Positions 1 to 64,000 of a stretch of DNA of 64,000 nucleotides are shown here, in pieces. The position numbers and the translations under genes are program-made. This DNA comes from Paracoccaceae bacterium (lineage in GTDB: Bacteria > Pseudomonadota > Alphaproteobacteria > Rhizobiales > Stappiaceae): positions 1 through 64,000 of the forward strand of contig PARB01000086.1 of NCBI GenBank assembly GCA_002709505.1, read 5' to 3'. Numbering within the stretch: the stretch's first letter is position 1; the number at the start of each line of letters is the position of its first letter. The notes beneath the pieces were generated by a model, which was not told the origin of the DNA, did not search any database, and saw nothing but the letters and a program-made list of their open reading frames with translations.

Positions 1-66
1 CCGCCAGCGGCCGCGGAAGATCCGCCGGCCGGTGGCGAACAGCTGGATTGTCGCGTTGGGGGTCAT
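1..66 (-). CDS. Partial ABC transporter permease, DppC/OppC-like (N-terminus only)
   Basis: Only the first 22 codons are inside the window; the gene runs off the left edge. Its ATG (64-66) overlaps the stop of the preceding permease gene (63-65) as ATGA, so the two are probably translationally coupled. The visible start, MTPNATIQLF followed by an Arg-rich stretch, fits the short cytoplasmic tail before the first membrane helix of a DppC-type permease. In peptide/nickel-type ABC importers the second permease normally follows the DppB-type one directly. The family call rests on position, since no domain is visible. Confidence 0.6.
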   Translation of the reverse strand, partial: MTPNATIQLFATGRRIFRGRWR

Positions 67-1010
67 TTGAGCGATACCCTTGGGTCGAGCCATGCGTAGG
101 CCAGGTCGACGAGAAGATTGATGACCATGTAGAGGACCACGATGATCAGGATGACGCCCTGGATGACGGGATAGTCGCGGCGCAGGATCGACTGCACCAC
201 CAGCCGGCCGATGCCGGGCAGCGAGAACACGGTTTCCGTCACCACCGCCTCGGAGACCAGCGCCGCGAAGGTGAAGCCGAAGGCGGCGGCGACCGCGATC
301 AGCGCGTTGCGGAAGACGTGTTTGGTGGCGACCTTCCAGGGGGCAAGGCCCTTGGCGCGCGCGGTGCGCACATGGTCCTCGCGCTGCACGTCCAGCATCG
401 AGGCGCGCACCAGGCGGATGATCAGTGCTGCATTGGGCGCGGCCAGCGTGAAGCTCGGCAGCAGCAGGTAGCGCAGGTTCGCAAGGCCCCCTTCGTCGGA
501 GATCGAGGGGTAGCCGGACGACGGCAGCCAGCCGAGGCTCACCGAGAAGATCAGGATCAGGTAGAGGCCGAGCCAGAAGGTCGGCACGGAGGCAAACAGC
601 ATCGCGCCGCCGGAGGCGACCTGATCGACCCAGGTGCCGTGCCGGGTGGCCGAAACCACGCCGATCGGAACGCCGAGGATCACGATCCAGACCATCGTCA
701 TGACGGCGAGCAGGATGGAGGTTTCCGCGCCGTCGGCGATCACCGAGAGAACCGGGGTGCCGAAGAAGATCGATGTGCCGAGATCGCCCTGCAGGACGTT
801 GCCGAGCCAGTAGAGATACTGGAGGTAAAGGGGCGCATTGAGGCCCATTTCGCGCGTCAGCGCTTCGACCTCTTCCGGGGTTGCCGTGTCGCCGAGCAGG
901 ACGGCGGCGGGGTCGCCGGGAATAAGATGGACGAAGAGGAAGACGAGCAGGGATGCGGCAAGCAGCGTGGGAATGAGCGCCAGCAGTCTCCGCGTCGCAT
1001 ATCCGAGCAT
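63..1010 (-). CDS. ABC transporter permease, DppB/GsiC family
   Basis: A 315-residue inner-membrane permease of the peptide/nickel/opine ABC importer family, the usual length for DppB-like proteins. The N-terminus (MLGYATRRLLALIPTLL) is the typical first helix of this family. It is followed by the periplasmic segment containing LIPGDPA and then five further hydrophobic segments. The cytoplasmic coupling loop is recognisable around DHVRTARAKGLAPWKV (the EAA-type motif). Near the C-terminus, ETVFSLPGIGRLVVQSI matches the conserved region of these permeases. It lies 150 bp downstream of the substrate-binding protein gene on the same strand and overlaps the next permease. The substrate cannot be read from the sequence; di- or oligopeptides, opines and glycosides are all possible for the family. 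Confidence 0.93.
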   Translation of the reverse strand: MLGYATRRLLALIPTLLAASLLVFLFVHLIPGDPAAVLLGDTATPEEVEALTREMGLNAPLYLQYLYWLGNVLQGDLGTSIFFGTPVLSVIADGAETSILLAVMTMVWIVILGVPIGVVSATRHGTWVDQVASGGAMLFASVPTFWLGLYLILIFSVSLGWLPSSGYPSISDEGGLANLRYLLLPSFTLAAPNAALIIRLVRASMLDVQREDHVRTARAKGLAPWKVATKHVFRNALIAVAAAFGFTFAALVSEAVVTETVFSLPGIGRLVVQSILRRDYPVIQGVILIIVVLYMVINLLVDLAYAWLDPRVSLK

Positions 1011-1159
1011 GTCGACGGTCTTTCCGCGTTCAGGAGGGGTGGTTCAGGCAGTGTGCCGCGATTTTCAGCGCATGTCGCGGGGCGCAAAGGCCCCTCCCGC
1101 GCCTCGGTCCGTGAGGACCGGGCAGGCGGCGCGGGAGGGGCAGCCGGGAGGAAGCCGGC

Positions 1160-2701
1160 TTACTTGTCGACGTTCCAGAAGTGCGGCCAGATCAGGGTGG
1201 CTTCACCCAGGCCGGTCAGCTTCGTGGAGGCGATGTTGTAGGTGTAGACATCGCCCGTCTTCATCGTCGGGACCTGCTCGTAGATCAGGGCCTGGATTTC
1301 GCCCCACAGCTTCTGACGCTCGGCCGGGTCGGCGCTTTCGGTAAACTTCGCCTTGAGCGCGGCCTTCTCCGGGGTCGTCCACCAGCCCGGATAGTTGTCG
1401 TTCATCACCGAGATCAGGATCGGATCCGGAACGAAGCCGTGGTGGGTGAAGAACAGGTCCCACTGGTCCGGCTCGGCGCGCTTCTTGATCAGGGTGGCCC
1501 AGTCATAGACCTGAAGGTCGATGTTGAAGCCGGCCTGGGCGAGCTGCTTGGTGTAGACGATGGCCGTGTCGTAGTGGAACGGATAGTTGGTGGAGACCAT
1601 GAACTTGATGGGCTCGCCGTTGTATCCGGCTTCCTTGGCCAGCGAGCGGGCCGTGTCGGCGTCGCCCTTGGAGAAGTTCTCCGCACCCGCTTCCGTGTAC
1701 CAGACGTTGCCCTTGGGCAGGAACGAGCCGTTGGCGCGCCACAGCTTGTCCGGGCCGATGGCGACCTGAAGCGCCGGCACCTTGTCGATGGCGGTCTGGA
1801 TGGCACGGCGCAGCGCGAAGTTTTCCTTCAGCGGGCCGTCCTTGGAGTTCATGAAGACGAGGCCGAAGAGCGGGCCGCCGTTGACGATGGTGGTGACCTG
1901 CGGATTGGCGTCCAGATCGGCGAAGAGATCGCCGGGGATGCTTTCGGCATAGTCGTAGTCGCCGGACTGCAGGCCGCTGACGCGGGTGCCGACGTCGGGC
2001 ACGGGGATGAAGCGCAGCGCATCGAAGTTGGCCTTGCGCTCGCCGGCGTAGCCGTCGGCGGCACCGGAGGGCGAATCATAGTCGTCGAAGCGGACCAGCT
2101 CGACGTGACGGTTGGCCTGCCATTCGCCGAACTTGTAAGGGCCGGTGCCGATGTAGTTTTCCGGGGAAATCGGCGCCTTGCCGGCGTCGGCGACGACGGA
2201 GGCCGGATAGATCGCCGGACCGCCGTTGATGAAGGCCATCAGGTTCTTCCAGGGGCCGAACGGCTTGGTGAGGCGAATCGTGACTTCATGGTCGCCGGTC
2301 GCCTCGACGCTTTCCACGTTGGAAAACAGCAGCGAACCGCGCGATCCGTGCTCGCCCCAGCGCTTCAGCGAGGCAACGACGTCGGCCGAGGTCATGTCGG
2401 TGCCGTCGTGGAAGGTGACGTCCTTGCGCAGGGTGATGACGATGGTCTTGCCGTCGTCCTCGAGGCGATCGCTTTCGGCGAGCAAGGGCTGGGGTGCATT
2501 GCTGGCGTCGAAGGTGTAGAGACCTTCGAACATGTGATGTGCAATGGTCGTCGCCAGGTCCGAGGTGACCACGTGCTGGTCGAGGCTCGGCGGCTCGCCG
2601 ACGGTCGCGTAGCGCAGCGTCCCGCCGGCATAGGCAGTGCTCGCCATCGACGCGGCAAAGGCCGCAGCGAGAATGGTTTTAAGGGGTCTGTTCAGCTTCA
2701 T
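1160..2701 (-). CDS. Extracellular solute-binding protein, family 5 (peptide/opine type)
   Basis: A 513-residue periplasmic binding protein for the ABC importer downstream. I chose the ATG at 2701 because it has a strong GGGAGGAG Shine-Dalgarno just upstream and begins a clear Sec signal peptide (MKLNRPLKTILAAAFAAS, cleavage near AYA-G). An in-frame ATG 84 bp further upstream would bury the signal peptide. The mature protein starts with GGTLRYATVGEPPSLDQH, the standard opening of family-5 binding proteins, and has the DVTFHDGTDMTSADVV block typical of DppA/OppA proteins. It is divergent from ridA and the RpiR regulator, with near-identical 15-bp motifs in the shared control region. The ligand is unknown; RidA and RpiR neighbours suggest an amino acid derivative or amino sugar, by inference only. 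Confidence 0.93.
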   Translation of the reverse strand: MKLNRPLKTILAAAFAASMASTAYAGGTLRYATVGEPPSLDQHVVTSDLATTIAHHMFEGLYTFDASNAPQPLLAESDRLEDDGKTIVITLRKDVTFHDGTDMTSADVVASLKRWGEHGSRGSLLFSNVESVEATGDHEVTIRLTKPFGPWKNLMAFINGGPAIYPASVVADAGKAPISPENYIGTGPYKFGEWQANRHVELVRFDDYDSPSGAADGYAGERKANFDALRFIPVPDVGTRVSGLQSGDYDYAESIPGDLFADLDANPQVTTIVNGGPLFGLVFMNSKDGPLKENFALRRAIQTAIDKVPALQVAIGPDKLWRANGSFLPKGNVWYTEAGAENFSKGDADTARSLAKEAGYNGEPIKFMVSTNYPFHYDTAIVYTKQLAQAGFNIDLQVYDWATLIKKRAEPDQWDLFFTHHGFVPDPILISVMNDNYPGWWTTPEKAALKAKFTESADPAERQKLWGEIQALIYEQVPTMKTGDVYTYNIASTKLTGLGEATLIWPHFWNVDK

Positions 2702-2750
2702 GCCAGTCTCCTCCCAGATCGTTCGCATGCCGGATATCGGCCGGTCGATA

Positions 2751-2837
2751 TGAAAGAAATTTTCAGAAATGGCAGGAATTGTCAATTCCAGATTTGCATA
2801 TCACGTAAATGACGCTAATTTATGAAAGAAACTTACA
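2751..2837. promoter_or_regulatory. Two copies of a TGAAA-N5-TTTCA-like operator in a divergent promoter
   Basis: The 151-bp AT-rich gap between the binding-protein gene (minus) and ridA (plus) contains TGAAAGAAATTTTCA at 2751-2765 and TGAAAGAAACTTACA at 2823-2837. The first is a perfect 5-bp inverted repeat with a 5-nt spacer; the second differs at two positions. One copy lies 50-64 bp upstream of the binding-protein start and the other 16-30 bp upstream of the ridA start. This placement suggests one regulator controls both directions. The RpiR-family gene next to ridA is the natural candidate, by inference. Confidence 0.6.
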
Positions 2838-2852
2838 AAACGGAGCTGACGC

Positions 2853-3242
2853 ATGACCACTGGAATCACCCGATACGACACTGCCGATCTCGCAGCCGGC
2901 GGCACGCGCCGTCCTTTCGCCAAGGCGGTGCGCGCAGGGGATTTCGTCTATGTCTCCGGTCAGGTGCCGGCGGAAAAGGGCGAGATCATCACCGGGGGAA
3001 TCGTCGCGCAGACGGAAAAGGTGATGGAAAACATCATCGAGGTTCTGGCGCTGGCCGGCTGCACCCTTGAGCACGTCGTGAAGGTCAACGTCTGGCTCGA
3101 CGATGCCCGCGACTTCTCCAGCTTCAACGGCGTGTTCGAGCGCTATTTCATCGATCATCCGCCGGCACGCTCCACCGTCCAGTCGCCGCTGATGGTGGAT
3201 GCCAAGGTCGAGATGGACGTGATCGCCTACAAGCCGGAATAG
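2853..3242 (+). CDS. ridA: RidA/YjgF family enamine/imine deaminase
   Basis: A 129-residue protein of the Rid superfamily, the usual length for these trimeric enzymes. RidA proteins hydrolyse reactive enamine/imine intermediates released by PLP enzymes; some relatives are 2-aminomuconate deaminases. Family landmarks are present: GDFVYVSGQVP near residues 29-39, and the C-terminal PARSTVQ segment whose Arg binds the substrate carboxylate. It is divergent from the binding protein and 64 bp upstream of an RpiR-type regulator. A 3-hydroxyanthranilate dioxygenase gene follows on the same strand, which makes a 2-aminomuconate deaminase role possible. The sequence alone cannot separate that from generic RidA activity. 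Confidence 0.9.
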   Translation: MTTGITRYDTADLAAGGTRRPFAKAVRAGDFVYVSGQVPAEKGEIITGGIVAQTEKVMENIIEVLALAGCTLEHVVKVNVWLDDARDFSSFNGVFERYFIDHPPARSTVQSPLMVDAKVEMDVIAYKPE

Positions 3243-3306
3243 GCGCGGGCCGCACGGGACCCTATCCTGCGGGACGGGGAGATCGGGAAAGGCGAGGTCG
3301 GGGAAC

Positions 3307-4185
3307 GTGAGCAAGGTGATCGACATCATTGCCCAGTTGCGGGGCTTGAACGGGGCGTTGCCCAAGCGCGAGCAGCATGTCGCCGACTATGTGCTCGCCA
3401 ATCTGGAAACCATCGCCTACCAGCGCCAGAGCGAGATCGCCAAGGGGGCGGGGGTGTCGGACGCCACCGTCAACCGCTTCTGCCAGTCGCTCGGCTGCGA
3501 CGGGTTCAAGGAGTTCAAGATCCGTCTGGCGCAAAGCGTGGCGGTCAGCCTCCAGTATCTCGGCGGGCAGGGCAACGACCGCTCGCCTGCCGACCAGCTG
3601 GTCGCGCAGGTCTTCGGGGCGCTGGTCGACACGCTCAACACCGCCCGCTCGCAGCTCGACGGGGCAGCACTTCAATCGGCCATCGACATGCTAGCCGACG
3701 CGCGGCGGATCGTGTTCTTCGGCGTCGGCGGCGGCTCTGCCAATGTCGCGCGCGAGGGGGCGAATCGCTTCTTCCGCCTCGGTATTCCGGCGGAGGCCCA
3801 TGCCGACGGCTATCTGCAGCGGATGATTGCCTCGACGCTGGAACGCGGCGACGTGGTCTTTGCGGTCTCCGCCAGCGGCACGCCGGCGGAGCTGCTCGAC
3901 AGCGTCGCCATCGCGCGTCAGTACGGCGCGGCGACGATCAGCCTGACCAAGGCCGCCTCCGACCTGGCGCAAGCCTGCGACATCGCCATCGGGGTCGATC
4001 TGCCGGAGGATCACGACATCTACAAGCCGAGCGCCTCGCGGCTTGCCTATATCGCGATTGTCGACGTGCTGGCGGCGGGGGCCGCGCGGCGTCGGCCGGA
4101 GCGGGTCAAGGAATACCTGCGCCGCATCCGCACCTCGCTGGTGCCGCTGTCGACCGACGTCGGGCCCAAGCCCATCGGCGACTGA
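3307..4185 (+). CDS. MurR/RpiR family transcriptional regulator
   Basis: A 292-residue regulator starting at GTG 3307, with a purine-rich stretch (GAGGTCGGGG) before it. The N-terminal ~77 residues form the RpiR helix-turn-helix, including REQHVADYVLANLETI and the recognition-helix region SDATVNRFCQSLG. A C-terminal sugar-phosphate isomerase (SIS) fold follows, visible as RIVFFGVGGGSANVAREG and FAVSASGTPAELLD. SIS domains of this family bind phosphosugars or related ligands. It follows ridA with a 64-bp gap and may bind the TGAAA-N5-TTTCA-like sites between ridA and the binding-protein gene. Regulation of the peptide-type importer is the simplest reading but is inference. Confidence 0.92.
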   Translation: MSKVIDIIAQLRGLNGALPKREQHVADYVLANLETIAYQRQSEIAKGAGVSDATVNRFCQSLGCDGFKEFKIRLAQSVAVSLQYLGGQGNDRSPADQLVAQVFGALVDTLNTARSQLDGAALQSAIDMLADARRIVFFGVGGGSANVAREGANRFFRLGIPAEAHADGYLQRMIASTLERGDVVFAVSASGTPAELLDSVAIARQYGAATISLTKAASDLAQACDIAIGVDLPEDHDIYKPSASRLAYIAIVDVLAAGAARRRPERVKEYLRRIRTSLVPLSTDVGPKPIGD

Positions 4186-4250
4186 CGCGCGCCGCCGACG
4201 GCCGCGTCGGCTATCGGCTTTCGTGATACCCGCTTTACTGAATGCTATTT

Positions 4251-4266
4251 GATTGAAATATCAATC
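4251..4266. promoter_or_regulatory. Palindrome GATTGA-AATA-TCAATC upstream of the dioxygenase gene
   Basis: A perfect 6-bp inverted repeat with a 4-nt spacer, in an AT-rich island of an otherwise GC-rich 178-bp gap between the RpiR gene and the 3-hydroxyanthranilate dioxygenase gene. It ends 97 bp before the dioxygenase ATG, a plausible operator position. The core differs from the FNR consensus TTGAT-N4-ATCAA. The binding protein is unknown. Confidence 0.5.
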
Positions 4267-4279
4267 TGCCGTCTCCTGA

Positions 4280-4906
<627 letters not shown>

Positions 4907-4966
4907 GCACGCAGGGCGCCCGGTCGCGGCGCCGCTTCGCTCTTTTCACCATCATCAACAACGTGA

Positions 4967-6004
<1,038 letters not shown>

Positions 6005-6095
6005 GTCCCGGCCCGACACCCGCAACCCCGCATCCGGACGGTCAGGGCCCGAGGGCCTTGCGGTCCGGGTGCGCGGCGTGGATGGATAACGCGCG

Positions 6096-6668
6096 ATGCT
6101 CTACAGGATCTCCGCCTTCTGGGCGCGGTGCGAAATCGCGCTGGCGGCCGCCCTTGCCGCCACGATCACCGGGCTGATCCTTCTCAATGTGGTCACCCGG
6201 TCCGCCCATATGGCGATCTACTGGATCGACGAGACGGCGATCACCGCCATGGTCTGGATGACGTTTCTGGCCGGCTCCGCCGCCGTCCACCGGCGCTCCG
6301 GCGTCGCCGTGACGCTTGTCTACGACATGCTCTCGCCGCGGGTCGCGCGCTGGTGGCGGCTTGGCCTCGATGTCGTGACGGTCGTCTTCGCCGTCGCGAT
6401 GATCCGGTTCTGCCTGCTGTGGTTCGATCCGCTCGCGCTTTATGCCGCCGGCTTCGACACCCTGGCCTTCCAGGGCGAGACCTTCAATTTCATCTATGCC
6501 GAGCCGACGGTGACGCTCGGCATTCGCAAGGCCTGGGTCTGGTCCATCATGATCGTCTTCACCTTCGGACTGACGCTGCATGCCGCGTCCAACCTCGTTG
6601 CGAGCCTTTGCGTGCTCGCCGGCGGTGACGATCCGCAGGCGGACGCCGACGCGGGGACACGTGCATGA
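6096..6668 (+). CDS. TRAP transporter small permease, DctQ family
   Basis: A 190-residue inner-membrane protein with four predicted helices (roughly residues 13-35, 42-65, 90-112 and 145-172), the usual DctQ topology. The WIDETAITAMVWMTFLAGSAA segment includes the conserved W-x-E-E/D-like region of small TRAP subunits. It starts 91 bp after the binding-protein gene. Its stop (6666-6668) overlaps the ATG of the large permease (6665) as ATGA, indicating coupled translation. It would form the membrane complex with DctM and take substrate from the upstream DctP protein. Confidence 0.9.
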   Translation: MLYRISAFWARCEIALAAALAATITGLILLNVVTRSAHMAIYWIDETAITAMVWMTFLAGSAAVHRRSGVAVTLVYDMLSPRVARWWRLGLDVVTVVFAVAMIRFCLLWFDPLALYAAGFDTLAFQGETFNFIYAEPTVTLGIRKAWVWSIMIVFTFGLTLHAASNLVASLCVLAGGDDPQADADAGTRA

Positions 6669-7923
6669 CGGCGATCGTCTTTCTTCTTCTGCTGTTCGGC
6701 GCGGTGCCCATCGCGCTGGTGCTGGCGCTGTCTGCAATCTGGTACATCCAGGCGAGCGGCAACGAGGTGCTCTACGCAAGCTTCGCCCAGCAGCTCTATT
6801 CCGGGATCGAGAGCTACGGACTGCTGGCGATCCCGCTGTTCATGCTCACCGGCGAACTGATGAACGAGGGCGGGCTGACCCGGCGGCTGATCCAGGCGGC
6901 GCGCGTCTTCGTCGGCGGGTTTCGCGGCGGGCTTGCCTATATCAACCTGCTCGCCAACATGTTCATGGCCGCGATCATCGGCTCGGCCGCCTCGCAGATC
7001 GCGGTGATGGCCCGTGCCATGGTGCCGGCGATGGAGGCGGAGGGCTACCGCCGCGATTTCGCCGCCGCTACGACGGCGGCCGGCGGCCTGCTGTCGCCAA
7101 TCATTCCGCCGTCCATGCTCTTCGTGATCTACGGTGTTCTGGCGCAGATCCCCATCGGCGACATGTTCATGGCCGGCATCATTCCCGGCCTGATGCTGTC
7201 GGCGTCCTTCTTCGTGATCATCGCGCTTGTCGGTCTGACGCAGTCGTTTCCCAAGGGCAAGTGGATGAACCGCAGCGAGGCGCTGGCAGCCCTGCGCGAC
7301 TGCCTTCCGGCGGCGCTCATTCCCGTCGCCATTGTCGGCGGCATCCTGCTCGGGGTGGCGACGCCGACGGAATCGGCCGCCGTCGCCTCGCTGATCGCCT
7401 TCCTGATCGGGCGGTTCATCTACCGGGATCTCAAGATCACCCGGCTCGGCGCCCTGTTCGTGCGCACCGCGACCAGCTCCAGCCTGGTGATCTTCCTGAT
7501 CGCCGCCGCCAATGTGTTCGGCTGGGTGATCATCTACGAGGCGCTGCCGCAGAAGCTCGCGGGCCAGATCACGTCGATCACCTCGATCCCTCCGTCTTCC
7601 TCTTGATCGTCAACCTGTCGCTCTTCGTCATCGGCATGGTGATCGACGGCATCGCCGCACTGATCCTGGTGGTGCCGATCCTGCTGCCGATCGCGCAGAT
7701 GCATTACGACATCGATCCGTTCCAGTTCGGCGTGATCGTCTGCCTCAACCTGGTGCTCGGCCTTTTGACGCCGCCGGTCGGCGCTGGGCTCTATATCGCC
7801 TCGGCGATGAGCGGCACGCCGCCGATGCAGATCGTGCGCGCGCTCTATCCGTTCCTGATCGCGGTGGCGCTGATCCTGGTGCTGTTGAGCTGGGCGCCGA
7901 TCCTGACGACGGCGCTGATCTGA
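6665..7923 (+). pseudogene. TRAP transporter large permease, DctM family, frameshifted near 7585
   Basis: The reading frame from ATG 6665 encodes DctM helices (for example AIPLFMLTGELMNEGGLTRR and LLSPIIPPSMLFVIYG) but stops at TGA 7604-7606 after 313 codons. The missing C-terminal ~110 residues (from DPSVFLLIVNLSLFVIGM to the end at 7923) continue in another frame. The family is normally about 425 residues. Restoring one base in the run around 7585 (CTCGATCCC to CTCGGATCCC) would rejoin the frames as TSDPSVFLLIVNL, giving about 420 residues. So one base has been lost, either truly or through a sequencing error. The truncated protein would lack the last helices and is unlikely to transport. 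The rest of the operon shows no decay, which suggests a recent mutation or an assembly error. Confidence 0.88.
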
Positions 7924-7948
7924 CGGGAACGGCGCTCGCCCCGCGCTG

Positions 7949-8902
7949 TTACAGCGTTGCGGCGACCGCCCGCAATTCGTCGAGGAAGAAGGCGGCCGCC
8001 GGTGTCAGGCCCTTGGTCTTGCGGTAGGAGACACCCACGGGGCCGATGGGAATCGGCACGTCCCAGGGCACGCGTGCCAGGATACCGGCTGCGATATCCT
8101 GTTCCACCACGTGATTGGGCAGGATGCCGATCATCGTCGAGGTGGCGAGCAGGCTGCGGTTGGCGAGGAAGGACACCGATTCCACCGCGTTGATCGGCGA
8201 GCTCAGGCCGTGGTCGAGGAACACCAGATCGATCTGGCGCCTGAGCGTCGTTTCCGGCGGCGGCAGGATCCAGCCATAATCCATCATGTCCTGGAAGGTG
8301 ACGCGCTTGCGCCCTTGCAGCGGGTGGCTCATGCCGGTGACGGCGATGACCTTTTCCTCGTAGAGGCGCTCCTGCAGCAGTTCGTCGCGGTGGCGATGGG
8401 TCGGCAGCCGTCCGACGACGAGATCGACCTCGCCTGAGCGCAGCGCCGGCATCAGCACCTCGTTGGTGCCTTCCTGGATCTTGATCGACAGGCCCGGCTT
8501 TTGCGCCAGCACCCGGGCGATGGTCTTGGGCAGGAGCAGCGCGGAGGCGGCGAGCAGCGTGCCGATGACGATGCGCCCGCTCGATCCTTCCGCCAGATCG
8601 TCCAGTTCCTGCGCGGCGTGGGAAATCTGCGCGAAGATCAGCTTGCCGTGGCGCGCCAGCGCCTCGCCGTAGATCGTCGGCACCACGCCCCGGTTGGTGC
8701 GCTCGAACAGGAGCACGCCGAAGTCGGCTTCCAGATCCTTGATCAGCTTGGTGGCGGCGGGCTGCGACAGGTTCAGCTCGCGCGCGGCATGGAGAATGCT
8801 GTTGTGGCGCTCGACCGCGACCAGCAGGCGCAGCTGCTTGAGCTTGAGGCGGGTCAGGATCCGCTCGACGATGCGGACGTGCTTCTGGTTCGGTTCGCTC
8901 AT
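7949..8902 (-). CDS. LysR family transcriptional regulator
   Basis: A 317-residue regulator of normal LysR length. The N-terminal winged helix-turn-helix is clear: LKQLRLLVAVERHNSI followed by NLSQPAATKLIKDLE near residues 44-58. A co-inducer-binding domain follows (GRIVIGTL, EVDLVVGRLPTH). The protein resembles GbpR/PcaQ-like regulators that control sugar or aromatic-acid uptake genes. It is convergent with the TRAP operon and upstream genes on the minus strand include nadX, 69 bp away. A TATC-N9-GATA site lies in the nadX/molybdenum hydroxylase promoter region and could be its target. Effector and regulon are inferred, not shown. Confidence 0.92.
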   Translation of the reverse strand: MSEPNQKHVRIVERILTRLKLKQLRLLVAVERHNSILHAARELNLSQPAATKLIKDLEADFGVLLFERTNRGVVPTIYGEALARHGKLIFAQISHAAQELDDLAEGSSGRIVIGTLLAASALLLPKTIARVLAQKPGLSIKIQEGTNEVLMPALRSGEVDLVVGRLPTHRHRDELLQERLYEEKVIAVTGMSHPLQGRKRVTFQDMMDYGWILPPPETTLRRQIDLVFLDHGLSSPINAVESVSFLANRSLLATSTMIGILPNHVVEQDIAAGILARVPWDVPIPIGPVGVSYRKTKGLTPAAAFFLDELRAVAATL

Positions 8903-8971
8903 CGCAGCGTCTTCAGTGTTGTGCCGGGAGCCGGGATGGCGGGACAGCGCGCACAGCCATAGCCCAACGGA

Positions 8972-9772
8972 TCAGGCAATGCGAATGGCGTCTTCAAGCC
9001 GCGCCAGCGTGTCGACCATGCTCATCGCGGTCAAGGCGGAGGATTTCGGATTGTCCGGCATGGCGCGGCCGGAAATCTGGATGGCGAAGGAGCCGAAGGC
9101 GCCCTCGACGGCAAGCTCGTGCCGGTTCTCGCGACACGCGGGATCGGAAATCAGCTCGACCTCGGTCTCGTCGAAGCCGATCCCGGCAAGCGCGATGCTC
9201 GCCGTGACATTGGCGTTCTTGGGATAAAGCGCCGCCGCCTGACGGGCGGTGCCGCGAAAATGCACCTGCGCCTCGCTTTGCGCGTCGAGGTCGATCCGCT
9301 CTTCCGCCGGCGTACCGCGCCAGCTCGCGGGCGGCTTGCGGCCCCGGTAGATCACGCGGGTCAATCCGCCCTGACGCGCCGCGCTCAGGATATCGAGGCC
9401 GCCGATCGCGCCCGACACGATCCGGAGCGCAGTCCCGCCGCGCCGGGCGGCCTCGCTCAGGTTGCGGTAGAGATCCGCGTCGGCGAGGGCCCCGGCGGAG
9501 ACGCTGTAGAGATCGATGCCGGCTGCCAGAATATCGGGTCCGTGCTCGCGCAGGCCGGCATGGCCGGCGCAGTCGAGCACCAGGTCGGGACGCTGCGGCA
9601 GATCGCCCACACTGTCGGCGATCGCAATCGCGCCGGGCGCGCAGGCGCGGGCATCCTCCAGCCGTCCGGCACGCCCGATGATGCCGCACAGGGTCACAGT
9701 GTCCCGCTCGGCGATCGCCGTCATGACATATCGGGCAATTGCGCCATAACCGATGATGGCGACATGTTTCAT
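8972..9772 (-). CDS. nadX: L-aspartate dehydrogenase family protein
   Basis: A 266-residue NAD(P)-dependent dehydrogenase matching the NadX/AspDH family in length and layout. The Rossmann motif is at the start (HVAIIGYGAIARYV). SVSAGALADADLY and RIVSGAIGGLDIL form the middle of the fold, PKNANVTASIALAG is the family signature, and the RENRHEL segment carries the His of the active site. The reaction interconverts L-aspartate and iminoaspartate/oxaloacetate plus ammonia. Iminoaspartate feeds quinolinate and NAD synthesis. The ATG at 9772 has a GGAGCTGCCC ribosome-binding site. It diverges from an orphan molybdenum hydroxylase. With a 3-hydroxyanthranilate dioxygenase nearby, two enzymes around quinolinate/aspartate chemistry occur within 6 kb, though a shared pathway is not demonstrated. 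Confidence 0.9.
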   Translation of the reverse strand: MKHVAIIGYGAIARYVMTAIAERDTVTLCGIIGRAGRLEDARACAPGAIAIADSVGDLPQRPDLVLDCAGHAGLREHGPDILAAGIDLYSVSAGALADADLYRNLSEAARRGGTALRIVSGAIGGLDILSAARQGGLTRVIYRGRKPPASWRGTPAEERIDLDAQSEAQVHFRGTARQAAALYPKNANVTASIALAGIGFDETEVELISDPACRENRHELAVEGAFGSFAIQISGRAMPDNPKSSALTAMSMVDTLARLEDAIRIA

Positions 9773-9830
9773 GGGCAGCTCCAGTCAGGTCTCGACGCTT
9801 GCGATTTTGCGCCAATCCGCGCGCTCCAGT

Positions 9831-9847
9831 TATCCAATTTCCAGATA
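9831..9847. promoter_or_regulatory. Candidate LysR box TATC-N9-GATA
   Basis: TATC-CAATTTCCA-GATA lies in the 145-bp divergent promoter between nadX (start 9772, minus) and the molybdenum hydroxylase gene (start 9918, plus). The symmetry and spacing fit the T-N11-A class of LysR-type sites, and a LysR gene is encoded just downstream of nadX. Assignment of that regulator to this site is inference. Confidence 0.5.
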
Positions 9848-9917
9848 GCAGGTTTGAAACACAGTATTTGCCGCGATATCTGATTGCCGCCACTGTCGGC
9901 TCGAATTCCCGAAGGGC

Positions 9918-12089
9918 ATGCCGCCCGCCAGCAGAAGACGAGTTTTGGCCGTGACAGTCATTTCCGCCCGGGACCGCGAGCGCGCGGGATCGCAGCAACC
10001 GCAGATCGGCCAACCCTTGCGCCGGCGCGAGGACCTTCGCCTGGTTACCGGAGCGGGCTGCTATGTCGCGGATGTGCCGTTGCAGGACCCCTTGCATGTC
10101 GCCTTCGTGCGCAGTCCCGTGCCCGGTGGGCGGATCGTCGGATGCGACGTGCAGGATGCCCGCGACATGCCCGGCGTGGAACAGGTCGTGCGTGCCGCCG
10201 ATCTCGGGGACCTGGGACGGTTGAGCATCAATCCGGTGCTGGAACCTTTCGGGTCGGCGCCCTTTCCCGTGCTGGCGGTCGAGCGGGTCTCCGCCGTCGG
10301 CCAGCCGCTAGCGGCCGTGCTGGCGTCAGCGCCCGCTGAGGCGCTGGATGCCTGCGACGCGGTTCTGGTCGAGATCGACGACGACGAGGCCGCCGTCGAG
10401 CCGGCCGGCTTTCGCGGCGCCTGGTCGTCGGGCGATTGCGATCAGGCTCTGGCCGGTGCCGCGCATCGCGTTTCTGTGAGGGTCGACCATCCGCGCTTGG
10501 CGCCCGCTTCGCTGGAACCGCGCGGCATTGCCGTTGCCTATCACGATGAGAGCGACAGCGTGACCGTCTGGCTGTCGACGCAGACCCCCCACCGCGCGCG
10601 GCGGGAACTGTCGCGCATCCTGTCCGTCGCGCCCGAGCGCATCCAGGTCGCGGCCCCCGATGTCGGCGGCGCCTTCGGCATGAAGGCTTCGCTCTATCCG
10701 GAAGAGGTGCTGTGCGTCTGGGCCGCGCTGCGGTTCAAGCGCGCGACCCGCTGGATTTCCTCGCGCGGCGAGGATTTTCTGGCGGCAAGTCACGGCCGGG
10801 GCGCAACGAGCGAGGGCACCCTCGGTGTCGATGCCGACGGGCGATTCCTGGCGTTGAAGGCGCGGGTCGACGCGCCGCTCGGGCACTGGCTGCCGAGCAG
10901 CGCCGCGATCCCCGCCTGGAATGCGGGGCGCATCCTGCCGAGCGGCTACAAGGTCGCGGCGGTCGATATTCGCTCAAACGCCGAAACCTCCAACACGGCG
11001 GCGGTCGGGATCTATCGCGGTGCCGGGCGCCCGGAGGCCAACTGCCTGATGGAGCGGCTGGTGGATGCGGCGGCGGCCGCGACCGGGATCGATCCGCTGG
11101 AGATCCGCCGGCGCAATTTGGTGACCGATACCGCCTTTCCGCATGAGGGGCCGACCGGGGTCGTGCTCGATTCCGGCCGTTATGCGGAGCTGCTGGACCA
11201 TCTTGCGCGCGAGACGGAGTACGACGCGCGCCGCGCAGAGGTCGCGGCGCGCCGGGCGCGCGGCGAGGTCGTTGGGCTTGGCGTTGCCTTTTATATCGAG
11301 CCCTGCGGCACGGGATGGGAAAGCGCGCGCGTCACGCGCAATCCGGACGGTACGGCGCTTGTCGCCTTCGGCGGCAGCACGCAAGGGCACGGACGCGAGA
11401 CGGCGCTCGCCCAGATCGCTGCGGATGCGCTCGGCCTTTCGCCTGAGGCCATTGAGGTCGTCTGCGGATCGACGGCGGACTGCCCGACCGGTATCGGCGC
11501 GCTCGCCAGCCGCAGCACGGCAATCGGCGGCAGCGCGGTGCTGAAGGCCTGCGAGGCGTTGCTTGCCCGCATCGTTGGTGGCGCGGACACCAGCGTGCCC
11601 GTCAGCGAAGAGGTGGTCTATGAGGCTGCCGGCGAGGCCTGGGGATATGGCGCCTATCTGGTGCAGATGGCAATCGATCCGGAGACCGGCGATCCGACGC
11701 TTGAACATGTCGCCTGCGTCGATGATGCCGGCACGGTGATCAACCCGATGCTGGTCGAAGGCCAGATCCGGGGCGGCTTCGCGCAAGGGCTCGGCGAGGC
11801 GCTGATGGAGCGGCTGGTCTATGACGGCGACGGCCAGCTCGTGACCGGATCGCTGATGGACTATGCGCTGCCGCGTGCAAGCGACATTCCGGCCTTTGCG
11901 ATTTCCAAGATGGAGACCAGCTCGCCCAACAATCCGCTGGGCGCCAAGGGGGTCGGCGAGGCCGGCACCATCGGCGCGCCCGCCGCCATTCTCAATGCCG
12001 CCATCGACGCGCTGCGTCCCCATGGCGTGACCGACCTTCCGATGCCGCTCACCAGCGAAACGCTGTGGCGCGCGCTTCACCGAACGTGA
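9918..12089 (+). CDS. Xanthine dehydrogenase/CoxL-family molybdopterin-binding subunit, orphan
   Basis: A 723-residue molybdenum hydroxylase large subunit. The N-terminal a/b hammerhead domain covers about residues 35-150 (GQPLRRREDLRLVTGAG, VRSPVPGGRI). Cofactor-binding regions follow, such as PDVGGAFGMKASLYPEE, IYRGAGRPEANCLMERL and FGGSTQGHGRETALAQIA. The catalytic Glu is in KGVGEAGTIGAP near the C-terminus. These enzymes hydroxylate aldehydes or N-heteroaromatic carbons. The protein has no iron-sulfur or FAD domain, and no small or medium subunit gene lies beside it, so electron-transfer partners must be encoded elsewhere. ATG 9918 has GAAGGGC before it; GTG 9951 is a possible alternative. 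It overlaps or abuts the DHDPS-family gene, suggesting a two-gene operon. Confidence 0.9.
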   Translation: MPPASRRRVLAVTVISARDRERAGSQQPQIGQPLRRREDLRLVTGAGCYVADVPLQDPLHVAFVRSPVPGGRIVGCDVQDARDMPGVEQVVRAADLGDLGRLSINPVLEPFGSAPFPVLAVERVSAVGQPLAAVLASAPAEALDACDAVLVEIDDDEAAVEPAGFRGAWSSGDCDQALAGAAHRVSVRVDHPRLAPASLEPRGIAVAYHDESDSVTVWLSTQTPHRARRELSRILSVAPERIQVAAPDVGGAFGMKASLYPEEVLCVWAALRFKRATRWISSRGEDFLAASHGRGATSEGTLGVDADGRFLALKARVDAPLGHWLPSSAAIPAWNAGRILPSGYKVAAVDIRSNAETSNTAAVGIYRGAGRPEANCLMERLVDAAAAATGIDPLEIRRRNLVTDTAFPHEGPTGVVLDSGRYAELLDHLARETEYDARRAEVAARRARGEVVGLGVAFYIEPCGTGWESARVTRNPDGTALVAFGGSTQGHGRETALAQIAADALGLSPEAIEVVCGSTADCPTGIGALASRSTAIGGSAVLKACEALLARIVGGADTSVPVSEEVVYEAAGEAWGYGAYLVQMAIDPETGDPTLEHVACVDDAGTVINPMLVEGQIRGGFAQGLGEALMERLVYDGDGQLVTGSLMDYALPRASDIPAFAISKMETSSPNNPLGAKGVGEAGTIGAPAAILNAAIDALRPHGVTDLPMPLTSETLWRALHRT

Positions 12090-12103
12090 GACAGGATCAA
12101 GCG

Positions 12104-13057
12104 ATGAACTACAGCAGACTCGACGCCAAGGCCTACGCCCGTGCCAACATGAAGGGCATCTGGGCGGCAGCGCTCAATCCCTTCCGTCCCGACTTCAGCC
12201 TGAACGAGGAGGGCCTGCGTGCCAACATCCGCCACTGGGTCGACGATCTCGGCATTGCCGGGCTGTTCATCGCCGGCAAGCAGGGCGAGTTCTTTTCCAT
12301 GTCGCTCGACGAGCGCAAGCGCAACTTCGAGATCGCGGTGGAAGAGACCGGGGACCGGGCCGGTACCATCATGTCGTGTTCCGACCAGAACTTCGACACG
12401 GTGATCGAACTGGCGAAACACGCCGAGGCCGTCGGTGCCGACTATATCGTCGTGCATGCGCCGATGCTGCATTTCGTCACCGATCCCGACGAGACCGTCT
12501 ATCAGTACTACAAGGCGGTCTGCGAGAGCGTGAACATCGGCATCGCCATGTGGAGCCATCCCGATTCCGGCTATCTGATGAGCCCGGAGCTCTGCGCCCG
12601 CGTCGCCGAGCTGCCCAATATCGTCGCGATCAAATATTCCGTGCCCCGGCCGATGTACACGAAGCTGACCGAGATGGTCGGCGACAAAATCCTGGTGTCG
12701 ACGGCCTCGGAAGAGGAATGGCTCGACAACATCCTGGAGCTCGGCTGGCAGCTCTATCTGTGTTCCTCGCCCCCCTATCTGCTGCAAACGGCAAACGACC
12801 GGCGCATGCATGACTATACGCAGGCGGCCTTTGCCGCCGACGCGGCGCGGGCGCGCGAGATCAGCAAGAGCCTCGATCCCGTGCGCAAGGCGCTGAAGGG
12901 CACGCGTCCGGGCGGCAAGCCGCAGGCGCACCAGAAATACTGGCAGGAGCTGCTGGGCCAGGTCGGCGGCCCGGTGCGCCCGCCGCTGCTGCAACTGACC
13001 GAGGACGAAAAGGCCGCAACGAAGGCCGCCTTCGAGGCCTGCGGCCTGCGGCTCTGA
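12104..13057 (+). CDS. Dihydrodipicolinate synthase family (class I aldolase/lyase) protein
   Basis: A 317-residue TIM-barrel protein of the DapA/NanA superfamily, which cleaves or forms C-C bonds through a Schiff base with pyruvate or related keto acids. ATG 12104 is preceded by ACAGGATC; an in-frame ATG 39 bp upstream lies inside the hydroxylase gene and is less likely. The Schiff-base Lys is in NIVAIKYSVPRP, and GIAGLFIAGKQGEFFSMSLDER matches the G-x-x-GE block of the family. It is longer than true DapA (about 292 residues), and its location next to a molybdenum hydroxylase suggests a catabolic aldolase or dehydratase, not lysine biosynthesis. Exact substrate unknown. Confidence 0.88.
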   Translation: MNYSRLDAKAYARANMKGIWAAALNPFRPDFSLNEEGLRANIRHWVDDLGIAGLFIAGKQGEFFSMSLDERKRNFEIAVEETGDRAGTIMSCSDQNFDTVIELAKHAEAVGADYIVVHAPMLHFVTDPDETVYQYYKAVCESVNIGIAMWSHPDSGYLMSPELCARVAELPNIVAIKYSVPRPMYTKLTEMVGDKILVSTASEEEWLDNILELGWQLYLCSSPPYLLQTANDRRMHDYTQAAFAADAARAREISKSLDPVRKALKGTRPGGKPQAHQKYWQELLGQVGGPVRPPLLQLTEDEKAATKAAFEACGLRL

Positions 13058-13183
13058 CTTCGGGCGGGGCGGGCGGAATTCACGCAACGGTAACCAAGCG
13101 GGGCGATTGATCCCGCTCGCCTTTCCCGGATTAACCGAACTTGAGCCTCGCTGTCGGACACTCGCCTTTCAAGGGGAGTGGTC

Positions 13184-14485
13184 ATGGCGAAATCGTTTTT
13201 CAGGCAGGAGGCGCTCGACGCGGCGACCCGGGTGGACGAGACGCAGCGCACGATGCGCGTCTCCACCGCGGTGACGCGGCTGAGTGCCGCGGCCCTTGCC
13301 ACCGCACTTGCCGGCGTCGTCACCTGGAGCGCCTTCGTCGACGTGCCGATCCATGTCACCGGCCACGGCGTTCTGGCGCGGTCCGGCGAGACGCTGATCT
13401 CGCCGGTGCGCGCCGCGTCTTCCGGCTATGTCGCCGAGGTGCTGGTGAAGCGTGGCGATACGGTTGCCGCCGGCGACGTGCTCCTGCGGCTCTCCCAGCC
13501 CGAACGCATGGCCGCGCTGAAGAAGGCGGAGCGCATCCTGGAGGTGCTGAGCCGTAACGCGGAGCGCAGCGAAACCCTGCGTGCCGAAGATGCCGAAGCC
13601 GAAAGCCGCAGCCACGCGCGCCAGCTGATCGCGCTCGGTGAGCGGATCGAGGCGCTGTCTTCCAAGAAGAGATGGCTCGACGAGCGCCAGACGACGCTGG
13701 AAAAACTCCACGCTGACGGGATCGTCTCGCTGGAGGCGGTGTCCAACGCGCGCATCGCCGCCGATGTGGCGGAAGACGATCTGGCGGCCGCCCGTGCCGC
13801 ACAGGTCGCGCTCGACGTTGCCCGCGAGGAGGCAGCCTCCGAGCGCGAGCGTGCGGCCCTTTCCACCCGGCTTGAAATCGAACGGCTGCAGGCCGAGGTG
13901 GCGGAGACCCGCGCCGGTCTTGAGGCCGGCGCCACCGTCACCGCCGATGCGCCCGGCCGCGTCATCGCCATCAACACGCGCCCCGGCGCACTCGCCGCGC
14001 CCGGTCAGCCGCTGCTGGAAATCCTGGTCGATGGCACGTCCGGTGCCGATCCCGATGCGCTGGAGGCGGTGGTCTTCGTGCCGCTGTCGCAGGGCAAGCG
14101 GCTGTCGCCGGACGACCGCGCGCTGCTGACGCCTGCGGATCTGCCGCTCGACCGGCACGACCGTCTGATCGCCCGCGTGATCTCGATCTCGGAGGTTCCC
14201 GCCTCCTCGCAGGCCCTGCAATTCGCGCTCGGCGACGACACGCTGGCGGAAAAGATCTCCGCCGGCGGGCCGACCTTCGAGGTGCGGCTGGCGATGGAGC
14301 GCAAGACTGAAGGGAGCGCGGGCTACGCCTGGACCGGCGCGCCGCCACCCGGCGTGACCCTGTCGCCGGGCACGCCGCTCAGCGCCGACGTTACGGTGGA
14401 ACGCCGTCCGCTGCTGGCGCTGGCCGTGCCCGCGCTCAAGCGCTTCCTGCATCTTGAGGCCGACGACTGGACGGGCCGTCCATGA
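13184..14485 (+). CDS. NHLM/NHLP-type bacteriocin secretion adaptor (HlyD family)
   Basis: A 433-residue membrane fusion protein with one N-terminal membrane helix (about residues 34-52). It is followed by a biotinyl-lipoyl-like half motif (SPVRAASSGYVAEVLVKRGD) and a long coiled coil (about residues 105-240). The second lipoyl half is ADAPGRVIAINTRPG. Architecture and length fit the HlyD-type protein of NHLM/NHLP bacteriocin export systems. ATG 13184 has the AAGGGGAG ribosome-binding site; a GTG 6 bp upstream lies within it. The stop overlaps the next ATG as ATGA. It would bridge the two inner-membrane ABC exporters to an outer-membrane channel such as TolC, which is not encoded nearby. Confidence 0.88.
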   Translation: MAKSFFRQEALDAATRVDETQRTMRVSTAVTRLSAAALATALAGVVTWSAFVDVPIHVTGHGVLARSGETLISPVRAASSGYVAEVLVKRGDTVAAGDVLLRLSQPERMAALKKAERILEVLSRNAERSETLRAEDAEAESRSHARQLIALGERIEALSSKKRWLDERQTTLEKLHADGIVSLEAVSNARIAADVAEDDLAAARAAQVALDVAREEAASERERAALSTRLEIERLQAEVAETRAGLEAGATVTADAPGRVIAINTRPGALAAPGQPLLEILVDGTSGADPDALEAVVFVPLSQGKRLSPDDRALLTPADLPLDRHDRLIARVISISEVPASSQALQFALGDDTLAEKISAGGPTFEVRLAMERKTEGSAGYAWTGAPPPGVTLSPGTPLSADVTVERRPLLALAVPALKRFLHLEADDWTGRP

Positions 14486-16641
14486 CGGGTTTCGGGTCCC
14501 GGCGGGCGCGCACCATCCTGCAGATGGAGGCGGCGGAATGCGGTGCCGCCTGTCTCGCCATGGTGCTGAGCGCCCACGGCCGGGAAATCGCGCTGGAGGA
14601 CGCGCGCGAGCGCTGCGGCACCTCCCGCGACGGGGTGGATGCGGCAGCCCTTGCCCGCGCCGGCGAAAGCTACGGCCTCAAGGTCAAGGCGGTGCGGCGC
14701 GAGCCTGAGGATCTGGCGGAACTGCCGCTTCCCGCGATCCTGCACTGGAACTTCAATCATTTCGTCGTGCTGGAAGCCGTGAAGGGCGACCGCTTCGTGC
14801 TGCTCGATCCGGCGGTCGGCCGGCGCACTGTCACCCGCGCGGAGCTCGGCAAGGCGCTGACCGGTCTGGTGCTCGTCATGGTGCCGGGCGAGAGCTTCAC
14901 GACCGGTGGCCGGCGCCCCATGGCGCTTCCCGCTTTGCTGCGCCAGGCGGCCGGCTCCTGGGACGCGATGGCCATCGTCTTCGTCTGCGGCGTGGTCGGG
15001 ATCATTCCGGGGCTGGTTCTGGCGGGTGCGATCCAGACCTATTCCGACTATGTGGTGGCGCAGGGCCGCCGCGACTGGCTGATCTTCATTCTTGTCGCGC
15101 TCGCCGCGACGCTTCTGGTGCAGGTCGCGCTCGGCGCGCTGCGCGAATGGACGGTCGCCGCGCTGAAATCCAAGATCGGCGTTGTGGTGGCGGCGCGCGC
15201 CTTCGAGCATGTGCTGTTCCTGCCGCTGTCCTTCTTCGCGCAGCGCAACGCCGGCGAGGTGGTCTCGCGGCTGCGCATCGGCTCCGAGATCGGCGGCACC
15301 GTCGCCGGCCCGCTGGCGCAGATGCTGCCCAATATCGCGGTTGCCGGCGGCTATCTGGCGATCATCTGGCTCTATGACGCGGTGCTCGGCGGCATCGTCA
15401 CGGCAATTGCGCTCGCCAATCTCGTCGTGCTGATCCGGCTGTCGGAACGCCTGAGCGAAGCGACAAGGCTGCAAAACGTGCTGGAAGGGGCGGCAAGCGG
15501 CGTGGCGACGGCCGGTTTCATGGCCTTCGATGCCTTCCGTCTTCTGGGCCGCGAGGCGCTGTTCGCCTCGCGCTGGCTGACGGCGGAGGAAGCCGCGCTC
15601 GATGCCGAGCAGCGGCTCGGGCGCATCCGCGCGGCGGTCAATCTCGGCCCGGCGGCGGCGATGCTCCTGATCAGCATGTGCGTGCTCGGCGCCGGCGCCT
15701 TTCGGGTGATGCAGGGCGATCTGGCGCTGGGCGGTCTTCTGGCGCTGCAGGTGCTTGCCGGCCTTGTTGCCGCGCCGATTGCCGCCATTGCCTCCCACTA
15801 TTGCGCGCTTCAGGAATCCGCCGGCGCGCTGATGCGCCTCGACGACCTGATCGACCATGCCGCCGATCCCCAGATCAACCGCGGCGCGGCCTGTCCGGCA
15901 AACACGGTCGATGCGGCCGCGCCGCTGCTGCGCTTCGAGGCGCTCGGCTTCGGTTTCGGCACGGGCGCGGATCTGTTTTCCGGTGTGGACCTGGCGTTTT
16001 CGGCGAATGAACTGACCGCGATCACCGGCGTTTCCGGCGCCGGCAAGTCGACGCTCGCCCGTCTGGCGGCCGGCCTTGTCGCGCCGCGCGCCGGACGTGT
16101 GCTGTTTGAGGGCCGTCCGCTCGGCGACTGGCCGCACGAGAGCCTGCGCCGGCGCCTGCAATATGTGCCGCAGGCAAGCGCGGTGATGAGCGGCACCATT
16201 CGCGACAACATCACCATGTGGGACGAGACCATCGCGCAGGATGCCATCGACGCAGCACTCGAGCTTGCCGGCGCGCAGGAGATGGTGGCGCGCGCCGGTG
16301 GCCTCACGGCGATGCTGTCCGCCGACCGTCCCGGCTTGAGCGGCGGCGAGATCCAGCGGCTGGCGCTTGCCCGTGCGCTCGCCCGCCGGCCGCAGGTGCT
16401 GGTGCTGGACGAGACGACATCCGCGCTCGATGCCTTGAGCGAGCAGCGCGTGCTCGACGGTCTCAGGCGCTCGGGCGCGGCGGTGCTTCTCGTGTCGCAC
16501 CGTCCGGGATCGATCCGGCGTTGCGACCGCGCGCTTCATCTGGACGGGGCGGGCGGTGTTACGCTGCGCGCCACTGTCGAAGACGGGCCTGCGGAGGCGC
16601 AGGCCATGCAGCCGCGTGACGCGGGGAGGGCGGTCGCATGA
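14482..16641 (+). CDS. NHLM/NHLP-type export ABC transporter with C39 peptidase (peptidase/permease/ATPase)
   Basis: A 719-residue three-domain exporter. Residues about 10-140 form a C39 double-glycine peptidase with catalytic Cys20 (QMEAAECGAACL), His93 (NFNHFVVLE) and Asp109 (LLDPAVG), all intact. A six-helix ABC transmembrane domain covers about 150-460. The nucleotide-binding domain has Walker [14 protein letters not shown], signature LSGGEIQRLALARAL, and Walker B VLVLDETTSALD. The order and sequence fit the peptidase/permease/ATPase subunit of NHLM systems. It should cut a leader after GG and export the product. The obvious cargo is the GG-leader protein at 19065. It is coupled by ATGA at both ends to its neighbours. 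Confidence 0.93.
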   Translation: MTGFGSRRARTILQMEAAECGAACLAMVLSAHGREIALEDARERCGTSRDGVDAAALARAGESYGLKVKAVRREPEDLAELPLPAILHWNFNHFVVLEAVKGDRFVLLDPAVGRRTVTRAELGKALTGLVLVMVPGESFTTGGRRPMALPALLRQAAGSWDAMAIVFVCGVVGIIPGLVLAGAIQTYSDYVVAQGRRDWLIFILVALAATLLVQVALGALREWTVAALKSKIGVVVAARAFEHVLFLPLSFFAQRNAGEVVSRLRIGSEIGGTVAGPLAQMLPNIAVAGGYLAIIWLYDAVLGGIVTAIALANLVVLIRLSERLSEATRLQNVLEGAASGVATAGFMAFDAFRLLGREALFASRWLTAEEAALDAEQRLGRIRAAVNLGPAAAMLLISMCVLGAGAFRVMQGDLALGGLLALQVLAGLVAAPIAAIASHYCALQESAGALMRLDDLIDHAADPQINRGAACPANTVDAAAPLLRFEALGFGFGTGADLFSGVDLAFSANELTAITGVSGAGKSTLARLAAGLVAPRAGRVLFEGRPLGDWPHESLRRRLQYVPQASAVMSGTIRDNITMWDETIAQDAIDAALELAGAQEMVARAGGLTAMLSADRPGLSGGEIQRLALARALARRPQVLVLDETTSALDALSEQRVLDGLRRSGAAVLLVSHRPGSIRRCDRALHLDGAGGVTLRATVEDGPAEAQAMQPRDAGRAVA

Positions 16642-18830
16642 GCGGGCAGATGGGAAACGAGTTCTTCCTGCGCTCGGCCGAGCGCATCGAGACGCTGCTG
16701 ACCGAGCCGCGTCCGGCGATGGCGACGCCGACGCCGGTGCTGGTCGACGCCCTGCATGCGGCGGCTGACGCGGCGCAGTCGAAGCTTGTGCCGGGCAGCG
16801 CGCTGGTGCCGGGCGAGCCGGCGGCAGTCTCCATCGAGCGGCTGGCGCGCGCCGCCGGCCTTCAGGTGCGCCAGGTTCGGCTCAGCGACCAGAGCATCGG
16901 CGAAAGCCCGGTGCCGATCCTCGCGCTCCGCAAGCCGGCGAGGGAGGATACCGATGCGGACGCACCCGCCGACGCGGTGCTGCTGACGCGCGACGGACCG
17001 CGCTGGCGGGTCGCGGATGCGGCAAGCCGCTGGAAGCCGGGACCCGCGCGCCGACTGCCGCTCGACGCCTTCGAGGAAACCGCCTTTCTGCTGCTGCCGG
17101 CCCTTCCCGACACACGGCTGACCGGCAGGGCGCTGCTGCGCTTCGGCCTGCCGCAGGCGCGCGGCGATCTCGCTGCCTTCCTCGCCTTCACGCTGCTGGC
17201 CGGCATGGCCGTGGCAACGCTGCCGCTCGTCACCGGGCCGCTGTTTGAAACTGTCGTGCCGGAAGGCGATTTCGGCCTGCTCGCCAATATGCTGGCGTTC
17301 TTCGTCGTGCTCTTCGGCGCCAACCTCCTGACACGCTTTGCCGCCGGCATTGCCAAGCTTCGCCTTGACGGGCGCATCGGCTTCTTCCTGCGCGCGGCGG
17401 CCATCGACCGGGCGATCCGCATCGCCGATGCCACGGCCGCGAGCGCCGGCGACTTGCCGCCGGCACCCATCGCAGCACTTTCCACCCGCTCGGTGGAACG
17501 CTGGCACCGGGGTGTGTGGGGCATGGGGCTTTCCGTCGTCGCGGCGCTTCTCGTCGCGCTTCCCAATATCGCGGTCGTTGCCGCAACCTCGGCGATCGGC
17601 GCTGTGGTCATCGGCGCGGTGGTGGCCATCGTCATTCTTGCCGGTGCGCTGATCGCCCGCCGCCGGGTGCAGGCGCTTCTGAGCGGTCTGGCCGCGCCGC
17701 AAAGCTGGATGAGCACCGCCTATGAGGCGCTGACGATGATCGACACGGTGCGCGCCACCGCATCGGAAGGCCGGGTGTTCAGCCGCTGGACCGACGGCTT
17801 CCTGTCTCTGCGCCACCGCTTCCTGAAAGCCGACCGGGTCGGGGCAGCGTCCTCCGCGCTGGAAGAGGCGGTGGAAGGCTCTCTGGTGCTGTCGGCCATT
17901 GTCGCACTGGCGCTTGCCGGTGGTGTCGTCGCCGGCGGGGCGCCGATCTCGCTTGTCGTTGCCGCCGGCAGCATCGCCGGCGCGGTGTCGGCCGTGCTCG
18001 GCGCCTTCGGTCAGGCGACGATGCTGGGCCTTCAGTTTCGCATGATCAAGCCGCTGCTCGACGGCGTTCCGCGCCCGGCGATCGACGGCTGGACGCCTCC
18101 GCAGCTTGGCGGCGCCATCGAAGCCTGCGATCTCACCTGCCGGCACCGCGCCGGCGCGCCGGCGGCGCTGGAGGGCGTGAGCTTTCGCGTCGAAGCGGGC
18201 GAGCACATCGGCATCGCCGGGCCGTCGGGCGCGGGCAAGTCGACGCTGATCAAGGCGCTGCTCGGGCTGATCCCGCGCGAGGCCGGGTCGGTCACCTTCG
18301 ACGGGATCGATCTCGACCGGCTCGACGACCGGCTGCTGCGCCGCCAGATCGGCATTGTCGGCCAGGGCGGGAAGCTGTTCCCCGGAACCCTGTTCGACAA
18401 TATCGCGGCCGGGGCGCCCATCACCCCGGCGGAGGCCCGGGAGGCTGCGCGCAAGGCCGGCCTGGAGGCCGACATCGAGGCGCTGCCGCTCGGTATGGGC
18501 ACGCCGGTTGGCGACACCGAATGCGGCTTTTCCGGCGGCCAGGTGCAGCGCATCCTGCTGGCGCGCGCCTTTGCCGGCCGTCCGAAGATCCTCATTCTCG
18601 ACGAGGCGACCAGTGCACTCGACCCCGCCCTGCAGGAGCATGTCGCCTGGGCCATCGACGAGATGGATGCGACCGTGATCAGCGTCGCGCATCGGCTCGA
18701 GACGCTTGCCGCCTGCGACCGGATCCTGGTGCTCGACCGGGGGCGCGTCGTGGAATGCGGCGCCTACCGCGAGCTGGTCGCCGGAAACGGGCTGTTCTCG
18801 CAGATGATCGAGGCGCAGGACGCGGCATGA
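16638..18830 (+). CDS. NHLM/NHLP-type export ABC transporter without peptidase (permease/ATPase)
   Basis: A 730-residue second ABC exporter. In place of a C39 domain it has a ~165-residue N-terminal region with no catalytic motif that I recognise, then six hydrophobic segments (about 175-450). The ATPase domain has Walker [17 protein letters not shown], signature FSGGQVQRILLARAF, Walker B ILILDEATSALD and switch His in VISVAHRLE. This split pair, one exporter with peptidase and one with an unusual N-terminal extension, is the hallmark of NHLM/NHLP loci. The two may act as a heterodimer. The gene overlaps its upstream neighbour by ATGA and ends with another ATGA that opens a 48-codon ORF. Confidence 0.92.
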   Translation: MSGQMGNEFFLRSAERIETLLTEPRPAMATPTPVLVDALHAAADAAQSKLVPGSALVPGEPAAVSIERLARAAGLQVRQVRLSDQSIGESPVPILALRKPAREDTDADAPADAVLLTRDGPRWRVADAASRWKPGPARRLPLDAFEETAFLLLPALPDTRLTGRALLRFGLPQARGDLAAFLAFTLLAGMAVATLPLVTGPLFETVVPEGDFGLLANMLAFFVVLFGANLLTRFAAGIAKLRLDGRIGFFLRAAAIDRAIRIADATAASAGDLPPAPIAALSTRSVERWHRGVWGMGLSVVAALLVALPNIAVVAATSAIGAVVIGAVVAIVILAGALIARRRVQALLSGLAAPQSWMSTAYEALTMIDTVRATASEGRVFSRWTDGFLSLRHRFLKADRVGAASSALEEAVEGSLVLSAIVALALAGGVVAGGAPISLVVAAGSIAGAVSAVLGAFGQATMLGLQFRMIKPLLDGVPRPAIDGWTPPQLGGAIEACDLTCRHRAGAPAALEGVSFRVEAGEHIGIAGPSGAGKSTLIKALLGLIPREAGSVTFDGIDLDRLDDRLLRRQIGIVGQGGKLFPGTLFDNIAAGAPITPAEAREAARKAGLEADIEALPLGMGTPVGDTECGFSGGQVQRILLARAFAGRPKILILDEATSALDPALQEHVAWAIDEMDATVISVAHRLETLAACDRILVLDRGRVVECGAYRELVAGNGLFSQMIEAQDAA

Positions 18831-18973
18831 CGACCCGGGCCGTGCCGAAGGCCGGTAGCGGACCTCTCGATCCGTTGTCTTTTGCTGCAGCCTTCAAGAA
18901 GCGTCGACGATCTTTTGGAGACCTCTTTCGATCGACCTCTGTCATTCATATTATAAAACTGTTTACCCTTTGA
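18827..18973 (+). CDS. Possible 48-residue coupled small protein
   Basis: The exporter stop (18828-18830) overlaps an ATG (18827) as ATGA, the same arrangement used at both other junctions in this operon. The frame stays open for 48 codons to TGA 18973. An AGGA sits about 7 nt before the ATG. The product has a Gly/Pro-containing start, a basic block FKKRRRSFGDLFR and a hydrophobic tail (VIHIIKLFTL). It matches no family I know. The codons near the end run into AT-rich DNA unlike a normal gene here, so it could be chance. If translated it might be a cargo, an immunity peptide or an exporter accessory. Confidence 0.35.
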   Translation: MTTRAVPKAGSGPLDPLSFAAAFKKRRRSFGDLFRSTSVIHIIKLFTL

Positions 18974-19064
18974 TATGTTAAAAGAATTTTTCGGGAAAAT
19001 TAGAATAATGGCAATCTTCATTCCCTAGGGTTCATCTCGCAATCAACAAACCAGAGGTGGCGGG
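18931..19064 (+). promoter_or_regulatory. AT-rich promoter region for the His-rich secreted protein
   Basis: About 90 bp between 18940 and 19030 is strongly AT-rich, in sharp contrast to the flanking GC-rich genes. A weak promoter pair TTTCGA-N17-TATTAT ends near 18954. The region finishes with an AGAGGTGG ribosome-binding site before ATG 19065. A separate promoter would allow the putative cargo to be expressed more strongly than the exporters. The exact start site cannot be fixed by eye. Confidence 0.4.
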
Positions 19065-20051
19065 ATGAACAGGGAAATTCGCAACAAATTCGACAAGCTC
19101 GATGATGCCATTCCGCTGGAGACCCTTGACGGGGTGTCCGGCGGCACGCGCGTGTTTTCGACTGACGACGGCGGGTGGAGCGATCCCGACCTTGGCGTTC
19201 ATGCCGGAGCCTCCGGCTCGACGGGCGACAGCCACGCGGGGGCGTCCGGCAGCGCCCATGCCGGCGACGGCGTCTCCGGTCATGCCGGCAATGGCAGCGT
19301 GTCGGGTGCGGCGGGTGCCGGCGCCAGTGCTTCCGGCGAGGTTCATGCGCATTCCGGTCCGGTCAGCGCGGGCGCGTCCGGTGAGGCGCAGGCCGGGGCC
19401 GGCGTCTCCGGCTCGGCCCATTCCAACAGTTCCGATACGGGCGCTTCGGCCTCCGCCGGCGCTTCTGCCGGTGTTTCCGGCGATGCCAGCGCGTCGGTCG
19501 GCACGCATGGCGTTTCGGCCGGCGAGAGCGCCGGCGGATCGGCGACGGCCGGCGCCAGCGCCAGCGGCTCGGGCGACATCCAGCACGGTCACGGCTCCTA
19601 CGGGGCGGGCGGATCCGGCAACGCGATGGCGGGCGCCGGTGCGGAAGCTCATGCCGGCGGCAGCGCGTCGGTTCACGGCGTCGGGTCGGGCGGCGGGTCC
19701 GGCGGTGTCGACGCGGGCGAGGTCGGTGTCGGCGGCGAGGCGCATGCTGGCTTCTCGCATCACCATATCAATTTCGGTCTCGGCGGCGATCTGGCGGCCG
19801 GTCTCGGCATCCACTTCGACTTCCACATCTCGATCGACACGCGTCCCTTCGAGAACGCCTTCCACTTCCTGGAGCATTCCGTCGGCGGGGCGGTTGCCCA
19901 TGCGGCCTCCGAGGCCGGTCACGACATCAGCCATGCGGCCCATCAGGTCGGCCATGCGGTCAGCCACGAGGCGCATGCGGTGGAACACACCGTCAGCCAT
20001 GCCGCCCACAAGGTCGGCCATGCGGTGAAGCATTTCTTCCATCACTGGTGA
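19065..20051 (+). CDS. Double-glycine-leader, Gly/Ala/Ser/His-rich secreted protein (putative NHLM exporter cargo)
   Basis: A 328-residue protein that I do not recognise. Residues 1-27 look like a C39 leader: acidic/basic helix, then IPLETLDGVSGG with Ile at -12, Leu at -7, Val at -4 and GG at -2/-1. Cleavage after Gly27 would release a 301-residue product. Residues about 35-230 are low-complexity Gly/Ala/Ser with scattered His (repeats of GASG, HAG, GVSG). Residues 228-328 hold 21 His. From residue 279 to the end, His recur with spacing 4-3-4, an 11-residue repeat that puts them on one face of a helix. There is no Cys and almost no aromatic residue before residue 225. The gene follows the exporters, so export and cleavage by them is the natural inference. 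Function (metal binding, matrix, toxin) is open. Confidence 0.85.
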   Translation: MNREIRNKFDKLDDAIPLETLDGVSGGTRVFSTDDGGWSDPDLGVHAGASGSTGDSHAGASGSAHAGDGVSGHAGNGSVSGAAGAGASASGEVHAHSGPVSAGASGEAQAGAGVSGSAHSNSSDTGASASAGASAGVSGDASASVGTHGVSAGESAGGSATAGASASGSGDIQHGHGSYGAGGSGNAMAGAGAEAHAGGSASVHGVGSGGGSGGVDAGEVGVGGEAHAGFSHHHINFGLGGDLAAGLGIHFDFHISIDTRPFENAFHFLEHSVGGAVAHAASEAGHDISHAAHQVGHAVSHEAHAVEHTVSHAAHKVGHAVKHFFHHW

Positions 20052-20120
20052 TCGCGGAGACGCGCGGGCCGCGTCATGCGGCCTGACACCCAATTGAAGA
20101 CTTTCCGGTTTCAGGAGTGA

Positions 20121-20576
20121 ATGAACATGAGCATGGGCAAGGAATCCGTTTCAAAGGTGAAGGACATCGTCACCGGTCTGGCCGCCGGCGGCGCATCGCT
20201 GGCCGGCTGGTCGGCGGGCGAGGCCGCGCTCCTCGGCGTCAAGGCCGAAGAGGCGACCACCGCGCGGCTGGCGCTCGGCCAGGATTTCAACGGCGCCATG
20301 GATGCCTCCATCTCGGAAGCGGAAATGGTGCTGGTGATGGACGTCTTCTGCAAGGCGATGGACGAGACCGGCGACGCGCAGGCCGCCTTCGACCGGGTGG
20401 TCGCGATCAAGATGAACGCGGCCGAGGGCGCGCCGGGCGCGGAAACCGCGCTGAAGGTGGCGCGGGCCTCCTTCCTGGATGCCGTACGCGGTGGCTTCGC
20501 CCCGCAGGCGGCAATGCTCAGCGCCTTCATCTCGGCCGCCGCGACGATGCGCCTGGCCGCTGCCGGCACGCACTGA
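20121..20576 (+). CDS. Small helical protein of unknown function linked to the His-rich protein
   Basis: A 151-residue protein starting at ATG 20121, 69 bp after the His-rich gene, with AGGAG just upstream. ATGs at 20127 and 20133 are alternative starts. The sequence is Ala-rich and mostly predicted helical, with one Cys (DVFCKAMDE) and no membrane helix or known motif. Near the N-terminus, IVTGLAAGG-A resembles a weak double-glycine site (GG at residues 23-24), although the -4 and -7 positions do not fit the C39 consensus well. It shares the terminator at 20611 with the His-rich gene, so they are likely co-transcribed. It could be a second cargo, an immunity protein or a chaperone. Confidence 0.8.
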   Translation: MNMSMGKESVSKVKDIVTGLAAGGASLAGWSAGEAALLGVKAEEATTARLALGQDFNGAMDASISEAEMVLVMDVFCKAMDETGDAQAAFDRVVAIKMNAAEGAPGAETALKVARASFLDAVRGGFAPQAAMLSAFISAAATMRLAAAGTH

Positions 20577-20608
20577 GCGACCCGCGCAGCCGCTTTCAAG
20601 ACAAGATC

Positions 20609-20637
20609 GAAAGGGCCGGCCTTGCCGGCCCTTTTTG
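20609..20637 (+). terminator. Rho-independent terminator of the exporter/His-rich protein operon
   Basis: A perfect 10-bp stem AAGGGCCGGC (20611-20620), 3-nt loop CTT, and GCCGGCCCTT (20624-20633) running into TTTTT. It lies 35 bp after the 151-residue gene and separates the operon from the convergent flavoprotein gene. Confidence 0.9.
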
Positions 20638-20678
20638 CGTTGGGGATACGCGAATGCTTGATCTGGAAAGACCGTGCC

Positions 20679-22217
20679 TCACAAGGGCCTGAGACCTCTC
20701 AGACGGCCGGGCGAGAGCGTCCCGGACGGGTCGAGGGCCGCGCGCAGGCGGGTGAGAACGGCTGGCCAATCGTCGGCGGCGGTGGCGATCTCGTCGAGCG
20801 CATCCGCATCCGCAAGACCGAGCCGATAGGGGGCAAAGCCGAGCGCATGGCAGCCCCGGATGAGGGCGTCATGGGCGGTCATCGCGGCCGCGTCGGCGCC
20901 GGGCGTTGAGCGGTCCCAGGCGAGCGAGACATAGCCGTGCAGCGCGCGGGCGGTCACCGCCTGCAGGCCGAGGGCCGGATAAAGCGGCGTTCCGGCGGCG
21001 ACCGTTTCCAGCAGGGCGGCGAGCGCGCGCACCGCCTGACCCTCCAGCGGCAGCGCCGGACAGACCCACAGGAAACCGCAGCCGTCGAGATCCGGATTGC
21101 CCGGCACCTCGGGCCGCTCGGCCTTGCCCCAATAGGCGCTCATCACGTTGTTGCCGTCGCTGAAGCCGGTGATCGGCGTTTCCAGCCGCCGGCCGTCGGC
21201 GTCGCGGTCGCTTTGAACCTGGATGTCGCGGCAGACCTTGGCCAGTTCGCTGGTGACGATCCTGACGCTCAGTTGCAGCAGGTCGGGATGGGCGGCTGTG
21301 ATGACAACCGAAAGCGCCCAGTCGTCCGGTTTCGTGGCGAGCGCGCCGGCGTCGCCATGGTGGCGGCCGACGAGCGAGGAGACGCGTTTCGCGCCGTTCC
21401 AGATCGCCGCCGCATGGGGCGCGACGAGGCCGGCATGGATCAGCCGGGTCAGCGTCGCAAGCGCCGCGTCGAGGCCGTCCTTGGCGCCGATGTCGGCGAG
21501 GATCATGTTGGCATGGGCAAGGGTCGGCTGCAGCGCGATGCGGCCCGACAGCACGACGCCGAGGCCCGACTGGCTGAACAGCCCCTCGACCAGCGGGCCG
21601 GCGGGACGGGCATGGCGGGCGGAGAGCGGCTCTTGTGCGAAACGCGCGTGGCCGGTGCGAAACCGCTCGCCGGTCGCAAGCGCCACGTCGAGATCCCACA
21701 GCGATGCGAAACGGTCGCCCAGTGGTCCGGCGCCTTCGCCGCGCTCCAGCGCATTGGCGAGTACGCTGGCGTCGCGCGGTCCGCCGAAGGAGGGAAGGTG
21801 AAAGGCCAGCCCCTCGGCCTTCAGCCGGGCCTGCAGCGCCTCGAAGGTGACGCCGGGCTCGATGCGCGCCGTGCCGCGCGCCATGTCGACGTCGAGAATG
21901 CGGTCGAGCCCGGAGAGATCGAGGATCGCGGCATCGCGCGGCGGCAGGCGCGAGCCGAGCCCCCAGCTGCGGCCGCGACTGACCGGATGCACGGCCACGC
22001 CATGGCTCGCGGCAAGCGCCAGAAGCGCCGGCACCGCGTCGGCGGTTTCCGGTGACAGCACCGCCAGCGGCCGGGCCGTCCAGGGGAGAGTGGCGGAGGT
22101 CCATTCCGCACCAATAGCGTCGCCGGCTGCGACGCGTCCGGCTCCGATGCGCAATCTCGCAGCCTCCAGGAAGGCAGAAAGCACGGCCGGGTCGTTGGCA
22201 GGAGGGGTGGATGGCAC
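20679..22217 (-). CDS. FAD-binding oxidoreductase, vanillyl-alcohol oxidase / p-cresol methylhydroxylase family
   Basis: A 512-residue flavoprotein beginning at GTG 22217. The FAD-binding PCMH-type domain (about residues 50-230) shows HPVSRGRSWGLGSRLPP, LDLSGLDRILDVDMARG, and ALERGEGAGPLGDRF, which line up with VAO/PCMH proteins. The end LDPSGTLSPGR is the usual closing motif of this family. Such enzymes oxidise 4-alkylphenols or related alcohols. I do not see the His of the VAO covalent flavin site at the expected place, so the mode of FAD attachment is uncertain. It is convergent with the secreted-protein operon and separated from it by a terminator. A role in that system is possible but unsupported. 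Confidence 0.85.
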   Translation of the reverse strand: MPSTPPANDPAVLSAFLEAARLRIGAGRVAAGDAIGAEWTSATLPWTARPLAVLSPETADAVPALLALAASHGVAVHPVSRGRSWGLGSRLPPRDAAILDLSGLDRILDVDMARGTARIEPGVTFEALQARLKAEGLAFHLPSFGGPRDASVLANALERGEGAGPLGDRFASLWDLDVALATGERFRTGHARFAQEPLSARHARPAGPLVEGLFSQSGLGVVLSGRIALQPTLAHANMILADIGAKDGLDAALATLTRLIHAGLVAPHAAAIWNGAKRVSSLVGRHHGDAGALATKPDDWALSVVITAAHPDLLQLSVRIVTSELAKVCRDIQVQSDRDADGRRLETPITGFSDGNNVMSAYWGKAERPEVPGNPDLDGCGFLWVCPALPLEGQAVRALAALLETVAAGTPLYPALGLQAVTARALHGYVSLAWDRSTPGADAAAMTAHDALIRGCHALGFAPYRLGLADADALDEIATAADDWPAVLTRLRAALDPSGTLSPGRLRGLRPL

Positions 22218-22380
22218 GGAGCGCGGGTCCCTGGGTGCGAGGTGCCGCGATCAGACACGATTCGTGGGGCATTGGCGACGGTTGTCCCGCACGGGAGGCT
22301 GAGGGTTATTCCCCCTCGGGCACGGCGGAAATTCCCGTCGCCGCTTCCTGCTGCGAGGCAGCGCGAGACGCGGCAGTTTT

Positions 22381-22444
22381 TGCAAGATCGGCAATCTGGA
22401 GATCAATTTTCGCAAATTCCGGACTTAATTTGGGCGATCTTGCA
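22381..22444. promoter_or_regulatory. 10-bp inverted repeat upstream of the flavoprotein gene
   Basis: TGCAAGATCG (22381-22390) and CGATCTTGCA (22435-22444) are perfect inverted repeats 44 nt apart, in an AT-richer stretch 164-227 bp upstream of the flavoprotein start. The spacing (54 bp centre to centre, about five helical turns) would allow two dimers of a looping regulator. The region 22218-22545 otherwise holds only the aminotransferase terminator. Confidence 0.45.
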
Positions 22445-22481
22445 CAAGCGACGGGGCTGCGCGCCAGGGCCTCCTTGTCTG

Positions 22482-22520
22482 AAAAAAAAGCGCGCGAGGG
22501 TCGCCCCTCACGCGCTCTTT
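22482..22520 (-). terminator. Rho-independent terminator after the aminotransferase gene
   Basis: On the minus strand AGCGCGTGAGGG-GCGA-CCCTCGCGCGCT forms a near-perfect 12-bp stem (one G-T pair) followed by a run of seven or more T. It lies 26 bp downstream of the doeD-like gene and would end the ectoine-catabolic transcript. Confidence 0.9.
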
Positions 22521-22545
22521 CAAGGTTTGGTCCGGCGATCGTGGA

Positions 22546-23916
22546 TCAGCCGAGGACTTCTTTGACCGCCTCGCGGGTCTTGGCCACGACGTGCAGGGCT
22601 TCGGCTCGCGTGATGCAGAACGGCGGGGCGAAGCCGAGGATGTCGCCCTGGGGCATCGCCCGGCCGATGACGCCGTGCTTGAGCAGGGCGCCCGAGACCA
22701 GCGCGCCGATCTTCTTGGACGGGTCGAAGAAGGTGCGGCTTTTCTTGTCGTCGACGAATTCGACCGCGCAGAGCAGGCCCTCGCCGCGCACGTCGCCGAC
22801 ATGCGGATGGTCGGCCAGCGCCTCGCGCATCTGGGCGTTGAAATAGGCGCCGGTCTCGCCCGCATTGGCGACGAGGTTCTGGTCGTCGATCAGCTTCAGG
22901 TTGGCGACGCCGGCGGCTGCGCCGATCGGATGGGCCGAATAGGTCCAGCCGTGACCGATCGGGCCGTTCTCGTCGGTGCCCTGTTCCAGCACCTTCCAGA
23001 CCTTGTCGGAGATGATCGAGCCGGACAGCGGCGCATAGGCCGAGGTCAGGCCCTTGGCGATGGTGATGATGTCGGCCTCGATGCCGTAGTGGTCCGAGCC
23101 GAACATGGAGCCGAGACGGCCGAAGCCGGTGACGACCTCATCGGCGATCAGCAGGATGTCGTGGCGCTTCAGGACCTCCTGGATCGCGGCCCAATAGCCG
23201 GCGGGCGGGGGCACGATGCCGCCGGTGCCGAGCGCCGGCTCGCCGATGAAGGCGGCGATGGTGTCGGCGCCCTCGCGGTCGATCAGCGCTTCAAGCTCGG
23301 CGACGCAATGGGCGACGAAATCGGCCTCGCTCATGTCGAGGTCGGGGCGACGGAAATAATAGGGCGCTTCCGTATGAAGCACCTGGGAAAGCGGCAGGTC
23401 GAACTTCTTGTGGAACAGCTCAAGCCCGGTCAGCGAGCCGGTCATCAGGCCGGAGCCGTGGTAGCCGCGCCAGCGCGAGATGATCTTCTTCTTCTGCGGC
23501 AGGCCGCGGATGTTGTTGTAGTACCAGACCAGCTTGATGTTGGTCTCGTTGGCATCCGATCCGCTGAGGCCGAAATAGACCTTCGACATGTTCTTAGGTG
23601 CGCGCTCCAGCACCATGTGCGCGAGCGTGATCGAGGCTTCCGTGCCGTGGCCGACATAGGCGTGATAATAGGCAAGCTGCCGCGCCTGGGCGGCGATGGC
23701 GTCGGCGATCTCCGTTTGGCCGTAGCCGGCATTGACGCAGTAGAGGCCGGCGAAGGCATCGAGCAGCTTGTTGCCGTCGCGATCCTCGATGTGAACGCCC
23801 TTGCCGCCGGTGATGATGCGCGCCGGGCTTTCGCCGCGCGCATGCTGCGCCAGATGGGTGGAGGGGTGAAAGAAGCTCTCGCGGTCCCACTTGCCCAGTT
23901 GATCGTTGGTCAGCAT
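22546..23916 (-). CDS. doeD: Class III aminotransferase, probably diaminobutyrate transaminase of ectoine catabolism
   Basis: A 456-residue PLP-dependent class III aminotransferase of normal length. The fold is marked by [20 protein letters not shown], the PLP-phosphate region [12 protein letters not shown], the Asp in [15 protein letters not shown], and the Schiff-base Lys in [14 protein letters not shown]. Ribosome-binding site AAGGGAG precedes the ATG. On sequence alone it could also be an omega-amino acid, taurine or putrescine transaminase. Context decides: it follows an aldehyde dehydrogenase, an AsnC regulator, eutC, eutB and doeA, the known ectoine-degradation set. In that set DoeD converts 2,4-diaminobutyrate to aspartate semialdehyde. 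A strong terminator follows. Confidence 0.82.
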
Positions 23917-24002
23917 GTCGTGTCTCCCTTTTGTGTCCCGGGATCGCTATCCGGATCCTGTAAAGAAATCATGTGTCTGGTGTGTCGCGCCCGCGGCTTT
24001 GC

Positions 24003-25487
24003 TCAGGCCCAGTCGCGGCAGACGTATTTGAGTTCCATGAAGGCCTGCATGCCGAGTGCCGCGCCCTCGCGGCCGACGCCGGACTGTTTCATGCCACCGA
24101 AGGGGATCGGCGCGCCGGTGACCTTCGTGCGGTTGACCGCGACCATGCCGTAGGTCAGCGCCCGCGTCAGGCGATAGGTGCGCCGCGCGTCCTGGGTGTG
24201 AACATAGGCGACGAGGCCGTATTCGCTGTCGTTGGCCCGCGCGATCGCCTCGTCTTCAGTGTCGAAGGGCGTGATCGCGGCGACGGGGCCGAAGGTCTCC
24301 TCGCGCATGATCAGCGCTTCGTCCGGCACATCGGCGAGAACCGTCGGCTGGAAGAACAGCGGCCCGGCGGAATGCCGCTCGCCGCCGGCCAGAAGCTTCG
24401 CGCCGTGCTTGAGCGCATCCTCGACATGGGACACCTGCTTGGCGACGGCGCGCTCGTTCATCAGCGGGCCGATATCGGGATCGTCGAGGCCGACGCCAAC
24501 GCTGAGCGCCCTTGTGCGCTCGGCGAAGAGTTCGCAGAAGCGCTTGTAGAGCGGGCGGGCGACATAGAAGCGGTTGGCGCCGAGGCAATCCTGGCCGGAG
24601 GTGGCGAATTTCGCCTTGATGCCTTCGTCGACGGCGCGGTCGAGATCGGCGTCGGCGAAGACGATGAAGGGCGCGTGTCCGCCAAGTTCCAGCACCATGC
24701 GCTTCACGGTGGCCGCGCACTGGCTGTAGATCAGCCGGCCGACTTCGGTCGAGCCGGTGAAGGAGACGGCGCGCACGCGGGCGTCCTTGGTCCAGGCGCC
24801 GACGACGGTCGCCGCATCGCCGGTGACGACGTTGAAGACACCGGCGGGAAAGCCGGCGCGTTCGGCGAGTTCGGCGAGCGCGAGTCCGGAGAACGGGGTC
24901 TCGTGCGAGGGATGGATCAGCACGGTGCAGCCGGCGGCAAGGGCTGCCGCGGCCTTGCGGGTGATCATCGCGCAGGGAAAGTTCCAGGGCGTGACCAGCG
25001 CCGCGACGCCGACCGGCTCGAGCCAGACTTCCATCTCCGCGTCGGGCAGATGCGAGGTCACGCTCTCGATGTTCGGGCGCTTGGCTTCCTCGGCGTAGAA
25101 TTCGGCGAAGGAGGCGGCGTAGTCGATCTCGCCGCGCGCCTCGGAAATCGGCTTGCCCTGCTCCAGCGTCATCAGCCGGGCGAGGTCTTCCTTGTGTTCC
25201 ACGATGAGGTCGAACCAGCGCCGCAGGATTGCCGAGCGCTCCTGGGGAAGCGTCAGCGACCAGTCGGCGAAAGCCTCATGGGCAACGGCGACGGCCGCGC
25301 CGCTCTGCTCGGCGGTCAGGCTTGCGACCTCGCCGAGGCGCTCGCCGTCGCCCGGATTGCGCACGGCAATGGTCTCGCCGGTCTCGCCGGCGATCCAGCG
25401 GCCGCCGACATAGGCGAACTGGCGCATCAGCCGTGCGTCGTGAAGCGAGGGCCGGGTGTGGCCGGTTTCCGTTCCCGTCTTGATCAT
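24003..25487 (-). CDS. doeC: NAD(P)-dependent aldehyde dehydrogenase, probably aspartate-semialdehyde dehydrogenase of ectoine catabolism
   Basis: A 494-residue aldehyde dehydrogenase of the GabD/succinate-semialdehyde group. I chose ATG 25487, which has AGGGAG about 9 nt upstream; an in-frame ATG at 25571 would add a non-homologous extension. Catalytic Glu is in LELGGHAPFIV and catalytic Cys in SGQDCLGANR. VTPWNFPCAMITRKAA and SFTGSTEVGRL mark the cofactor site. DoeC oxidises aspartate 4-semialdehyde to aspartate after the DoeD transamination. The upstream gap of 86 bp to doeD suggests one operon. If the cluster assignment is wrong, succinate semialdehyde is the next most likely substrate. 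Confidence 0.83.
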   Translation of the reverse strand: MIKTGTETGHTRPSLHDARLMRQFAYVGGRWIAGETGETIAVRNPGDGERLGEVASLTAEQSGAAVAVAHEAFADWSLTLPQERSAILRRWFDLIVEHKEDLARLMTLEQGKPISEARGEIDYAASFAEFYAEEAKRPNIESVTSHLPDAEMEVWLEPVGVAALVTPWNFPCAMITRKAAAALAAGCTVLIHPSHETPFSGLALAELAERAGFPAGVFNVVTGDAATVVGAWTKDARVRAVSFTGSTEVGRLIYSQCAATVKRMVLELGGHAPFIVFADADLDRAVDEGIKAKFATSGQDCLGANRFYVARPLYKRFCELFAERTRALSVGVGLDDPDIGPLMNERAVAKQVSHVEDALKHGAKLLAGGERHSAGPLFFQPTVLADVPDEALIMREETFGPVAAITPFDTEDEAIARANDSEYGLVAYVHTQDARRTYRLTRALTYGMVAVNRTKVTGAPIPFGGMKQSGVGREGAALGMQAFMELKYVCRDWA

Positions 25488-25614
25488 GGCGCCGAACTCC
25501 CTGCTGGCGGTCGCGTCGTTGACGACAGGATGGGCGCGGATGTGCAGACGATGCATCTGAACTGGCGCCATGCGCCAGACGATCCGTCTTTTTTCGGGCG
25601 GGTTTGCAGTCCGG

Positions 25615-26103
25615 TCAGTCTGCCGGGCCGGAAATCAGGAAATCGAGCGGCGGCGCGCCAGACGATTTCACGTCCTTGGTGACGATATAGGTGTAATAGC
25701 GCGCCAGCCCCAGACCGCGGTCGAGCAACCGGTCGATCAGCCGCTGGTAGGTGTCGACGTCGCGGGTGACGATCTGCATGAGATAATCGAAGCCGCCGCC
25801 GAGCGCCCAGCAGTGGACGATCTCGTCCTGGGTCTCGACCATCTGCTCGAACAGCTGGAAGGCGCCGGCGCTGTGGTTGTCGAGCTCCAGCGTGACGAAG
25901 ACGGTGACATGCGGCGCGGTCTTCTTGAGCGCGATGCGGGCGTTGTAGCCCTCGATGATGCCGGCCTTCTCCAGCCGCTTCAGCCGCTCCCAGCAGGGCG
26001 TCGGGCTGAGGTTGATGCGCCGCGCGAGATCGGCCTTCGACAGCCGGCCTTCGCGGGCAAGCACTTTCAGGATGGCAATGTCGCGGTCGTCGAGGCGGAT
26101 CAT
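25615..26103 (-). CDS. doeX: Lrp/AsnC family regulator of ectoine catabolism
   Basis: A 162-residue Lrp/AsnC regulator. ATG 26103 starts the canonical helix-turn-helix (LDDRDIAILKVLAREGRLSK, then ARRINLSPTPCWERLKRLE). A RAM ligand-binding domain follows (HVTVFVTLELDNH, VETQDEIVHCWALGGGFDYL). The frame stays open upstream for 306 bp, but that segment lies over eutC and lacks family similarity, so the shorter start is used. In ectoine-degrading bacteria the AsnC-type DoeX/EutR-linked regulator is encoded with doeA-doeD and senses a pathway intermediate such as N-acetyl-diaminobutyrate or diaminobutyrate. Position between doeC and eutC supports that role. Confidence 0.88.
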   Translation of the reverse strand: MIRLDDRDIAILKVLAREGRLSKADLARRINLSPTPCWERLKRLEKAGIIEGYNARIALKKTAPHVTVFVTLELDNHSAGAFQLFEQMVETQDEIVHCWALGGGFDYLMQIVTRDVDTYQRLIDRLLDRGLGLARYYTYIVTKDVKSSGAPPLDFLISGPAD

Positions 26104-26168
26104 GCTTTGGTCATAGCGCCAGCCGGCCCCGCCTGTCCATCGCGGCGCGGGTGGCGGGTCTGCCCGGA

Positions 26169-27173
26169 TCAGGCGCGGATGATCGTGCCGATGCGCTCTT
26201 TCGTGCCGGCGTCCCAGCACACTGCGAAGACATGGCTCGCGATTGCCGTGTCCTGCGCGCCCGTGCCGGTGAGGTCGCAAATGGTGACATCGGAAGGCGC
26301 CCGCCGTCCCGGCCGGGTGCCGGCGATGACCTCGCCCAGTTCGGCCGGGGTTTCCTGCAGGAGCAGGCCGGCGGCCCGGGCGCTGCGCAGTTCGCCAAGT
26401 GTCTCGCACTGGCTCACCCGGTCGCAGACATAGGCATCGGCACGGGCAAGCGCCTGCGGATCGATCTCGGTCTTGCCGTCCTGGTCGGACCCCATGGCGG
26501 TGATGTGGAGACCCGGATGGAGCCAGTCGGCCAGAAAGACGGGCTCGCGCGCCGGGGTGGTCGTGATCGCGAGCTGGCTTTGCGCCACGGCCGTCGCCGG
26601 ATCGTCGGTGGCGCGGGCCTCGATGCCATGGGCATCGGCGATCTCGCGGGCGCAGGTCTCGGCCTTTGCCGGATCGCGTCCCCAGACGAAGACGCGCGAG
26701 AACGGACGCACCAGACGGGCGGCCGCGACCTGGAGCCTGGCCTGAACGCCGGTGCCGAAGACCGTGACGGTGTCGACCGTCTCCGGCGCGAGGTGGCGGG
26801 CGGCAACCGCACCGGCGGCGGCCGTGCGGATATCGGTCAGATAGCCATTGTCGAGGAAGAGCGCTTCCACCAGTCCGATCTTGGCCGAAAACAGGATCAT
26901 CAGCCCGTTGAGGCTTGCAAGCCCGAGGGCGGGATTGTCGAAGAAGCCGGGGCTGACCTTGATGGCGAAGCCGTCGAAGCCCGGAATATAGGCGGTCTTG
27001 ACGTCGACCTCGCCGTTGACCATCGGCAGGTCCATCGAGAGAACGGGGGGCATCACCACGTCTCCGCGTGCAAGTGCCCGGAAGGCCTCTTCCACGATAT
27101 CGACGATGCGTTCGTCGAGCTGCACGGACCGGCGCAATTCCGCTTCGGTGGCGATCACAATGTCATGCGGCAT
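26169..27173 (-). CDS. eutC: Ectoine utilisation cyclodeaminase-family protein
   Basis: A 334-residue protein of the ornithine cyclodeaminase/mu-crystallin superfamily. The NAD-binding fold appears as TVTVFGTGVQARLQVAAARL, preceded by LTDIRTAAAGAVAARHLAP. The last part includes ICDLTGTGAQDTAIA, another family block. EutC is found with EutB in hydroxyectoine/ectoine utilisation clusters. It is thought to act with EutB in converting hydroxyectoine-derived intermediates. Its start overlaps the end of eutB by 11 bp, so the pair is probably translated together. Without the neighbours it could only be called an ornithine cyclodeaminase-like protein. Confidence 0.85.
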   Translation of the reverse strand: MPHDIVIATEAELRRSVQLDERIVDIVEEAFRALARGDVVMPPVLSMDLPMVNGEVDVKTAYIPGFDGFAIKVSPGFFDNPALGLASLNGLMILFSAKIGLVEALFLDNGYLTDIRTAAAGAVAARHLAPETVDTVTVFGTGVQARLQVAAARLVRPFSRVFVWGRDPAKAETCAREIADAHGIEARATDDPATAVAQSQLAITTTPAREPVFLADWLHPGLHITAMGSDQDGKTEIDPQALARADAYVCDRVSQCETLGELRSARAAGLLLQETPAELGEVIAGTRPGRRAPSDVTICDLTGTGAQDTAIASHVFAVCWDAGTKERIGTIIRA

Positions 27174-28173
27174 AGGGGCGTCCCTTGATCCGGAGGTCGC
27201 CGAGCGTCACGTCCTGACCCGTGACGACGCGGGTGAAGACCTCCATGTCGACGTTGCGGCCGGTGATTATGGTGGCGATCGGACCTTTCGCTGTCGGCAG
27301 CTTGCCGGCCATGAGGGCCGCGATGCCGACGACGCAGGCGCCTTCGGCGACCATGCGTTCCTCGAAATAGAGCGCCTGCATGGCGCGGTAGATCTCCTCC
27401 TCGCGGACGAGAATGACTTCGTCGAGCAGGTCGCGGCACAGCGCGAAGGAGAGGCGGTTATCGAGCCCGATGCCGCCGCCAAGCGAATCGGCAAGGCTTT
27501 CCACCTCCACGACCTCCACCGGGTGGCCGGCGGCAATCGAGGCCTGCATTGCCGCGCCCCGGACCATCGACACGCCGATGACCCGGATCGCCGGGTTGAT
27601 CGCCTTGGCGGCGAGCGCGACGCCGGCGGCAAGCCCTCCGCCCGACAGCGGCACGAGGATGGTGTCGAGATCGGGCGCGTCCTGAAGCAGCTCCAGCCCG
27701 ATGGTGCCCTGGCCGGCGATCACATGCGGATCGTCGAAGGGGGAGATCTCGACAAGTCCGTCTTCGGCGGCAAGGCGGCGGCTTTCGGCGAGCGCGTCGT
27801 CCTGGCTGCGGCCGATGATGCGCACCTCGGCGCCAAGCGCGCGGATGCCGTCGATCTTGGTCTGCGGCACCAGCGCCGACATGCAGACGACCGCCTTGAG
27901 ACCCCGCGCCCGTGCCGCATAGGCGACGGCGCGTCCGTGGTTGCCGGTGGAACAGCAGGTCACGCCCTTTGCGTCCGGCGGCAGGTGGGCGAGCGCGTTG
28001 AGCGCGCCGCGCAGCTTGAAGGCGCCGGTCGGCTGGGTGGTTTCCAGCTTGAGCAGGAACGGCTGGCCGGCGATGGCAGCAAACGCCGGTGCGGGCACCA
28101 GCGGCGTGCGGGTCGCGGTGCCGGCGATGGTGCGGGCGGCGGACAGGATGTCGTTCAGATGCAAGGGGTTCAT
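27163..28173 (-). CDS. eutB: Hydroxyectoine utilisation dehydratase (threonine dehydratase-like)
   Basis: A 336-residue fold-type II PLP enzyme related to threonine dehydratase. ATG 28173 has GGCGGAG upstream; the frame remains open further but without similarity. Schiff-base Lys is in PTGAFKLRGALNAL. The PLP phosphate loop is PLSGGGLAAGVALA, and CCSTGNHGRAVAYAARA matches the substrate Asn region. EutB is part of ectoine/hydroxyectoine catabolism, probably removing the hydroxyl as water from a hydroxyectoine derivative. It overlaps eutC and diverges from doeA, with a 188-bp promoter region between them. Confidence 0.86.
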   Translation of the reverse strand: MNPLHLNDILSAARTIAGTATRTPLVPAPAFAAIAGQPFLLKLETTQPTGAFKLRGALNALAHLPPDAKGVTCCSTGNHGRAVAYAARARGLKAVVCMSALVPQTKIDGIRALGAEVRIIGRSQDDALAESRRLAAEDGLVEISPFDDPHVIAGQGTIGLELLQDAPDLDTILVPLSGGGLAAGVALAAKAINPAIRVIGVSMVRGAAMQASIAAGHPVEVVEVESLADSLGGGIGLDNRLSFALCRDLLDEVILVREEEIYRAMQALYFEERMVAEGACVVGIAALMAGKLPTAKGPIATIITGRNVDMEVFTRVVTGQDVTLGDLRIKGRPYAA

Positions 28174-28361
28174 GGTCTCCGCCGAAGGGGTCTTGTCCTG
28201 AGCGGGCAGGCGAGCACGCAGCGCGCCCTGCGTCAATCCTGCCGGGCGGCATCGAAGGCACGCAAAGGCGACACAAACGAAAAACCCTCTGTCCAAAGGC
28301 CGCTCGGCGTGTGTACAACGCGAGAGAGGTTCACTTTTTCCGGATGCAAACAGGGGGGCTC

Positions 28362-29546
28362 ATGCCGGCGTCTGAATTACCGTTTTCCGCAGCAGAGTTC
28401 TCGCGCCGCCTGGAAAAAGTGCGTGCCGCCATGCGCGAAAAGGACATCGACATTCTGTTCGTCGAGGATCCGTCGAACATGGCCTGGCTGACCGGCTACG
28501 ACGGCTGGTCGTTCTACGTCCACCAGGGCGTTCTGGTGTTTCACGACGCGGAGCCGATCTGGTGGGGACGGTTGCAGGATGCCAATGGCGCGATCCGCAC
28601 CGTGTGGATGGACGACGACCGGGTCTCCGGCTATCCCGATTTCTACGTCCAGTCGACGCTGCGCCACCCGATGGAGACGCTGGCCGCGATCATCCGCAGC
28701 TACGGCTACGACAACAAGCGCGTCGGCGTGGAACTGGAAAACTACTATTTCTCGGCCAAGGCCTTCCTGACGCTGCAAAGCGAGCTGCCCGAAGCGGAAT
28801 TCGTCGATGCGACCGCGCTGGTCAACTGGCAGCGGGCGGTGAAGTCCGAGGAGGAAATCGTCTTCATGCGCCGCGCCGCGCGGATCTCGGAAAAGATCAT
28901 CGACGGCATTGTCGAGCGCATCCGTCCGGGCATGCGCAAGACCGACCTGGTCGCCGATATCTATGCCGATGCGATCCGCGGCACCGAGGATGCATGGGGC
29001 GACTATCCGGCCATCGTGCCGCTGCTGCCGAGCGGATCGGACGCCGCCGCGCCGCATCTGACCTGGGACGGACGGCTGATCGAGGCGGAAAGCGCCACCT
29101 TCTTCGAGATCGCCGGCTGCTACCGCCGCTATCACGCGCCGTTCTGCCGGACGGTGTTTCTCGGCAAGCCGCCGCAGTATCTGCTGGACGCGGAGATGGC
29201 GCTGGTCGAGGGGCTGGAAGCCGGTCTGGACGCTGCACGCGCCGGCAACACCGCCGCCGATATCGCCGAGGCGCTGGGCGCGCCGCTGGCCAGGGCCGGC
29301 ATCGACCGGGCGGCGCGCTGCGGCTATCCGATCGGCGTTTCCTATCCGCCCGACTGGGGCGAGCGAACGATCTCACTTAGGCCCGACGACGACACGGTGC
29401 TGGAAGCCGGCATGACGTTCCACTTCATGCCGGGCCTTTGGATGGATTCCTGGGGACTGGAAATCACCGAAAGCATCCTGATCCTGCCCGAGGGGCCGGC
29501 CGAATGCCTGTGCAAGCGGCCGCGAGAGCTGATCGTCAAGGCCTGA
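28362..29546 (+). CDS. doeA: Ectoine hydrolase, M24 peptidase fold
   Basis: A 394-residue creatinase/Xaa-Pro peptidase-fold protein. ATG 28362 has a CAGGGGGG ribosome-binding site; ATG 28344 is an alternative without one. The N-terminal domain carries SNMAWLTGYDGWSFYVHQG, characteristic of DoeA. The C-terminal pita-bread domain includes IRPGMRKTDLVADIYADA, AESATFFEIAGCYRRYHAP and AGMTFHFMPGLWMDSWGLEI. DoeA opens the ectoine ring to N-acetyl-L-2,4-diaminobutyrate. Length agrees with Halomonas DoeA (about 399 residues). It diverges from eutB and is followed by an M20 deacetylase with a 35-bp gap. The set strongly supports ectoine as carbon and nitrogen source. Confidence 0.9.
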   Translation: MPASELPFSAAEFSRRLEKVRAAMREKDIDILFVEDPSNMAWLTGYDGWSFYVHQGVLVFHDAEPIWWGRLQDANGAIRTVWMDDDRVSGYPDFYVQSTLRHPMETLAAIIRSYGYDNKRVGVELENYYFSAKAFLTLQSELPEAEFVDATALVNWQRAVKSEEEIVFMRRAARISEKIIDGIVERIRPGMRKTDLVADIYADAIRGTEDAWGDYPAIVPLLPSGSDAAAPHLTWDGRLIEAESATFFEIAGCYRRYHAPFCRTVFLGKPPQYLLDAEMALVEGLEAGLDAARAGNTAADIAEALGAPLARAGIDRAARCGYPIGVSYPPDWGERTISLRPDDDTVLEAGMTFHFMPGLWMDSWGLEITESILILPEGPAECLCKRPRELIVKA

Positions 29547-29581
29547 GGGACGGACTGCGAAGCCGAAACGGAGAGCGCCAC

Positions 29582-30742
29582 ATGGCCCTGATCGACGACA
29601 CGCGCGACATTCTGGCCGAGCTGATCGCCTTTCCCACCGTCACGAGCGACAGCAATCTGGAGCTCATCGCCTATGCGGCCGACTATCTCGGCGCGCTGGG
29701 CGCACGCACCCAGGTGATGGTCGATCCCACCGGCCACAAGGCCAATCTCTTCGCGACCCTCGGACCGGAGACCGACGGCGGCATCGTGCTGTCGGGCCAC
29801 AGCGACGTGGTGCCGGTGGAGGATCAGGACTGGTCGTCCGACCCCTTCGCGCTTCGCGAGGCGGACGGGCTGCTCTACGGACGCGGCAGCTGCGACATGA
29901 AGGGCTTCATCGCAGCCGCCATGGCGGTGGCGCCGCGCTATGCCGCGCGAGACCTGACGCGGCCGCTGCATTTCTCCTTCACCTACGACGAGGAGGTCGG
30001 CTGTCTCGGCGCGCAACAGCTTGTCGAGGATCTGGCGCGGATGAAGCTGCGCCCGTCGGTGGCGATCATCGGCGAACCGACGGAAATGCGCATCATCGAG
30101 GGCCACAAGGGCTGCTGCGAATACACCACGCGGTTCACCGGGCTGGAGGGACACGCCTCCGCGCCGGACGCCGGCGTCAACGCAGTCGAATATGCCGTGC
30201 GCTACGTCTCGCGGCTGATGGAGCTGCGCGAGGCGCTGAAGGAGCGCGCGCCGCAGGGCAGCCGCTTCGATCCCCCCTGGACGACGGTGCAGGTCGGGCG
30301 GCTGGTCGGCGGCGTGGCGCATAACGTCATTCCCGGCCATTGCAGCGTCGACTGGGAGATGCGGCCCGTGACGGAGGCCGACCGGCTGTTCGTGCGCTCG
30401 CGCATCGAGGCCTATGTGGCGGAGGAACTGCTGCCGGCGATGCGGGCGGTGTCGAAGGACGCGGAGATCGTGACCGAGGTGATCGGCGAGGTCGCCGGGC
30501 TCGAACCTGCCGACGAGAACGAGGCACGGCGGATCGTTTCAGAGCTCACCGGCGCCAATGGCGCGGATGTGGTCGCCTTCGGCACGGAAGCCGGCATTTT
30601 CCAGGCGTTCGGCATGTCCGCCGTCGTCTGCGGGCCGGGCTCGATTGCCCAGGCGCACAAGCCCGACGAATTCGTCAGCCGCGACCAGCTTCAGTCCTGT
30701 CTCGACATGCTCTGCGGCCTGGAGCGCAAGCTAGTCGCCTGA
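29582..30742 (+). CDS. M20 family deacetylase (acetylornithine deacetylase-like), possible acetyl-diaminobutyrate deacetylase
   Basis: A 386-residue zinc peptidase of the ArgE/DapE group, starting at ATG 29582 with GGAG nearby. Zinc ligands are visible in VLSGHSDVVPVED (His), GRGSCDMKGF (Asp), TYDEEVGCLGA (catalytic Glu-Glu) and the final AQAHKPDEFV (His). ArgE removes acetyl groups from N2-acetylornithine. Right after doeA, the expected step is deacetylation of N-acetyl-2,4-diaminobutyrate, usually done by DoeB of the AstE/AspA family. No DoeB-like gene is in the window, so this enzyme may replace it. That is inference from position and chemistry. Confidence 0.87.
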   Translation: MALIDDTRDILAELIAFPTVTSDSNLELIAYAADYLGALGARTQVMVDPTGHKANLFATLGPETDGGIVLSGHSDVVPVEDQDWSSDPFALREADGLLYGRGSCDMKGFIAAAMAVAPRYAARDLTRPLHFSFTYDEEVGCLGAQQLVEDLARMKLRPSVAIIGEPTEMRIIEGHKGCCEYTTRFTGLEGHASAPDAGVNAVEYAVRYVSRLMELREALKERAPQGSRFDPPWTTVQVGRLVGGVAHNVIPGHCSVDWEMRPVTEADRLFVRSRIEAYVAEELLPAMRAVSKDAEIVTEVIGEVAGLEPADENEARRIVSELTGANGADVVAFGTEAGIFQAFGMSAVVCGPGSIAQAHKPDEFVSRDQLQSCLDMLCGLERKLVA

Positions 30743-30858
30743 GCGGCGCCGCGCCCGTCTGGTGGCCGCGACGGTCAGATCCGCAGTTTCGCGAGCTTGG
30801 CCTTGTGACGGTTTGATGACACTCTTGACGCAACGTCACGAATTGCGGGGAGCGGATC

Positions 30859-31152
30859 ATGATCAGTCTGGTGGACTGCGTCGCGTTGAGCGGCCTCAGC
30901 GAGGAGGAGATCCGCGCGATCGCCGAGCACGAGCACGTCAGCGAAGCGGTTGCCTGCGGGCTGGCGCAATATCTCTCGCAGGCCAAATCCGGCGAGGGAC
31001 GGATGCGCGACATGATCATCGACGACATTCGCAGCGCCCGGGCGCGCGGCGACGACGACCATGTGCGCGAGTTGCTGCATGTGCTGCACCACTATCTGCG
31101 CACGCACCCGGATGCCCGCCCGACCGTGCACCCTTGGAGCGCGGTGTTCTGA
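30859..31152 (+). CDS. Conserved-looking small hypothetical protein
   Basis: A 97-residue soluble protein with a good ribosome-binding site (GGGAGCGG before ATG 30859). It is acidic and helical, with a His-rich middle (HVRELLHVLHHYLRTH) and no signal peptide or membrane helix. I do not recognise the family. The gene stands alone, 116 bp after the M20 deacetylase and 188 bp before the next gene. Codon usage matches its neighbours, which supports a real gene. Confidence 0.7.
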   Translation: MISLVDCVALSGLSEEEIRAIAEHEHVSEAVACGLAQYLSQAKSGEGRMRDMIIDDIRSARARGDDDHVRELLHVLHHYLRTHPDARPTVHPWSAVF

Positions 31153-31340
31153 TCACGGCGAACGACCGCCTCGCGCCGGCGCCGCATGCCGCATTCGCGA
31201 GCTGCGCTGCGATGCCTTGCAAGCGCCTGCGTTTACTCAATCTTTCCTGACTCCATGCGACGGCTTTGCGACGCGCGGTCGCCCCCGGTCGCCGCCGACC
31301 GGCGTTCTGCCGCAGACACACCGGGCAAAGAGGGGATGGA

Positions 31341-31676
31341 ATGACGGGTTTGAAGACAGTTGCGGCGACCTGCGTCTTGAGCGCGGCCCTTGTATCGGGC
31401 GCGATGGCCGAGGACGTCGACTTCAAGCGGTTTCTGGCGACGCCCGCCGGCGCTTCGGGCGTTGCGGCGATGGTGGCCGGGCTCGGCAGGTGCGACGGGG
31501 CGATCAACTGGGGCTATGCCTATGACGAGGCGGCCGGCAAGGTGAGCCAGGACATGCTCTTCGCCGGCTGCGAGGAGACGGTCGAGGGCGAGGACGATCC
31601 CTTCGAAAAGTCCGTGGTGGCGAAGTTCCAGTTCTGGAACGGGCCGATGCTGGAAAGCCTGACCTATCTGCCCTGA
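31341..31676 (+). CDS. Small secreted hypothetical protein
   Basis: A 111-residue protein. ATG 31341 is preceded by AGAGGGGATGGA and begins a clear Sec signal peptide (MTGLKTVAATCVLSAALVS, cleavage near AMA-E). The mature ~87 residues contain two Cys (GRCDG and AGCEE) that could form a disulfide in the periplasm, and several Trp/Tyr. I do not recognise the family. It converges on another exported hypothetical with which it shares a hairpin. An in-frame upstream start at 31266 would mask the signal peptide and is rejected. Confidence 0.72.
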   Translation: MTGLKTVAATCVLSAALVSGAMAEDVDFKRFLATPAGASGVAAMVAGLGRCDGAINWGYAYDEAAGKVSQDMLFAGCEETVEGEDDPFEKSVVAKFQFWNGPMLESLTYLP

Positions 31677-31687
31677 CCTGGCAGGTC

Positions 31688-31707
31688 TGCGGCCCCGAGG
31701 GGCCGCA
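31688..31707. terminator. Hairpin between two convergent genes, possible bidirectional terminator
   Basis: TGCGGCC-CCGAGG-GGCCGCA forms a 7- to 9-bp GC stem in the 33-bp gap between the stop codons of the convergent genes ending at 31676 and 31710. T-runs are weak (ATTCT on the plus strand), so termination may be partial. Confidence 0.5.
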
Positions 31708-31709
31708 TT

Positions 31710-32366
31710 CTAGTTCGCGGCGGTCGTGGGCACGGACACGGTTCCGGTGTAGCGACCGTCGCCCTGGCAGCTGCCGGCGATCGTCACATGCACGATCCGC
31801 GCGGTTCCGATGAAGCTGCTGCCGGCCAGCAGCGGCATCGGATCGCCGCCCGGGTCCCGCAGTTCCTTGCCGTCCCGATAGAGCGTCAGCGTGCCCGGAT
31901 CGCAGGAGATGTTGCTGGCGTTGAAGGCGACCTTGAAGCGCGTCGGCGTGTCGAAGGCGGCCAGCATCAGGGTGTGGTCGCGGGCCGGGTCGTAGCTCCA
32001 CTGGGTGGAGAAGCTCTTCGTCGCATCGCCCAGTGCCTTCCAGGTGCAGGGGCGGGCCGGGCGATCCTGATTGAGCTGCACCGCGATGTCGCGTCCCTTG
32101 ACGAAGGCTCCGCCTTCCTCGTTGAAGGTCGAGATCACCTGTGCGCCGTCCACATTCACCCGGTAGCGCGGATATTCGCTGTCGTTGACGATGTCGTTGC
32201 ATTGCACGGCGATGAGCAAGGGCGCATCCGGCGGCGGGTCCATCAGGACCAGGGTCTTCGCGCTTGGCGACAGCATGAAGCTGCCGGAATGGAATTCTTC
32301 CGCCCGGGCCGCCCCGGTCAGGGCGAGCGCTGTTGCAGCAATCAGGATTGCGACGATCCGGTTCAT
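31710..32366 (-). CDS. Secreted hypothetical protein
   Basis: A 218-residue protein beginning at ATG 32366, preceded by GGGGGGAAGAG. It has a Sec signal peptide (MNRIVAILIAATALALTGA, cleavage near ARA-E). The mature part looks beta-rich and has four Cys (VQCNDIV, RPCTW, ISCDPG, GSCQGD), probably two periplasmic disulfides. No known motif is evident. The frame stays open upstream into the phnF gene, but the signal peptide fixes the start. It lies downstream of phnF on the same strand with a 65-bp gap; a role in phosphonate metabolism is not indicated. Confidence 0.75.
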   Translation of the reverse strand: MNRIVAILIAATALALTGAARAEEFHSGSFMLSPSAKTLVLMDPPPDAPLLIAVQCNDIVNDSEYPRYRVNVDGAQVISTFNEEGGAFVKGRDIAVQLNQDRPARPCTWKALGDATKSFSTQWSYDPARDHTLMLAAFDTPTRFKVAFNASNISCDPGTLTLYRDGKELRDPGGDPMPLLAGSSFIGTARIVHVTIAGSCQGDGRYTGTVSVPTTAAN

Positions 32367-32431
32367 GGCGCTCTTCCCCCCGCCCGCATGATGCCCAAGC
32401 CTACCGTTCGTGCGGCCCCGGTGTACAGGCT

Positions 32432-33208
32432 CTAGCCGTCTCCGTTGCTGGTCCCGTCCCGATCCCCGCTTTCGGGCGCATTGCGCACCGACAGCGTGAC
32501 CCGGTCGGCGGCGAAGCGGCTGCGGCTCATCTGGATCGGAACGCCGTCCTGATCGGTATTGACGGAGGTGGTGAGCAGGACCACCGCGCCGGCCTGCAGG
32601 CCGAGGTCCTCGCGGTCCGTCCGGCTTGCGGGGGCGGCGGAAATCTCCGTGGAAAGGCGCTTGTAGTCGCCGATGCCGCAGGCCTTCAGCGCATGGGTGA
32701 TCGAGCCGCTTTGCGCGCAATGCGCCGGAAGCTCTGCGAAGCGTGCGGCGTCGAACCAGTGGGTCGCGCGCGACAGCGCCGTTCCGTCGGCGGCGCCGAC
32801 GGTTTCCAGCCGCAGAACGGGGGTCTGCGGCGCCAGTGCCAGCGCCCGTGCGACCTCCTCGCTTGCCGGCTCCGTTGCCGTCTCGAGAAACCGCGTCGCA
32901 GCCTTCGCCACCTGTCCGCCGAGGCCGGCGGAAAAGCGGGTGCGCGCGCCGATCGGATAGCTGACGCGGGCGCGCGGCAGGAGCTCCGTTCCGCGACCCT
33001 GCACCGTCCGGACCACGCCGTCGCGGGCAAGGGCCGCCAGTGCCTGACGCACGGTGTGGCGGTTGACGTCGAATTGCGCGGCAAGGGCTGCTTCGGTCGG
33101 AAGCTTTCCTGTCGCGTCATAGACGCCGTTGCCGATGGCGGCGCGAATGTCGTCGGCGATCTGGCGCCACAGCGCGACGCCGCTGCGTCGTTCGATCCCG
33201 CTTTCCAT
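32432..33208 (-). CDS. phnF: Phosphonate-operon GntR/HutC family repressor
   Basis: A 258-residue regulator. ATG 33208 is preceded by GGGGGAGGC; the frame stays open 72 bp further without similarity. The GntR winged helix is at residues about 8-75 (VALWRQIADDIRAAI, GKLPTEAALAAQFDVNRHTV, VVRTVQGRGTEL). A UTRA ligand domain follows. PhnF proteins repress C-P lyase genes. The gene is divergent from phnG with a 303-bp gap that contains a good promoter whose -10 overlaps an AT-rich near-palindrome, a probable operator. The effector, likely a phosphonate or pathway intermediate, is unknown. Confidence 0.92.
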   Translation of the reverse strand: MESGIERRSGVALWRQIADDIRAAIGNGVYDATGKLPTEAALAAQFDVNRHTVRQALAALARDGVVRTVQGRGTELLPRARVSYPIGARTRFSAGLGGQVAKAATRFLETATEPASEEVARALALAPQTPVLRLETVGAADGTALSRATHWFDAARFAELPAHCAQSGSITHALKACGIGDYKRLSTEISAAPASRTDREDLGLQAGAVVLLTTSVNTDQDGVPIQMSRSRFAADRVTLSVRNAPESGDRDGTSNGDG

Positions 33209-33238
33209 CTGCTTCTGCCTCCCCCGTTTTCCACCATC

Positions 33239-33271
33239 CGCCAGGCGTCCGCCAGGCGTCCGCCGGGCGTC
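33239..33271. repeat. Three tandem 11-bp repeats upstream of phnF
   Basis: CGCCAGGCGTC occurs at 33239-33249 and 33250-33260, with CGCCGGGCGTC at 33261-33271. The 11-bp period is about one helical turn, placing the units on the same DNA face. They lie in the 5' leader of phnF (31-63 bp before its ATG). They may be a protein-binding array or simple slippage. Confidence 0.75.
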
Positions 33272-33389
33272 GGTCCGCATGCCTCGGCGTCCGTTTCGCC
33301 CGCTCCTTCGTGCGACGCAAGCGGTTTTCCACGATCCGGCTGGAAGGGCGCGAGGGTCATCAAGGCGTCATGCGGCGGATATAGAGTGC

Positions 33390-33418
33390 TTGCTGTTGGT
33401 TGTCTATAAAACTATACA
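33390..33418 (+). promoter_or_regulatory. Sigma-70-like promoter of phnG with overlapping near-palindrome
   Basis: TTGCTG (33390-33395), 17-nt spacer, TATACA (33413-33418), directed toward phnG about 95 bp away. The spacer and -10 contain TTGTCTATA-AAAC-TATACAA (33400-33419), an imperfect inverted repeat similar to HutC-type operators. A repressor here, presumably PhnF, would block the promoter. The remaining intergenic DNA (33209-33511) shows only the 11-bp repeats. Confidence 0.6.
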
Positions 33419-33511
33419 AATTAGCGACTCGCCGGGACCCGGGACCGGAAGAGACGCGACCTGCCTGACCGGGCCGGGGGTCCGGTCCGCTGACTGAAAC
33501 GGAGCGAGTGA

Positions 33512-34003
33512 ATGACATCGCAAGCCAACGGGCATGCCACCGGCGTCGAGCCGCAAGGGGGTGACGCGCGCGGACTGAAGACCCTGATGGACGTGCTGGC
33601 CGCCTCACCGGCCGGCGAGATCGCCGCCTGCGCCGAGGCGCTGGGGCCGCTGCCAGAAGCGGCGCCCGTGCGCGGGCCGGAAACCGGCCTCGTCATGGTG
33701 CGTGGCCGCATCGGCGGTGACGGCGCGCCGTTCAATCTGGGCGAGGCGACGGTGACCCGCGCCACTGTGCGGCTTGAAGACGGTGCCGTCGGCCACGCCT
33801 ATGCGCTTGGCCAGGACCGCGCCAAGGCGACGCTTTCGGCAACGCTTGCCGCGCTCTGGGCGCAAGGCGCGCGCCGGGCGGACATCGAGGCCGCGGTGGT
33901 CGCGCCGCTTGCCGAGGCGCGGGCGCGGGAGGCGACACAGACGAAACGCGAGGCGGCCGCGACCAAGGTCGACTTCTTCACCATGGTACGGGGAGACGAC
34001 TGA
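33512..34003 (+). CDS. phnG: C-P lyase core complex subunit PhnG
   Basis: A 163-residue subunit of the C-P lyase core (PhnGHIJ). With PhnI, PhnH and PhnL it makes alpha-D-ribose 1-methylphosphonate 5-triphosphate from ATP and a phosphonate. Recognised by VRGRIGGDGAPFNLGEATVTRATVRL, split here as RGRIGG and FNLGEATVTRATV, and by GHAYALGQDRAKA, all standard for PhnG. The C-terminal TKVDFFTMVRGDD is also typical. An extra ~20-residue N-terminus (SQANGHATGVEPQGG) is less conserved. Its TGA (34001-34003) overlaps the ATG of phnH as TGATG. Confidence 0.94.
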   Translation: MTSQANGHATGVEPQGGDARGLKTLMDVLAASPAGEIAACAEALGPLPEAAPVRGPETGLVMVRGRIGGDGAPFNLGEATVTRATVRLEDGAVGHAYALGQDRAKATLSATLAALWAQGARRADIEAAVVAPLAEARAREATQTKREAAATKVDFFTMVRGDD

Positions 34004-34659
34004 TGCAGACGGTTCACTTCGACGCCGGCCGGTTCTCGGCCGAGACAATCGAGGGCGGATTTGCCGAGCCCGTGTTCGGGTCCCAGGCGGTCTTTGCCGC
34101 GCTGATGCAGGCCACGGCTCGTCCGGGCAAGGTCCAGACGCTCGACGACTGTCTCCAGCCGCCGGCGCCGCTCGAGGCGGGCCTTGCGGCGGTGGCGCTG
34201 ACGCTCTGCGATCCCGACACGCCGGTGTGGCTGTCGCCCGCCTTGCGCAGCGACGCGGTGCGCGCCTGGCTCGCCTTTCACGCCGGCTGCCCGCTGACGG
34301 AGGATGAAGGCGCTGCCGCTTTCGTCTTCTGCGCGCAAGACGACACGCCGCCTGCGCAGGCGGCACTTCATGCCGGCACGCAGGAATACCCCGACCGTGC
34401 CGCGACGCTGGTGCTGGCGCTGCCGGCGCTTCACGGCGGCCCGCTCCTGACGCTTACAGGTCCCGGCATCGACGGCAGCGAAACCATCGCGCCCGTCGGC
34501 CTGCCGGAGGGTTTCGTCGCCGCGCGCGCCGACAACCGCGCGCTCTTCCCGCGCGGGGTTGATGTGGTGCTGGTTTCGGGCCGCGATCTCCTCGCCCTGC
34601 CGCGCACGACCGTTGTCGCGGTGGCGGACGGCTCTTCTTCCAATGCGGAGGCCAACTGA
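34003..34659 (+). CDS. phnH: C-P lyase core complex subunit PhnH
   Basis: A 218-residue core subunit. The PhnH signature is visible in the first third (GFAEPVFGSQAVFAALMQA, then ARPGKVQTL). It ends with a GRDLLALPRTT segment near residue 200. PhnH dimerises and caps the PhnI part of the complex. The gene overlaps phnG (TGATG) and its stop is one base before the ATG of phnI (TGACATG), consistent with stoichiometric translation of the core. Confidence 0.94.
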   Translation: MQTVHFDAGRFSAETIEGGFAEPVFGSQAVFAALMQATARPGKVQTLDDCLQPPAPLEAGLAAVALTLCDPDTPVWLSPALRSDAVRAWLAFHAGCPLTEDEGAAAFVFCAQDDTPPAQAALHAGTQEYPDRAATLVLALPALHGGPLLTLTGPGIDGSETIAPVGLPEGFVAARADNRALFPRGVDVVLVSGRDLLALPRTTVVAVADGSSSNAEAN

Positions 34660-34660
34660 C

Positions 34661-35785
34661 ATGTATGTTGCAGTCAAGGGCGGTGAGGCGGCCATCGCCA
34701 ACGCCCACAAGATGCTGGCCGACCGCCGGCGCGGCGACCGGTCGGTGCCGGCGATCACCGTGGAGCAGCTCGTCGAGCAGCTCGCGCTCGGCGTTGACCG
34801 GGTGATGGCGGAAGCCTCGCTCTATGCGCCCGAGCTTGCCGCGCTCGCCGTCAAGCAGGCGCGCGGCGACATGATCGAGGCGATCTTCCTGCTGCGCGCC
34901 TATCGCACGACGCTGCCGCGCTTCGGCGCCTCGCGGCCCGTCGAGACCGGCGAGATGATCGCCGAGCGGCGGATTTCGGCCACTTACAAGGATCTGCCGG
35001 GCGGGCAGGTGCTGGGGCCGACCTTCGACTACACCCACCGCCTTCTCGATCCGGAGCTTGGCCGTGACGCCGAGGTGCCGGCCGCGCCGGCGCGCGAGAG
35101 CGAGGGCGAGCCGCTGACGCGGGTGGCCGACATTCTGGCGCATGAGGACCTGATCGAGCGCACCGCCCCCGATCCGGACGGCGAGCCGCTGCCGGAGGAC
35201 CCCTCCGGCGATCTCACGCGCGAGCCGCTGGAGTTTCCCATGGCCCGCGACCTGCGGCTGCAGGCGCTGGCGCGCGGCGACGAGGGTTTTTTGCTGGCGC
35301 TCGGCTATTCCACCCAGCGCGGCTACGGCCGCACCCATCCCTTCGCCGGCGAGATCCGCATGGGCGAGGTCGCGGTGGAGATGGACGTGCCGGAACTCGG
35401 CTTCGCCGTTGCGCTCGGCACGATCAAGGTGACCGAGTGCCAGATGGTCAACCAGTTCGCCGGATCGGCCAAGGTGCCGCCGCAGTTCACGCGCGGCTAC
35501 GGGCTGGTGTTCGGCCAGTCGGAGCGCAAGGCCATGTCCATGGCGCTGGTCGACCGCTCGCTGAGAGCCGGCGAGCTCGGCGAGGACCGGGTCGCGCCCG
35601 CGCAGGACGAGGAATTCGTGATTTCCCATTCCGACAACGTTCAGGCGACGGGCTTCGTGGAGCATCTGAAACTGCCGCATTACGTCGACTTCCAGGCCGA
35701 ACTCGACCTCGTGCGCCGCATGCGGGGCGAATTCGAGGACCGGGCGAAAGACCTCGACACCGCCACACAGGAGGCCGCGGAATGA
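34661..35785 (+). CDS. phnI: C-P lyase core complex subunit PhnI (nucleosidase)
   Basis: A 374-residue catalytic subunit that displaces adenine from ATP with the phosphonate, together with PhnG, PhnH and PhnL. ATG 34661 has GGAGG 11 nt upstream; the frame is open earlier, inside phnH, and that extension is rejected. Characteristic blocks are MYVAVKGGEAAIANAHKML, FSDYTHRLLDPE-like sequence as FDYTHRLLDPELG, LGYSTQRGYGRTHPF and ECQMVNQF. Length agrees with E. coli PhnI (354) with a modest loop extension. The stop overlaps phnJ as ATGA. Confidence 0.95.
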   Translation: MYVAVKGGEAAIANAHKMLADRRRGDRSVPAITVEQLVEQLALGVDRVMAEASLYAPELAALAVKQARGDMIEAIFLLRAYRTTLPRFGASRPVETGEMIAERRISATYKDLPGGQVLGPTFDYTHRLLDPELGRDAEVPAAPARESEGEPLTRVADILAHEDLIERTAPDPDGEPLPEDPSGDLTREPLEFPMARDLRLQALARGDEGFLLALGYSTQRGYGRTHPFAGEIRMGEVAVEMDVPELGFAVALGTIKVTECQMVNQFAGSAKVPPQFTRGYGLVFGQSERKAMSMALVDRSLRAGELGEDRVAPAQDEEFVISHSDNVQATGFVEHLKLPHYVDFQAELDLVRRMRGEFEDRAKDLDTATQEAAE

Positions 35786-36687
35786 CGGTCATGACCGGCG
35801 ACATCGCCAGCTACAATTTTGCCTATCTGGACGAACAGACCAAGCGGATGATCCGCCGCGCGATCCTCAAGGCCATCGCCATTCCGGGCTATCAGGTGCC
35901 GTTTGCCAGCCGCGAGATGCCGATGCCCTACGGCTGGGGCACGGGCGGGGTGCAGGTGACGGCCTCGATCATCGGTCCCGACGACCGGCTCAAGGTGATC
36001 GACCAGGGCGCCGACGACACCACCAACGCGGTCTCGATCCGCGCCTTCTTCCAGAAGGTCGCCAATGTCGCGGTGACGACGCACACGGGCGAGGCGACGA
36101 TCATCCAGACCCGCCACCGCATTCCCGAGGAGCCGCTCGTCGAGGGGCAGGTGCTGGTCTATCAGGTGCCGATCCCCGAGCCGCTGCGCTTCCTGGAGCC
36201 GCGCGAGACCGAAACGCGCAAGATGCACGCGCTTGAGGAATACGGCCTCATGCATGTGAAGCTCTATGAGGACATCGCCCGCCACGGCCATATCGCCACC
36301 ACCTATGCCTATCCGGTGCTGGTCGCAGGCCGATACGTGATGGATCCCTCGCCGACGCCGAAATTCGACAATCCGAAGATGGACATGTCGCCGGCGCTGC
36401 AGCTCTTCGGCGCCGGCCGCGAGAAGCGGATCTACGCGATCCCGCCGTTCACCCGCGTCGTCAGCCTCGATTTCGAGGATCACCCCTTCGAGATCCAGAG
36501 CTTCGAGGAGCCCTGCGCGCTCTGCGGGGCGGAGAACGTCTATCTCGACGAGGTCATCCTCGACGACCGGGGCGGGCGGATGTTCGTCTGTTCCGACACC
36601 GATCACTGCGAGGGGCGGCTTGAGCAGGGCCACAAGGGCCGGCTCGCCCCGGAAGACGCCTATGCGACCAGGGAGACGGCGCAATGA
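35782..36687 (+). CDS. phnJ: Alpha-D-ribose 1-methylphosphonate 5-phosphate C-P lyase
   Basis: A 301-residue radical SAM enzyme that breaks the C-P bond, releasing an alkane and ribose 1,2-cyclic phosphate 5-phosphate. The four Cys at residues 245, 248, 270 and 276 (EEPCALCGAEN, FVCSDTDHC) keep the exact spacing of the E. coli [4Fe-4S]/radical cluster. The N-terminus YNFAYLDEQTKRMIRRAILK is classical PhnJ. The gene starts in an ATGA overlap with phnI and ends in another with phnK. All catalytic features are intact, so the operon should be able to cleave phosphonates such as methylphosphonate. Confidence 0.96.
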   Translation: MTVMTGDIASYNFAYLDEQTKRMIRRAILKAIAIPGYQVPFASREMPMPYGWGTGGVQVTASIIGPDDRLKVIDQGADDTTNAVSIRAFFQKVANVAVTTHTGEATIIQTRHRIPEEPLVEGQVLVYQVPIPEPLRFLEPRETETRKMHALEEYGLMHVKLYEDIARHGHIATTYAYPVLVAGRYVMDPSPTPKFDNPKMDMSPALQLFGAGREKRIYAIPPFTRVVSLDFEDHPFEIQSFEEPCALCGAENVYLDEVILDDRGGRMFVCSDTDHCEGRLEQGHKGRLAPEDAYATRETAQ

Positions 36688-37475
36688 GTTCGCTTTTCGA
36701 GGATGCCGCGCCGCTTCTTTCGGTCGACGGCCTGACGAAATTCTACGGATCCCGCATCGGCTGCCGCGATGTCTCCTTCGACGTCTATCCGGGCGAGGTG
36801 GTTGCCATCGTCGGGGAATCCGGCTCCGGCAAGACGACGCTGCTCAACTGCATCTCGACACGGCTCGAGCCGTCGTCCGGCTCGGTCCGCTACCGCATGC
36901 GCGACGGCGCGACCCGCGATCTCTACGAGATGAGCGAGGCGGAACGCCGATTGCTGATGCGCACCGACTGGGGCTTCGTGCACCAGAACCCGGCCGACGG
37001 ATTGCGCATGACCGTCTCCGCCGGCGCCAATGTCGGCGAGCGGCTGATGGCGGTGGGCGAGCGGCACTACGGCCGCATCCGCGAGACCGCCACCGGCTGG
37101 CTCGAGCGGGTGGAAATCGCGGAAGACCGCATCGACGACCAGCCGCGCGCCTTTTCCGGCGGCATGCGCCAGCGGCTCCAGATCGCCCGCAATCTGGTGA
37201 CGGGTCCGCGCCTCGTCTTCATGGATGAGCCGACCGGCGGGCTCGACGTCTCGGTGCAGGCGCGCCTGCTCGACCTGTTGCGCGGGCTTGTCGCCGATCT
37301 CGGGCTTGCGGCCATCGTCGTGACCCATGATCTCGCGGTCGCGCGGCTCCTGTCGCACCGCATGATCGTGATGAAGGGCGGCGACGTCGTGGAGGCCGGT
37401 CTCACCGACCGCGTGCTCGACGATCCGCAGGCGCCCTACACCCAGCTTCTGGTTTCCTCCATCCTTCAGGTGTGA
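36684..37475 (+). CDS. phnK: C-P lyase ABC-type ATPase subunit PhnK
   Basis: A 263-residue ABC ATPase without a membrane partner. PhnK binds the PhnGHIJ core and couples ATP hydrolysis to the C-P lyase cycle. Motifs: Walker A VGESGSGKTTLLN, signature FSGGMRQRLQIARNL, Walker B LVFMDEPTGGLDVSVQ, and switch His in VVTHDLAVARL. The Q-loop region reads WGFVHQNPADGLRM, the PhnK-type sequence. It overlaps phnJ (ATGA) and phnL (GTGA). Confidence 0.95.
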   Translation: MSSLFEDAAPLLSVDGLTKFYGSRIGCRDVSFDVYPGEVVAIVGESGSGKTTLLNCISTRLEPSSGSVRYRMRDGATRDLYEMSEAERRLLMRTDWGFVHQNPADGLRMTVSAGANVGERLMAVGERHYGRIRETATGWLERVEIAEDRIDDQPRAFSGGMRQRLQIARNLVTGPRLVFMDEPTGGLDVSVQARLLDLLRGLVADLGLAAIVVTHDLAVARLLSHRMIVMKGGDVVEAGLTDRVLDDPQAPYTQLLVSSILQV

Positions 37476-38206
37476 CGATGGCTCAGGCTCAGACTTTTGA
37501 CGCGGCGCTCGCCGTCAGCGTCGCCGATCTCTCCAAGACCTTCACCATGCATCTTCAGGGCGGCATCGTCCTGCCGGTCGTCGAGGGCGCGTCCTTCGAT
37601 GTCGCGGCCGGTGAATGCGTCGTGCTCGGCGGCCCCTCGGGCGCCGGCAAGAGCTCGATCATGAAGATGCTCTACGGGAATTACGCCGTCGCGGGCGGAC
37701 GCATCCTGGTGCGGCATCGCGGCGAGATGGTGGATCTTGCAAGCGCCGACCCGCGCGCGGTGATCGCCATGCGGCGTGAGACCATCGGCTATGTCAGCCA
37801 GTTCCTGCGCACGGTGCCGCGCGTGAGCGCGCTCGACCTCGTCGCCGAACCGCTGACGGCGCGGGGCGTGGCGCTTGAGACCGCCCGGGTCCGGGCCGGC
37901 GAGATGCTCGCCCGGCTCAACGTGCCGGAGCGGCTGTGGGCGCTGCCGCCGGCGACCTTCTCCGGCGGCGAGCAGCAGCGGGTCAACATCGCGCGCGGCT
38001 TCATTACCGATCATCCGGTGCTTCTGCTCGATGAACCGACGGCCTCGCTCGACGCCACCAACCGGCGCGTCGTCATCGAGATGATCGCCGAAAAGAAGGC
38101 GGCAGCCGTCGCGCAGATCGGCATCTTCCACGACGAGGAAGTGCGCGAGGCGGTCGCCGACCGGATCATCGACGTGCGCGAATTCGCGCCGAAACAGGCG
38201 GCGTGA
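37472..38206 (+). CDS. phnL: C-P lyase ABC-type ATPase subunit PhnL
   Basis: A 244-residue ABC ATPase that, with PhnGHI, helps form ribose 1-methylphosphonate 5-triphosphate. Motifs: Walker [19 protein letters not shown], where Ser replaces the second Thr/Ser, signature [15 protein letters not shown], Walker [13 protein letters not shown]. The start is either GTG 37472, overlapping the phnK stop, or ATG 37478; the difference is two residues. [18 protein letters not shown] near residues 27-44 is the PhnL-specific segment. Next gene starts 7 bp later. Confidence 0.94.
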
Positions 38207-38213
38207 GACGGTC

Positions 38214-38828
38214 ATGACGAAACTTTGCGAGACGCCGCTCGTCCATGAGACGGCAGCGGTGACGCAGTCCGAGCTCGGCCGCTACACGGAAGTGGCCGAG
38301 CGGGTGCGCATGAGCGAGACGACCTTCGGCGACTATTCCTACATCATGCAGGACGGCATCGTCTGGTGCGCGGAAATCGGCAAGTTCGCCAATATCGCGG
38401 CGGCCGTGCGCATCAACGCGACCAACCACCCGACCTGGCGCGCGACGCTGCATCACTTCACCTATCGCGCCAACGACTACTGGCCCGATGCCGAACCGGA
38501 CGCCGCCTTCTTCGACTGGCGGCGCGAGGGGCGGGTCGTCATCGGCCACGACGTGTGGATCGGCCACGGGGCGACGATCCTGCCCGGCGTCACGGTCGGC
38601 GACGGCGCGGTGATCGGGGCGGGGGCGGTCGTCTCCCGCGATGTCGCGCCCTACACGATTGTCGGCGGCGTGCCGGCAAAGCTCATTCGCGAACGGTTCC
38701 CCAAGGCTGTCTCGGAGCGCATGCAGGCGCTTGCCTGGTGGGACTGGGATCACGCCCGTCTGCGGTCCGCGCTTGAGGATTTTCGCACCCTCGACGCGGA
38801 GGCGTTCCTCGCGCGGCACGGCGGTTAG
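38214..38828 (+). CDS. Phosphonate-operon hexapeptide-repeat acetyltransferase
   Basis: A 204-residue left-handed beta-helix acyltransferase of the xenobiotic acetyltransferase type commonly found in C-P lyase operons. Hexapeptide repeats include [34 protein letters not shown] and [15 protein letters not shown]. The His in [12 protein letters not shown] is in the usual catalytic region. Its substrate is unknown; by analogy with PhnO it may acetylate aminoalkylphosphonates. It is closely spaced after phnL and ends the first phn gene block, before phnC. Confidence 0.88.
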
Positions 38829-38874
38829 CGGCCGGTTTTGCTTAGCCGCGCCGTGAGCCGGCTGTGTAAGCAAA

Positions 38875-38914
38875 TCGTCACAAAACCGCAGACCGCCTGT
38901 CATGAAGTGCCGCT
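38875..38914 (+). promoter_or_regulatory. Candidate Pho box upstream of phnC
   Basis: In the 118-bp gap before phnC, CTGTCAT at 38897-38903 matches the PhoB half-site perfectly. It is followed after 4 nt by a weak second half TGCCGCT. A weaker 7-mer, CGTCACA at 38876-38882, lies 21 bp upstream, in the expected 11-bp register. This would place phnCDE under phosphate starvation control. Site quality is moderate. Confidence 0.5.
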
Positions 38915-38946
38915 AAGCAGTTCTTGCAAGACAAACAGGGGCGCAC

Positions 38947-39780
38947 ATGTTCAAGCTCGAAGGCGTGACACGAAAGTTCGGGTCCAATACGGCGGTCAAG
39001 TCGGTGACCCTCGACATTCCCGACGGCCAGATGGTCGGCATCATCGGCCGCTCCGGGGCAGGCAAATCCACCCTGCTTCGGATGATCAACAGGCTGATCG
39101 ACCCCAATGGCGGGCGCATCGTCTTCCACGACACCGAGGTGTCGGCGCTGCGCGGCAAGGCGCTGCGCAGCTGGCAGCGCGACTGCGCGATGATCTTCCA
39201 GCAGTTCAACCTGGTGCCGCGTCTCGACGTGCTCACCAACGTGCTGCTCGGCCGGCTCAACCATCGCAATTCGGCGAAGAACCTGCTCGGCATGTTCTCT
39301 CAGGCCGAACGCGCCATGGCGATTGCCGCCCTTGAGCGGCTCGGCATCGCCCAGACCGCGCTGCAGCCGGCGGGAACGCTCTCCGGTGGCCAGCAGCAGC
39401 GCGTGGCGATCGCCCGGGCGCTGATGCAGCAGCCCAAGATGGTGCTCGCCGACGAGCCCATCGCGTCGCTTGATCCGCTGAACGCGCAGAAGGTGATGGA
39501 CGCGCTGAAGGACATCAACGAGCGCGACGGCATCACCGTCGTCACCAACCTGCACACGCTGGACACCGCGCGCAGCTACTGCGAACGCATCATCGGCATG
39601 TCGCAGGGCGCGGTGGTCTTCGACGGTCCGCCGGAAGAGCTGACGACAGAGGCCGCCCGGCGCATCTACGGCGCCGAAGGCGAGGCGCTCTCGGAAGCGA
39701 TCACCTCCACAAGCATCACGGCGCCCGCCCGGGCCGCCTCCTCATCCGCTGGGGTCCTGCGGCCGGCGCTCGCCGGCTGA
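38947..39780 (+). CDS. phnC: Phosphonate ABC importer, ATP-binding protein
   Basis: A 277-residue ATPase energising phosphonate uptake with PhnD and PhnE. Motifs: Walker [18 protein letters not shown], signature [15 protein letters not shown], Walker [16 protein letters not shown], switch His [12 protein letters not shown] (the PhnC-type N-L-H variant). [16 protein letters not shown] is another PhnC block. ATG 38947 has CAGGGGC upstream. The C-terminal ~30 residues are Ala/Ser-rich and not conserved. First gene of the uptake block, preceded by a possible Pho box. Confidence 0.94.
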
Positions 39781-39861
39781 GGGTCACGGATCGGCTTCCC
39801 ACGAAACGGGACCAAATCGACATTCAACGGCCGGATCACCCGGACCATCATGGAGACGTCA

Positions 39862-40785
39862 ATGCTCAAGAGCACCCTTCTTGGCGCAGTTGCTGCCGCC
39901 ACCCTTCTGGTCACCGGCGGCGCGATTGCCCCGGTTCAGGCCGAGGACCTCAAGGAATTCCGCATCGGCATTCTCGGCGGCGAGAACGAGGCCGACCGCC
40001 TGCGCAACTTCCAGTGCATGACCGAAAAGCTGCCCGCCGTGCTCGGCGTGGAAAAGGTCTCGCTGTTCCCGGCCGCCGACTATGACGGCGTGATCCAGGG
40101 CCTGCTCGGCGGCACGCTCGACTATGCCGAACTCGGCGCCTCGGGCTACGCCAAGGTCTATCTGAACGATCCGGAAGCGGTGGAGCCGATCCTCACCACC
40201 GTGCAGACCGACGGCTCGACCGGCTATTATTCGGTGATGGTCGCGCGTTCCGACAGCGGCATCACCTCGCTTGAGGACATGAAGGGCAAGAAGCTCGGCT
40301 TTGCCGATCCAGACAGCACATCCGGCTTCCTCGTCCCCTCCGTGACGCTTCCCGAGGCCATCGGCGGCCCGATCGACGGCTATTTCGGCGAGACCGGCTT
40401 CGGCGGTGGTCACGAGAACCTGGTTCTCGAAGTGGTCAAGGGCACCTTCGACGCCGGCACCACCTGGTCGTCGGGCGTTGGCGAGTTCAAGGACGGCTAC
40501 ACCTCCGGCAACCTGCGCAAGATGGTCGACAAGGGCATCCTCGACATGGACGACCTGGTGCAGATCTGGCAGTCGCCGCTGATCCCGAACGGTCCGGTCG
40601 TCGTGCGCTCCTCGCTGAGCGACGACATGAAGACCAAGTTCAAGAACTTCATGCTCGCAATGCCGGAGACCGACCGCGACTGCTTCATGGCGATCCAGGG
40701 CGGCGACTTCAAGGCGTTCACCGAAGTCAACGTCGACTTCTACAAGGCGATCATCGCCGCCCGCAAGGCGAAGATCGGTTCGTAA
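39862..40785 (+). CDS. phnD: Phosphonate ABC importer, periplasmic binding protein
   Basis: A 307-residue binding protein. ATG 39862 is preceded by GGAGACGTCA; ATG 39850 is in frame but lacks a site. Signal peptide MLKSTLLGAVAAATLLVTG, cleavage near VQA-E. The mature protein has the PhnD ligand regions: RIGILGGENEADRLRN, YAELGASGYAKVY and FADPDSTSGFLVP, which contact the phosphonate group. Length is normal. It is followed immediately by a strong hairpin that probably keeps PhnD in excess over the permeases. Confidence 0.95.
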   Translation: MLKSTLLGAVAAATLLVTGGAIAPVQAEDLKEFRIGILGGENEADRLRNFQCMTEKLPAVLGVEKVSLFPAADYDGVIQGLLGGTLDYAELGASGYAKVYLNDPEAVEPILTTVQTDGSTGYYSVMVARSDSGITSLEDMKGKKLGFADPDSTSGFLVPSVTLPEAIGGPIDGYFGETGFGGGHENLVLEVVKGTFDAGTTWSSGVGEFKDGYTSGNLRKMVDKGILDMDDLVQIWQSPLIPNGPVVVRSSLSDDMKTKFKNFMLAMPETDRDCFMAIQGGDFKAFTEVNVDFYKAIIAARKAKIGS

Positions 40786-40800
40786 GCCCCACTCGCTCGC

Positions 40801-40834
40801 GGACGCCGGCGCCAACGCCGGCGTCCGTTTTCTT
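40801..40834 (+). terminator. Intra-operonic terminator/attenuator between phnD and phnE1
   Basis: GGACGCCGGC (40801-40810), 6-nt loop GCCAAC, and GCCGGCGTCC (40817-40826) form a perfect 10-bp stem followed by GTTTTCTTTG. It looks like a Rho-independent terminator in the 79-bp gap inside the phnCDE1E2 operon. Partial read-through, or 3' stabilisation of the phnCD message, would give more binding protein than permease. Confidence 0.8.
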
Positions 40835-40864
40835 TGTTCCCCGTTGCCATTGCGAGCCCCGCCC

Positions 40865-41851
40865 ATGTCGCTTGCGACGCTTTCCCCCAACGCCGCATCC
40901 CGCGACGGCGTCCCCTTGAGCGCGCAAGGCGCGCTCGTCGAGCGCCACTGGCGCGAGCAGGCCGGCCGGCGCCGGCTCTACACCGTCGGCGGCCTTGCGG
41001 TGCTTCTCCTCGCGCTTTCCGGATCGCTCTGGTTCGCGAATGAGACCAACGCCGGCAAGTTCTTCGACCGGCTGCCCTATTTCTTCGATTTCTTCATCGA
41101 TCTCGCGCCGCGCGATCCGATGGAAATCTGGCGGGCGCTGTTCGACCTTCCCTCGCCCTATGACGACGGCAGCTTCAAGTACAATTATCCGGAAGGCCGG
41201 GTCTATCTGACCCAGAGCTTCTACATTCCGGAATATTTCTACAAGATGCTGGAGACGCTGAACATCGCGATCCTGTCGACGCTGATCGGCTTTACCTTCG
41301 GCTTCCTGCTGTGTTTCGTCGCGTCGAAGAACCTGGTGCGCAATGCCTGGCTGCGCGGAACCGTGCGCCGGCTGATGGAGCTTCTGCGTGCCTTCCCCGA
41401 GATCGTGATTGCCGGCTTCTTCGTGGCGATCCTGACCATCGGTCCGATCCCGGCGATCATCGCGGTGTCGATCCATACGGTCGGCTCGCTCGGCAAGATG
41501 TTCTTCGAGGTCGTCGAAAACGCCGACATGCGCCCCGACGAGGGCTTGCGTGCGGTGGGCGCCAACTGGTTCGAGCGGGTGTGGTTTGCCATCGTGCCGC
41601 AGGTCGCGCCCAACTTCATCAGCTATGCGCTGCTCCGGCTGGAGATCAACGTGCGCGCCTCCACCATCATCGGCGCGGTTGGCGGCGGCGGTATCGGCGA
41701 GGTGCTGCGCCTGTCGATCAGCCGCGGCCACGAGGCCAAGACGCTCGCCATCATCCTCCTGCTGTTTCTGACGATCGTCGCCGTCGACCAGTTCTCGGCC
41801 TGGCTGCGCAAGCGCCTCGTCGGCAACCAGGCCTTCGAGTTCGGACGCTAG
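40865..41851 (+). CDS. phnE: Phosphonate ABC importer permease 1
   Basis: A 328-residue inner-membrane permease of the PhnE family. ATG 40865 is used; a TTG 21 bp upstream is in frame. There is one N-terminal helix (about residues 40-58), a periplasmic segment, then the permease core with ETLNIAILSTLIGFTFGFLL and LLRAFPEIVIAGFFV. The coupling loop DEGLRAVGANWFERVWFAIVP is the EAA-type motif. The end contains STIIGAVGGGGIGEVLRL, a PhnE signature. It would pair with the second permease as a heterodimer. No clear ribosome-binding site is visible, which may lower its translation relative to PhnD. Confidence 0.93.
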   Translation: MSLATLSPNAASRDGVPLSAQGALVERHWREQAGRRRLYTVGGLAVLLLALSGSLWFANETNAGKFFDRLPYFFDFFIDLAPRDPMEIWRALFDLPSPYDDGSFKYNYPEGRVYLTQSFYIPEYFYKMLETLNIAILSTLIGFTFGFLLCFVASKNLVRNAWLRGTVRRLMELLRAFPEIVIAGFFVAILTIGPIPAIIAVSIHTVGSLGKMFFEVVENADMRPDEGLRAVGANWFERVWFAIVPQVAPNFISYALLRLEINVRASTIIGAVGGGGIGEVLRLSISRGHEAKTLAIILLLFLTIVAVDQFSAWLRKRLVGNQAFEFGR

Positions 41852-41866
41852 ACAAGGTCCCGTTTC

Positions 41867-43456
41867 ATGGCTTCCACCGCTTCCCTCCCGCTGAGCCAGA
41901 GCGATGTCGACGACATCGCCGCCCGCCATCCCGAGGTTTTCAAGAACCGTCCCTGGCGGCGTTATCGCGCGCCGCTGGCGATCCTCGCGGTCGTGCTCTA
42001 CAGCGTCTATTGCTGGTCGTTCTTCGGCATCGGCAAGGTGCTGCAGGATGCCAATTGGGACATCGCCGGCAATTATCTCGCCGACTGGATCTCCTATGAG
42101 GTGCGGCCCGATTTCGAGATCGAGCCGGACGGGGCGATCCTGCTGGAATGGCCGAGGTTCTCGCCGCTGGGCTCGGACCCCGACCCCGACTGGATCAGCA
42201 TGCAGACCGCGACGATGGAGCGGGTGCGCGCCACGGACGGTGCAACGCCGGCAGCCACGGCGGCCGAGAAGACCGCCAACAGCTTCATGGTGCCGGATGC
42301 CAAGGGCACCGCACCTTCGTCCGCCGGCACCTCCAGCAGCTTCTCCTTCATGGCGCCGGATGCGGCGACCGGCCAGGGGACGGCTGGCGATGCGGGCGAA
42401 CCTGCTGCGCCTGAAACGGTGATCGAAGAGGTGATCACCGAAGCGACAGTCGAGGTGGGGCGCGGCAACCTGATCGAGATCGCGCCGACGCGTGTGGTCC
42501 TGACGCGCGGGTCGGAAAGCGTCGCGGTGCGGCTCGGCCCCGGAGAACTTGTCACGGTCGAGGGCGAGATGCCGGACTGGGTCCAGCAAAAGCGCGCCGG
42601 GCGCAAGGTGCTTGCCTCCTTCGGCTTCGACGGGCGTGCCGAGATCGACTACGACGGCGTCAAGGTGCGCCATCGCTTCATCGGCTGGGAGAACTTCGTC
42701 TTCGACGCCAATTCCCCGTTCTGGGGCAAGAGCGCGGGCGAGGTCCTCGGGCTGATCGTCTCCGGCGAGCGGATCGATCCGGAGCGCTCCAACCTGTCGC
42801 TTGCCTGGAACAACATCCTCTACAATGCCGACTGGCAGCATCTCGACGTGTGGACCAAGCTGCTGCAGACCATCGTCATGGCCTTCGTCGGCACGCTGTT
42901 TGCCGGGGTGGTGGCCTTCCCGCTCGCCTTCCTGGCGGCGCGCAACATCACCCGCAGCCGGATCCTCAACCAGATCAACAAGCGCTTCTTCGACTTCCTG
43001 CGCTCGGTGGACATGCTGATCTGGGCGCTGTTCTTCACCCGCGCCTTCGGTCCGGGACCGCTGGCCGGCATGTCGGCGATCTTCTTCACCGACACCGGCA
43101 CGCTCGGAAAGCTCTACGCCGAGGCGCTGGAAAACATCGACGACAAGCAGCGCGAAGGGGTACGCTCCGTCGGCGCGTCTCCAGCTTCCGTGCAGCGATT
43201 CGGCGTGTTGCCGCAGGTTCTTCCTGTCTTTGCCAGCCAGGCGCTCTATTTCTGGGAATCCAACACGCGTTCGGCGACGATCATCGGCGCCGTGGGTGCC
43301 GGCGGCATCGGCCTGAAACTGTGGGAAGCGATGCGCACCAACCAGGACTGGGAAAACGTCGCCTATATGGTGATCCTGATCCTCGCCGTCGTCTTCCTGT
43401 TCGACGGCATCTCCAATGCCCTGCGCTCGCGTCTGATGGGCGGCCAGAAGCGCTAG
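41867..43456 (+). CDS. phnE: Phosphonate ABC importer permease 2 with large periplasmic insertion
   Basis: A 529-residue PhnE-type permease, much longer than permease 1 (328). An N-terminal helix (about 35-55) is followed by a ~270-residue hydrophilic region before the permease core begins near VWTKLLQTIVMAFVGTLF (about residue 330). The core has the coupling loop REGVRSVGASPASVQRFGVLP and signature SATIIGAVGAGGIGLKLWE. Inside the insertion is an Ala/Ser/Thr/Pro-rich linker (about 115-185) with a repeated SFM-PDA unit 21 residues apart. Part of the insertion looks beta-rich (VGRGNLIEIAPTRVVLTRG). Second permeases of alphaproteobacterial phn operons often carry a periplasmic domain, but the low-complexity linker is unusual. 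Confidence 0.9.
   Translation: MASTASLPLSQSDVDDIAARHPEVFKNRPWRRYRAPLAILAVVLYSVYCWSFFGIGKVLQDANWDIAGNYLADWISYEVRPDFEIEPDGAILLEWPRFSPLGSDPDPDWISMQTATMERVRATDGATPAATAAEKTANSFMVPDAKGTAPSSAGTSSSFSFMAPDAATGQGTAGDAGEPAAPETVIEEVITEATVEVGRGNLIEIAPTRVVLTRGSESVAVRLGPGELVTVEGEMPDWVQQKRAGRKVLASFGFDGRAEIDYDGVKVRHRFIGWENFVFDANSPFWGKSAGEVLGLIVSGERIDPERSNLSLAWNNILYNADWQHLDVWTKLLQTIVMAFVGTLFAGVVAFPLAFLAARNITRSRILNQINKRFFDFLRSVDMLIWALFFTRAFGPGPLAGMSAIFFTDTGTLGKLYAEALENIDDKQREGVRSVGASPASVQRFGVLPQVLPVFASQALYFWESNTRSATIIGAVGAGGIGLKLWEAMRTNQDWENVAYMVILILAVVFLFDGISNALRSRLMGGQKR
42284..42363 (+). repeat. In-frame 63-bp-spaced direct repeat inside phnE2
   Basis: TTCATGGTGCCGGATGC (42284-42300) recurs as TTCATGGCGCCGGATGC (42347-42363), 63 bp (21 codons) apart, one mismatch in 17. 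The DNA between is Ser/Thr/Gly-coding and less conserved. It marks an old tandem duplication within the linker of the permease. Confidence 0.75.
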
Positions 43457-43588
43457 GATGCCCTGTTCGGGCCCGCCCGATGGCGCGGGTCCGGCTTTTC
43501 ACCCGATCCGCGGCGTCCCGTCCAACGGGGGGCCGCGCGATCATTCGTTTGCGGGATGTTTTCGTCCCGCGCAGGACCGACCGACCCG

Positions 43589-44290
43589 ATGCGATACGCT
43601 CTCTACTACTCCCCCTCCGCCGACCATCCGCTGGTCGCCGCGGCTGAACACTGGCTCGGCCGCAGCCTCTTCGGCCGCGAGGTGCCCGGCGACATGATCG
43701 GCGGGCTGACGCCGCAGGCGCGCGCGCCCTGGATCGCCTCGCCGCGCCGCTACGGCTTTCACGCGACCCTGAAGGCGCCGTTCCGCCTGGCGGAGGGGTG
43801 CGACGAGGCCGCGCTGATTGCAGCGCTCGACGCCTTTGCCGCGACCACAGGGCCGGCGCCAGCGGCACGTCTCGGGCTGGAGAACCTGCGCGGGTTCCTG
43901 GCGCTTACCTTTGCCGGGCCGACCCCGGAACTCGACGTGCTTGCCGCCGAGATCGTGCGGGACTTCGACGGCTTCCGCGCGCCTATGAGCCCCGAGGATC
44001 GCGCCCGCCGGCAGCCGGAGCGTCTGGAGGAGGCCCTGCGCCGCAATCTCGACACCTGGGGCTATCCTTATGTGATGGAGGCCTTCCGCTTCCACATGAC
44101 ATTGACGGAGCGGCTCGATGCGGCCGACGCCGCGCGCGCCGGCGAGGCGCTGCGGCCGCATTTCGCCGGCCTGCTCGAGACGCCCGTTTCGGTCGACCGT
44201 ATCGTGCTGTGCCGGGAGCCGGCCCCGGGCGCGCCCTTCACCTCTATCCACGCGGCGCCGCTCTTCGGCGCTGCGTCCAAAACCGCCTGA
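43589..44290 (+). CDS. Phosphonate-operon DUF1045 protein, 2H phosphoesterase-like
   Basis: A 233-residue protein of the DUF1045 family found in C-P lyase operons. ATG 43589 begins MRYALYYSPSADHPL, the typical start; AGGA lies upstream. Two H-x-T motifs, YGFHATLKAPF near residue 55 and FRFHMTLTERL near residue 168, are the catalytic pair of the 2H phosphoesterase superfamily, which opens cyclic phosphates. The C-P lyase product is a ribose 1,2-cyclic phosphate. No phnP is present in this window, so this protein is a plausible substitute for PhnP. That role is inference from fold and context. Confidence 0.88.
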   Translation: MRYALYYSPSADHPLVAAAEHWLGRSLFGREVPGDMIGGLTPQARAPWIASPRRYGFHATLKAPFRLAEGCDEAALIAALDAFAATTGPAPAARLGLENLRGFLALTFAGPTPELDVLAAEIVRDFDGFRAPMSPEDRARRQPERLEEALRRNLDTWGYPYVMEAFRFHMTLTERLDAADAARAGEALRPHFAGLLETPVSVDRIVLCREPAPGAPFTSIHAAPLFGAASKTA

Positions 44291-44302
44291 AAGACGAAAC
44301 GC

Positions 44303-45442
44303 ATGGAAACGATTTTGACGAATGCCCGCATCGTGCTGGGCGACGAGGTGATCACCGGCACGCTGCACCTTAAGGACGGGGCGATCGCGGGCGTGGATAC
44401 CACCGCGAGCACCGCGGCGGGCGCCGAGGACATGAACGGCGATTATGTGATCCCCGGGTTGGTCGAACTGCACACCGACCACCTGGAAAACCACTATATG
44501 CCGCGCCCGAGAGTGCGCTGGAACCCGATCGCGGCGGTCTGCGCCCATGACGCGCAGGTTGCCTCGAGCGGCATCACCACCGTGTTCGACGCCCTGCGCG
44601 TCGGGCTCGACGAGGACGCCGGGGTGACGGCACAGGACATGCGGCGGCTGGCCGACGCCATCGAGGCGGGCGTGGTCGGGGACCGGCTCAGGGCCGACCA
44701 TTTCATTCACCTGCGCTGCGAGGTGTCCGCGCCCAATTGTCTGGAGAGCTTCCGCCTGTTCGATGGCGATCCGAGGGTGCGCATCGCCTCGCTGATGGAC
44801 CATTCGCCCGGCCAGCGCCAGTTCGCGAGCCTCGAGGCCTACGCGGTCTATTACAAGGGCAAGATGAAGATGAGCGACGCGGAGTTCAACGAATTCTGCG
44901 AGACGCGCATGGCGCAGTCGGCCGAATATTCCGACAAGAACCGCGCCGCTGTTGCTGATCTCGCCCGTCCGCGCGGCATCGTGCTTGCCAGCCACGACGA
45001 CGCCACGACGGCGCATGTCGACGAGGCGATCGGGCAGGGGATCAAGATCGCGGAGTTTCCCACCACCATGGAGGCGGCGCGCGCATCGAAGGACCAGGGA
45101 CTCGCGGTGCTGATGGGCGCGCCGAACGTGGTGCGCGGCGGCTCGCACTCCGGCAACATCTCGGCGCGCACGCTCGCCGAGCATGGGCTGCTCGACATCC
45201 TGTCGTCCGACTACATCCCCTTCAGCCTCATTCAGGCGGCGTTCTTCCTCAGCGAGGTGGTCGACGAAGTCGACCTGCCGCAGGCCGTTGCCATGGTGTC
45301 GCGCAACCCGGCGCGGGCGGCGGGGCTTGAGGATCGCGGCGAGATCGCGCTCAACCGGCGCGCCGATCTCGTGCGGGTGCGGGTCGAGGATCACATCCCG
45401 ATCGTGCGCTGCGTGTGGCGCGAGGGGCGCCGCGTCGCGTGA
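44303..45442 (+). CDS. phnM: Alpha-D-ribose 1-methylphosphonate 5-triphosphate diphosphatase
   Basis: A 379-residue amidohydrolase-fold enzyme that removes pyrophosphate from ribose 1-methylphosphonate 5-triphosphate, making the PhnJ substrate. Metal-site motifs: YVIPGLVELHTDHLENH, DHFIHLRCEVSAPN, SLMDHSPGQRQF and VLASHDDATTAHVDEA. Start MRE-type is METILTNARIVLGDEVI. The gene is 12 bp after the 2H-phosphoesterase-like gene and its TGA overlaps the phnN ATG as TGATG. Length matches E. coli PhnM (378). Confidence 0.95.
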   Translation: METILTNARIVLGDEVITGTLHLKDGAIAGVDTTASTAAGAEDMNGDYVIPGLVELHTDHLENHYMPRPRVRWNPIAAVCAHDAQVASSGITTVFDALRVGLDEDAGVTAQDMRRLADAIEAGVVGDRLRADHFIHLRCEVSAPNCLESFRLFDGDPRVRIASLMDHSPGQRQFASLEAYAVYYKGKMKMSDAEFNEFCETRMAQSAEYSDKNRAAVADLARPRGIVLASHDDATTAHVDEAIGQGIKIAEFPTTMEAARASKDQGLAVLMGAPNVVRGGSHSGNISARTLAEHGLLDILSSDYIPFSLIQAAFFLSEVVDEVDLPQAVAMVSRNPARAAGLEDRGEIALNRRADLVRVRVEDHIPIVRCVWREGRRVA

Positions 45443-46047
45443 TGGGCGAGACATCCACGGGAAACGGGATGACGAGCGCACGGCCCCGGGGCCGGCTGAT
45501 CGCCGTGGTCGGCCCGAGCGGGGTCGGCAAGGACAGCCTGCTCGCCCTTGCCCGGCGTGAACTCGACGGCGAGTTGCACTTCGTGCGCCGGACCATCACC
45601 CGGCCGGTGGCGGCCGACGCGGAGGATCATCTTGCCGCGAGCGACGCGGACTTCGCGGCATGCGAGGCGGCCGGGGGCTTTTGCTTTTCCTGGCGCGCGC
45701 ACGGGCTGAGCTACGGGCTGCCTGTCGCGCTTGACGATCACCTCGCCGCTGGACGCCCGGCGGTGGTGAACGGGTCGCGCAAGGTGCTGCCGCAAATGGC
45801 CGAGCGGTTCCCGGGGCTTGCAATCGTTTCCGTGACGGCCGATCCGCAGGTGATCGCCGCCAGGCTGCTCGCCCGCGGGCGCGAGGATGCCGACGCGGTG
45901 GCCGCGCGTCTGGCGCGCTCCGCGCCGGTTCCGGCTGTCGCGCCGGTGCGCGTCATCGACAATTCCGGAGCACTGGATGTGGCGGCGGCCGAGTTCATCG
46001 CCGCGCTGCGCGCCTTCGCTCATCCCGGAGCGCTGTCCCCGGACTGA
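45442..46047 (+). CDS. phnN: Ribose 1,5-bisphosphate phosphokinase
   Basis: A 201-residue P-loop kinase that makes PRPP from ribose 1,5-bisphosphate, the end of the C-P lyase pathway. I use ATG 45442 because it overlaps the phnM stop; ATG 45469 (with GGGAAACGGG before it) is a good alternative. Walker A is VVGPSGVGKDSLLALAR, and FVRRTITRP with YGLPVALDD match guanylate-kinase-like PhnN proteins. It is the last gene of the operon. No clear terminator is visible in the following 270 bp. Confidence 0.92.
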   Translation: MGETSTGNGMTSARPRGRLIAVVGPSGVGKDSLLALARRELDGELHFVRRTITRPVAADAEDHLAASDADFAACEAAGGFCFSWRAHGLSYGLPVALDDHLAAGRPAVVNGSRKVLPQMAERFPGLAIVSVTADPQVIAARLLARGREDADAVAARLARSAPVPAVAPVRVIDNSGALDVAAAEFIAALRAFAHPGALSPD

Positions 46048-46115
46048 GGGACTGCAGCCTGACAGGCTGCGCGCACTGCGCCGAGGCCCTGGCCTTCGCC
46101 CGTCGAAGGCTGCCG

Positions 46116-46168
46116 GCGCTCTGGCACGGCGCTCTGGCACGGCGCGCTGGCCACCGCGCTTTGGCACG
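46116..46168. repeat. Degenerate 13-bp tandem repeat downstream of phnN
   Basis: GCGCTCTGGCACG at 46116-46128 and 46129-46141 is followed by a diverged unit (GCGCGCTGGCCACC) and GCGCTTTGGCACG at 46156-46168. About four units lie in the 270-bp gap between phnN and the FkbM gene. Nothing else is recognised in that gap except AT-rich DNA at 46228-46265 that may be the promoter for the next gene. Confidence 0.7.
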
Positions 46169-46317
46169 GCGTTTTCCACATCCTGCGCGGGGCTGCAACG
46201 CTGGGCAGCGGTTTTGTGGTTTGCACCCGATTTTTGATATATGATTTTCACAATCGATAGCTGTGCAAGACGCGGCTGCAACAGCCTGTCCCCGCCCTAC
46301 CGCAACCGGCGGCCTGC

Positions 46318-47109
46318 GTGCTTCGGCAAGCATCGCGGGATTTCAGGCATCATCGCAAGGTTCGAATCGTGACGGGTTTTCTGGCAACGCATGGAACGAG
46401 CGGACTGGTTCTCAGTCTGGACCACGAGGTGGCGAACGAGCGCATCGTCTCCGAGATCAAGCGCGGCCGCTACGAAGCGAGCGAACTTGCCATCGCGTCG
46501 CGTTTCGTGCGCCCCGGCGACCGTGTACTGGAGCTGGGGGCCGGCGTCGGCTTCATCTCCGCCGGCGTGATGCGCAACGTGGGCCCCGCCTATTACGCGG
46601 CGGTGGAGGCCGATGCGAGGCTCATCCCGCATATTCGCGAAACCCATGCGCGCAACGGCGTGAGCGGGGTCGAGATCATCAACGCGGCCTTCACCAGCGA
46701 TCCGGAGGTGCTGGATAGGGGGACGGTGGCCTTTACCCTGCACCGGGAGTTCTGGCGCTCCGGGATCGGACAGGATCAGCCGGGCAGTGCGGAAACGGTC
46801 AGCGTTCCTGCCCGGGACGTGTCCCGGTTCCTGGCGGAAAAGGCGATCACCGTGCTGATCGCGGATATCGAAGGCGCCGAGCTGGAGCTGCTGCGCCACA
46901 TCGACACCGCGCGGCTGGAAAAGATCGTGCTGGAACTGCATCCCCAGCGGATCGGCAAGGCGGGGGTGCTGGAAATCTTCCAGATCCTCTGTGCCCGGGG
47001 GTTTGCCTATAATACGGCCTTGTCCGAGGGATCCGTGGTGTGTTTCGAGGCGGTCCGGCAACAGGCGGCCGAAGCCGGCGGCGTGAGCGTTTCCTCAGCA
47101 CGGGCCTGA
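46318..47109 (+). CDS. FkbM family SAM-dependent methyltransferase
   Basis: A 263-residue methyltransferase if started at GTG 46318. GTG 46369 (after AAGGTTCG) would give 246 residues and may be the better start. The SAM-binding motif I is DRVLELGAGVGFISAGV, followed by YYAAVEADARLIPHI. TVLIADIEGAELELLRHI is the FkbM motif with the acidic pair. These enzymes methylate sugar or polyketide hydroxyls. The gene stands alone, so substrate is unknown; it could modify a surface polysaccharide. Confidence 0.85.
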   Translation: MLRQASRDFRHHRKVRIVTGFLATHGTSGLVLSLDHEVANERIVSEIKRGRYEASELAIASRFVRPGDRVLELGAGVGFISAGVMRNVGPAYYAAVEADARLIPHIRETHARNGVSGVEIINAAFTSDPEVLDRGTVAFTLHREFWRSGIGQDQPGSAETVSVPARDVSRFLAEKAITVLIADIEGAELELLRHIDTARLEKIVLELHPQRIGKAGVLEIFQILCARGFAYNTALSEGSVVCFEAVRQQAAEAGGVSVSSARA

Positions 47110-47388
47110 CAGGTCAAGACCTACGGAACCGGTACCTGCATCGTCGTAATTTTTACAATGCAAATCGATCCCAATTCGGAAAGTGAATGAATAAAAATTT
47201 TGATTAATCCGAATAAATTACAGTTCTTATTCTCCGTTCTTGAATGTATTAACCATGTTTTTTCGAAAATTTGCATTTGCTTGTTAAAGGCTCGTTATAG
47301 CTGTTAGCTTAATTCTCGTGCTATGGTGCAATATCTGCTCCGAAACACCTTTGTCGGGTGCTCGTGGCAGTGGCTAGAGCGAGATGTC
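47110..47388. promoter_or_regulatory. AT-rich intergenic control region before the sulfite-oxidase-fold/GGDEF-EAL pair
   Basis: About 180 bp (47140-47320) is strongly AT-rich. A 7-bp inverted repeat ATTCGGA (47174-47180) / TCCGAAT (47208-47214) flanks a run of A and T. No confident -35/-10 pair or RNA gene was found. It probably holds the promoter of the two-gene operon at 47389. Confidence 0.45.
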
Positions 47389-47874
47389 ATGAAAAGTCTT
47401 CGACTGCTTTGCGCCGGGTTCCTCCTGCTGGTGTCCGTGCTTGCGAGTTCGGTCCTGGCCGACGATGCGGTCGTTCTGACCATCGACGGTCGCATTGCCG
47501 GCGATACGGCTGTCGACTTCACGCTTGCCGACCTTCAGGCGCTTGGCGTGGAGCGCATCGAGACAACGACGCCGTGGCATGACGGCGCGATGGTCTTCGA
47601 GGGCGTTTCCCTATCGAGGCTGATGGAGCATGTCGGAGCGCAGGGGGACAAACTGACCGCCATCGCTCTCAACGACTTCTACACCGAAATCCCGCTTTCC
47701 GATGCCGAGGCCTATGGCGTCCTGCTCGCCTATCGCGCGAACGGGTCGATCCTGACGGTGCGCGACAAGGGGCCGCTTTTCGTCATTTACCCGTTCGACC
47801 GGTATCCCGACCTGAGGAACGAGCTGTATTATTCCCGTTCCATTTGGCAGTTGCGCCGGCTGACGGTCAAATAA
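47389..47874 (+). CDS. Exported molybdopterin/sulfite-oxidase-fold domain protein without catalytic Cys
   Basis: A 161-residue protein. ATG 47389 starts a Sec signal peptide (MKSLRLLCAGFLLLVSVLAS, cleavage near VLA-D). The mature part resembles the oxidoreductase molybdopterin-binding fold: VVLTIDGRIAG, DFTLADLQALG, FEGVSLSRLMEHVG, DFYTEIPLSDAEAYGVLLAY and GPLFVIYPFD. It has no Cys, so the Cys that ligates molybdenum in true sulfite-oxidase-fold enzymes is absent. The gene is 7 bp upstream of a membrane GGDEF-EAL protein. I infer a periplasmic sensor or ligand-binding partner for c-di-GMP signalling, not an enzyme. Confidence 0.82.
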   Translation: MKSLRLLCAGFLLLVSVLASSVLADDAVVLTIDGRIAGDTAVDFTLADLQALGVERIETTTPWHDGAMVFEGVSLSRLMEHVGAQGDKLTAIALNDFYTEIPLSDAEAYGVLLAYRANGSILTVRDKGPLFVIYPFDRYPDLRNELYYSRSIWQLRRLTVK

Positions 47875-47881
47875 GGCCGCA

Positions 47882-49891
47882 ATGATGGATGGGTTTTCGC
47901 GTATCGGCGAAACGCTTGTCGGAAAGGTGAGGCTCCTTGCCATCATGGTGCTGGGCGGCCTCGTGCTTGTCATCATCGTGCAGGCGGAAGCGGTTCTGAC
48001 CACCGGCGAGGCGGTCAACCGGTCGATGCGCTATGACATCGCCATGAACGGGCTGAACGGCAAGCTCGATGCGGCGAATGCGCTGGAACGGGTATCTCGC
48101 TTCGCGGCAACCGGCGCCCCTGAAGATGCCCAGGCCGCCCGTCTGTTCCACAATATCCTGCTGAGCCGCATCGACACCTGGTCCGCCGGGGCCTTCGGAA
48201 ACTTTGTCGCCAGTTCTCCGGAGCGCGTCGCGCTGCTTGAGCGGGTCCGGGCGCAAGTCACGAGTCTGTCGCCGCTCTATGCCCAGATCGAGGATCCGGG
48301 CGTGTTGGACGAGATCCGCGGAACCTTGGCGGAGGCCGTCAGCGGACTGACTCAAATTGGCGGTCAGGCGATGATGTCGAACCTGACGGAGGCGGCGGAA
48401 ATCCGCGAGACGCTGCGCGAGCGGCAGCGATTCCAGAATGCGCTGGTCATGGCGCTGATCGTGTTCGGCGCGGTCCTTCTTGCGATGATGTCGTTTCAGG
48501 CCAGAGGCCTGCGTCTGGCGCGCGAATCTGCGGAGCGCAGTGCCCGGAAGTTCGAACAGGTCGCGCAGCGCGATCCGCTGACGCAGCTTGCCAACCGGCT
48601 CGCCTTCGACGCCGCGCTCGACAAGGCGATCGTCGAGGGCGATGCGGGCGCGGGGCAACTGGCGGTCTTTGCCATTGACCTCGACGGCTTCAAGGCGGTC
48701 AACGACATGCTCGGCCATGCCGCGGGAGACAGTCTCCTGGTGTCGGTGGCACGGCGGCTGGAGGAAATCGTCGGCGGCTGGGGCGGCGACGGCCTCGTGT
48801 CTCGGCTTGGCGGCGACGAGTTCACGGTGCTGACGCGGGTGCCGAACGGCGCGCCGCAGGCCAAGGCCCGGGCCCAGGAAATGATCGACGGTCTGCATGC
48901 CGCCCATGGCCTCGATCACGGAAACATCGTCGTCAACGTCACCATCGGCTTCGCCCTGGTCGATGCGCAGACCGTCGATGCCGACGCGGTGGTGCAGAAC
49001 GCGGATCTTGCCCTGAGCCATGCCAAGGCCGCCGGAAAGGGGCGCTCCCAGGTCTATGACGCGTCGATGCGCGAGGATGCGACGCGGCGACAGCTGATCG
49101 AGGCCGGATTCTCCTGTGCATTGTCGCGCGGCGAGATCGTGACGCACTACCAGCCGCAGGTGGAGATGGCGACCGGGCGCATCGTCGGCTTCGAGGCGCT
49201 GGCGCGCTGGCGCCATGCCGAGCTTGGCTGGATCCCGCCAAGCGAGTTTATCCGGATCGCGGAAGCCTCGGGCCGGATCGCCGAGATCGGCGAACACATC
49301 CTGCGCTCCGCCTGTCGCGATGCCAGCCTGCTGCCGCAGGACGTGCCGGTATCCGTCAACCTGTCCGTGGCGCAATTGGCCCGCGCCGACCTGCCGGGCC
49401 GGGTTGCCTCCATCCTGGAGGAGACGGGGCTGCCGCCGGAGCGCCTCAAGCTTGAAGTGACCGAAAGCATGGTGATGAGCGATTCCAGGCGGGCGCTGGC
49501 GACCTTGCGGCGTCTCAAGGCGCTCGGCGTGTGGATCGCGCTCGACGATTTCGGCACCGGGTATTCCGCCTTGTCCTATCTGCGGGATTTCTCGTGGGAC
49601 GAGCTGAAGGTCGACCGCAGCTTCGTGCAGACCCTGGAAAGCGATGCGCAAAGCCTGCTGATCATCCGCTCCATTGTCGAGCTGGCGCAACGCCTCGACA
49701 TCAGCGTCACGGTGGAGGGAGTGGAAACGCCGAGCCAGTGCGCGCTGCTGCGCCGTGCCGGGTGCCGTGTCGCCCAGGGGTTCTATTACGGCCATGCGGT
49801 GCCGGCCGGTGAACTTGCCGGTCAATTGCTGCGAAGTTTCGCCCGGGTGCCGTTGCTGGAAAAGCCGGACCTGCTTGGAAAAGGCGCCTGA
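47882..49891 (+). CDS. Membrane-bound diguanylate cyclase/phosphodiesterase (GGDEF-EAL)
   Basis: A 669-residue protein with a periplasmic sensor region (about residues 40-180) between two membrane helices (about 16-36 and 188-206). A GGDEF domain follows with the intact motif RLGGDEFTVL near residue 310 and DLDGFKAVNDMLGH. The EAL domain has GFEALARW near 437, VSVNLSVAQL, LEVTESMV, LDDFGTGYSALSYL and KVDRSFVQ, all catalytic residues present. It can in principle make and break c-di-GMP; net output is unknown. ATG follows AAGG, 7 bp after the exported partner, suggesting a coupled sensor pair. Targets such as motility or biofilm are inferred. Confidence 0.93.
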   Translation: MMDGFSRIGETLVGKVRLLAIMVLGGLVLVIIVQAEAVLTTGEAVNRSMRYDIAMNGLNGKLDAANALERVSRFAATGAPEDAQAARLFHNILLSRIDTWSAGAFGNFVASSPERVALLERVRAQVTSLSPLYAQIEDPGVLDEIRGTLAEAVSGLTQIGGQAMMSNLTEAAEIRETLRERQRFQNALVMALIVFGAVLLAMMSFQARGLRLARESAERSARKFEQVAQRDPLTQLANRLAFDAALDKAIVEGDAGAGQLAVFAIDLDGFKAVNDMLGHAAGDSLLVSVARRLEEIVGGWGGDGLVSRLGGDEFTVLTRVPNGAPQAKARAQEMIDGLHAAHGLDHGNIVVNVTIGFALVDAQTVDADAVVQNADLALSHAKAAGKGRSQVYDASMREDATRRQLIEAGFSCALSRGEIVTHYQPQVEMATGRIVGFEALARWRHAELGWIPPSEFIRIAEASGRIAEIGEHILRSACRDASLLPQDVPVSVNLSVAQLARADLPGRVASILEETGLPPERLKLEVTESMVMSDSRRALATLRRLKALGVWIALDDFGTGYSALSYLRDFSWDELKVDRSFVQTLESDAQSLLIIRSIVELAQRLDISVTVEGVETPSQCALLRRAGCRVAQGFYYGHAVPAGELAGQLLRSFARVPLLEKPDLLGKGA

Positions 49892-50082
49892 GGCAGGGGG
49901 CGGACGCGCGCCGGGCCATGCTCCGGTGCGGTTTGCTGTTGCCGGCGGAAGCTGATAACCAAAACCTCGTTGCCGCATCCTGCGGCCAGCCGCCTTCGCG
50001 CCGGTTCATGACATTTGCCAAAAGAGGCGCCGGAGGCCAAAGCCGCCGCCGGGCGCATCGCGTTTCACGGGAGCCTTCTCGC

Positions 50083-50910
50083 ATGTCCGATCCATGCATC
50101 ATCTGCGTCGCCATCACCGGTTCGGTGCCGAAAAAATCGGACAATCCCGCGGTTCCGATCACCGTCAGCGAGCAGATCGAAAGCACGCAGGAAGCGTTTG
50201 AGGCCGGGGCCACCATCGCCCATTGCCATGTGCGCGAGGACGACGGCACGCCGACCTCCGACCCGGATCGCTTTGCCCGGCTGATGGAGGGGATCAAGAC
50301 CCATTGTCCGGGCATGATCGTGCAGCTGTCGACCGGCGGCCGCTCGGGCGCCGGCAAGACACGTGGCGGCATGCTGCCGCTCGCGCCGGAAATGGCGTCG
50401 CTCTCGGTCGGATCGAACAATTTCCCGACGCGCGTCTACGAAAACCCGCCCGAGCTGGTCGACTGGCTGGCCGGCGAAATGCGCACCTACAACATCAAGC
50501 CCGAGATCGAGGCCTTCGACCTGTCGCATATCTTCCAGGCGGCGGCGATGGTCGCCGACGGGCGCCTCGTCGCGCCGCTGCATGTGCAGTTCGTCATGGG
50601 CGTGAAGAACGCCATGCCGGTCGACCGCCGCGTGTTCGACTTCTACGTCGAGACCACCCGCCGGCTGATGCCGGAGGCGACCTGGACGGCGGCGGGCATC
50701 GGCCGGCACCAGCTGGAGGTCAGCCGCTGGGCGATGGAAGCCGGCGGACATTGCCGCACCGGCCTGGAGGACAACATCCGGCTGGACCGCGACACGCTCG
50801 CCCCTTCCAACGCAGCCTTGGTGAAACGCACCGCAGATCTGTGCGCCGACTACGGCCGGCATCCGGCAAGCGTCGCGGAGGCGCGCGCGATCCTCGGCCT
50901 GGAGGCCTAG
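50083..50910 (+). CDS. Beta-keto acid cleavage enzyme (BKACE, DUF849 family)
   Basis: A 275-residue TIM-barrel zinc enzyme. These cleave a beta-keto acid with acetyl-CoA, giving acetoacetate and a new acyl-CoA; 3-keto-5-aminohexanoate is the best-known substrate. ATG 50083 has GGGAG about 12 nt upstream; the frame is open for 165 bp further but that part is not conserved. Zinc ligands are in GATIAHCHVRED. QLSTGGRSG and SLSVGSNNFPTRVYENP match family blocks. It stands between the GGDEF-EAL gene and bchE with no obvious pathway partner, so the specific substrate is unknown. Confidence 0.9.
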   Translation: MSDPCIICVAITGSVPKKSDNPAVPITVSEQIESTQEAFEAGATIAHCHVREDDGTPTSDPDRFARLMEGIKTHCPGMIVQLSTGGRSGAGKTRGGMLPLAPEMASLSVGSNNFPTRVYENPPELVDWLAGEMRTYNIKPEIEAFDLSHIFQAAAMVADGRLVAPLHVQFVMGVKNAMPVDRRVFDFYVETTRRLMPEATWTAAGIGRHQLEVSRWAMEAGGHCRTGLEDNIRLDRDTLAPSNAALVKRTADLCADYGRHPASVAEARAILGLEA

Positions 50911-50960
50911 GCCAGGGCGATCGACAGGTGCCGCGCGCCCGGGGCAATCCTTCGGGCGCG

Positions 50961-50998
50961 TGTCACGTCAAATTGACATGTGTCAATTTCGAGTGACG
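50961..50998 (+). promoter_or_regulatory. Combined FNR-like palindrome and PpsR/CrtJ-like site upstream of bchE
   Basis: TGT-N12-ACA (50961-50978) fits the PpsR/CrtJ operator that represses photosynthesis genes in oxygen. A second TGT-N12-ACG (50981-50998) follows in tandem. Between and overlapping them is the perfect inverted repeat AAATTGACA-TG-TGTCAATTT (50970-50989), whose core TTGAC-N4-GTCAA has FNR-family spacing. The cluster ends 40 bp before the bchE ATG. Oxygen control of an anaerobic enzyme fits well. Confidence 0.7.
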
Positions 50999-51038
50999 GT
51001 GCCGGGTGTAGCCTTTCCCTTTCACGGGAGGGTTTGCC

Positions 51039-52643
51039 ATGCGCATCGTGCTTGTTCATCCGAACTATCATTCCGGCGGCGCCGAGATTGCCGGCAGCTG
51101 GCCGCCGGCGTGGGTTGCCTATCTCGCCGGCAGTCTTCGGCGCGCGGGCTTTGACGATATCCACTTCATCGACGCGATGACGCATCACATCGACGACGAG
51201 GCCCTGGCGGCGCGCCTTGGCGCGCTCCAGCCGGACCTCGTCGGGGTGACCGCGATCACACCATCCATCTATACGGCCGAGCGGGTGCTCGAGGTGGCGC
51301 GCGACGCCTGTCCGGACGCGGTGCGGGTGCTTGGCGGCGTCCATGCCACCTTCATGTACAAGCAGGTGCTGAGCGAGGCGCCGCAGGTCGATGTGATCGT
51401 GCGCGGGGAGGGCGAGGAGATCTTCGCCAATCTGGTGACCGCCATCGCCGCCGGGTCCTGGCGCGATGCGGTAGGCGGGATCAAGGGGCTGGCCTTCAGG
51501 CGCGGCGACGAGATCATCGCAACGCCCGCCGCGCCGACGGTGAAGGACCTGGACGGCATCGACCCCGACTGGTCGCTGCTGGAGTGGGAGAACTACATCT
51601 ATGTGCCGTTGGGCGTCCGCGTCGCGATCCCCAACATGGCGCGCGGCTGTCCCTTCACCTGTTCGTTCTGCTCGCAGTGGAAGTTCTGGCGCGACTACCG
51701 GGTGCGCGACCCGAAGAAGGTCGTCAACGAGATCGAACGGCTGGTGGAGGATCACCAGGTCGGCTTCTTCATCCTCGCCGACGAGGAACCCACCATCAAC
51801 CGCAAGAAGTTCATCGCCTTTTGCGAGGAGCTGATCGCGCGCGGCCTGCCCGACAAGGTGAAATGGGGCATCAACACCCGTGTCACCGACATCCTGCGCG
51901 ACGAGGCGCTGCTGCCGCTCTACCGCAAGGCGGGGCTGGTGCATGTCTCGCTCGGCACGGAGGCGGCGGCGCAGCTGAAACTCGACCGGTTCAACAAGGA
52001 AACCAAGGTCGCCGACAACCGCCGCGCCATCGAGCTGTTGCGCAACGCGGACATCTTCGTCGAGGCGCAGTTCATCGTCGGGCTGGACAATGAGACCCCG
52101 GAGACGCTCGAAGAGAGCTACAAGATGGCGCGGGACTGGAACCCGGACCTCGCCAACTGGGCGATGTACACCCCCTGGCCGTTCTCGCCGCTCTACCAGG
52201 ATCTCGGCGACAAGGTCGAGGTCTTCGACTTCTCCAAGTATAATTTCGTCACGCCGATCATGAAGCCGGAGGCGATGGACCGCGCGGAACTGCTCGACCG
52301 GGTGATGAACAACTACCGGCGCTTCTACATGAAGAAGGCGCTGCTGGACTATCCCTGGCGCGGCAGCGGCTTCCGCCGGCGCTACCTGCTCGGATGCCTG
52401 AAGGCGTTTCTCAAGGCCGGGTTCCAGCGCACGTTCTACGACCTCGGCAAGGTTGGCTACTGGGGGCCGCAGTCGAAGAAGAAGGTCGACTTCCATTTCG
52501 ACGGCACGCGCACAATCGCCCCGGCCCAGCTGGAAGACTGGGAGGCGGCGGCGGAGCGGGCGCAGAAGGCGAAGGCGGTGCGAAGCCAGGCGGCGGCGCA
52601 AAAGGCCTGTGGCGGCGGCGAGGAGCAGATGGCCGATGCGTGA
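51039..52643 (+). CDS. bchE: Anaerobic Mg-protoporphyrin IX monomethyl ester oxidative cyclase (B12/radical SAM)
   Basis: A 534-residue enzyme forming the fifth ring of bacteriochlorophyll without oxygen. The N-terminal B12-binding domain begins [19 protein letters not shown]. The radical SAM motif is [11 protein letters not shown] with Cys204, Cys208 and Cys211. [14 protein letters not shown] and [18 protein letters not shown] are typical BchE blocks. A GGGAGGG ribosome-binding site precedes ATG 51039. The C-terminal ~30 residues are Ala-rich. It overlaps bchJ and lies behind an oxygen/light-type operator. Its presence implies the organism makes bacteriochlorophyll, at least under low oxygen. 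Confidence 0.95.
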
Positions 52644-53259
52644 GGAGATCGCGCGCGACGGCGCGGCCGTGCGGCCTGCCGCGTCCGCGCCAACCGGTCA
52701 GGCCGGGGTGATAGGTCCCAACGCCGCCTTGCAGCTGGCAGCCGCCATGACGCAGATGGCAGGGGCGGAGGAGACCGGCCGGCTGTTTGCCGCAGCCGGA
52801 CTGTCCGCCTGGCTTACGACGCCGCCGGGCGAGATGGTTCCGGTCCCGGAGGTTGAGCGCCTCTATGCGGTTCTCTATCGCGACTGGCCCGTAACGGCGT
52901 CCGCCTTTTGTACGCAGGCCGGGTGGCGAACGGCGGATTACGTGATTGCCAATCGCATTCCGGCGCTTGCGCGCGGCGCGCTGCGGGCGCTTCCAGCCGG
53001 TGCGGCCGCCCGTCTGCTTGCCCTTGCCGTTGCGCGCAATGCCTGGACCTTTGCAGGCGAGGGAACGCTGCGGGTGCTGCCGGGGCGACCGCTGAAATTC
53101 CTCTTGCAGGGGCATCCGCTGGCGCTCGCCGGCTGCCCCTGGCACCGGGCGGTGTTTCAGCGGCTGTTTCGGGCGTTCGTCAGCCCGCGGGCGGCGGTCG
53201 CCCATGTGCCGGCAACCGGCCCCGAGGGTCCGGGAGACCTCCTGATCGTCACCTGGTGA
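52636..53259 (+). CDS. bchJ: Bacteriochlorophyll-synthesis V4R-domain protein BchJ
   Basis: A 207-residue protein overlapping the last 8 bp of bchE. It contains a V4R-type domain (about residues 25-190). [33 protein letters not shown] and [19 protein letters not shown] match Bch[20 protein letters not shown] carries a conserved Cys. BchJ was first described as 4-vinyl reductase; later work points to an assisting, substrate-channelling role. The bchE-bchJ order is common in phototrophic Alphaproteobacteria. The other bch, puf and crt genes are not next to it here. Confidence 0.92.
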
Positions 53260-53266
53260 GACACCC

Positions 53267-54160
53267 TTAAGCGACGGGCGCGGTCGGCATGCGTTCGGAG
53301 AACTTCGCGGCGAGGTCGACGGAGGCTGCCTCTTGCGGATGCAGCTCGTCGTTCCAGCGGCCATCGACGACATTGCGCAGGTTCACCACCTGCACATGGG
53401 CATGTTTGCCCGCAACCCCCTCGAGCATGTCGTAGAAGGCATCGACAAGATGCCTGAGGATCGCGGCGATCAGCTCCTTGTCGGCGGTCAGGTCGTAGCC
53501 TTTCGCGGTGAAAGGGACGGCGAGCCACGGCTGGCCGGCGCGCGGGGCCGGATAATCGTAGCCGTGGACGAGCATGGTGACGCCGGTGTCGGCGGCCCTG
53601 ACGTCGCGGGCGATGAAGTCGTAGTTGCTCGCAAGGGTCGCCACGGCGGTGGCGAGCGCGTCCGGGTCGATGCAGTCGTGCGGATCCGGGCTGCTGCCGA
53701 CGGCCTGCCGGTCGCGCAAAAGGGCGACAAGCGCGCTGCCGCCGAGGACATCGTTGCCCCCGCCGGAAAAGATGAAATAGTCGAAGATCCCGGAATCCAG
53801 CGGTTGGCGGTAGTCGCGCGCGGCCAGCATGTCCGCCAGCGTGTCGCCGGGATAGCCGACGCTGCGGCTGTAATAGGAGACGTTTTCCTCGATCACGTCG
53901 AAGAAGGTCTTCTCGTGGCCGAAGAGCTTTGACCATGGCCAGAGGATGTTGATCCAGGAATCGCCGTCGGCGCACACGCGCACGAGGTTCGCCGCCGGGG
54001 CAATTTCACTGCTCTGGCGGGCGGCGCGCAGTCGCGCGCGCAACTCGTCAGTCTCGTCCCGCCCGTCGGGGCCGAAGATCCGATAGGCAAGGGCAACCTC
54101 CGGGTCCTTTTTCATCGATCGCCCCGGGAGCCCGAGCATGTCCAGAATTGCCTTCACCAT
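53267..54160 (-). CDS. SGNH/GDSL-type hydrolase family protein
   Basis: A 297-residue protein. ATG 54160 has GGGAGG upstream; ATG 54175 is in frame but its site is poor. SGNH blocks: block I VCADGDSWINILW (nucleophile Ser in GDSW), block III FSGGGNDVLGG (Asn), and block V DELHPQEAA (Asp and His). There is no signal peptide, so it may be cytosolic. Substrate (ester, acetyl or acyl group) is unknown. It is convergent with bchJ, with only 7 bp between the stop codons. Confidence 0.82.
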   Translation of the reverse strand: MVKAILDMLGLPGRSMKKDPEVALAYRIFGPDGRDETDELRARLRAARQSSEIAPAANLVRVCADGDSWINILWPWSKLFGHEKTFFDVIEENVSYYSRSVGYPGDTLADMLAARDYRQPLDSGIFDYFIFSGGGNDVLGGSALVALLRDRQAVGSSPDPHDCIDPDALATAVATLASNYDFIARDVRAADTGVTMLVHGYDYPAPRAGQPWLAVPFTAKGYDLTADKELIAAILRHLVDAFYDMLEGVAGKHAHVQVVNLRNVVDGRWNDELHPQEAASVDLAAKFSERMPTAPVA

Positions 54161-54263
54161 CGTGCCGCCTCCCATTCCGAGATGGACTTGATTTTGACTG
54201 TATCTGGAAAAAATTCAATCAAAGGGTGCAAGTACCGCGGCTGACCGGGTCAGGCCCGGGTGG

Positions 54264-54525
54264 CCTAGGCCGGTTCTGCGGGCACGACAATGCGGGTGCC
54301 GGCCTGCTGCAGCTGGCGGCGGAGTGCGTCGGGGGGCGGACTGTCGCAGACGACCGCCGCCACGTCGGTGACATGCCCGCCGCGCACATGCGCCGGCCGG
54401 CTGAACTTGCCGGCATCGGGCACGAGATAGGCCTGACGGCAGTTCGCCAGGATCGCCTGGCGGGCCGTGACCTCCTCTTCGTGGACGTCGAGCAGCGTGC
54501 CGTCGGCATCGACGCCGGCAAGGCC
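54264..54525 (-). pseudogene. Decayed duplicate of the 3' end of the DeoR-family gene (direct repeat copy 1)
   Basis: This 262-bp segment is a direct repeat of 56249-56510, with 13 mismatches by eye (about 95% identity). It encodes the last ~85 residues of the DeoR-family protein (DADGTLLDVHEEEVTARQ ... VVPAEPA). It lacks the helix-turn-helix and joins unrelated sequence at 54526. Eight of the 13 differences change an amino acid, including in conserved places, so selection seems relaxed. A frame runs 103 codons through it, but with no ribosome-binding site. The rest of the 580-bp gap (54161-54741) holds AT-rich DNA and a hairpin at 54693. Confidence 0.85.
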
Positions 54526-54692
54526 GCAGGTCCCGACCTCTCTTTTGGTCACAATAGATACGCGTTTGTTCCACACAAGAAATTGTGGATTCTGCCAAGT
54601 AAACGCATGGAGAGTATCTTGCTGTTTTCAGGGGCGTTTCCATTCCTATTCATGATTTGTGAAGGCCGGCGCGCGTAGCAGTGTGATCTTGC

Positions 54693-54712
54693 GGCGACCG
54701 GTGACGGTCGCC
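54693..54712 (+). other. Perfect 8-bp hairpin in the leader of the chemoreceptor gene
   Basis: GGCGACCG-GTGA-CGGTCGCC, ending 29 bp before ATG 54742. No T-run follows, so it is not a standard terminator. It could affect translation or mRNA stability, or be a protein-binding palindrome. Confidence 0.45.
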
Positions 54713-54741
54713 GGCACTGCCCACCACGAGGTACAGGCTAA

Positions 54742-56214
54742 ATGCTGGCGCGTAATCCCTGGAGACAGACGCTTGAGGCCCTGTCCCGCTCCCAGGCCAT
54801 CATCGAGTTCAATGTCGATGGCACGATTTTGTGGGCAAACGAGAATTTCCTGTCCACCCTCGGCTACAGGCTTGATGAAGTCGTTGGCAAGCATCACCGA
54901 ATGTTCGTCGACCCCGACTACGCGCGCAGCGAGAGCTATCGCAGCTTCTGGGCGCAGCTTGCCCGCGGCGAATTCCATTCCGACGAGTTCCGACGTGTGA
55001 CCAGGGACGGGCGCGAGGTCTGGATCCAGGCCTCCTACAATCCGGTGACGAACCGGGCCGGCAAGATCCTCAAGGTGGTGAAAATTGCGTCAGACATCAC
55101 CGCGCAGAAGACCCGGAATGCCGATTTCGAAGGACAGGTCCAGGCCATCAATCGCTCACAGGCGGTGATTCATTTCGATCTGGTGGGGAATGTACTGGAT
55201 GCAAACGACAATTTTCTGGCGGTGATGGGCTATTCCCTGCCGGAATTGCAGGGACGCCACCACAGCCTTTTCGTTCCGCCGGAGGAAAAGGATAGCCAGG
55301 ATTACCAACGGTTCTGGGAGGATCTCCGGTCGGGGACATTCAAGAGCGGCGAGTTCCGGCGCCTCGGCAAGAACGGGCAACCGGTCTGGATCCAGGCCAC
55401 CTACAACCCGATCTTCGATGCGGCAGGGCGGCCGATCAAGATCGTGAAATTTGCCACCGACATTACCGCTCAGGTGCACGAGCGCGCGCGCCGTCAGGAA
55501 ATTCAGACGCGGATCGACGATCAGTTGAACGAGGTTTCGCAGGCGATCTCCAGCGCGACGGAACGGTCGGCGCATTCTGCCGAAGCGTCTGGCAAGACGG
55601 CCAGCAGCGTCCAGGCCGTGGCCGCTGCGGTTGAGGAACTGGTTGCCTCGATTCAGGAAATCAGCCGGCAGGTGGATACCTCCCGACAAATCGCGGAGAC
55701 CGCCGTGAAGGAAGCGACTCAGTCCGGACAGGTCATTTCAAGTCTCTCCGAGGACGCGAAGACGATCGGCAGCGTGATCGAGCTGATCGACAGTATCGCC
55801 AGTCAGACAAATTTGCTCGCTCTCAATGCCACCATCGAGGCGGCGCGTGCCGGCGACGCGGGCAAGGGATTTGCCGTTGTGGCGTCCGAGGTCAAAAGCC
55901 TCGCCGCCCAGACCAGCCGGGCGACCGAGGAAATCTCGACACAGATCGGCGCGGTTCAGCAGACCACCGGAGAGGTGGTGCGGGGGATCGATGCCATCAT
56001 GTCCGTGATCAACCAGATGAGCGACATCGCCTCGAGCATTTCGGCGGCCGTGGAGGAACAGTCGTCCGTGTCCGGCGAGATCTCCGCGAACATGCAGTCG
56101 GTCGCCTCCGGCGTTGACACCGTCGCATCGACCATCGAGCAGCTCTCCGGGGTGACAGCGCAGATTGATGCCGCAACGCGTCGGATCCGCGAGGTTTCCG
56201 CGTCCGTGGCGTGA
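54742..56214 (+). CDS. Cytosolic PAS-PAS methyl-accepting chemotaxis protein
   Basis: A 490-residue chemoreceptor without membrane helices. Two PAS domains (about residues 12-130 and 135-250) are similar to each other: [20 protein letters not shown] and [20 protein letters not shown], each ending near KIASDITAQ or KFATDITAQ. This repeat suggests tandem duplication. The MCP signalling domain follows, with the hairpin tip [20 protein letters not shown] and [14 protein letters not shown]. The layout resembles BdlA of Pseudomonas, a soluble sensor controlling biofilm dispersal, and Aer-like redox sensors. No heme or FAD motif is clear. It sits between the DeoR gene and a partial DeoR copy. Confidence 0.92.
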
Positions 56215-56248
56215 GCGGTCAAACGACATGCGTGTTGCCTGTCGCTTG

Positions 56249-56510
56249 CCTAGGCCGGTTCTGCGGGCACGATAATGCGGGTGCCGGCCTGCTGCAGCTG
56301 GCGGCGGAGCGCCTCCGGGGGCGGACGGTCGCAGACGACCGCCGCCACGTCGGTGATATGTCCGCCGCGCACATGCGCCGGCCGGCCGAACTTGCTGGCA
56401 TCGAGCACGAGATAGGCCTGACGGCAGTTCGCAAGGATCGCCTGGCGGGCCGTGACCTCCTCTTCGTGGAAGTCGAGCAGCGTGCCGTCGGCATCGACGC
56501 CGGCAACGCC
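56249..56510. repeat. Direct repeat copy 2 (3' end of the intact DeoR-family gene)
   Basis: Same sequence as 54264-54525, offset 1985 bp. Together the copies flank the chemoreceptor gene. The copy here is part of the functional gene. The arrangement points to insertion or rearrangement involving partial duplication of the regulator gene. Confidence 0.9.
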
Positions 56511-57032
56511 GAAGATGCCGATATCGACCTTGTAGCCGGCGAAGAAGCTCTGGGTCTCCGCGCCCAGGATGTCGCAGTCGCCATGGCGCAGGCGGCCTCC
56601 GGCGATGGTGACCTCGAAGCTGTCGCATAACGAGGCGGCAAAGGCGACATGCAGGTTGTTGGTGAAGATCCGCAGGTTCTTGTGGTGCACCAGCGCCTGC
56701 ATGACGATCTCGGGCGTGGTTCCGATGGAAAACGCCAGGGCGGCGCCGTCGCGCACCTCTTCCGCAACCGCCTCGGCAATCGCGCGCTTTGCCGCGAGAT
56801 TGAGGATCTGGCGGCGGGCGTAATGCAGGTTTCCCGTCTGGGCCGGCGGTTCCACGCCGCCATGGGTGCGCCGCAGGATGCCGCGCCGGCACAGTCGCGT
56901 CAGATCGCGCCGGATGGTCTGGGTCGTGACCCCGAAGCGCCGGGCAAGATCCTCCACCGAGGCAAAGCCATCCGACTGCACCAGGTCTGCGATGTCGCGC
57001 TGGCGCGGCGTGATGTCCCCTTCGCCGAACAT
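56250..57032 (-). CDS. DeoR/GlpR family transcriptional regulator
   Basis: A 260-residue regulator. The DeoR helix-turn-helix is at residues about 8-60 (ITPRQRDIADLVQSDGFASV, FGVTTQTIRRDLTRL). LRRTHGGVEPP follows. The sugar-phosphate-binding C-terminal domain includes AFSIGTTPEIVMQALVHH, IAGGRLRHGDCDILG and DIGIFGVAGVDADGTLLD. It normally represses sugar or polyol catabolic genes. No such genes are adjacent. A palindromic site 77 bp upstream of its ATG may be its own operator. Its 3' end was copied to 54264. Confidence 0.92.
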   Translation of the reverse strand: MFGEGDITPRQRDIADLVQSDGFASVEDLARRFGVTTQTIRRDLTRLCRRGILRRTHGGVEPPAQTGNLHYARRQILNLAAKRAIAEAVAEEVRDGAALAFSIGTTPEIVMQALVHHKNLRIFTNNLHVAFAASLCDSFEVTIAGGRLRHGDCDILGAETQSFFAGYKVDIGIFGVAGVDADGTLLDFHEEEVTARQAILANCRQAYLVLDASKFGRPAHVRGGHITDVAAVVCDRPPPEALRRQLQQAGTRIIVPAEPA

Positions 57033-57100
57033 GGATGCGACGATGCTCCCTGGTTATCTGCGGATGGTCGCCCGAAGAGGCAGGCCGTTCGGTTGATCGT

Positions 57101-57120
57101 TGAACTACGTTCATATGAAC
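57101..57120. promoter_or_regulatory. Overlapping inverted repeats upstream of the DeoR-family gene
   Basis: TGAAC-TAC-GTTCA (57101-57113) overlaps the perfect palindrome GTTCATATGAAC (57109-57120), so three GAAC/GTTC half-sites stand in a row. It lies 69-88 bp upstream of the regulator start. Autoregulation by the DeoR-type protein is plausible. The gap 57033-57377 otherwise contains the Fur/Mur-like repeats near 57270. Confidence 0.5.
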
Positions 57121-57269
57121 ATAGCGTGACGCGAAGGTGCCGTCCCCTTCGCGCGCCCGCTTTTCCCTATTTTGCGCAAAGGGGCTCGCGCGGGATCCGG
57201 TACGGGCGCCTCGCCGTAAACGAGAAGAGGCCGTGACCGCGTGCTGGCGCGACAGGACCCGACTCGTTT

Positions 57270-57322
57270 TTGCAAATGGTTCTCATTTTCATTGACAGTT
57301 GCAAATCATTCTCATATTCATG
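57270..57322 (+). promoter_or_regulatory. Tandem Fur/Mur-like metal boxes upstream of the manganese-type importer
   Basis: TTGCAAATGGTTCTCATTTTCAT begins at 57270 and TTGCAAATCATTCTCATATTCAT at 57299. They are two copies of a ~23-bp motif, 29 bp apart, with few mismatches (bases given here in two 20-base-or-shorter parts: TTGCAAATGGTTCTCA, TTTTCAT). The motif resembles Fur-type iron or Mur-type manganese boxes of Alphaproteobacteria. It ends about 55 bp before the binding-protein ATG, fitting repression by metal-loaded Fur/Mur. Confidence 0.65.
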
Positions 57323-57377
57323 TTGGGCACAGGCGGCAGACCGCCGCGCAAGGACAGGCAAAGAGGCGAGGTTGGAC

Positions 57378-58358
57378 ATGCGCGACTGGACGAGACGGCA
57401 ACTGGTGGTCGGCGCCGCGGCGTTTGGCCTGATGCTGTCCCTTGCCGCGCCGTCGCCGCTTCGCGCCGAGGGCGAGGCGCTCAAGGTCGTCGCGACCACG
57501 GGCATGATCGCCGACGCCGCGCGCCGCATCGGTGGCGATGCGGTGACCGTGCAGGCCCTGATGGGGCCCGGCGTCGATCCGCATTCCTACCGCCAGACCC
57601 GCACCGACATCGTTGCAATGGTGAACGCCGATCTGGTGCTGCGCCACGGCCTCTATCTGGAGGCGCAGATGGAGGACTTTTTCGCCGGTCTGGGAAAACG
57701 CAAGCCGGTCGTTTCCGTCGCCGAGGTTCTGCCCCGTGACGCGCTGATCGCCCATGAGGACTATGCCGACAAGTTCGATCCGCACGTCTGGATGGATCCG
57801 GACCTGTGGTCCAATGCGATCGTTGCGGTGCGCGATGCGCTGATCGAGGCGCGGCCGGCGTCGGCAGAGGCCTTCCGCGCCAATGCGGCCGCCCATCTGG
57901 AGGAAATCGCCGCACTTGCCGCCTATGCGCGCAAGGTGCAGGCGAGCGTTCCGCCGGAGGCGCGCGTGCTGGTCACCGCCCATGACGCCTTCAATTATTT
58001 CGGCCGCGCCTATGGGTTCGAGGTGCTCGGCATCCAGGGGATCTCCACGCAAAGCGAGGCCGGATTGCAGCGCGTGTCGGAACTGGTCGACGTGCTGGTG
58101 TCGCGCGGGATCAAGGCGGTCTTCGTGGAATCCTCCGTGTCCGACCGTAGCGTGCGCGCGCTCATCGAAGGGGCGGCGGCGCGCGGCCATGAGGTCGCCA
58201 TCGGCGGCGAGCTTTTCTCCGATGCCATGGGCGAGGACGGAACCTATGAGGGGACCTATCTCGGCATGATCGACCACAATGCGACGCTGATCGCGCGCGC
58301 TCTGGGCGGTGACGCTCCCGAGCGCGGAGCGACCGGGCGTCTGGCGGCCGGGAGCTGA
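57378..58358 (+). CDS. mntA: Metal ABC importer binding protein, Mn/Fe type (cluster A-I)
   Basis: A 326-residue periplasmic binding protein of the ZnuA/MntA/SitA family. ATG 57378 follows a GCGAGG site and starts a twin-Arg-containing signal (MRDWTRRQLVVGAAAFG); a Tat signal is possible. Ligands of the Mn/Fe type are present: His in GVDPHSYRQT, His in FDPHVWMDPDLW, Glu in AVFVESSVSD and Asp in GGELFSDAMG. No His-rich loop, unlike zinc ZnuA proteins. It heads a four-gene operon. The upstream tandem Fur/Mur-like boxes indicate metal repression. Manganese is the most likely substrate, iron second. Confidence 0.9.
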   Translation: MRDWTRRQLVVGAAAFGLMLSLAAPSPLRAEGEALKVVATTGMIADAARRIGGDAVTVQALMGPGVDPHSYRQTRTDIVAMVNADLVLRHGLYLEAQMEDFFAGLGKRKPVVSVAEVLPRDALIAHEDYADKFDPHVWMDPDLWSNAIVAVRDALIEARPASAEAFRANAAAHLEEIAALAAYARKVQASVPPEARVLVTAHDAFNYFGRAYGFEVLGIQGISTQSEAGLQRVSELVDVLVSRGIKAVFVESSVSDRSVRALIEGAAARGHEVAIGGELFSDAMGEDGTYEGTYLGMIDHNATLIARALGGDAPERGATGRLAAGS

Positions 58359-58413
58359 ACCCGGTAACGTCGCGACACCCGCAACGCCGCCGTCGGGCGG
58401 CAGGGAGCCATGA

Positions 58414-59229
58414 ATGTCTGCGCCCAAGCTTGAACTTGCTGCCGAAGACGGTGCCCGGGCGCCGTCGCCCGCGGAAATCGCCAATGCGTCGCTGGCGCTC
58501 AGCGAGATCACGGTCTCCTATGGCGAGAAGCCGGCGGTGTTTTCCGTCGATGCCGCGCTTCCGCGCGAAAGCATGGTCGCGATTATCGGTCCGAACGGGG
58601 CGGGCAAGTCCACGCTCCTGAAGGCCGCGCTCGGCATCGTGCCGCGGCTGTCCGGCAGCGTGCGTGTGTTCGGCCAGGAGATCGAGCGCGCCCGCGACCG
58701 GGTGGCCTATGTGCCGCAGCGCGCCTCGGTCGACTGGGATTTCCCCACGCGGGTGATCGACGTCGTGCTGATGGGGCTCTACCGCGAGCTCGGGCTGTTG
58801 CGCTTCGTGCGCAAGACGCACCGGGAGCGCGCGCGTGCCTGCCTGGAGCGGGTCGGCATGGCCGATTTCGCGGAGCGCCAGATCGGCCAGCTCTCGGGCG
58901 GCCAGCAGCAGCGTGTCTTCCTGGCCCGCGCGCTGGCGCAGGATGCGGATCTCTATCTGCTCGACGAGCCCTTCGCCGGCGTAGATGCGGCGACCGAAAA
59001 GGCGATCATCGACGTGCTGCATACCCTCAAGGCGGCGCGCAAGACCGTGGTCTGCGTCCACCACGACCTGGCGACGGTGGTCGATTATTTCGACCACGTG
59101 CTCCTGATCAACGTGCGCAAGATCGCCGAAGGGCCGACGGCCACCACCTTTACCTCGGACAATCTCCAGGCAACCTACGGCGGGCGGCTGGCCTCCACCC
59201 ATATCGACCAGCTCAAGCTGTCGAGCTGA
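58414..59229 (+). CDS. mntB: Metal ABC importer ATP-binding protein
   Basis: A 271-residue ATPase of the manganese/zinc ABC family. Motifs: Walker [17 protein letters not shown], signature [15 protein letters not shown], Walker [13 protein letters not shown], and switch His in [30 protein letters not shown] is the family-specific Q-loop region. A short extra N-terminus of ~25 residues precedes the domain. ATG 58414 is preceded by CAGGGAG. It lies 55 bp after the binding protein and 6 bp before the first permease. Confidence 0.93.
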
Positions 59230-59235
59230 TCGGCC

Positions 59236-60459
59236 ATGCCCGACGCCATCCTCTCCGCGCTTCTGTTCCAGGCCGGCTACAACGCGGCTCTCGTTGCGAT
59301 CGGATCCGCGCTGCTGGGGATCGCCGCCGGCGCCGGCGGCACCTTCCTGTTCCTGCGCAAGCGCGCATTGATCAGCGATGCGGTGGCCCATGCCACGCTG
59401 CCCGGCATTGGACTTGCCTTCATCGCCATGGTCGCGCTTGGCGGCGACGGCCGCAATCTTGTCGGGCTGCTGGCCGGTTCGGCGGTGTCGGCCGCCGTCG
59501 GGCTGCTGCTGGTCGACTGGATCGTGCGCCACACCCGCCTTGCCGAGGATGTTGCCATCGGCGCGGTCCTGTCGGTGTTCTTCGGCCTGGGCATCGTGTT
59601 GCTCACCGTGATCCAGACCATGTCGAGCGGGCGCCAGGCGGGGCTGGAAGGCTTTCTGCTGGGCTCGACCGCGGGCATGCTGCGGCAGGATGCCCTGGTG
59701 ATTGCCGTTGGCGGGGCGCTGGCGCTGGCGGTTCTGGTGCTGCTGCGCCGGCCGATGACGCTGGTCGCCTTCGATCCGGGCTATGCGGCCGCGCGCGGCG
59801 TGCGGGTGCAGGCCGTCGATCTCGCCATGATGGGGCTGGTGCTCGCCGTCACCGTGATCGGGCTGAAGGTCGTCGGCCTGATCCTGATCGTCGCCATGCT
59901 GATCATCCCGCCGGTGACGGCGCGGCTGTGGAGCGAGCGGACCGATACCGTGGTGGCGGTCGCGGGCCTGCTCGGCGGGCTTGCCGGCTATCTCGGGGCG
60001 GCGATCTCTGCCTCCGCGCCCAATCTGCCGACCGGGCCGATCATCGTGCTCGTGTCGTTCTCGCTGTTTTGTTTCTCGCTGCTGATGGCGCCCAGCCGGG
60101 GCGTGCTTGCCGCCGCGGTGCGCCACCGGCGGTTCCAGCGCCGGGTGCACCGCCGGCAAGGCCTGCTGGCGCTGGCCCGCAACGAGCCGATCCTCGATCC
60201 GTTGACGCTGAAAGTGCTGCGCCGGGAAGGGCTTATCCGGCCCGACAAGGTGGCCACCGACGCCGGACGGGCCCGGGCCGCCAAGGCGCTCAGGGACGAG
60301 CGCCGCTGGGAGGTGGCGCGGCGGATGCACCAGGACGAGGGGACCTCGGGCCGCTACGACGGGCTGACCTCCATCGAGACGGTGCTGACGCCGGACGAGA
60401 TCGCCGCGATCGACGCGGAGATCGGTGCGCCGCGGCTTGCCGATCAGGGAGCCAGCTGA
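59236..60459 (+). CDS. mntC: Metal ABC importer permease with C-terminal regulatory-like extension
   Basis: A 407-residue permease of the ABC-3 family. The membrane core (about residues 10-290) includes FLFLRKRALISDAVAHATLPG and a typical GLKVVGLILIVAMLIIPPVTARLW segment. After the last helix, about 115 hydrophilic residues form a winged-helix/DtxR-like region (QGLLALARNEPILDPLTLKVLRREG split here as QGLLALARNE and LTLKVLRREGLI, then WEVARRMHQDEG). MntC proteins of Bacillus type also carry such an extension (435 residues). It might sense metal or regulate transport; no function is proven. It pairs with the next permease. Confidence 0.9.
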   Translation: MPDAILSALLFQAGYNAALVAIGSALLGIAAGAGGTFLFLRKRALISDAVAHATLPGIGLAFIAMVALGGDGRNLVGLLAGSAVSAAVGLLLVDWIVRHTRLAEDVAIGAVLSVFFGLGIVLLTVIQTMSSGRQAGLEGFLLGSTAGMLRQDALVIAVGGALALAVLVLLRRPMTLVAFDPGYAAARGVRVQAVDLAMMGLVLAVTVIGLKVVGLILIVAMLIIPPVTARLWSERTDTVVAVAGLLGGLAGYLGAAISASAPNLPTGPIIVLVSFSLFCFSLLMAPSRGVLAAAVRHRRFQRRVHRRQGLLALARNEPILDPLTLKVLRREGLIRPDKVATDAGRARAAKALRDERRWEVARRMHQDEGTSGRYDGLTSIETVLTPDEIAAIDAEIGAPRLADQGAS

Positions 60460-60461
60460 CC

Positions 60462-61388
60462 ATGGATGCCTTTCTGCAACTCTCTCTCGCGCCGATCCTG
60501 ATCGGCGTGCTTTCGGCGATCGCCTGCGCGCTTCCGGGCAATTTCCTGATCCTGCGCCGGCAGGCGCTGATCGGCGATGCGATCAGCCATGTGGTGCTGC
60601 CGGGCATCGTCGTCGCCTTTCTCGCCACCGGGGTCATCGCGGCGCTGCCGATGCTGGTCGGCGCTGCCGGGGCAGCGCTGGTCGCCGTGGTGCTGATCGA
60701 GACGATCAAGCGGGTCGGGCGGATCGAGCCGGGGGCTGCGATGGGCGTCGTCTTCACCGCCATGTTCGCCGGCGGCGTGCTCTTGCTGGAGCAGACCGAC
60801 ACAAGCGCGGTGCATCTCGACGTCGAGCATGCGCTGATGGGCAATCTGGAAAGCCTGATCTGGTTCGACGCCGCCGGCTGGGGCTCGCTTGTCGATCCGG
60901 CAGCGCTTGCCGGGCTGCCGCCGGAACTGCCGCGGATCGCCGTGGTGGCCGCCGTGATCGCGCTGCTCACCTTCGTGTTCTGGCGTCCGCTCAAACTGTC
61001 GACCTTCGACGAGGGCTTTGCCGCGACCGTCGGCGTGCCGACGCGGACGATCGGGCTGGCGCTTGTCGCAGCCTCCGCCGTCGCCGCCGTCGCCGCCTTC
61101 GATGCGGTCGGCTCGATCATCGTCATCGCCATGTTCATCTGTCCGCCGGCGGCGGCCCGGCTGATGACCAACCGGCTGGAGGCACAGGTCGGCTGGAGCA
61201 TCGTCTTCGCCACGGTGTCCGCCATCCTCGGCTATGTGTTCGCCGGCTATGGTCCGCTGTGGTTCGGCGCGCAGAATGCCGTCAGTGCCGCCGGCATGAT
61301 CGCGGCGGTATCGGGCGCCATTCTCGCCGTCGCCTGTGTCGCGGCGCCGCACCGGCGTCGCATCGGTGCCGCGCAGGGGCAGGGCTAG
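60462..61388 (+). CDS. mntD: Metal ABC importer permease 2
   Basis: A 308-residue ABC-3 family permease without extension. ATG 60462 lies 2 bp after the first permease stop, with CAGGGAG 12 nt upstream; the frame is open earlier inside mntC and that part is rejected. Family blocks: ALPGNFLILRRQALIGDAISH, split as NFLILRRQALIGDAISH, and AVGSIIVIAMFICPPAAARL. It likely forms a heterodimer with the preceding permease. A short GC hairpin (61395-61412) without a T-run follows the stop. Confidence 0.92.
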   Translation: MDAFLQLSLAPILIGVLSAIACALPGNFLILRRQALIGDAISHVVLPGIVVAFLATGVIAALPMLVGAAGAALVAVVLIETIKRVGRIEPGAAMGVVFTAMFAGGVLLLEQTDTSAVHLDVEHALMGNLESLIWFDAAGWGSLVDPAALAGLPPELPRIAVVAAVIALLTFVFWRPLKLSTFDEGFAATVGVPTRTIGLALVAASAVAAVAAFDAVGSIIVIAMFICPPAAARLMTNRLEAQVGWSIVFATVSAILGYVFAGYGPLWFGAQNAVSAAGMIAAVSGAILAVACVAAPHRRRIGAAQGQG

Positions 61389-61778
61389 GCGACAGGCCCG
61401 GGCGTCCGGGCCGATTGCCGTCCGAGACACCTTGCCCGGCGCTCAGAAGCGTCTCCGGACTGCGGACAACATGATCTTCCCTTTGCCAAGATCCGGTGTG
61501 CGGCGCGAGGCTGCGCCGCATCTCGCTAGCACTCGGTCAAACCCTCGACGGACCGCCCGCACCGGCCTTCGGAGGTGGATTAAAATTCTGAAATTTCGAT
61601 GATATTTATAATATAATACTAACTATACACGCAAATCGTGTAAAATTGTTATTTGGGTTGCAATCAAAACTCAACGGAAGCGGCTCAAATTCACTTGTAA
61701 GTTGCGATATCGAATGTCACTCTTCTCGCATAGGTAGATTTCTGAATTTCTTCTAATTTATCGCGATGCGAGGACGCC
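61389..61778. promoter_or_regulatory. 390-bp intergenic region with AT-rich promoter and palindrome
   Basis: The first 170 bp are GC-rich and hold only a weak hairpin GGCCCGG-GCGT-CCGGGCC (61395-61412). From about 61575 the DNA is strongly AT-rich, with two overlapping TATAAT boxes (61607-61612, 61612-61617) but no convincing -35. A perfect inverted repeat TACACG-CAAAT-CGTGTA (61626-61642) follows. The composition shift and palindrome suggest a controlled promoter, maybe foreign, for the large gene at 61779. Confidence 0.5.
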
Positions 61779-64000
61779 ATGTTTGACATCACCACAGTGC
61801 GCGAAATCGATTACGGCCCGAACAGCGTTGTCTATGTCTATCAGGACCACGACAATCCCAAGCTCTGGTACATGGTGCCGGTTCCCACGCTGCGGACGTT
61901 GAATGGCGCTCCCGCCTTCTCGATCACTGAATATACCAGGAACGGCGGGGGGATATCGGGGCTTTGCACCTTCGAGATGGAGCTCGTCCAGCCGCTGGCG
62001 GCCCGACAGGCCGCGGAGCAGGTGCTGGGCGACGACATCAGCTGGGGCGGGTTCACCTGGGTCGGCGGCACGGCCTATTTCTACTATGACATCGAGGGCG
62101 AGACGGAGGTTCTGGCGGTCGAGCCCACCCTCTACGGGACCAATGTCGCGGCCTTCCAGATCCCGCTCGAGACACCGGAGGCGCTGAACACCTTCAAGGC
62201 CGCCTATTCCGAAGGCGGCGGCGCCTCGCCCTTCCGCATCGAATACGACATGCAGGTGCTGACCAAGCTTCTCGGCGCCAAGGCCACGGTCAAATACGTC
62301 GCCGAGGCCGCCATCCACTACGAGAAGACCTACAAGACGGTTCGCGATACCTGGGGCAACCAGAAACAGGTCCTGCAGGACGTCAAGCAGGTGCTGCAGC
62401 AGTCGGGCGCGGGCGAGGTGCATGTGGAAATCGGCGCCGGCAGCTCGCAGGAGCTGGAGCAGCGCGTGCGCGACTGGGGCTGGACGACGCTGGAGAACCA
62501 GGTGGCGAACACGGTCGCGGCCGCCGCGACCATGGCCACGGGCCCCAATCCGGTTTCGGCGACAACCTCCTTCGAGCAGACCTACAGCGAAGACACGGTG
62601 ATCGACTGGTCGACGCCCGTCTCAAGCTTCATGCGCAAGTTCTCGACCGAGGAGTGGAACAAGCTCTTCATCGAGGTCGACAACCGCAAACTGTCGGTCG
62701 TGTTCAACCTGATCGGCCAGCTGACCCGCACGGACAATGGCGATGCGGTCGCCGAATCCGTGACGGTCACCGTCGACTATCCGACGCGAACGACCGGCAA
62801 CACCTTCGTGCTGATCGTTTCCGACGGCGCCCAGTCGTCGATGATCTACGAGGCACCCGGCGATTTTCCCGGCGGGTCCTACAATGCCGAGTTCACCTAT
62901 TCCTATGTGATCCAGTTCAAGGACGGCACCAGCTTCCAGAGCGACCCCGTCACCACCACCGACACATTGATCAACATCACGCCGAACGTTTTCGGCACGC
63001 GTCAGGTGAGCTTTATCGGCCAGTCGATCCCGTTCCTGACCGGCTCGCCGCCGAAAGGCACCGTCAAGGCGGTCAATATCGACTTCTTCTTCGCGCCGCC
63101 CTCCGGCAGTCCGGCCATCGTCCAGACCAAGACGATGACCGACAACGGCGAAAACGGAGCGGTGCTGTTCGAGAGCTTCTACAATCTCCCCATCGGCCAG
63201 GCCTACAGCTACCGGCTGCGCTACCAGATGTCGGACAATTCCGAGGTGATCTCGCAACCGCCGGGCGCCTTGTCCAGCGCACCGGACAATACCAATTCCG
63301 GCAATGCGGATATCGTGTTCGTGAAGGATCCGAAGGGGCTGTTCACCCAGTTCACGCTGCGTGCCTTCAACTATACGAACCAGAACCAGGACCTGCTGCT
63401 GGTCGATGTCAACGCGCAGTATTTCGATCCGGCGAATGATCCCAACGGCTGGCTCTACGAGAACACCTGGTCGAACTGGCAGCCCACCGGTCTGCTCAGC
63501 TTCGCCGAGCCGCGCTGGAATTTCGAGGCGGTCGATAACACCAACTCGGCCTATTACAACATCGCGGGAACGATCTTCTACTCGGACGGGTCCGACTTCA
63601 CGCTCGCGAACTACAAGCAGTCGAGCGAGTACAAGACGCTGACGATCACCAATACGATCGAGAATTACAGCGTTCTTGTCGACACCACCCTGATCGACTG
63701 GACCAAGGTGGCCAGCGTCAATCTGACGATGTTCCAGCTGAAGAAGACGGCGAAGGAGGAACTCGGCGACACGCTGCCCGATTTCTTCACCAAGCCGCGC
63801 GAGGAGATGACCAGCGAGGAACGGGCGACCGCGGCCGGGTCGCAGGACAACCTGCTGCTGTTCAGCATTCTCAGCCCGGCCGGTACGCCGCAGGTCGACG
63901 ATCTCAACCGTTACTACGGCGTCCAGCGGCTGCGCGACGATCCGCTCGTTGAGTTCTATTACACCGCCGTCTACGTGATGAAGAGCGACGGCGAGCAGCG
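61779..64000 (+). CDS. Large beta-rich protein of unknown function, partial (runs off right edge)
   Basis: Open from ATG 61779 (AGGA upstream) to the window end, at least 740 codons with no stop. No signal peptide is seen. The first ~170 residues (MFDITTVREIDYGPNSVVYV, YMVPVPTLRTLNGAPAF, CTFEMELVQPL) look like a distinct domain. A helical/coiled stretch at about 170-245 follows (VRDTWGNQKQVLQDVKQVLQQ). After that come repeated beta-sandwich-like units: DWSTPVSSFMRKFS at about 270 and DWTKVASVNLTMFQ near 645 look like equivalent openings. Rich in Thr, Asn, Tyr and Phe, poor in Cys. I do not recognise the family. It could be a surface or structural protein exported by a route not needing a Sec signal. 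Confidence 0.8.
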   Translation, partial: MFDITTVREIDYGPNSVVYVYQDHDNPKLWYMVPVPTLRTLNGAPAFSITEYTRNGGGISGLCTFEMELVQPLAARQAAEQVLGDDISWGGFTWVGGTAYFYYDIEGETEVLAVEPTLYGTNVAAFQIPLETPEALNTFKAAYSEGGGASPFRIEYDMQVLTKLLGAKATVKYVAEAAIHYEKTYKTVRDTWGNQKQVLQDVKQVLQQSGAGEVHVEIGAGSSQELEQRVRDWGWTTLENQVANTVAAAATMATGPNPVSATTSFEQTYSEDTVIDWSTPVSSFMRKFSTEEWNKLFIEVDNRKLSVVFNLIGQLTRTDNGDAVAESVTVTVDYPTRTTGNTFVLIVSDGAQSSMIYEAPGDFPGGSYNAEFTYSYVIQFKDGTSFQSDPVTTTDTLINITPNVFGTRQVSFIGQSIPFLTGSPPKGTVKAVNIDFFFAPPSGSPAIVQTKTMTDNGENGAVLFESFYNLPIGQAYSYRLRYQMSDNSEVISQPPGALSSAPDNTNSGNADIVFVKDPKGLFTQFTLRAFNYTNQNQDLLLVDVNAQYFDPANDPNGWLYENTWSNWQPTGLLSFAEPRWNFEAVDNTNSAYYNIAGTIFYSDGSDFTLANYKQSSEYKTLTITNTIENYSVLVDTTLIDWTKVASVNLTMFQLKKTAKEELGDTLPDFFTKPREEMTSEERATAAGSQDNLLLFSILSPAGTPQVDDLNRYYGVQRLRDDPLVEFYYTAVYVMKSDGEQ

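What the first reader, a model, noticed from the sequence alone, without database searches (positions are those of the whole stretch)
61389..64000. Large unrecognised gene with an AT-rich palindromic promoter at the right edge
At least 740 codons, no signal peptide, a distinctive N-terminal domain, a helical stretch and repeated beta-type units with similar openings (DW-S/T-x-V-S/A-S). The promoter region is much more AT-rich than the genome and carries TACACG-N5-CGTGTA. It may be a horizontally acquired surface or secreted structural protein.
Basis: partly seen in the sequence, partly recalled or inferred. Interest (0 to 1): 0.5.

Follow-up and report, generated by a model that had tools for sequence, protein, structure and literature searches.

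The report
Possible terpene-tagged protein operon in Stappia
The unknown gene at the window's edge opens a four-gene operon that also encodes a tryptophan-prenyltransferase-like enzyme, a terpene-cyclase-like enzyme and a lectin-like protein, so these marine bacteria may decorate a large protein with a ring-shaped lipid, which remains untested.

Summary
The reading frame is real. It has 786 codons once the contig is followed past the window and heads an operon A-B-C-D with short or overlapping junctions. The genus is Stappia, inferred from named contigs. The operon is in the own genome and in 12 of 13 other genus members; A was found in none of 46 other genera.

B has the PT-barrel fold of tryptophan prenyltransferases (model of a 92%-identical ortholog, Z 25 to PriB), with Glu67, Arg78, Lys142 and Tyr144 invariant in 18 of 18. 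C resembles single-domain class II terpene cyclases: DxDD in 17 of 18, weak sequence similarity. D has a weak PLL-type lectin match and a helical hydrophobic core. A-B-C occurs without a detected D in Azospirillum, Calothrix and a further genus.

Known enzyme NctPC fuses these two activities and puts a cyclised geranylgeranyl group on a peptide tryptophan (PMC13290415, passages). My best reading is the same chemistry on a large protein, most likely A. The fold of B is well supported, C's assignment moderately; the substrate is inferred. The palindrome is neither conserved nor unusual; recent transfer is not supported.

The parts
61570..61778 (+). AT-rich upstream region of the operon (GC 36.4%)
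   Evidence: the 200 bp upstream are 31-40% GC in 13 of 13 Stappia loci
61626..61642 (.).
61694..61739 (+). upstream block with several columns identical in 13 of 13 Stappia loci; candidate regulatory element, function unknown
61768..61774 (+). GCGAGGA, likely ribosome-binding site of gene A
   Evidence: sequence
61779..64000 (+). gene A (786 aa; ends at 64139 of contig C86, past the window): N-terminal domain about 1-190, helical stretch about 190-255, beta-rich remainder. The other three genes of the operon lie wholly past the window on the same strand of contig C86: B 64144-65169, C 65162-66115, D 66084-69779 (L002:4144-5169, 5162-6115, 6084-9779)
   Evidence: low-confidence secondary structure

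Best explanation
Gene A is the first gene of a four-gene operon that makes a large cytosolic protein (A), two enzymes that would decorate it, and a lectin-like partner (D). Step 1 (fold shown by model and by conserved residues, activity inferred): B transfers an isoprenoid from its diphosphate to an aromatic side chain, most likely a tryptophan. Step 2 (motif and weak homology shown, activity inferred): C, a single alpha/alpha-domain class II terpene cyclase, protonates the attached chain through its DxDD motif and folds it into rings. Step 3 (inferred from co-occurrence): the acceptor is a ribosomally made protein, most likely A, whose tryptophans W192, W233, W277 and W641 are invariant. Step 4 (inferred, weakest): the polycyclic lipid lets A, which has no signal peptide or membrane segment, bind a membrane, and D adds sugar recognition and perhaps membrane insertion, giving a toxin-like or defensive complex. 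It is the chemistry of NctPC-type peptide enzymes, split into two genes and linked to a large protein instead of a short peptide precursor.
For: Operon: A-B junctions of 4-9 bp and C-D overlap of 32 bp in 13 of 13 Stappia loci, B-C overlap of 8 bp in 11 of 13. B: model of the S. stellulata ortholog (91.8% identical) has pLDDT 77.9, pTM 0.80; best structural matches PriB 5jxm Z 25.1 over 303 residues, tied with 6zs0 and 6zrz; the 50 entries listed are all aromatic prenyltransferases; Foldseek E 5.9e-11. The B profile finds TleC 4yzj at E 1.4e-4. E67, R78, K142, Y144 invariant in 18 of 18. C: DxDD in 17 of 18; C profile to squalene-hopene cyclase E 0.0012 and to HAD-type drimenol synthase E 0.29. 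A, B and C adjacent in Stappia, G413, Azospirillum, Calothrix and, with several A copies, G524; G726 has A, B and C too. C relatives sit beside NHLP peptide precursors in G632 (340 bp away) and in G723, where a homolog of the N-terminal domain of fused proteins and NHLM exporters are also present, so the C family is probably used on ribosomal peptides. [quoted passage not shown]
Against: No substrate, product or activity is shown. B and C diverge faster (41-92% and 47-94% identity to the query) than A and D (73-96% and 73-97%). C of S. taiwanensis (L024) lacks the stretch with DxDD. G158 has A-like and B-like genes but no C found in the 20 kb read, and the Pararhizobium cluster has A-like genes with no B or C found by profile. 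In C's match to squalene-hopene cyclase no single segment is significant (best i-E 5.8), and no model of C was made. Bacterial DMATS enzymes commonly act on free tryptophan (several of the matched structures are bound to it), and B misses the curated DMATS cut-off by far (about 14-16 bits against 163.85). The model of A was too poor to search.
Confidence: 0.4

Rival explanations
1. B and C make a small diffusible prenyl-indole-type terpenoid from free tryptophan or another small aromatic; A and D bind, carry or deliver it, or merely share the operon.
For: The closest solved relatives of B are small-molecule prenyltransferases, several crystallised with free tryptophan. Class II cyclases ordinarily act on small terpenoids (established knowledge).
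Against: I recognised no other small-molecule biosynthetic gene within the four-gene operon. A stays beside B and C on unrelated replicons where D was not found. Relatives of C sit beside ribosomal-peptide precursors.
Confidence: 0.22
2. The modified protein is D, not A: D, with lectin-like and hydrophobic parts, is the membrane-active component and A is its scaffold or chaperone.
For: D is as conserved as A, overlaps C by 32 bp in 13 of 13, and has hydrophobic segments.
Against: A-B-C exists without a detected D homolog in the Azospirillum and Calothrix loci (D gave no blastp match there), and D homologs occur without B or C found in Stanieria and Methylocystis.
Confidence: 0.13
3. B and C have lost catalysis and serve as folding or binding partners; A and D work unmodified as an adhesin or toxin.
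For: Fast divergence of B and C; the DxDD stretch is missing in one species; a relative without a detected C, G158.
Against: The catalytic-type residues are among the most conserved positions: E67, R78, K142, Y144 in 18 of 18 and DxDD in 17 of 18.
Confidence: 0.12
4. One reading: a recently acquired surface or secreted structural protein with a regulated palindromic promoter.
For: AT-rich upstream region; genus-restricted distribution; plasmid-borne relatives.
Against: No signal peptide; operon with enzyme-like genes; syntenic in the genus (11 of 12 loci); palindrome in 1 of 13.
Confidence: 0.08
5. B and C modify a short ribosomal peptide (NHLP type) encoded elsewhere in the genome.
For: C-family genes lie beside NHLP precursors in G632 and G723.
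Against: The only NHLP match in the own genome (below cut-off) is a nitrile hydratase alpha subunit by its VCTLCSC motif (motif recalled). Matches over the cut-off occur in 1 of the 13 Stappia genomes searched, on another contig than A, and not in G413, G524, G726 or the three plasmids. No conserved small frame was seen upstream of A.
Confidence: 0.05

Closest known systems
NctPC and ChrPC (fused peptide prenyltransferase-cyclases of ribosomal peptides; via PMC13290415, passages; original paper by Hubrich et al. not held)
   Same: A PT-barrel prenyltransferase domain (NctPC) working with a single-domain class II cyclase; terpenoid on tryptophan of a ribosomal product.
   Different: Here two separate genes, no peptide precursor of NHLP type in the operon, and a 786-residue protein plus a 1231-residue protein in its place. 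I did not have NctPC's sequence, so relatedness to it was not tested.
DMATS/PriB/IptA/CymD-type aromatic prenyltransferases
   Same: Fold of B (Z about 25) and invariant Glu/Arg/KxY residues.
   Different: 8-18% sequence identity in the structural matches, far below the family cut-offs; protein-linked context.
Squalene-hopene cyclase and single-domain class II cyclases (MstE as named in the review; HAD-type drimenol synthase TC-beta domain)
   Same: DxDD(T) motif and weak profile similarity of C; single-domain length (317 aa).
   Different: No second barrel domain, by length; remote similarity only.
CV39L/PLL beta-propeller lectins
   Same: N-terminal part of D, E 1.4e-6.
   Different: 27.7 bits against a cut-off of 350; fused to a helical hydrophobic core shared with proteins of Stanieria, Methylocystis, Undibacterium and Kovacikia.
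HBL/NHE alpha-helical pore-forming toxins
   Same: One such gene (PF05791, E 2.2e-12) lies two genes upstream of the A gene on the Azospirillum plasmid.
   Different: No such match in the four Stappia operon proteins at E <= 1.

Membership tests
DMATS / ABBA aromatic prenyltransferases (gene B) | PT-barrel fold of alpha-beta-beta-alpha repeats | tested here: met
   Model pLDDT 77.9, pTM 0.80 (ortholog L037); 5jxm Z 25.1, rmsd 3.3, 303 aligned; model residues 18-328
DMATS / ABBA aromatic prenyltransferases (gene B) | conserved Glu (base), Arg and Lys-x-Tyr (diphosphate) residues | tested here: met
   E67, R78, K142, Y144 invariant in 18 of 18, E and K in register with TleC 4yzj; the roles of these residues are recalled
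DMATS / ABBA aromatic prenyltransferases (gene B) | curated sequence-family cut-off (TIGR03429, PF11991) | tested here: not met
   TIGR03429: 2 of 14 members at best E 0.018, 3 of 5 B proteins at 0.007-0.018, about 14-16 bits against 163.85. Pfam scan of 14 members: no Trp_DMAT. Hence 'of that fold and probably activity', not filed as a member of the curated family
DMATS / ABBA aromatic prenyltransferases (gene B) | prenyl transfer to an aromatic acceptor | not testable with these tools
   needs assay
Class II terpene cyclases (gene C) | catalytic DxDD motif | tested here: met
   17 of 18: DxDDT in 16, DADDS in L029; the stretch is missing in L024; aligned to the SHC DVDDTA as a weak segment
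Class II terpene cyclases (gene C) | alpha/alpha-barrel fold | tested here: inconclusive
   No model made. Profile E 0.0012 to 1gsz without a single significant segment; C profile also hits long frames (663-720 aa) at E 1e-4 to 3.9e-4 that look like SHC; hhalign to these E 3.3e-4, probability 38%
NctPC-type prenyltransferase-cyclase systems | P and C domains fused in one protein | tested here: not met
   separate genes B and C in 13 of 13 Stappia loci; a possible C-B fusion is in Paracoccus L075 (N-terminal half to C E 1.6e-4, C-terminal half to B only E 0.017)
NctPC-type prenyltransferase-cyclase systems | peptide precursor encoded alongside | tested here: not met
   no NHLP precursor at the locus or, by TIGR03793, in the own genome; no conserved small frame upstream
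NctPC-type prenyltransferase-cyclase systems | isoprenoid placed on tryptophan and cyclised | not testable with these tools
   needs mass spectrometry
CV39L/PLL lectins (gene D, N-terminal part) | family model over its cut-off | tested here: not met
   NF052350 E 1.4e-6 but 27.7 of 350 bits; 8q83_A E 0.031

The most novel reading that the evidence does not exclude
A bacterial system that terpenylates a large folded protein: a split tryptophan prenyltransferase plus single-domain class II cyclase places a polycyclic isoprenoid on A, turning a signal-less cytosolic protein into a membrane-seeking component that works with a lectin-guided partner, D. The A-B-C set would then be a portable module found beside different effectors (HBL-like toxin in Azospirillum, lectin-helix protein in Stappia).
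Probability: 0.3. Interest if true: 0.85.

Novelty: new variant of a known kind. Interest (0 to 1): 0.6.

Why it matters
Protein lipidation by prenylation is familiar from eukaryotic cysteine prenylation, and in bacteria from short peptides (PMC13290415, passages). If a bacterium attaches and cyclises a terpenoid on a large protein, that is a new use of this enzyme pair and perhaps a new way for a signal-less protein to reach membranes. The operon is small, conserved through a genus that includes cultured strains, and has a sharp mass-spectrometry prediction, so it can be tested directly.

Tried and rejected
Structure of A: predicted from the window's 740 residues with eight Stappia orthologs; mean pLDDT 40.8, so no fold search was made with it.

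Palindrome as operator: rejected as unconserved.

Phage or defence origin: no relative of A in viral contigs (1 stretch matched a pattern, none confirmed), no PADLOC match for A-D at E <= 1. D's PHROGs matches to tape-measure proteins (best E 3.7e-5) fall on its helical stretch and I read them as compositional, which was not tested further.

Named-genome scan with A: 8 loci, all Stappia, from only two peptide patterns, so it says little about range. A in the sampled phylum: 3 of 398 genomes including the own. C in the sampled class: 11 of 385 including the own, four of them weak matches to long frames that look like squalene-hopene cyclases.

Paracoccus C-B fusion (L075:28834-30930): profile search with B and C gave no match. 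By hhalign the N-terminal half matches C (E 1.6e-4, probability 50%), the C-terminal half matches B only at E 0.017 and 0.011 (probability 3-4%) though in register at the P-L-E...R and K-L-Y motifs; mismatched control pairs gave E 0.06-0.9. So the B half is suggestive only. Fused proteins in the other order (L076, L078, L079) have SHC-like C-terminal halves (L076 and L079 by NCBIfam); their N-terminal halves match B only at E 0.015. The L077 frame picked is probably a wrong frame; it was in the alignment and left out. One of four frames in the 'SHC' alignment (L060, 444 aa) is probably not an SHC frame.

PF11991 search in G413 and G524: 0 of 2. Nine paper searches showed no description of this operon in their listings; the library holds only part of the literature, so this is no proof of absence.
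Full report
What is there. The frame starting at ATG 61779 is intact to the window edge and ends at base 64139 of the same 101,426-base contig: 786 codons, gene A. Three genes follow on the same strand, numbered along the contig: B 64144-65169 (341 aa, 4 bp after A), C 65162-66115 (317 aa, overlapping B by 8 bp) and D 66084-69779 (1231 aa, overlapping C by 32 bp, with an AGGAGG before its start). In 13 Stappia loci (own plus 12) the A-B gap is 4-9 bp, the C-D overlap 32 bp in all 13, and the B-C overlap 8 bp in 11 (start codons were chosen by script). After D comes a convergent gene, a dienelactone hydrolase family protein. So this is an operon of four.

Where it occurs. Of 101 genomes (own, 13 of the same genus, the rest relatives), 13 have A: the own and 12 of the 13 same-genus genomes listed; the one without (G001) is 89% complete with 7% contamination. 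None of 46 other genera has it. All 12 loci have B, C and D too. The gene directly upstream, an ABC-type metal-transporter permease by its sequence (name recalled), is there in 11 of 12. Identity to the query is 73-96% for A, 73-97% for D, 41-92% for B and 47-94% for C. A full A-B-C-D operon is in one genome of another family and genus, G413. A-B-C without a detected D is on plasmids of Azospirillum lipoferum 4B and Calothrix sp. NIES-4101. In G524 several A-like genes precede B and C, and G726, of the same genus, has an A-like gene before B and C. In a genome of another class, G158, several A-like genes and a B-like gene (E 4e-6) occur, without a C in the 20 kb read. In a sample of 398 genomes of the phylum, 3 have A.

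Gene A. No Pfam match, and only weak NCBIfam and PHROGs matches (E 0.056 and 0.05). No hydrophobic segment. The structure model failed (mean pLDDT 40.8), so the N-terminal domain remains without a fold and the beta units are only suggested.

Gene B. The first profile of 14 sequences found no known prenyltransferase in the PDB. A broader one of 11 sequences did: TleC 4yzj E 1.4e-4 (i-E 0.004), two DMATS-type chains at 0.067-0.075, and an unrelated repressor at 0.58 as a measure of noise. Weak TIGR03429 (DMATS) matches appear in 3 of 5 tested members and in 2 of 14 in another set. The model of the S. stellulata ortholog (L037, 91.8% identical, eight Stappia sequences) is good from about residue 35 to 326 (pLDDT 77.9, pTM 0.80) and has ten strands in pairs. 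Foldseek's best is 6zrx at E 5.9e-11; by VIA-align PriB 5jxm, 6zs0 and 6zrz tie at Z 25.1, 3.3-3.5 A over 301-305 residues, and the 50 entries shown are all aromatic prenyltransferases. E67, R78, K142 and Y144 are invariant in 18 of 18. I take B as a PT-barrel prenyltransferase with retained active-site residues; its acceptor is unknown.

The profile of 12 finds squalene-hopene cyclase at E 0.0012 by the sum of weak segments and a HAD-type drimenol synthase at 0.29. Inside genomes the C profile reaches frames of 663-720 aa at E 1e-4 to 3.9e-4, of which three contain DVDDT. The HAD-type enzyme is of interest because its cyclase is a single TC-beta domain doing a protonation-initiated class II reaction (PMC12365925, passages). 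C is thus most likely a single-domain class II cyclase; the fold was not modelled.

Gene D. Residues 28-149 match the CV39L lectin model at E 1.4e-6 but far under its cut-off. The core (about 630-970) is shared at 21-24% identity with plasmid proteins of Stanieria, Methylocystis, Undibacterium and Kovacikia, one of them annotated with a LamG domain. The Stappia protein has four stretches with mean hydropathy of 1.6 or more, two of them overlapping.

Why a peptide or protein substrate. Relatives of C sit beside NHLP peptide precursors: in G632, 340 bp from one (TIGR03793 E 9.3e-18), and in G723 with two precursors and NHLM exporters in the same 10 kb. In the G723 cluster a 375-aa protein is homologous (blastp E 1e-5 to 1e-10 in a tiny set) to the N-terminal domain of fused proteins in G632 and G574 whose C-terminal halves carry DxD(S/T)T and, in the two scanned, match squalene cyclase models. 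The G723 C-like protein itself has DLDS, not DxDD. [quoted passage not shown] I saw passages and part 1 of 4 of its references). The original paper was not held. B plus C look like that pair in separate genes. In the own genome the only NHLP match, under the cut-off, is a nitrile hydratase alpha subunit by its VCTLCSC motif (recalled), so the usual peptide substrate is missing, and A is the ribosomal product that stays with B and C. That A is the acceptor is my inference, at about 0.4 together with the rest of the mechanism.

What it may do. The Azospirillum set lies downstream of an HBL/NHE-family gene (PF05791 E 2.2e-12), and the Paracoccus A-like cluster lies beside genes annotated as trypsin-like peptidase, EAD1-domain protein, phospholipase D-like and tyrosinase. 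These neighbours, D's lectin-like region and the lack of a signal peptide suggest a cytosolic weapon or anti-predator complex released by lysis, but this is the weakest part of the argument.

Promoter. AT-richness is real and shared (13 of 13), the palindrome is not (1 of 13), and a block about 40-85 bp before the start is partly shared.

Verdict. A conserved operon, not described in the listings of my paper searches, in which known enzyme chemistry seems coupled to a large protein: a new variant of a known kind.

Noticed in passing
L075 (Paracoccus plasmid pNSM5TCa), 12558-30930: Cluster with several A-like genes, a phospholipase D-like gene, a tyrosinase gene and a 698-aa protein with an SHC-like N-terminal half and possibly a B-like C-terminal half; annotated EAD1-domain, trypsin-like and ATP-binding genes lie just upstream.
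   Followed up: partly
L066 (G723), 3-10562: NHLP peptide precursors with NHLM exporters, a C-like gene (DLDS in place of DxDD) and a gene homologous to the N-terminal domain of fused prenyltransferase-cyclase-like proteins; looks like a split peptide-terpenylation cluster.
   Followed up: partly
L024:7532-8530 (matches Stappia taiwanensis contig L031): Gene C has an in-frame gap in the alignment that removes the stretch with the DxDD motif; a possible natural loss of cyclase activity.
   Followed up: no
L061:10925-14029 (G524): One A-like protein of 1034 aa carries an insert that looks like an OmpA-type domain by eye; not tested.
   Followed up: no
L074:18179-19945 and L044:10442-12079: Similar proteins with an 'NQGAAGTC' motif, papain-like by eye, lie between A-like genes in Pararhizobium and G158; Pfam gave no family at E <= 0.1 for the G158 one.
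   Followed up: no
L046:7668-9083 and L047:7123-8727: D homologs in Stanieria and Methylocystis each have an unrecognised gene for a protein of about 470-530 aa directly upstream; no Pfam family at E <= 0.1.
   Followed up: no
L018:20908-21948 (Calothrix plasmid): Protein that resembles the endonuclease/exonuclease/phosphatase fold by eye, with altered active-site positions (recalled motif); no Pfam match at E <= 0.5.
   Followed up: no
G005:C4:185928, G010:C1:3053653, G011:C2:587023: NHLP-like matches below the family cut-off lie about 34-37 kb upstream of A in three Stappia genomes; no counterpart was found in the own genome.
   Followed up: partly
window 47081-47400: The lowest-GC trough of the window (200-bp GC down to 0.325) lies here, lower than the one upstream of A; its content was not looked at.
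   Followed up: no
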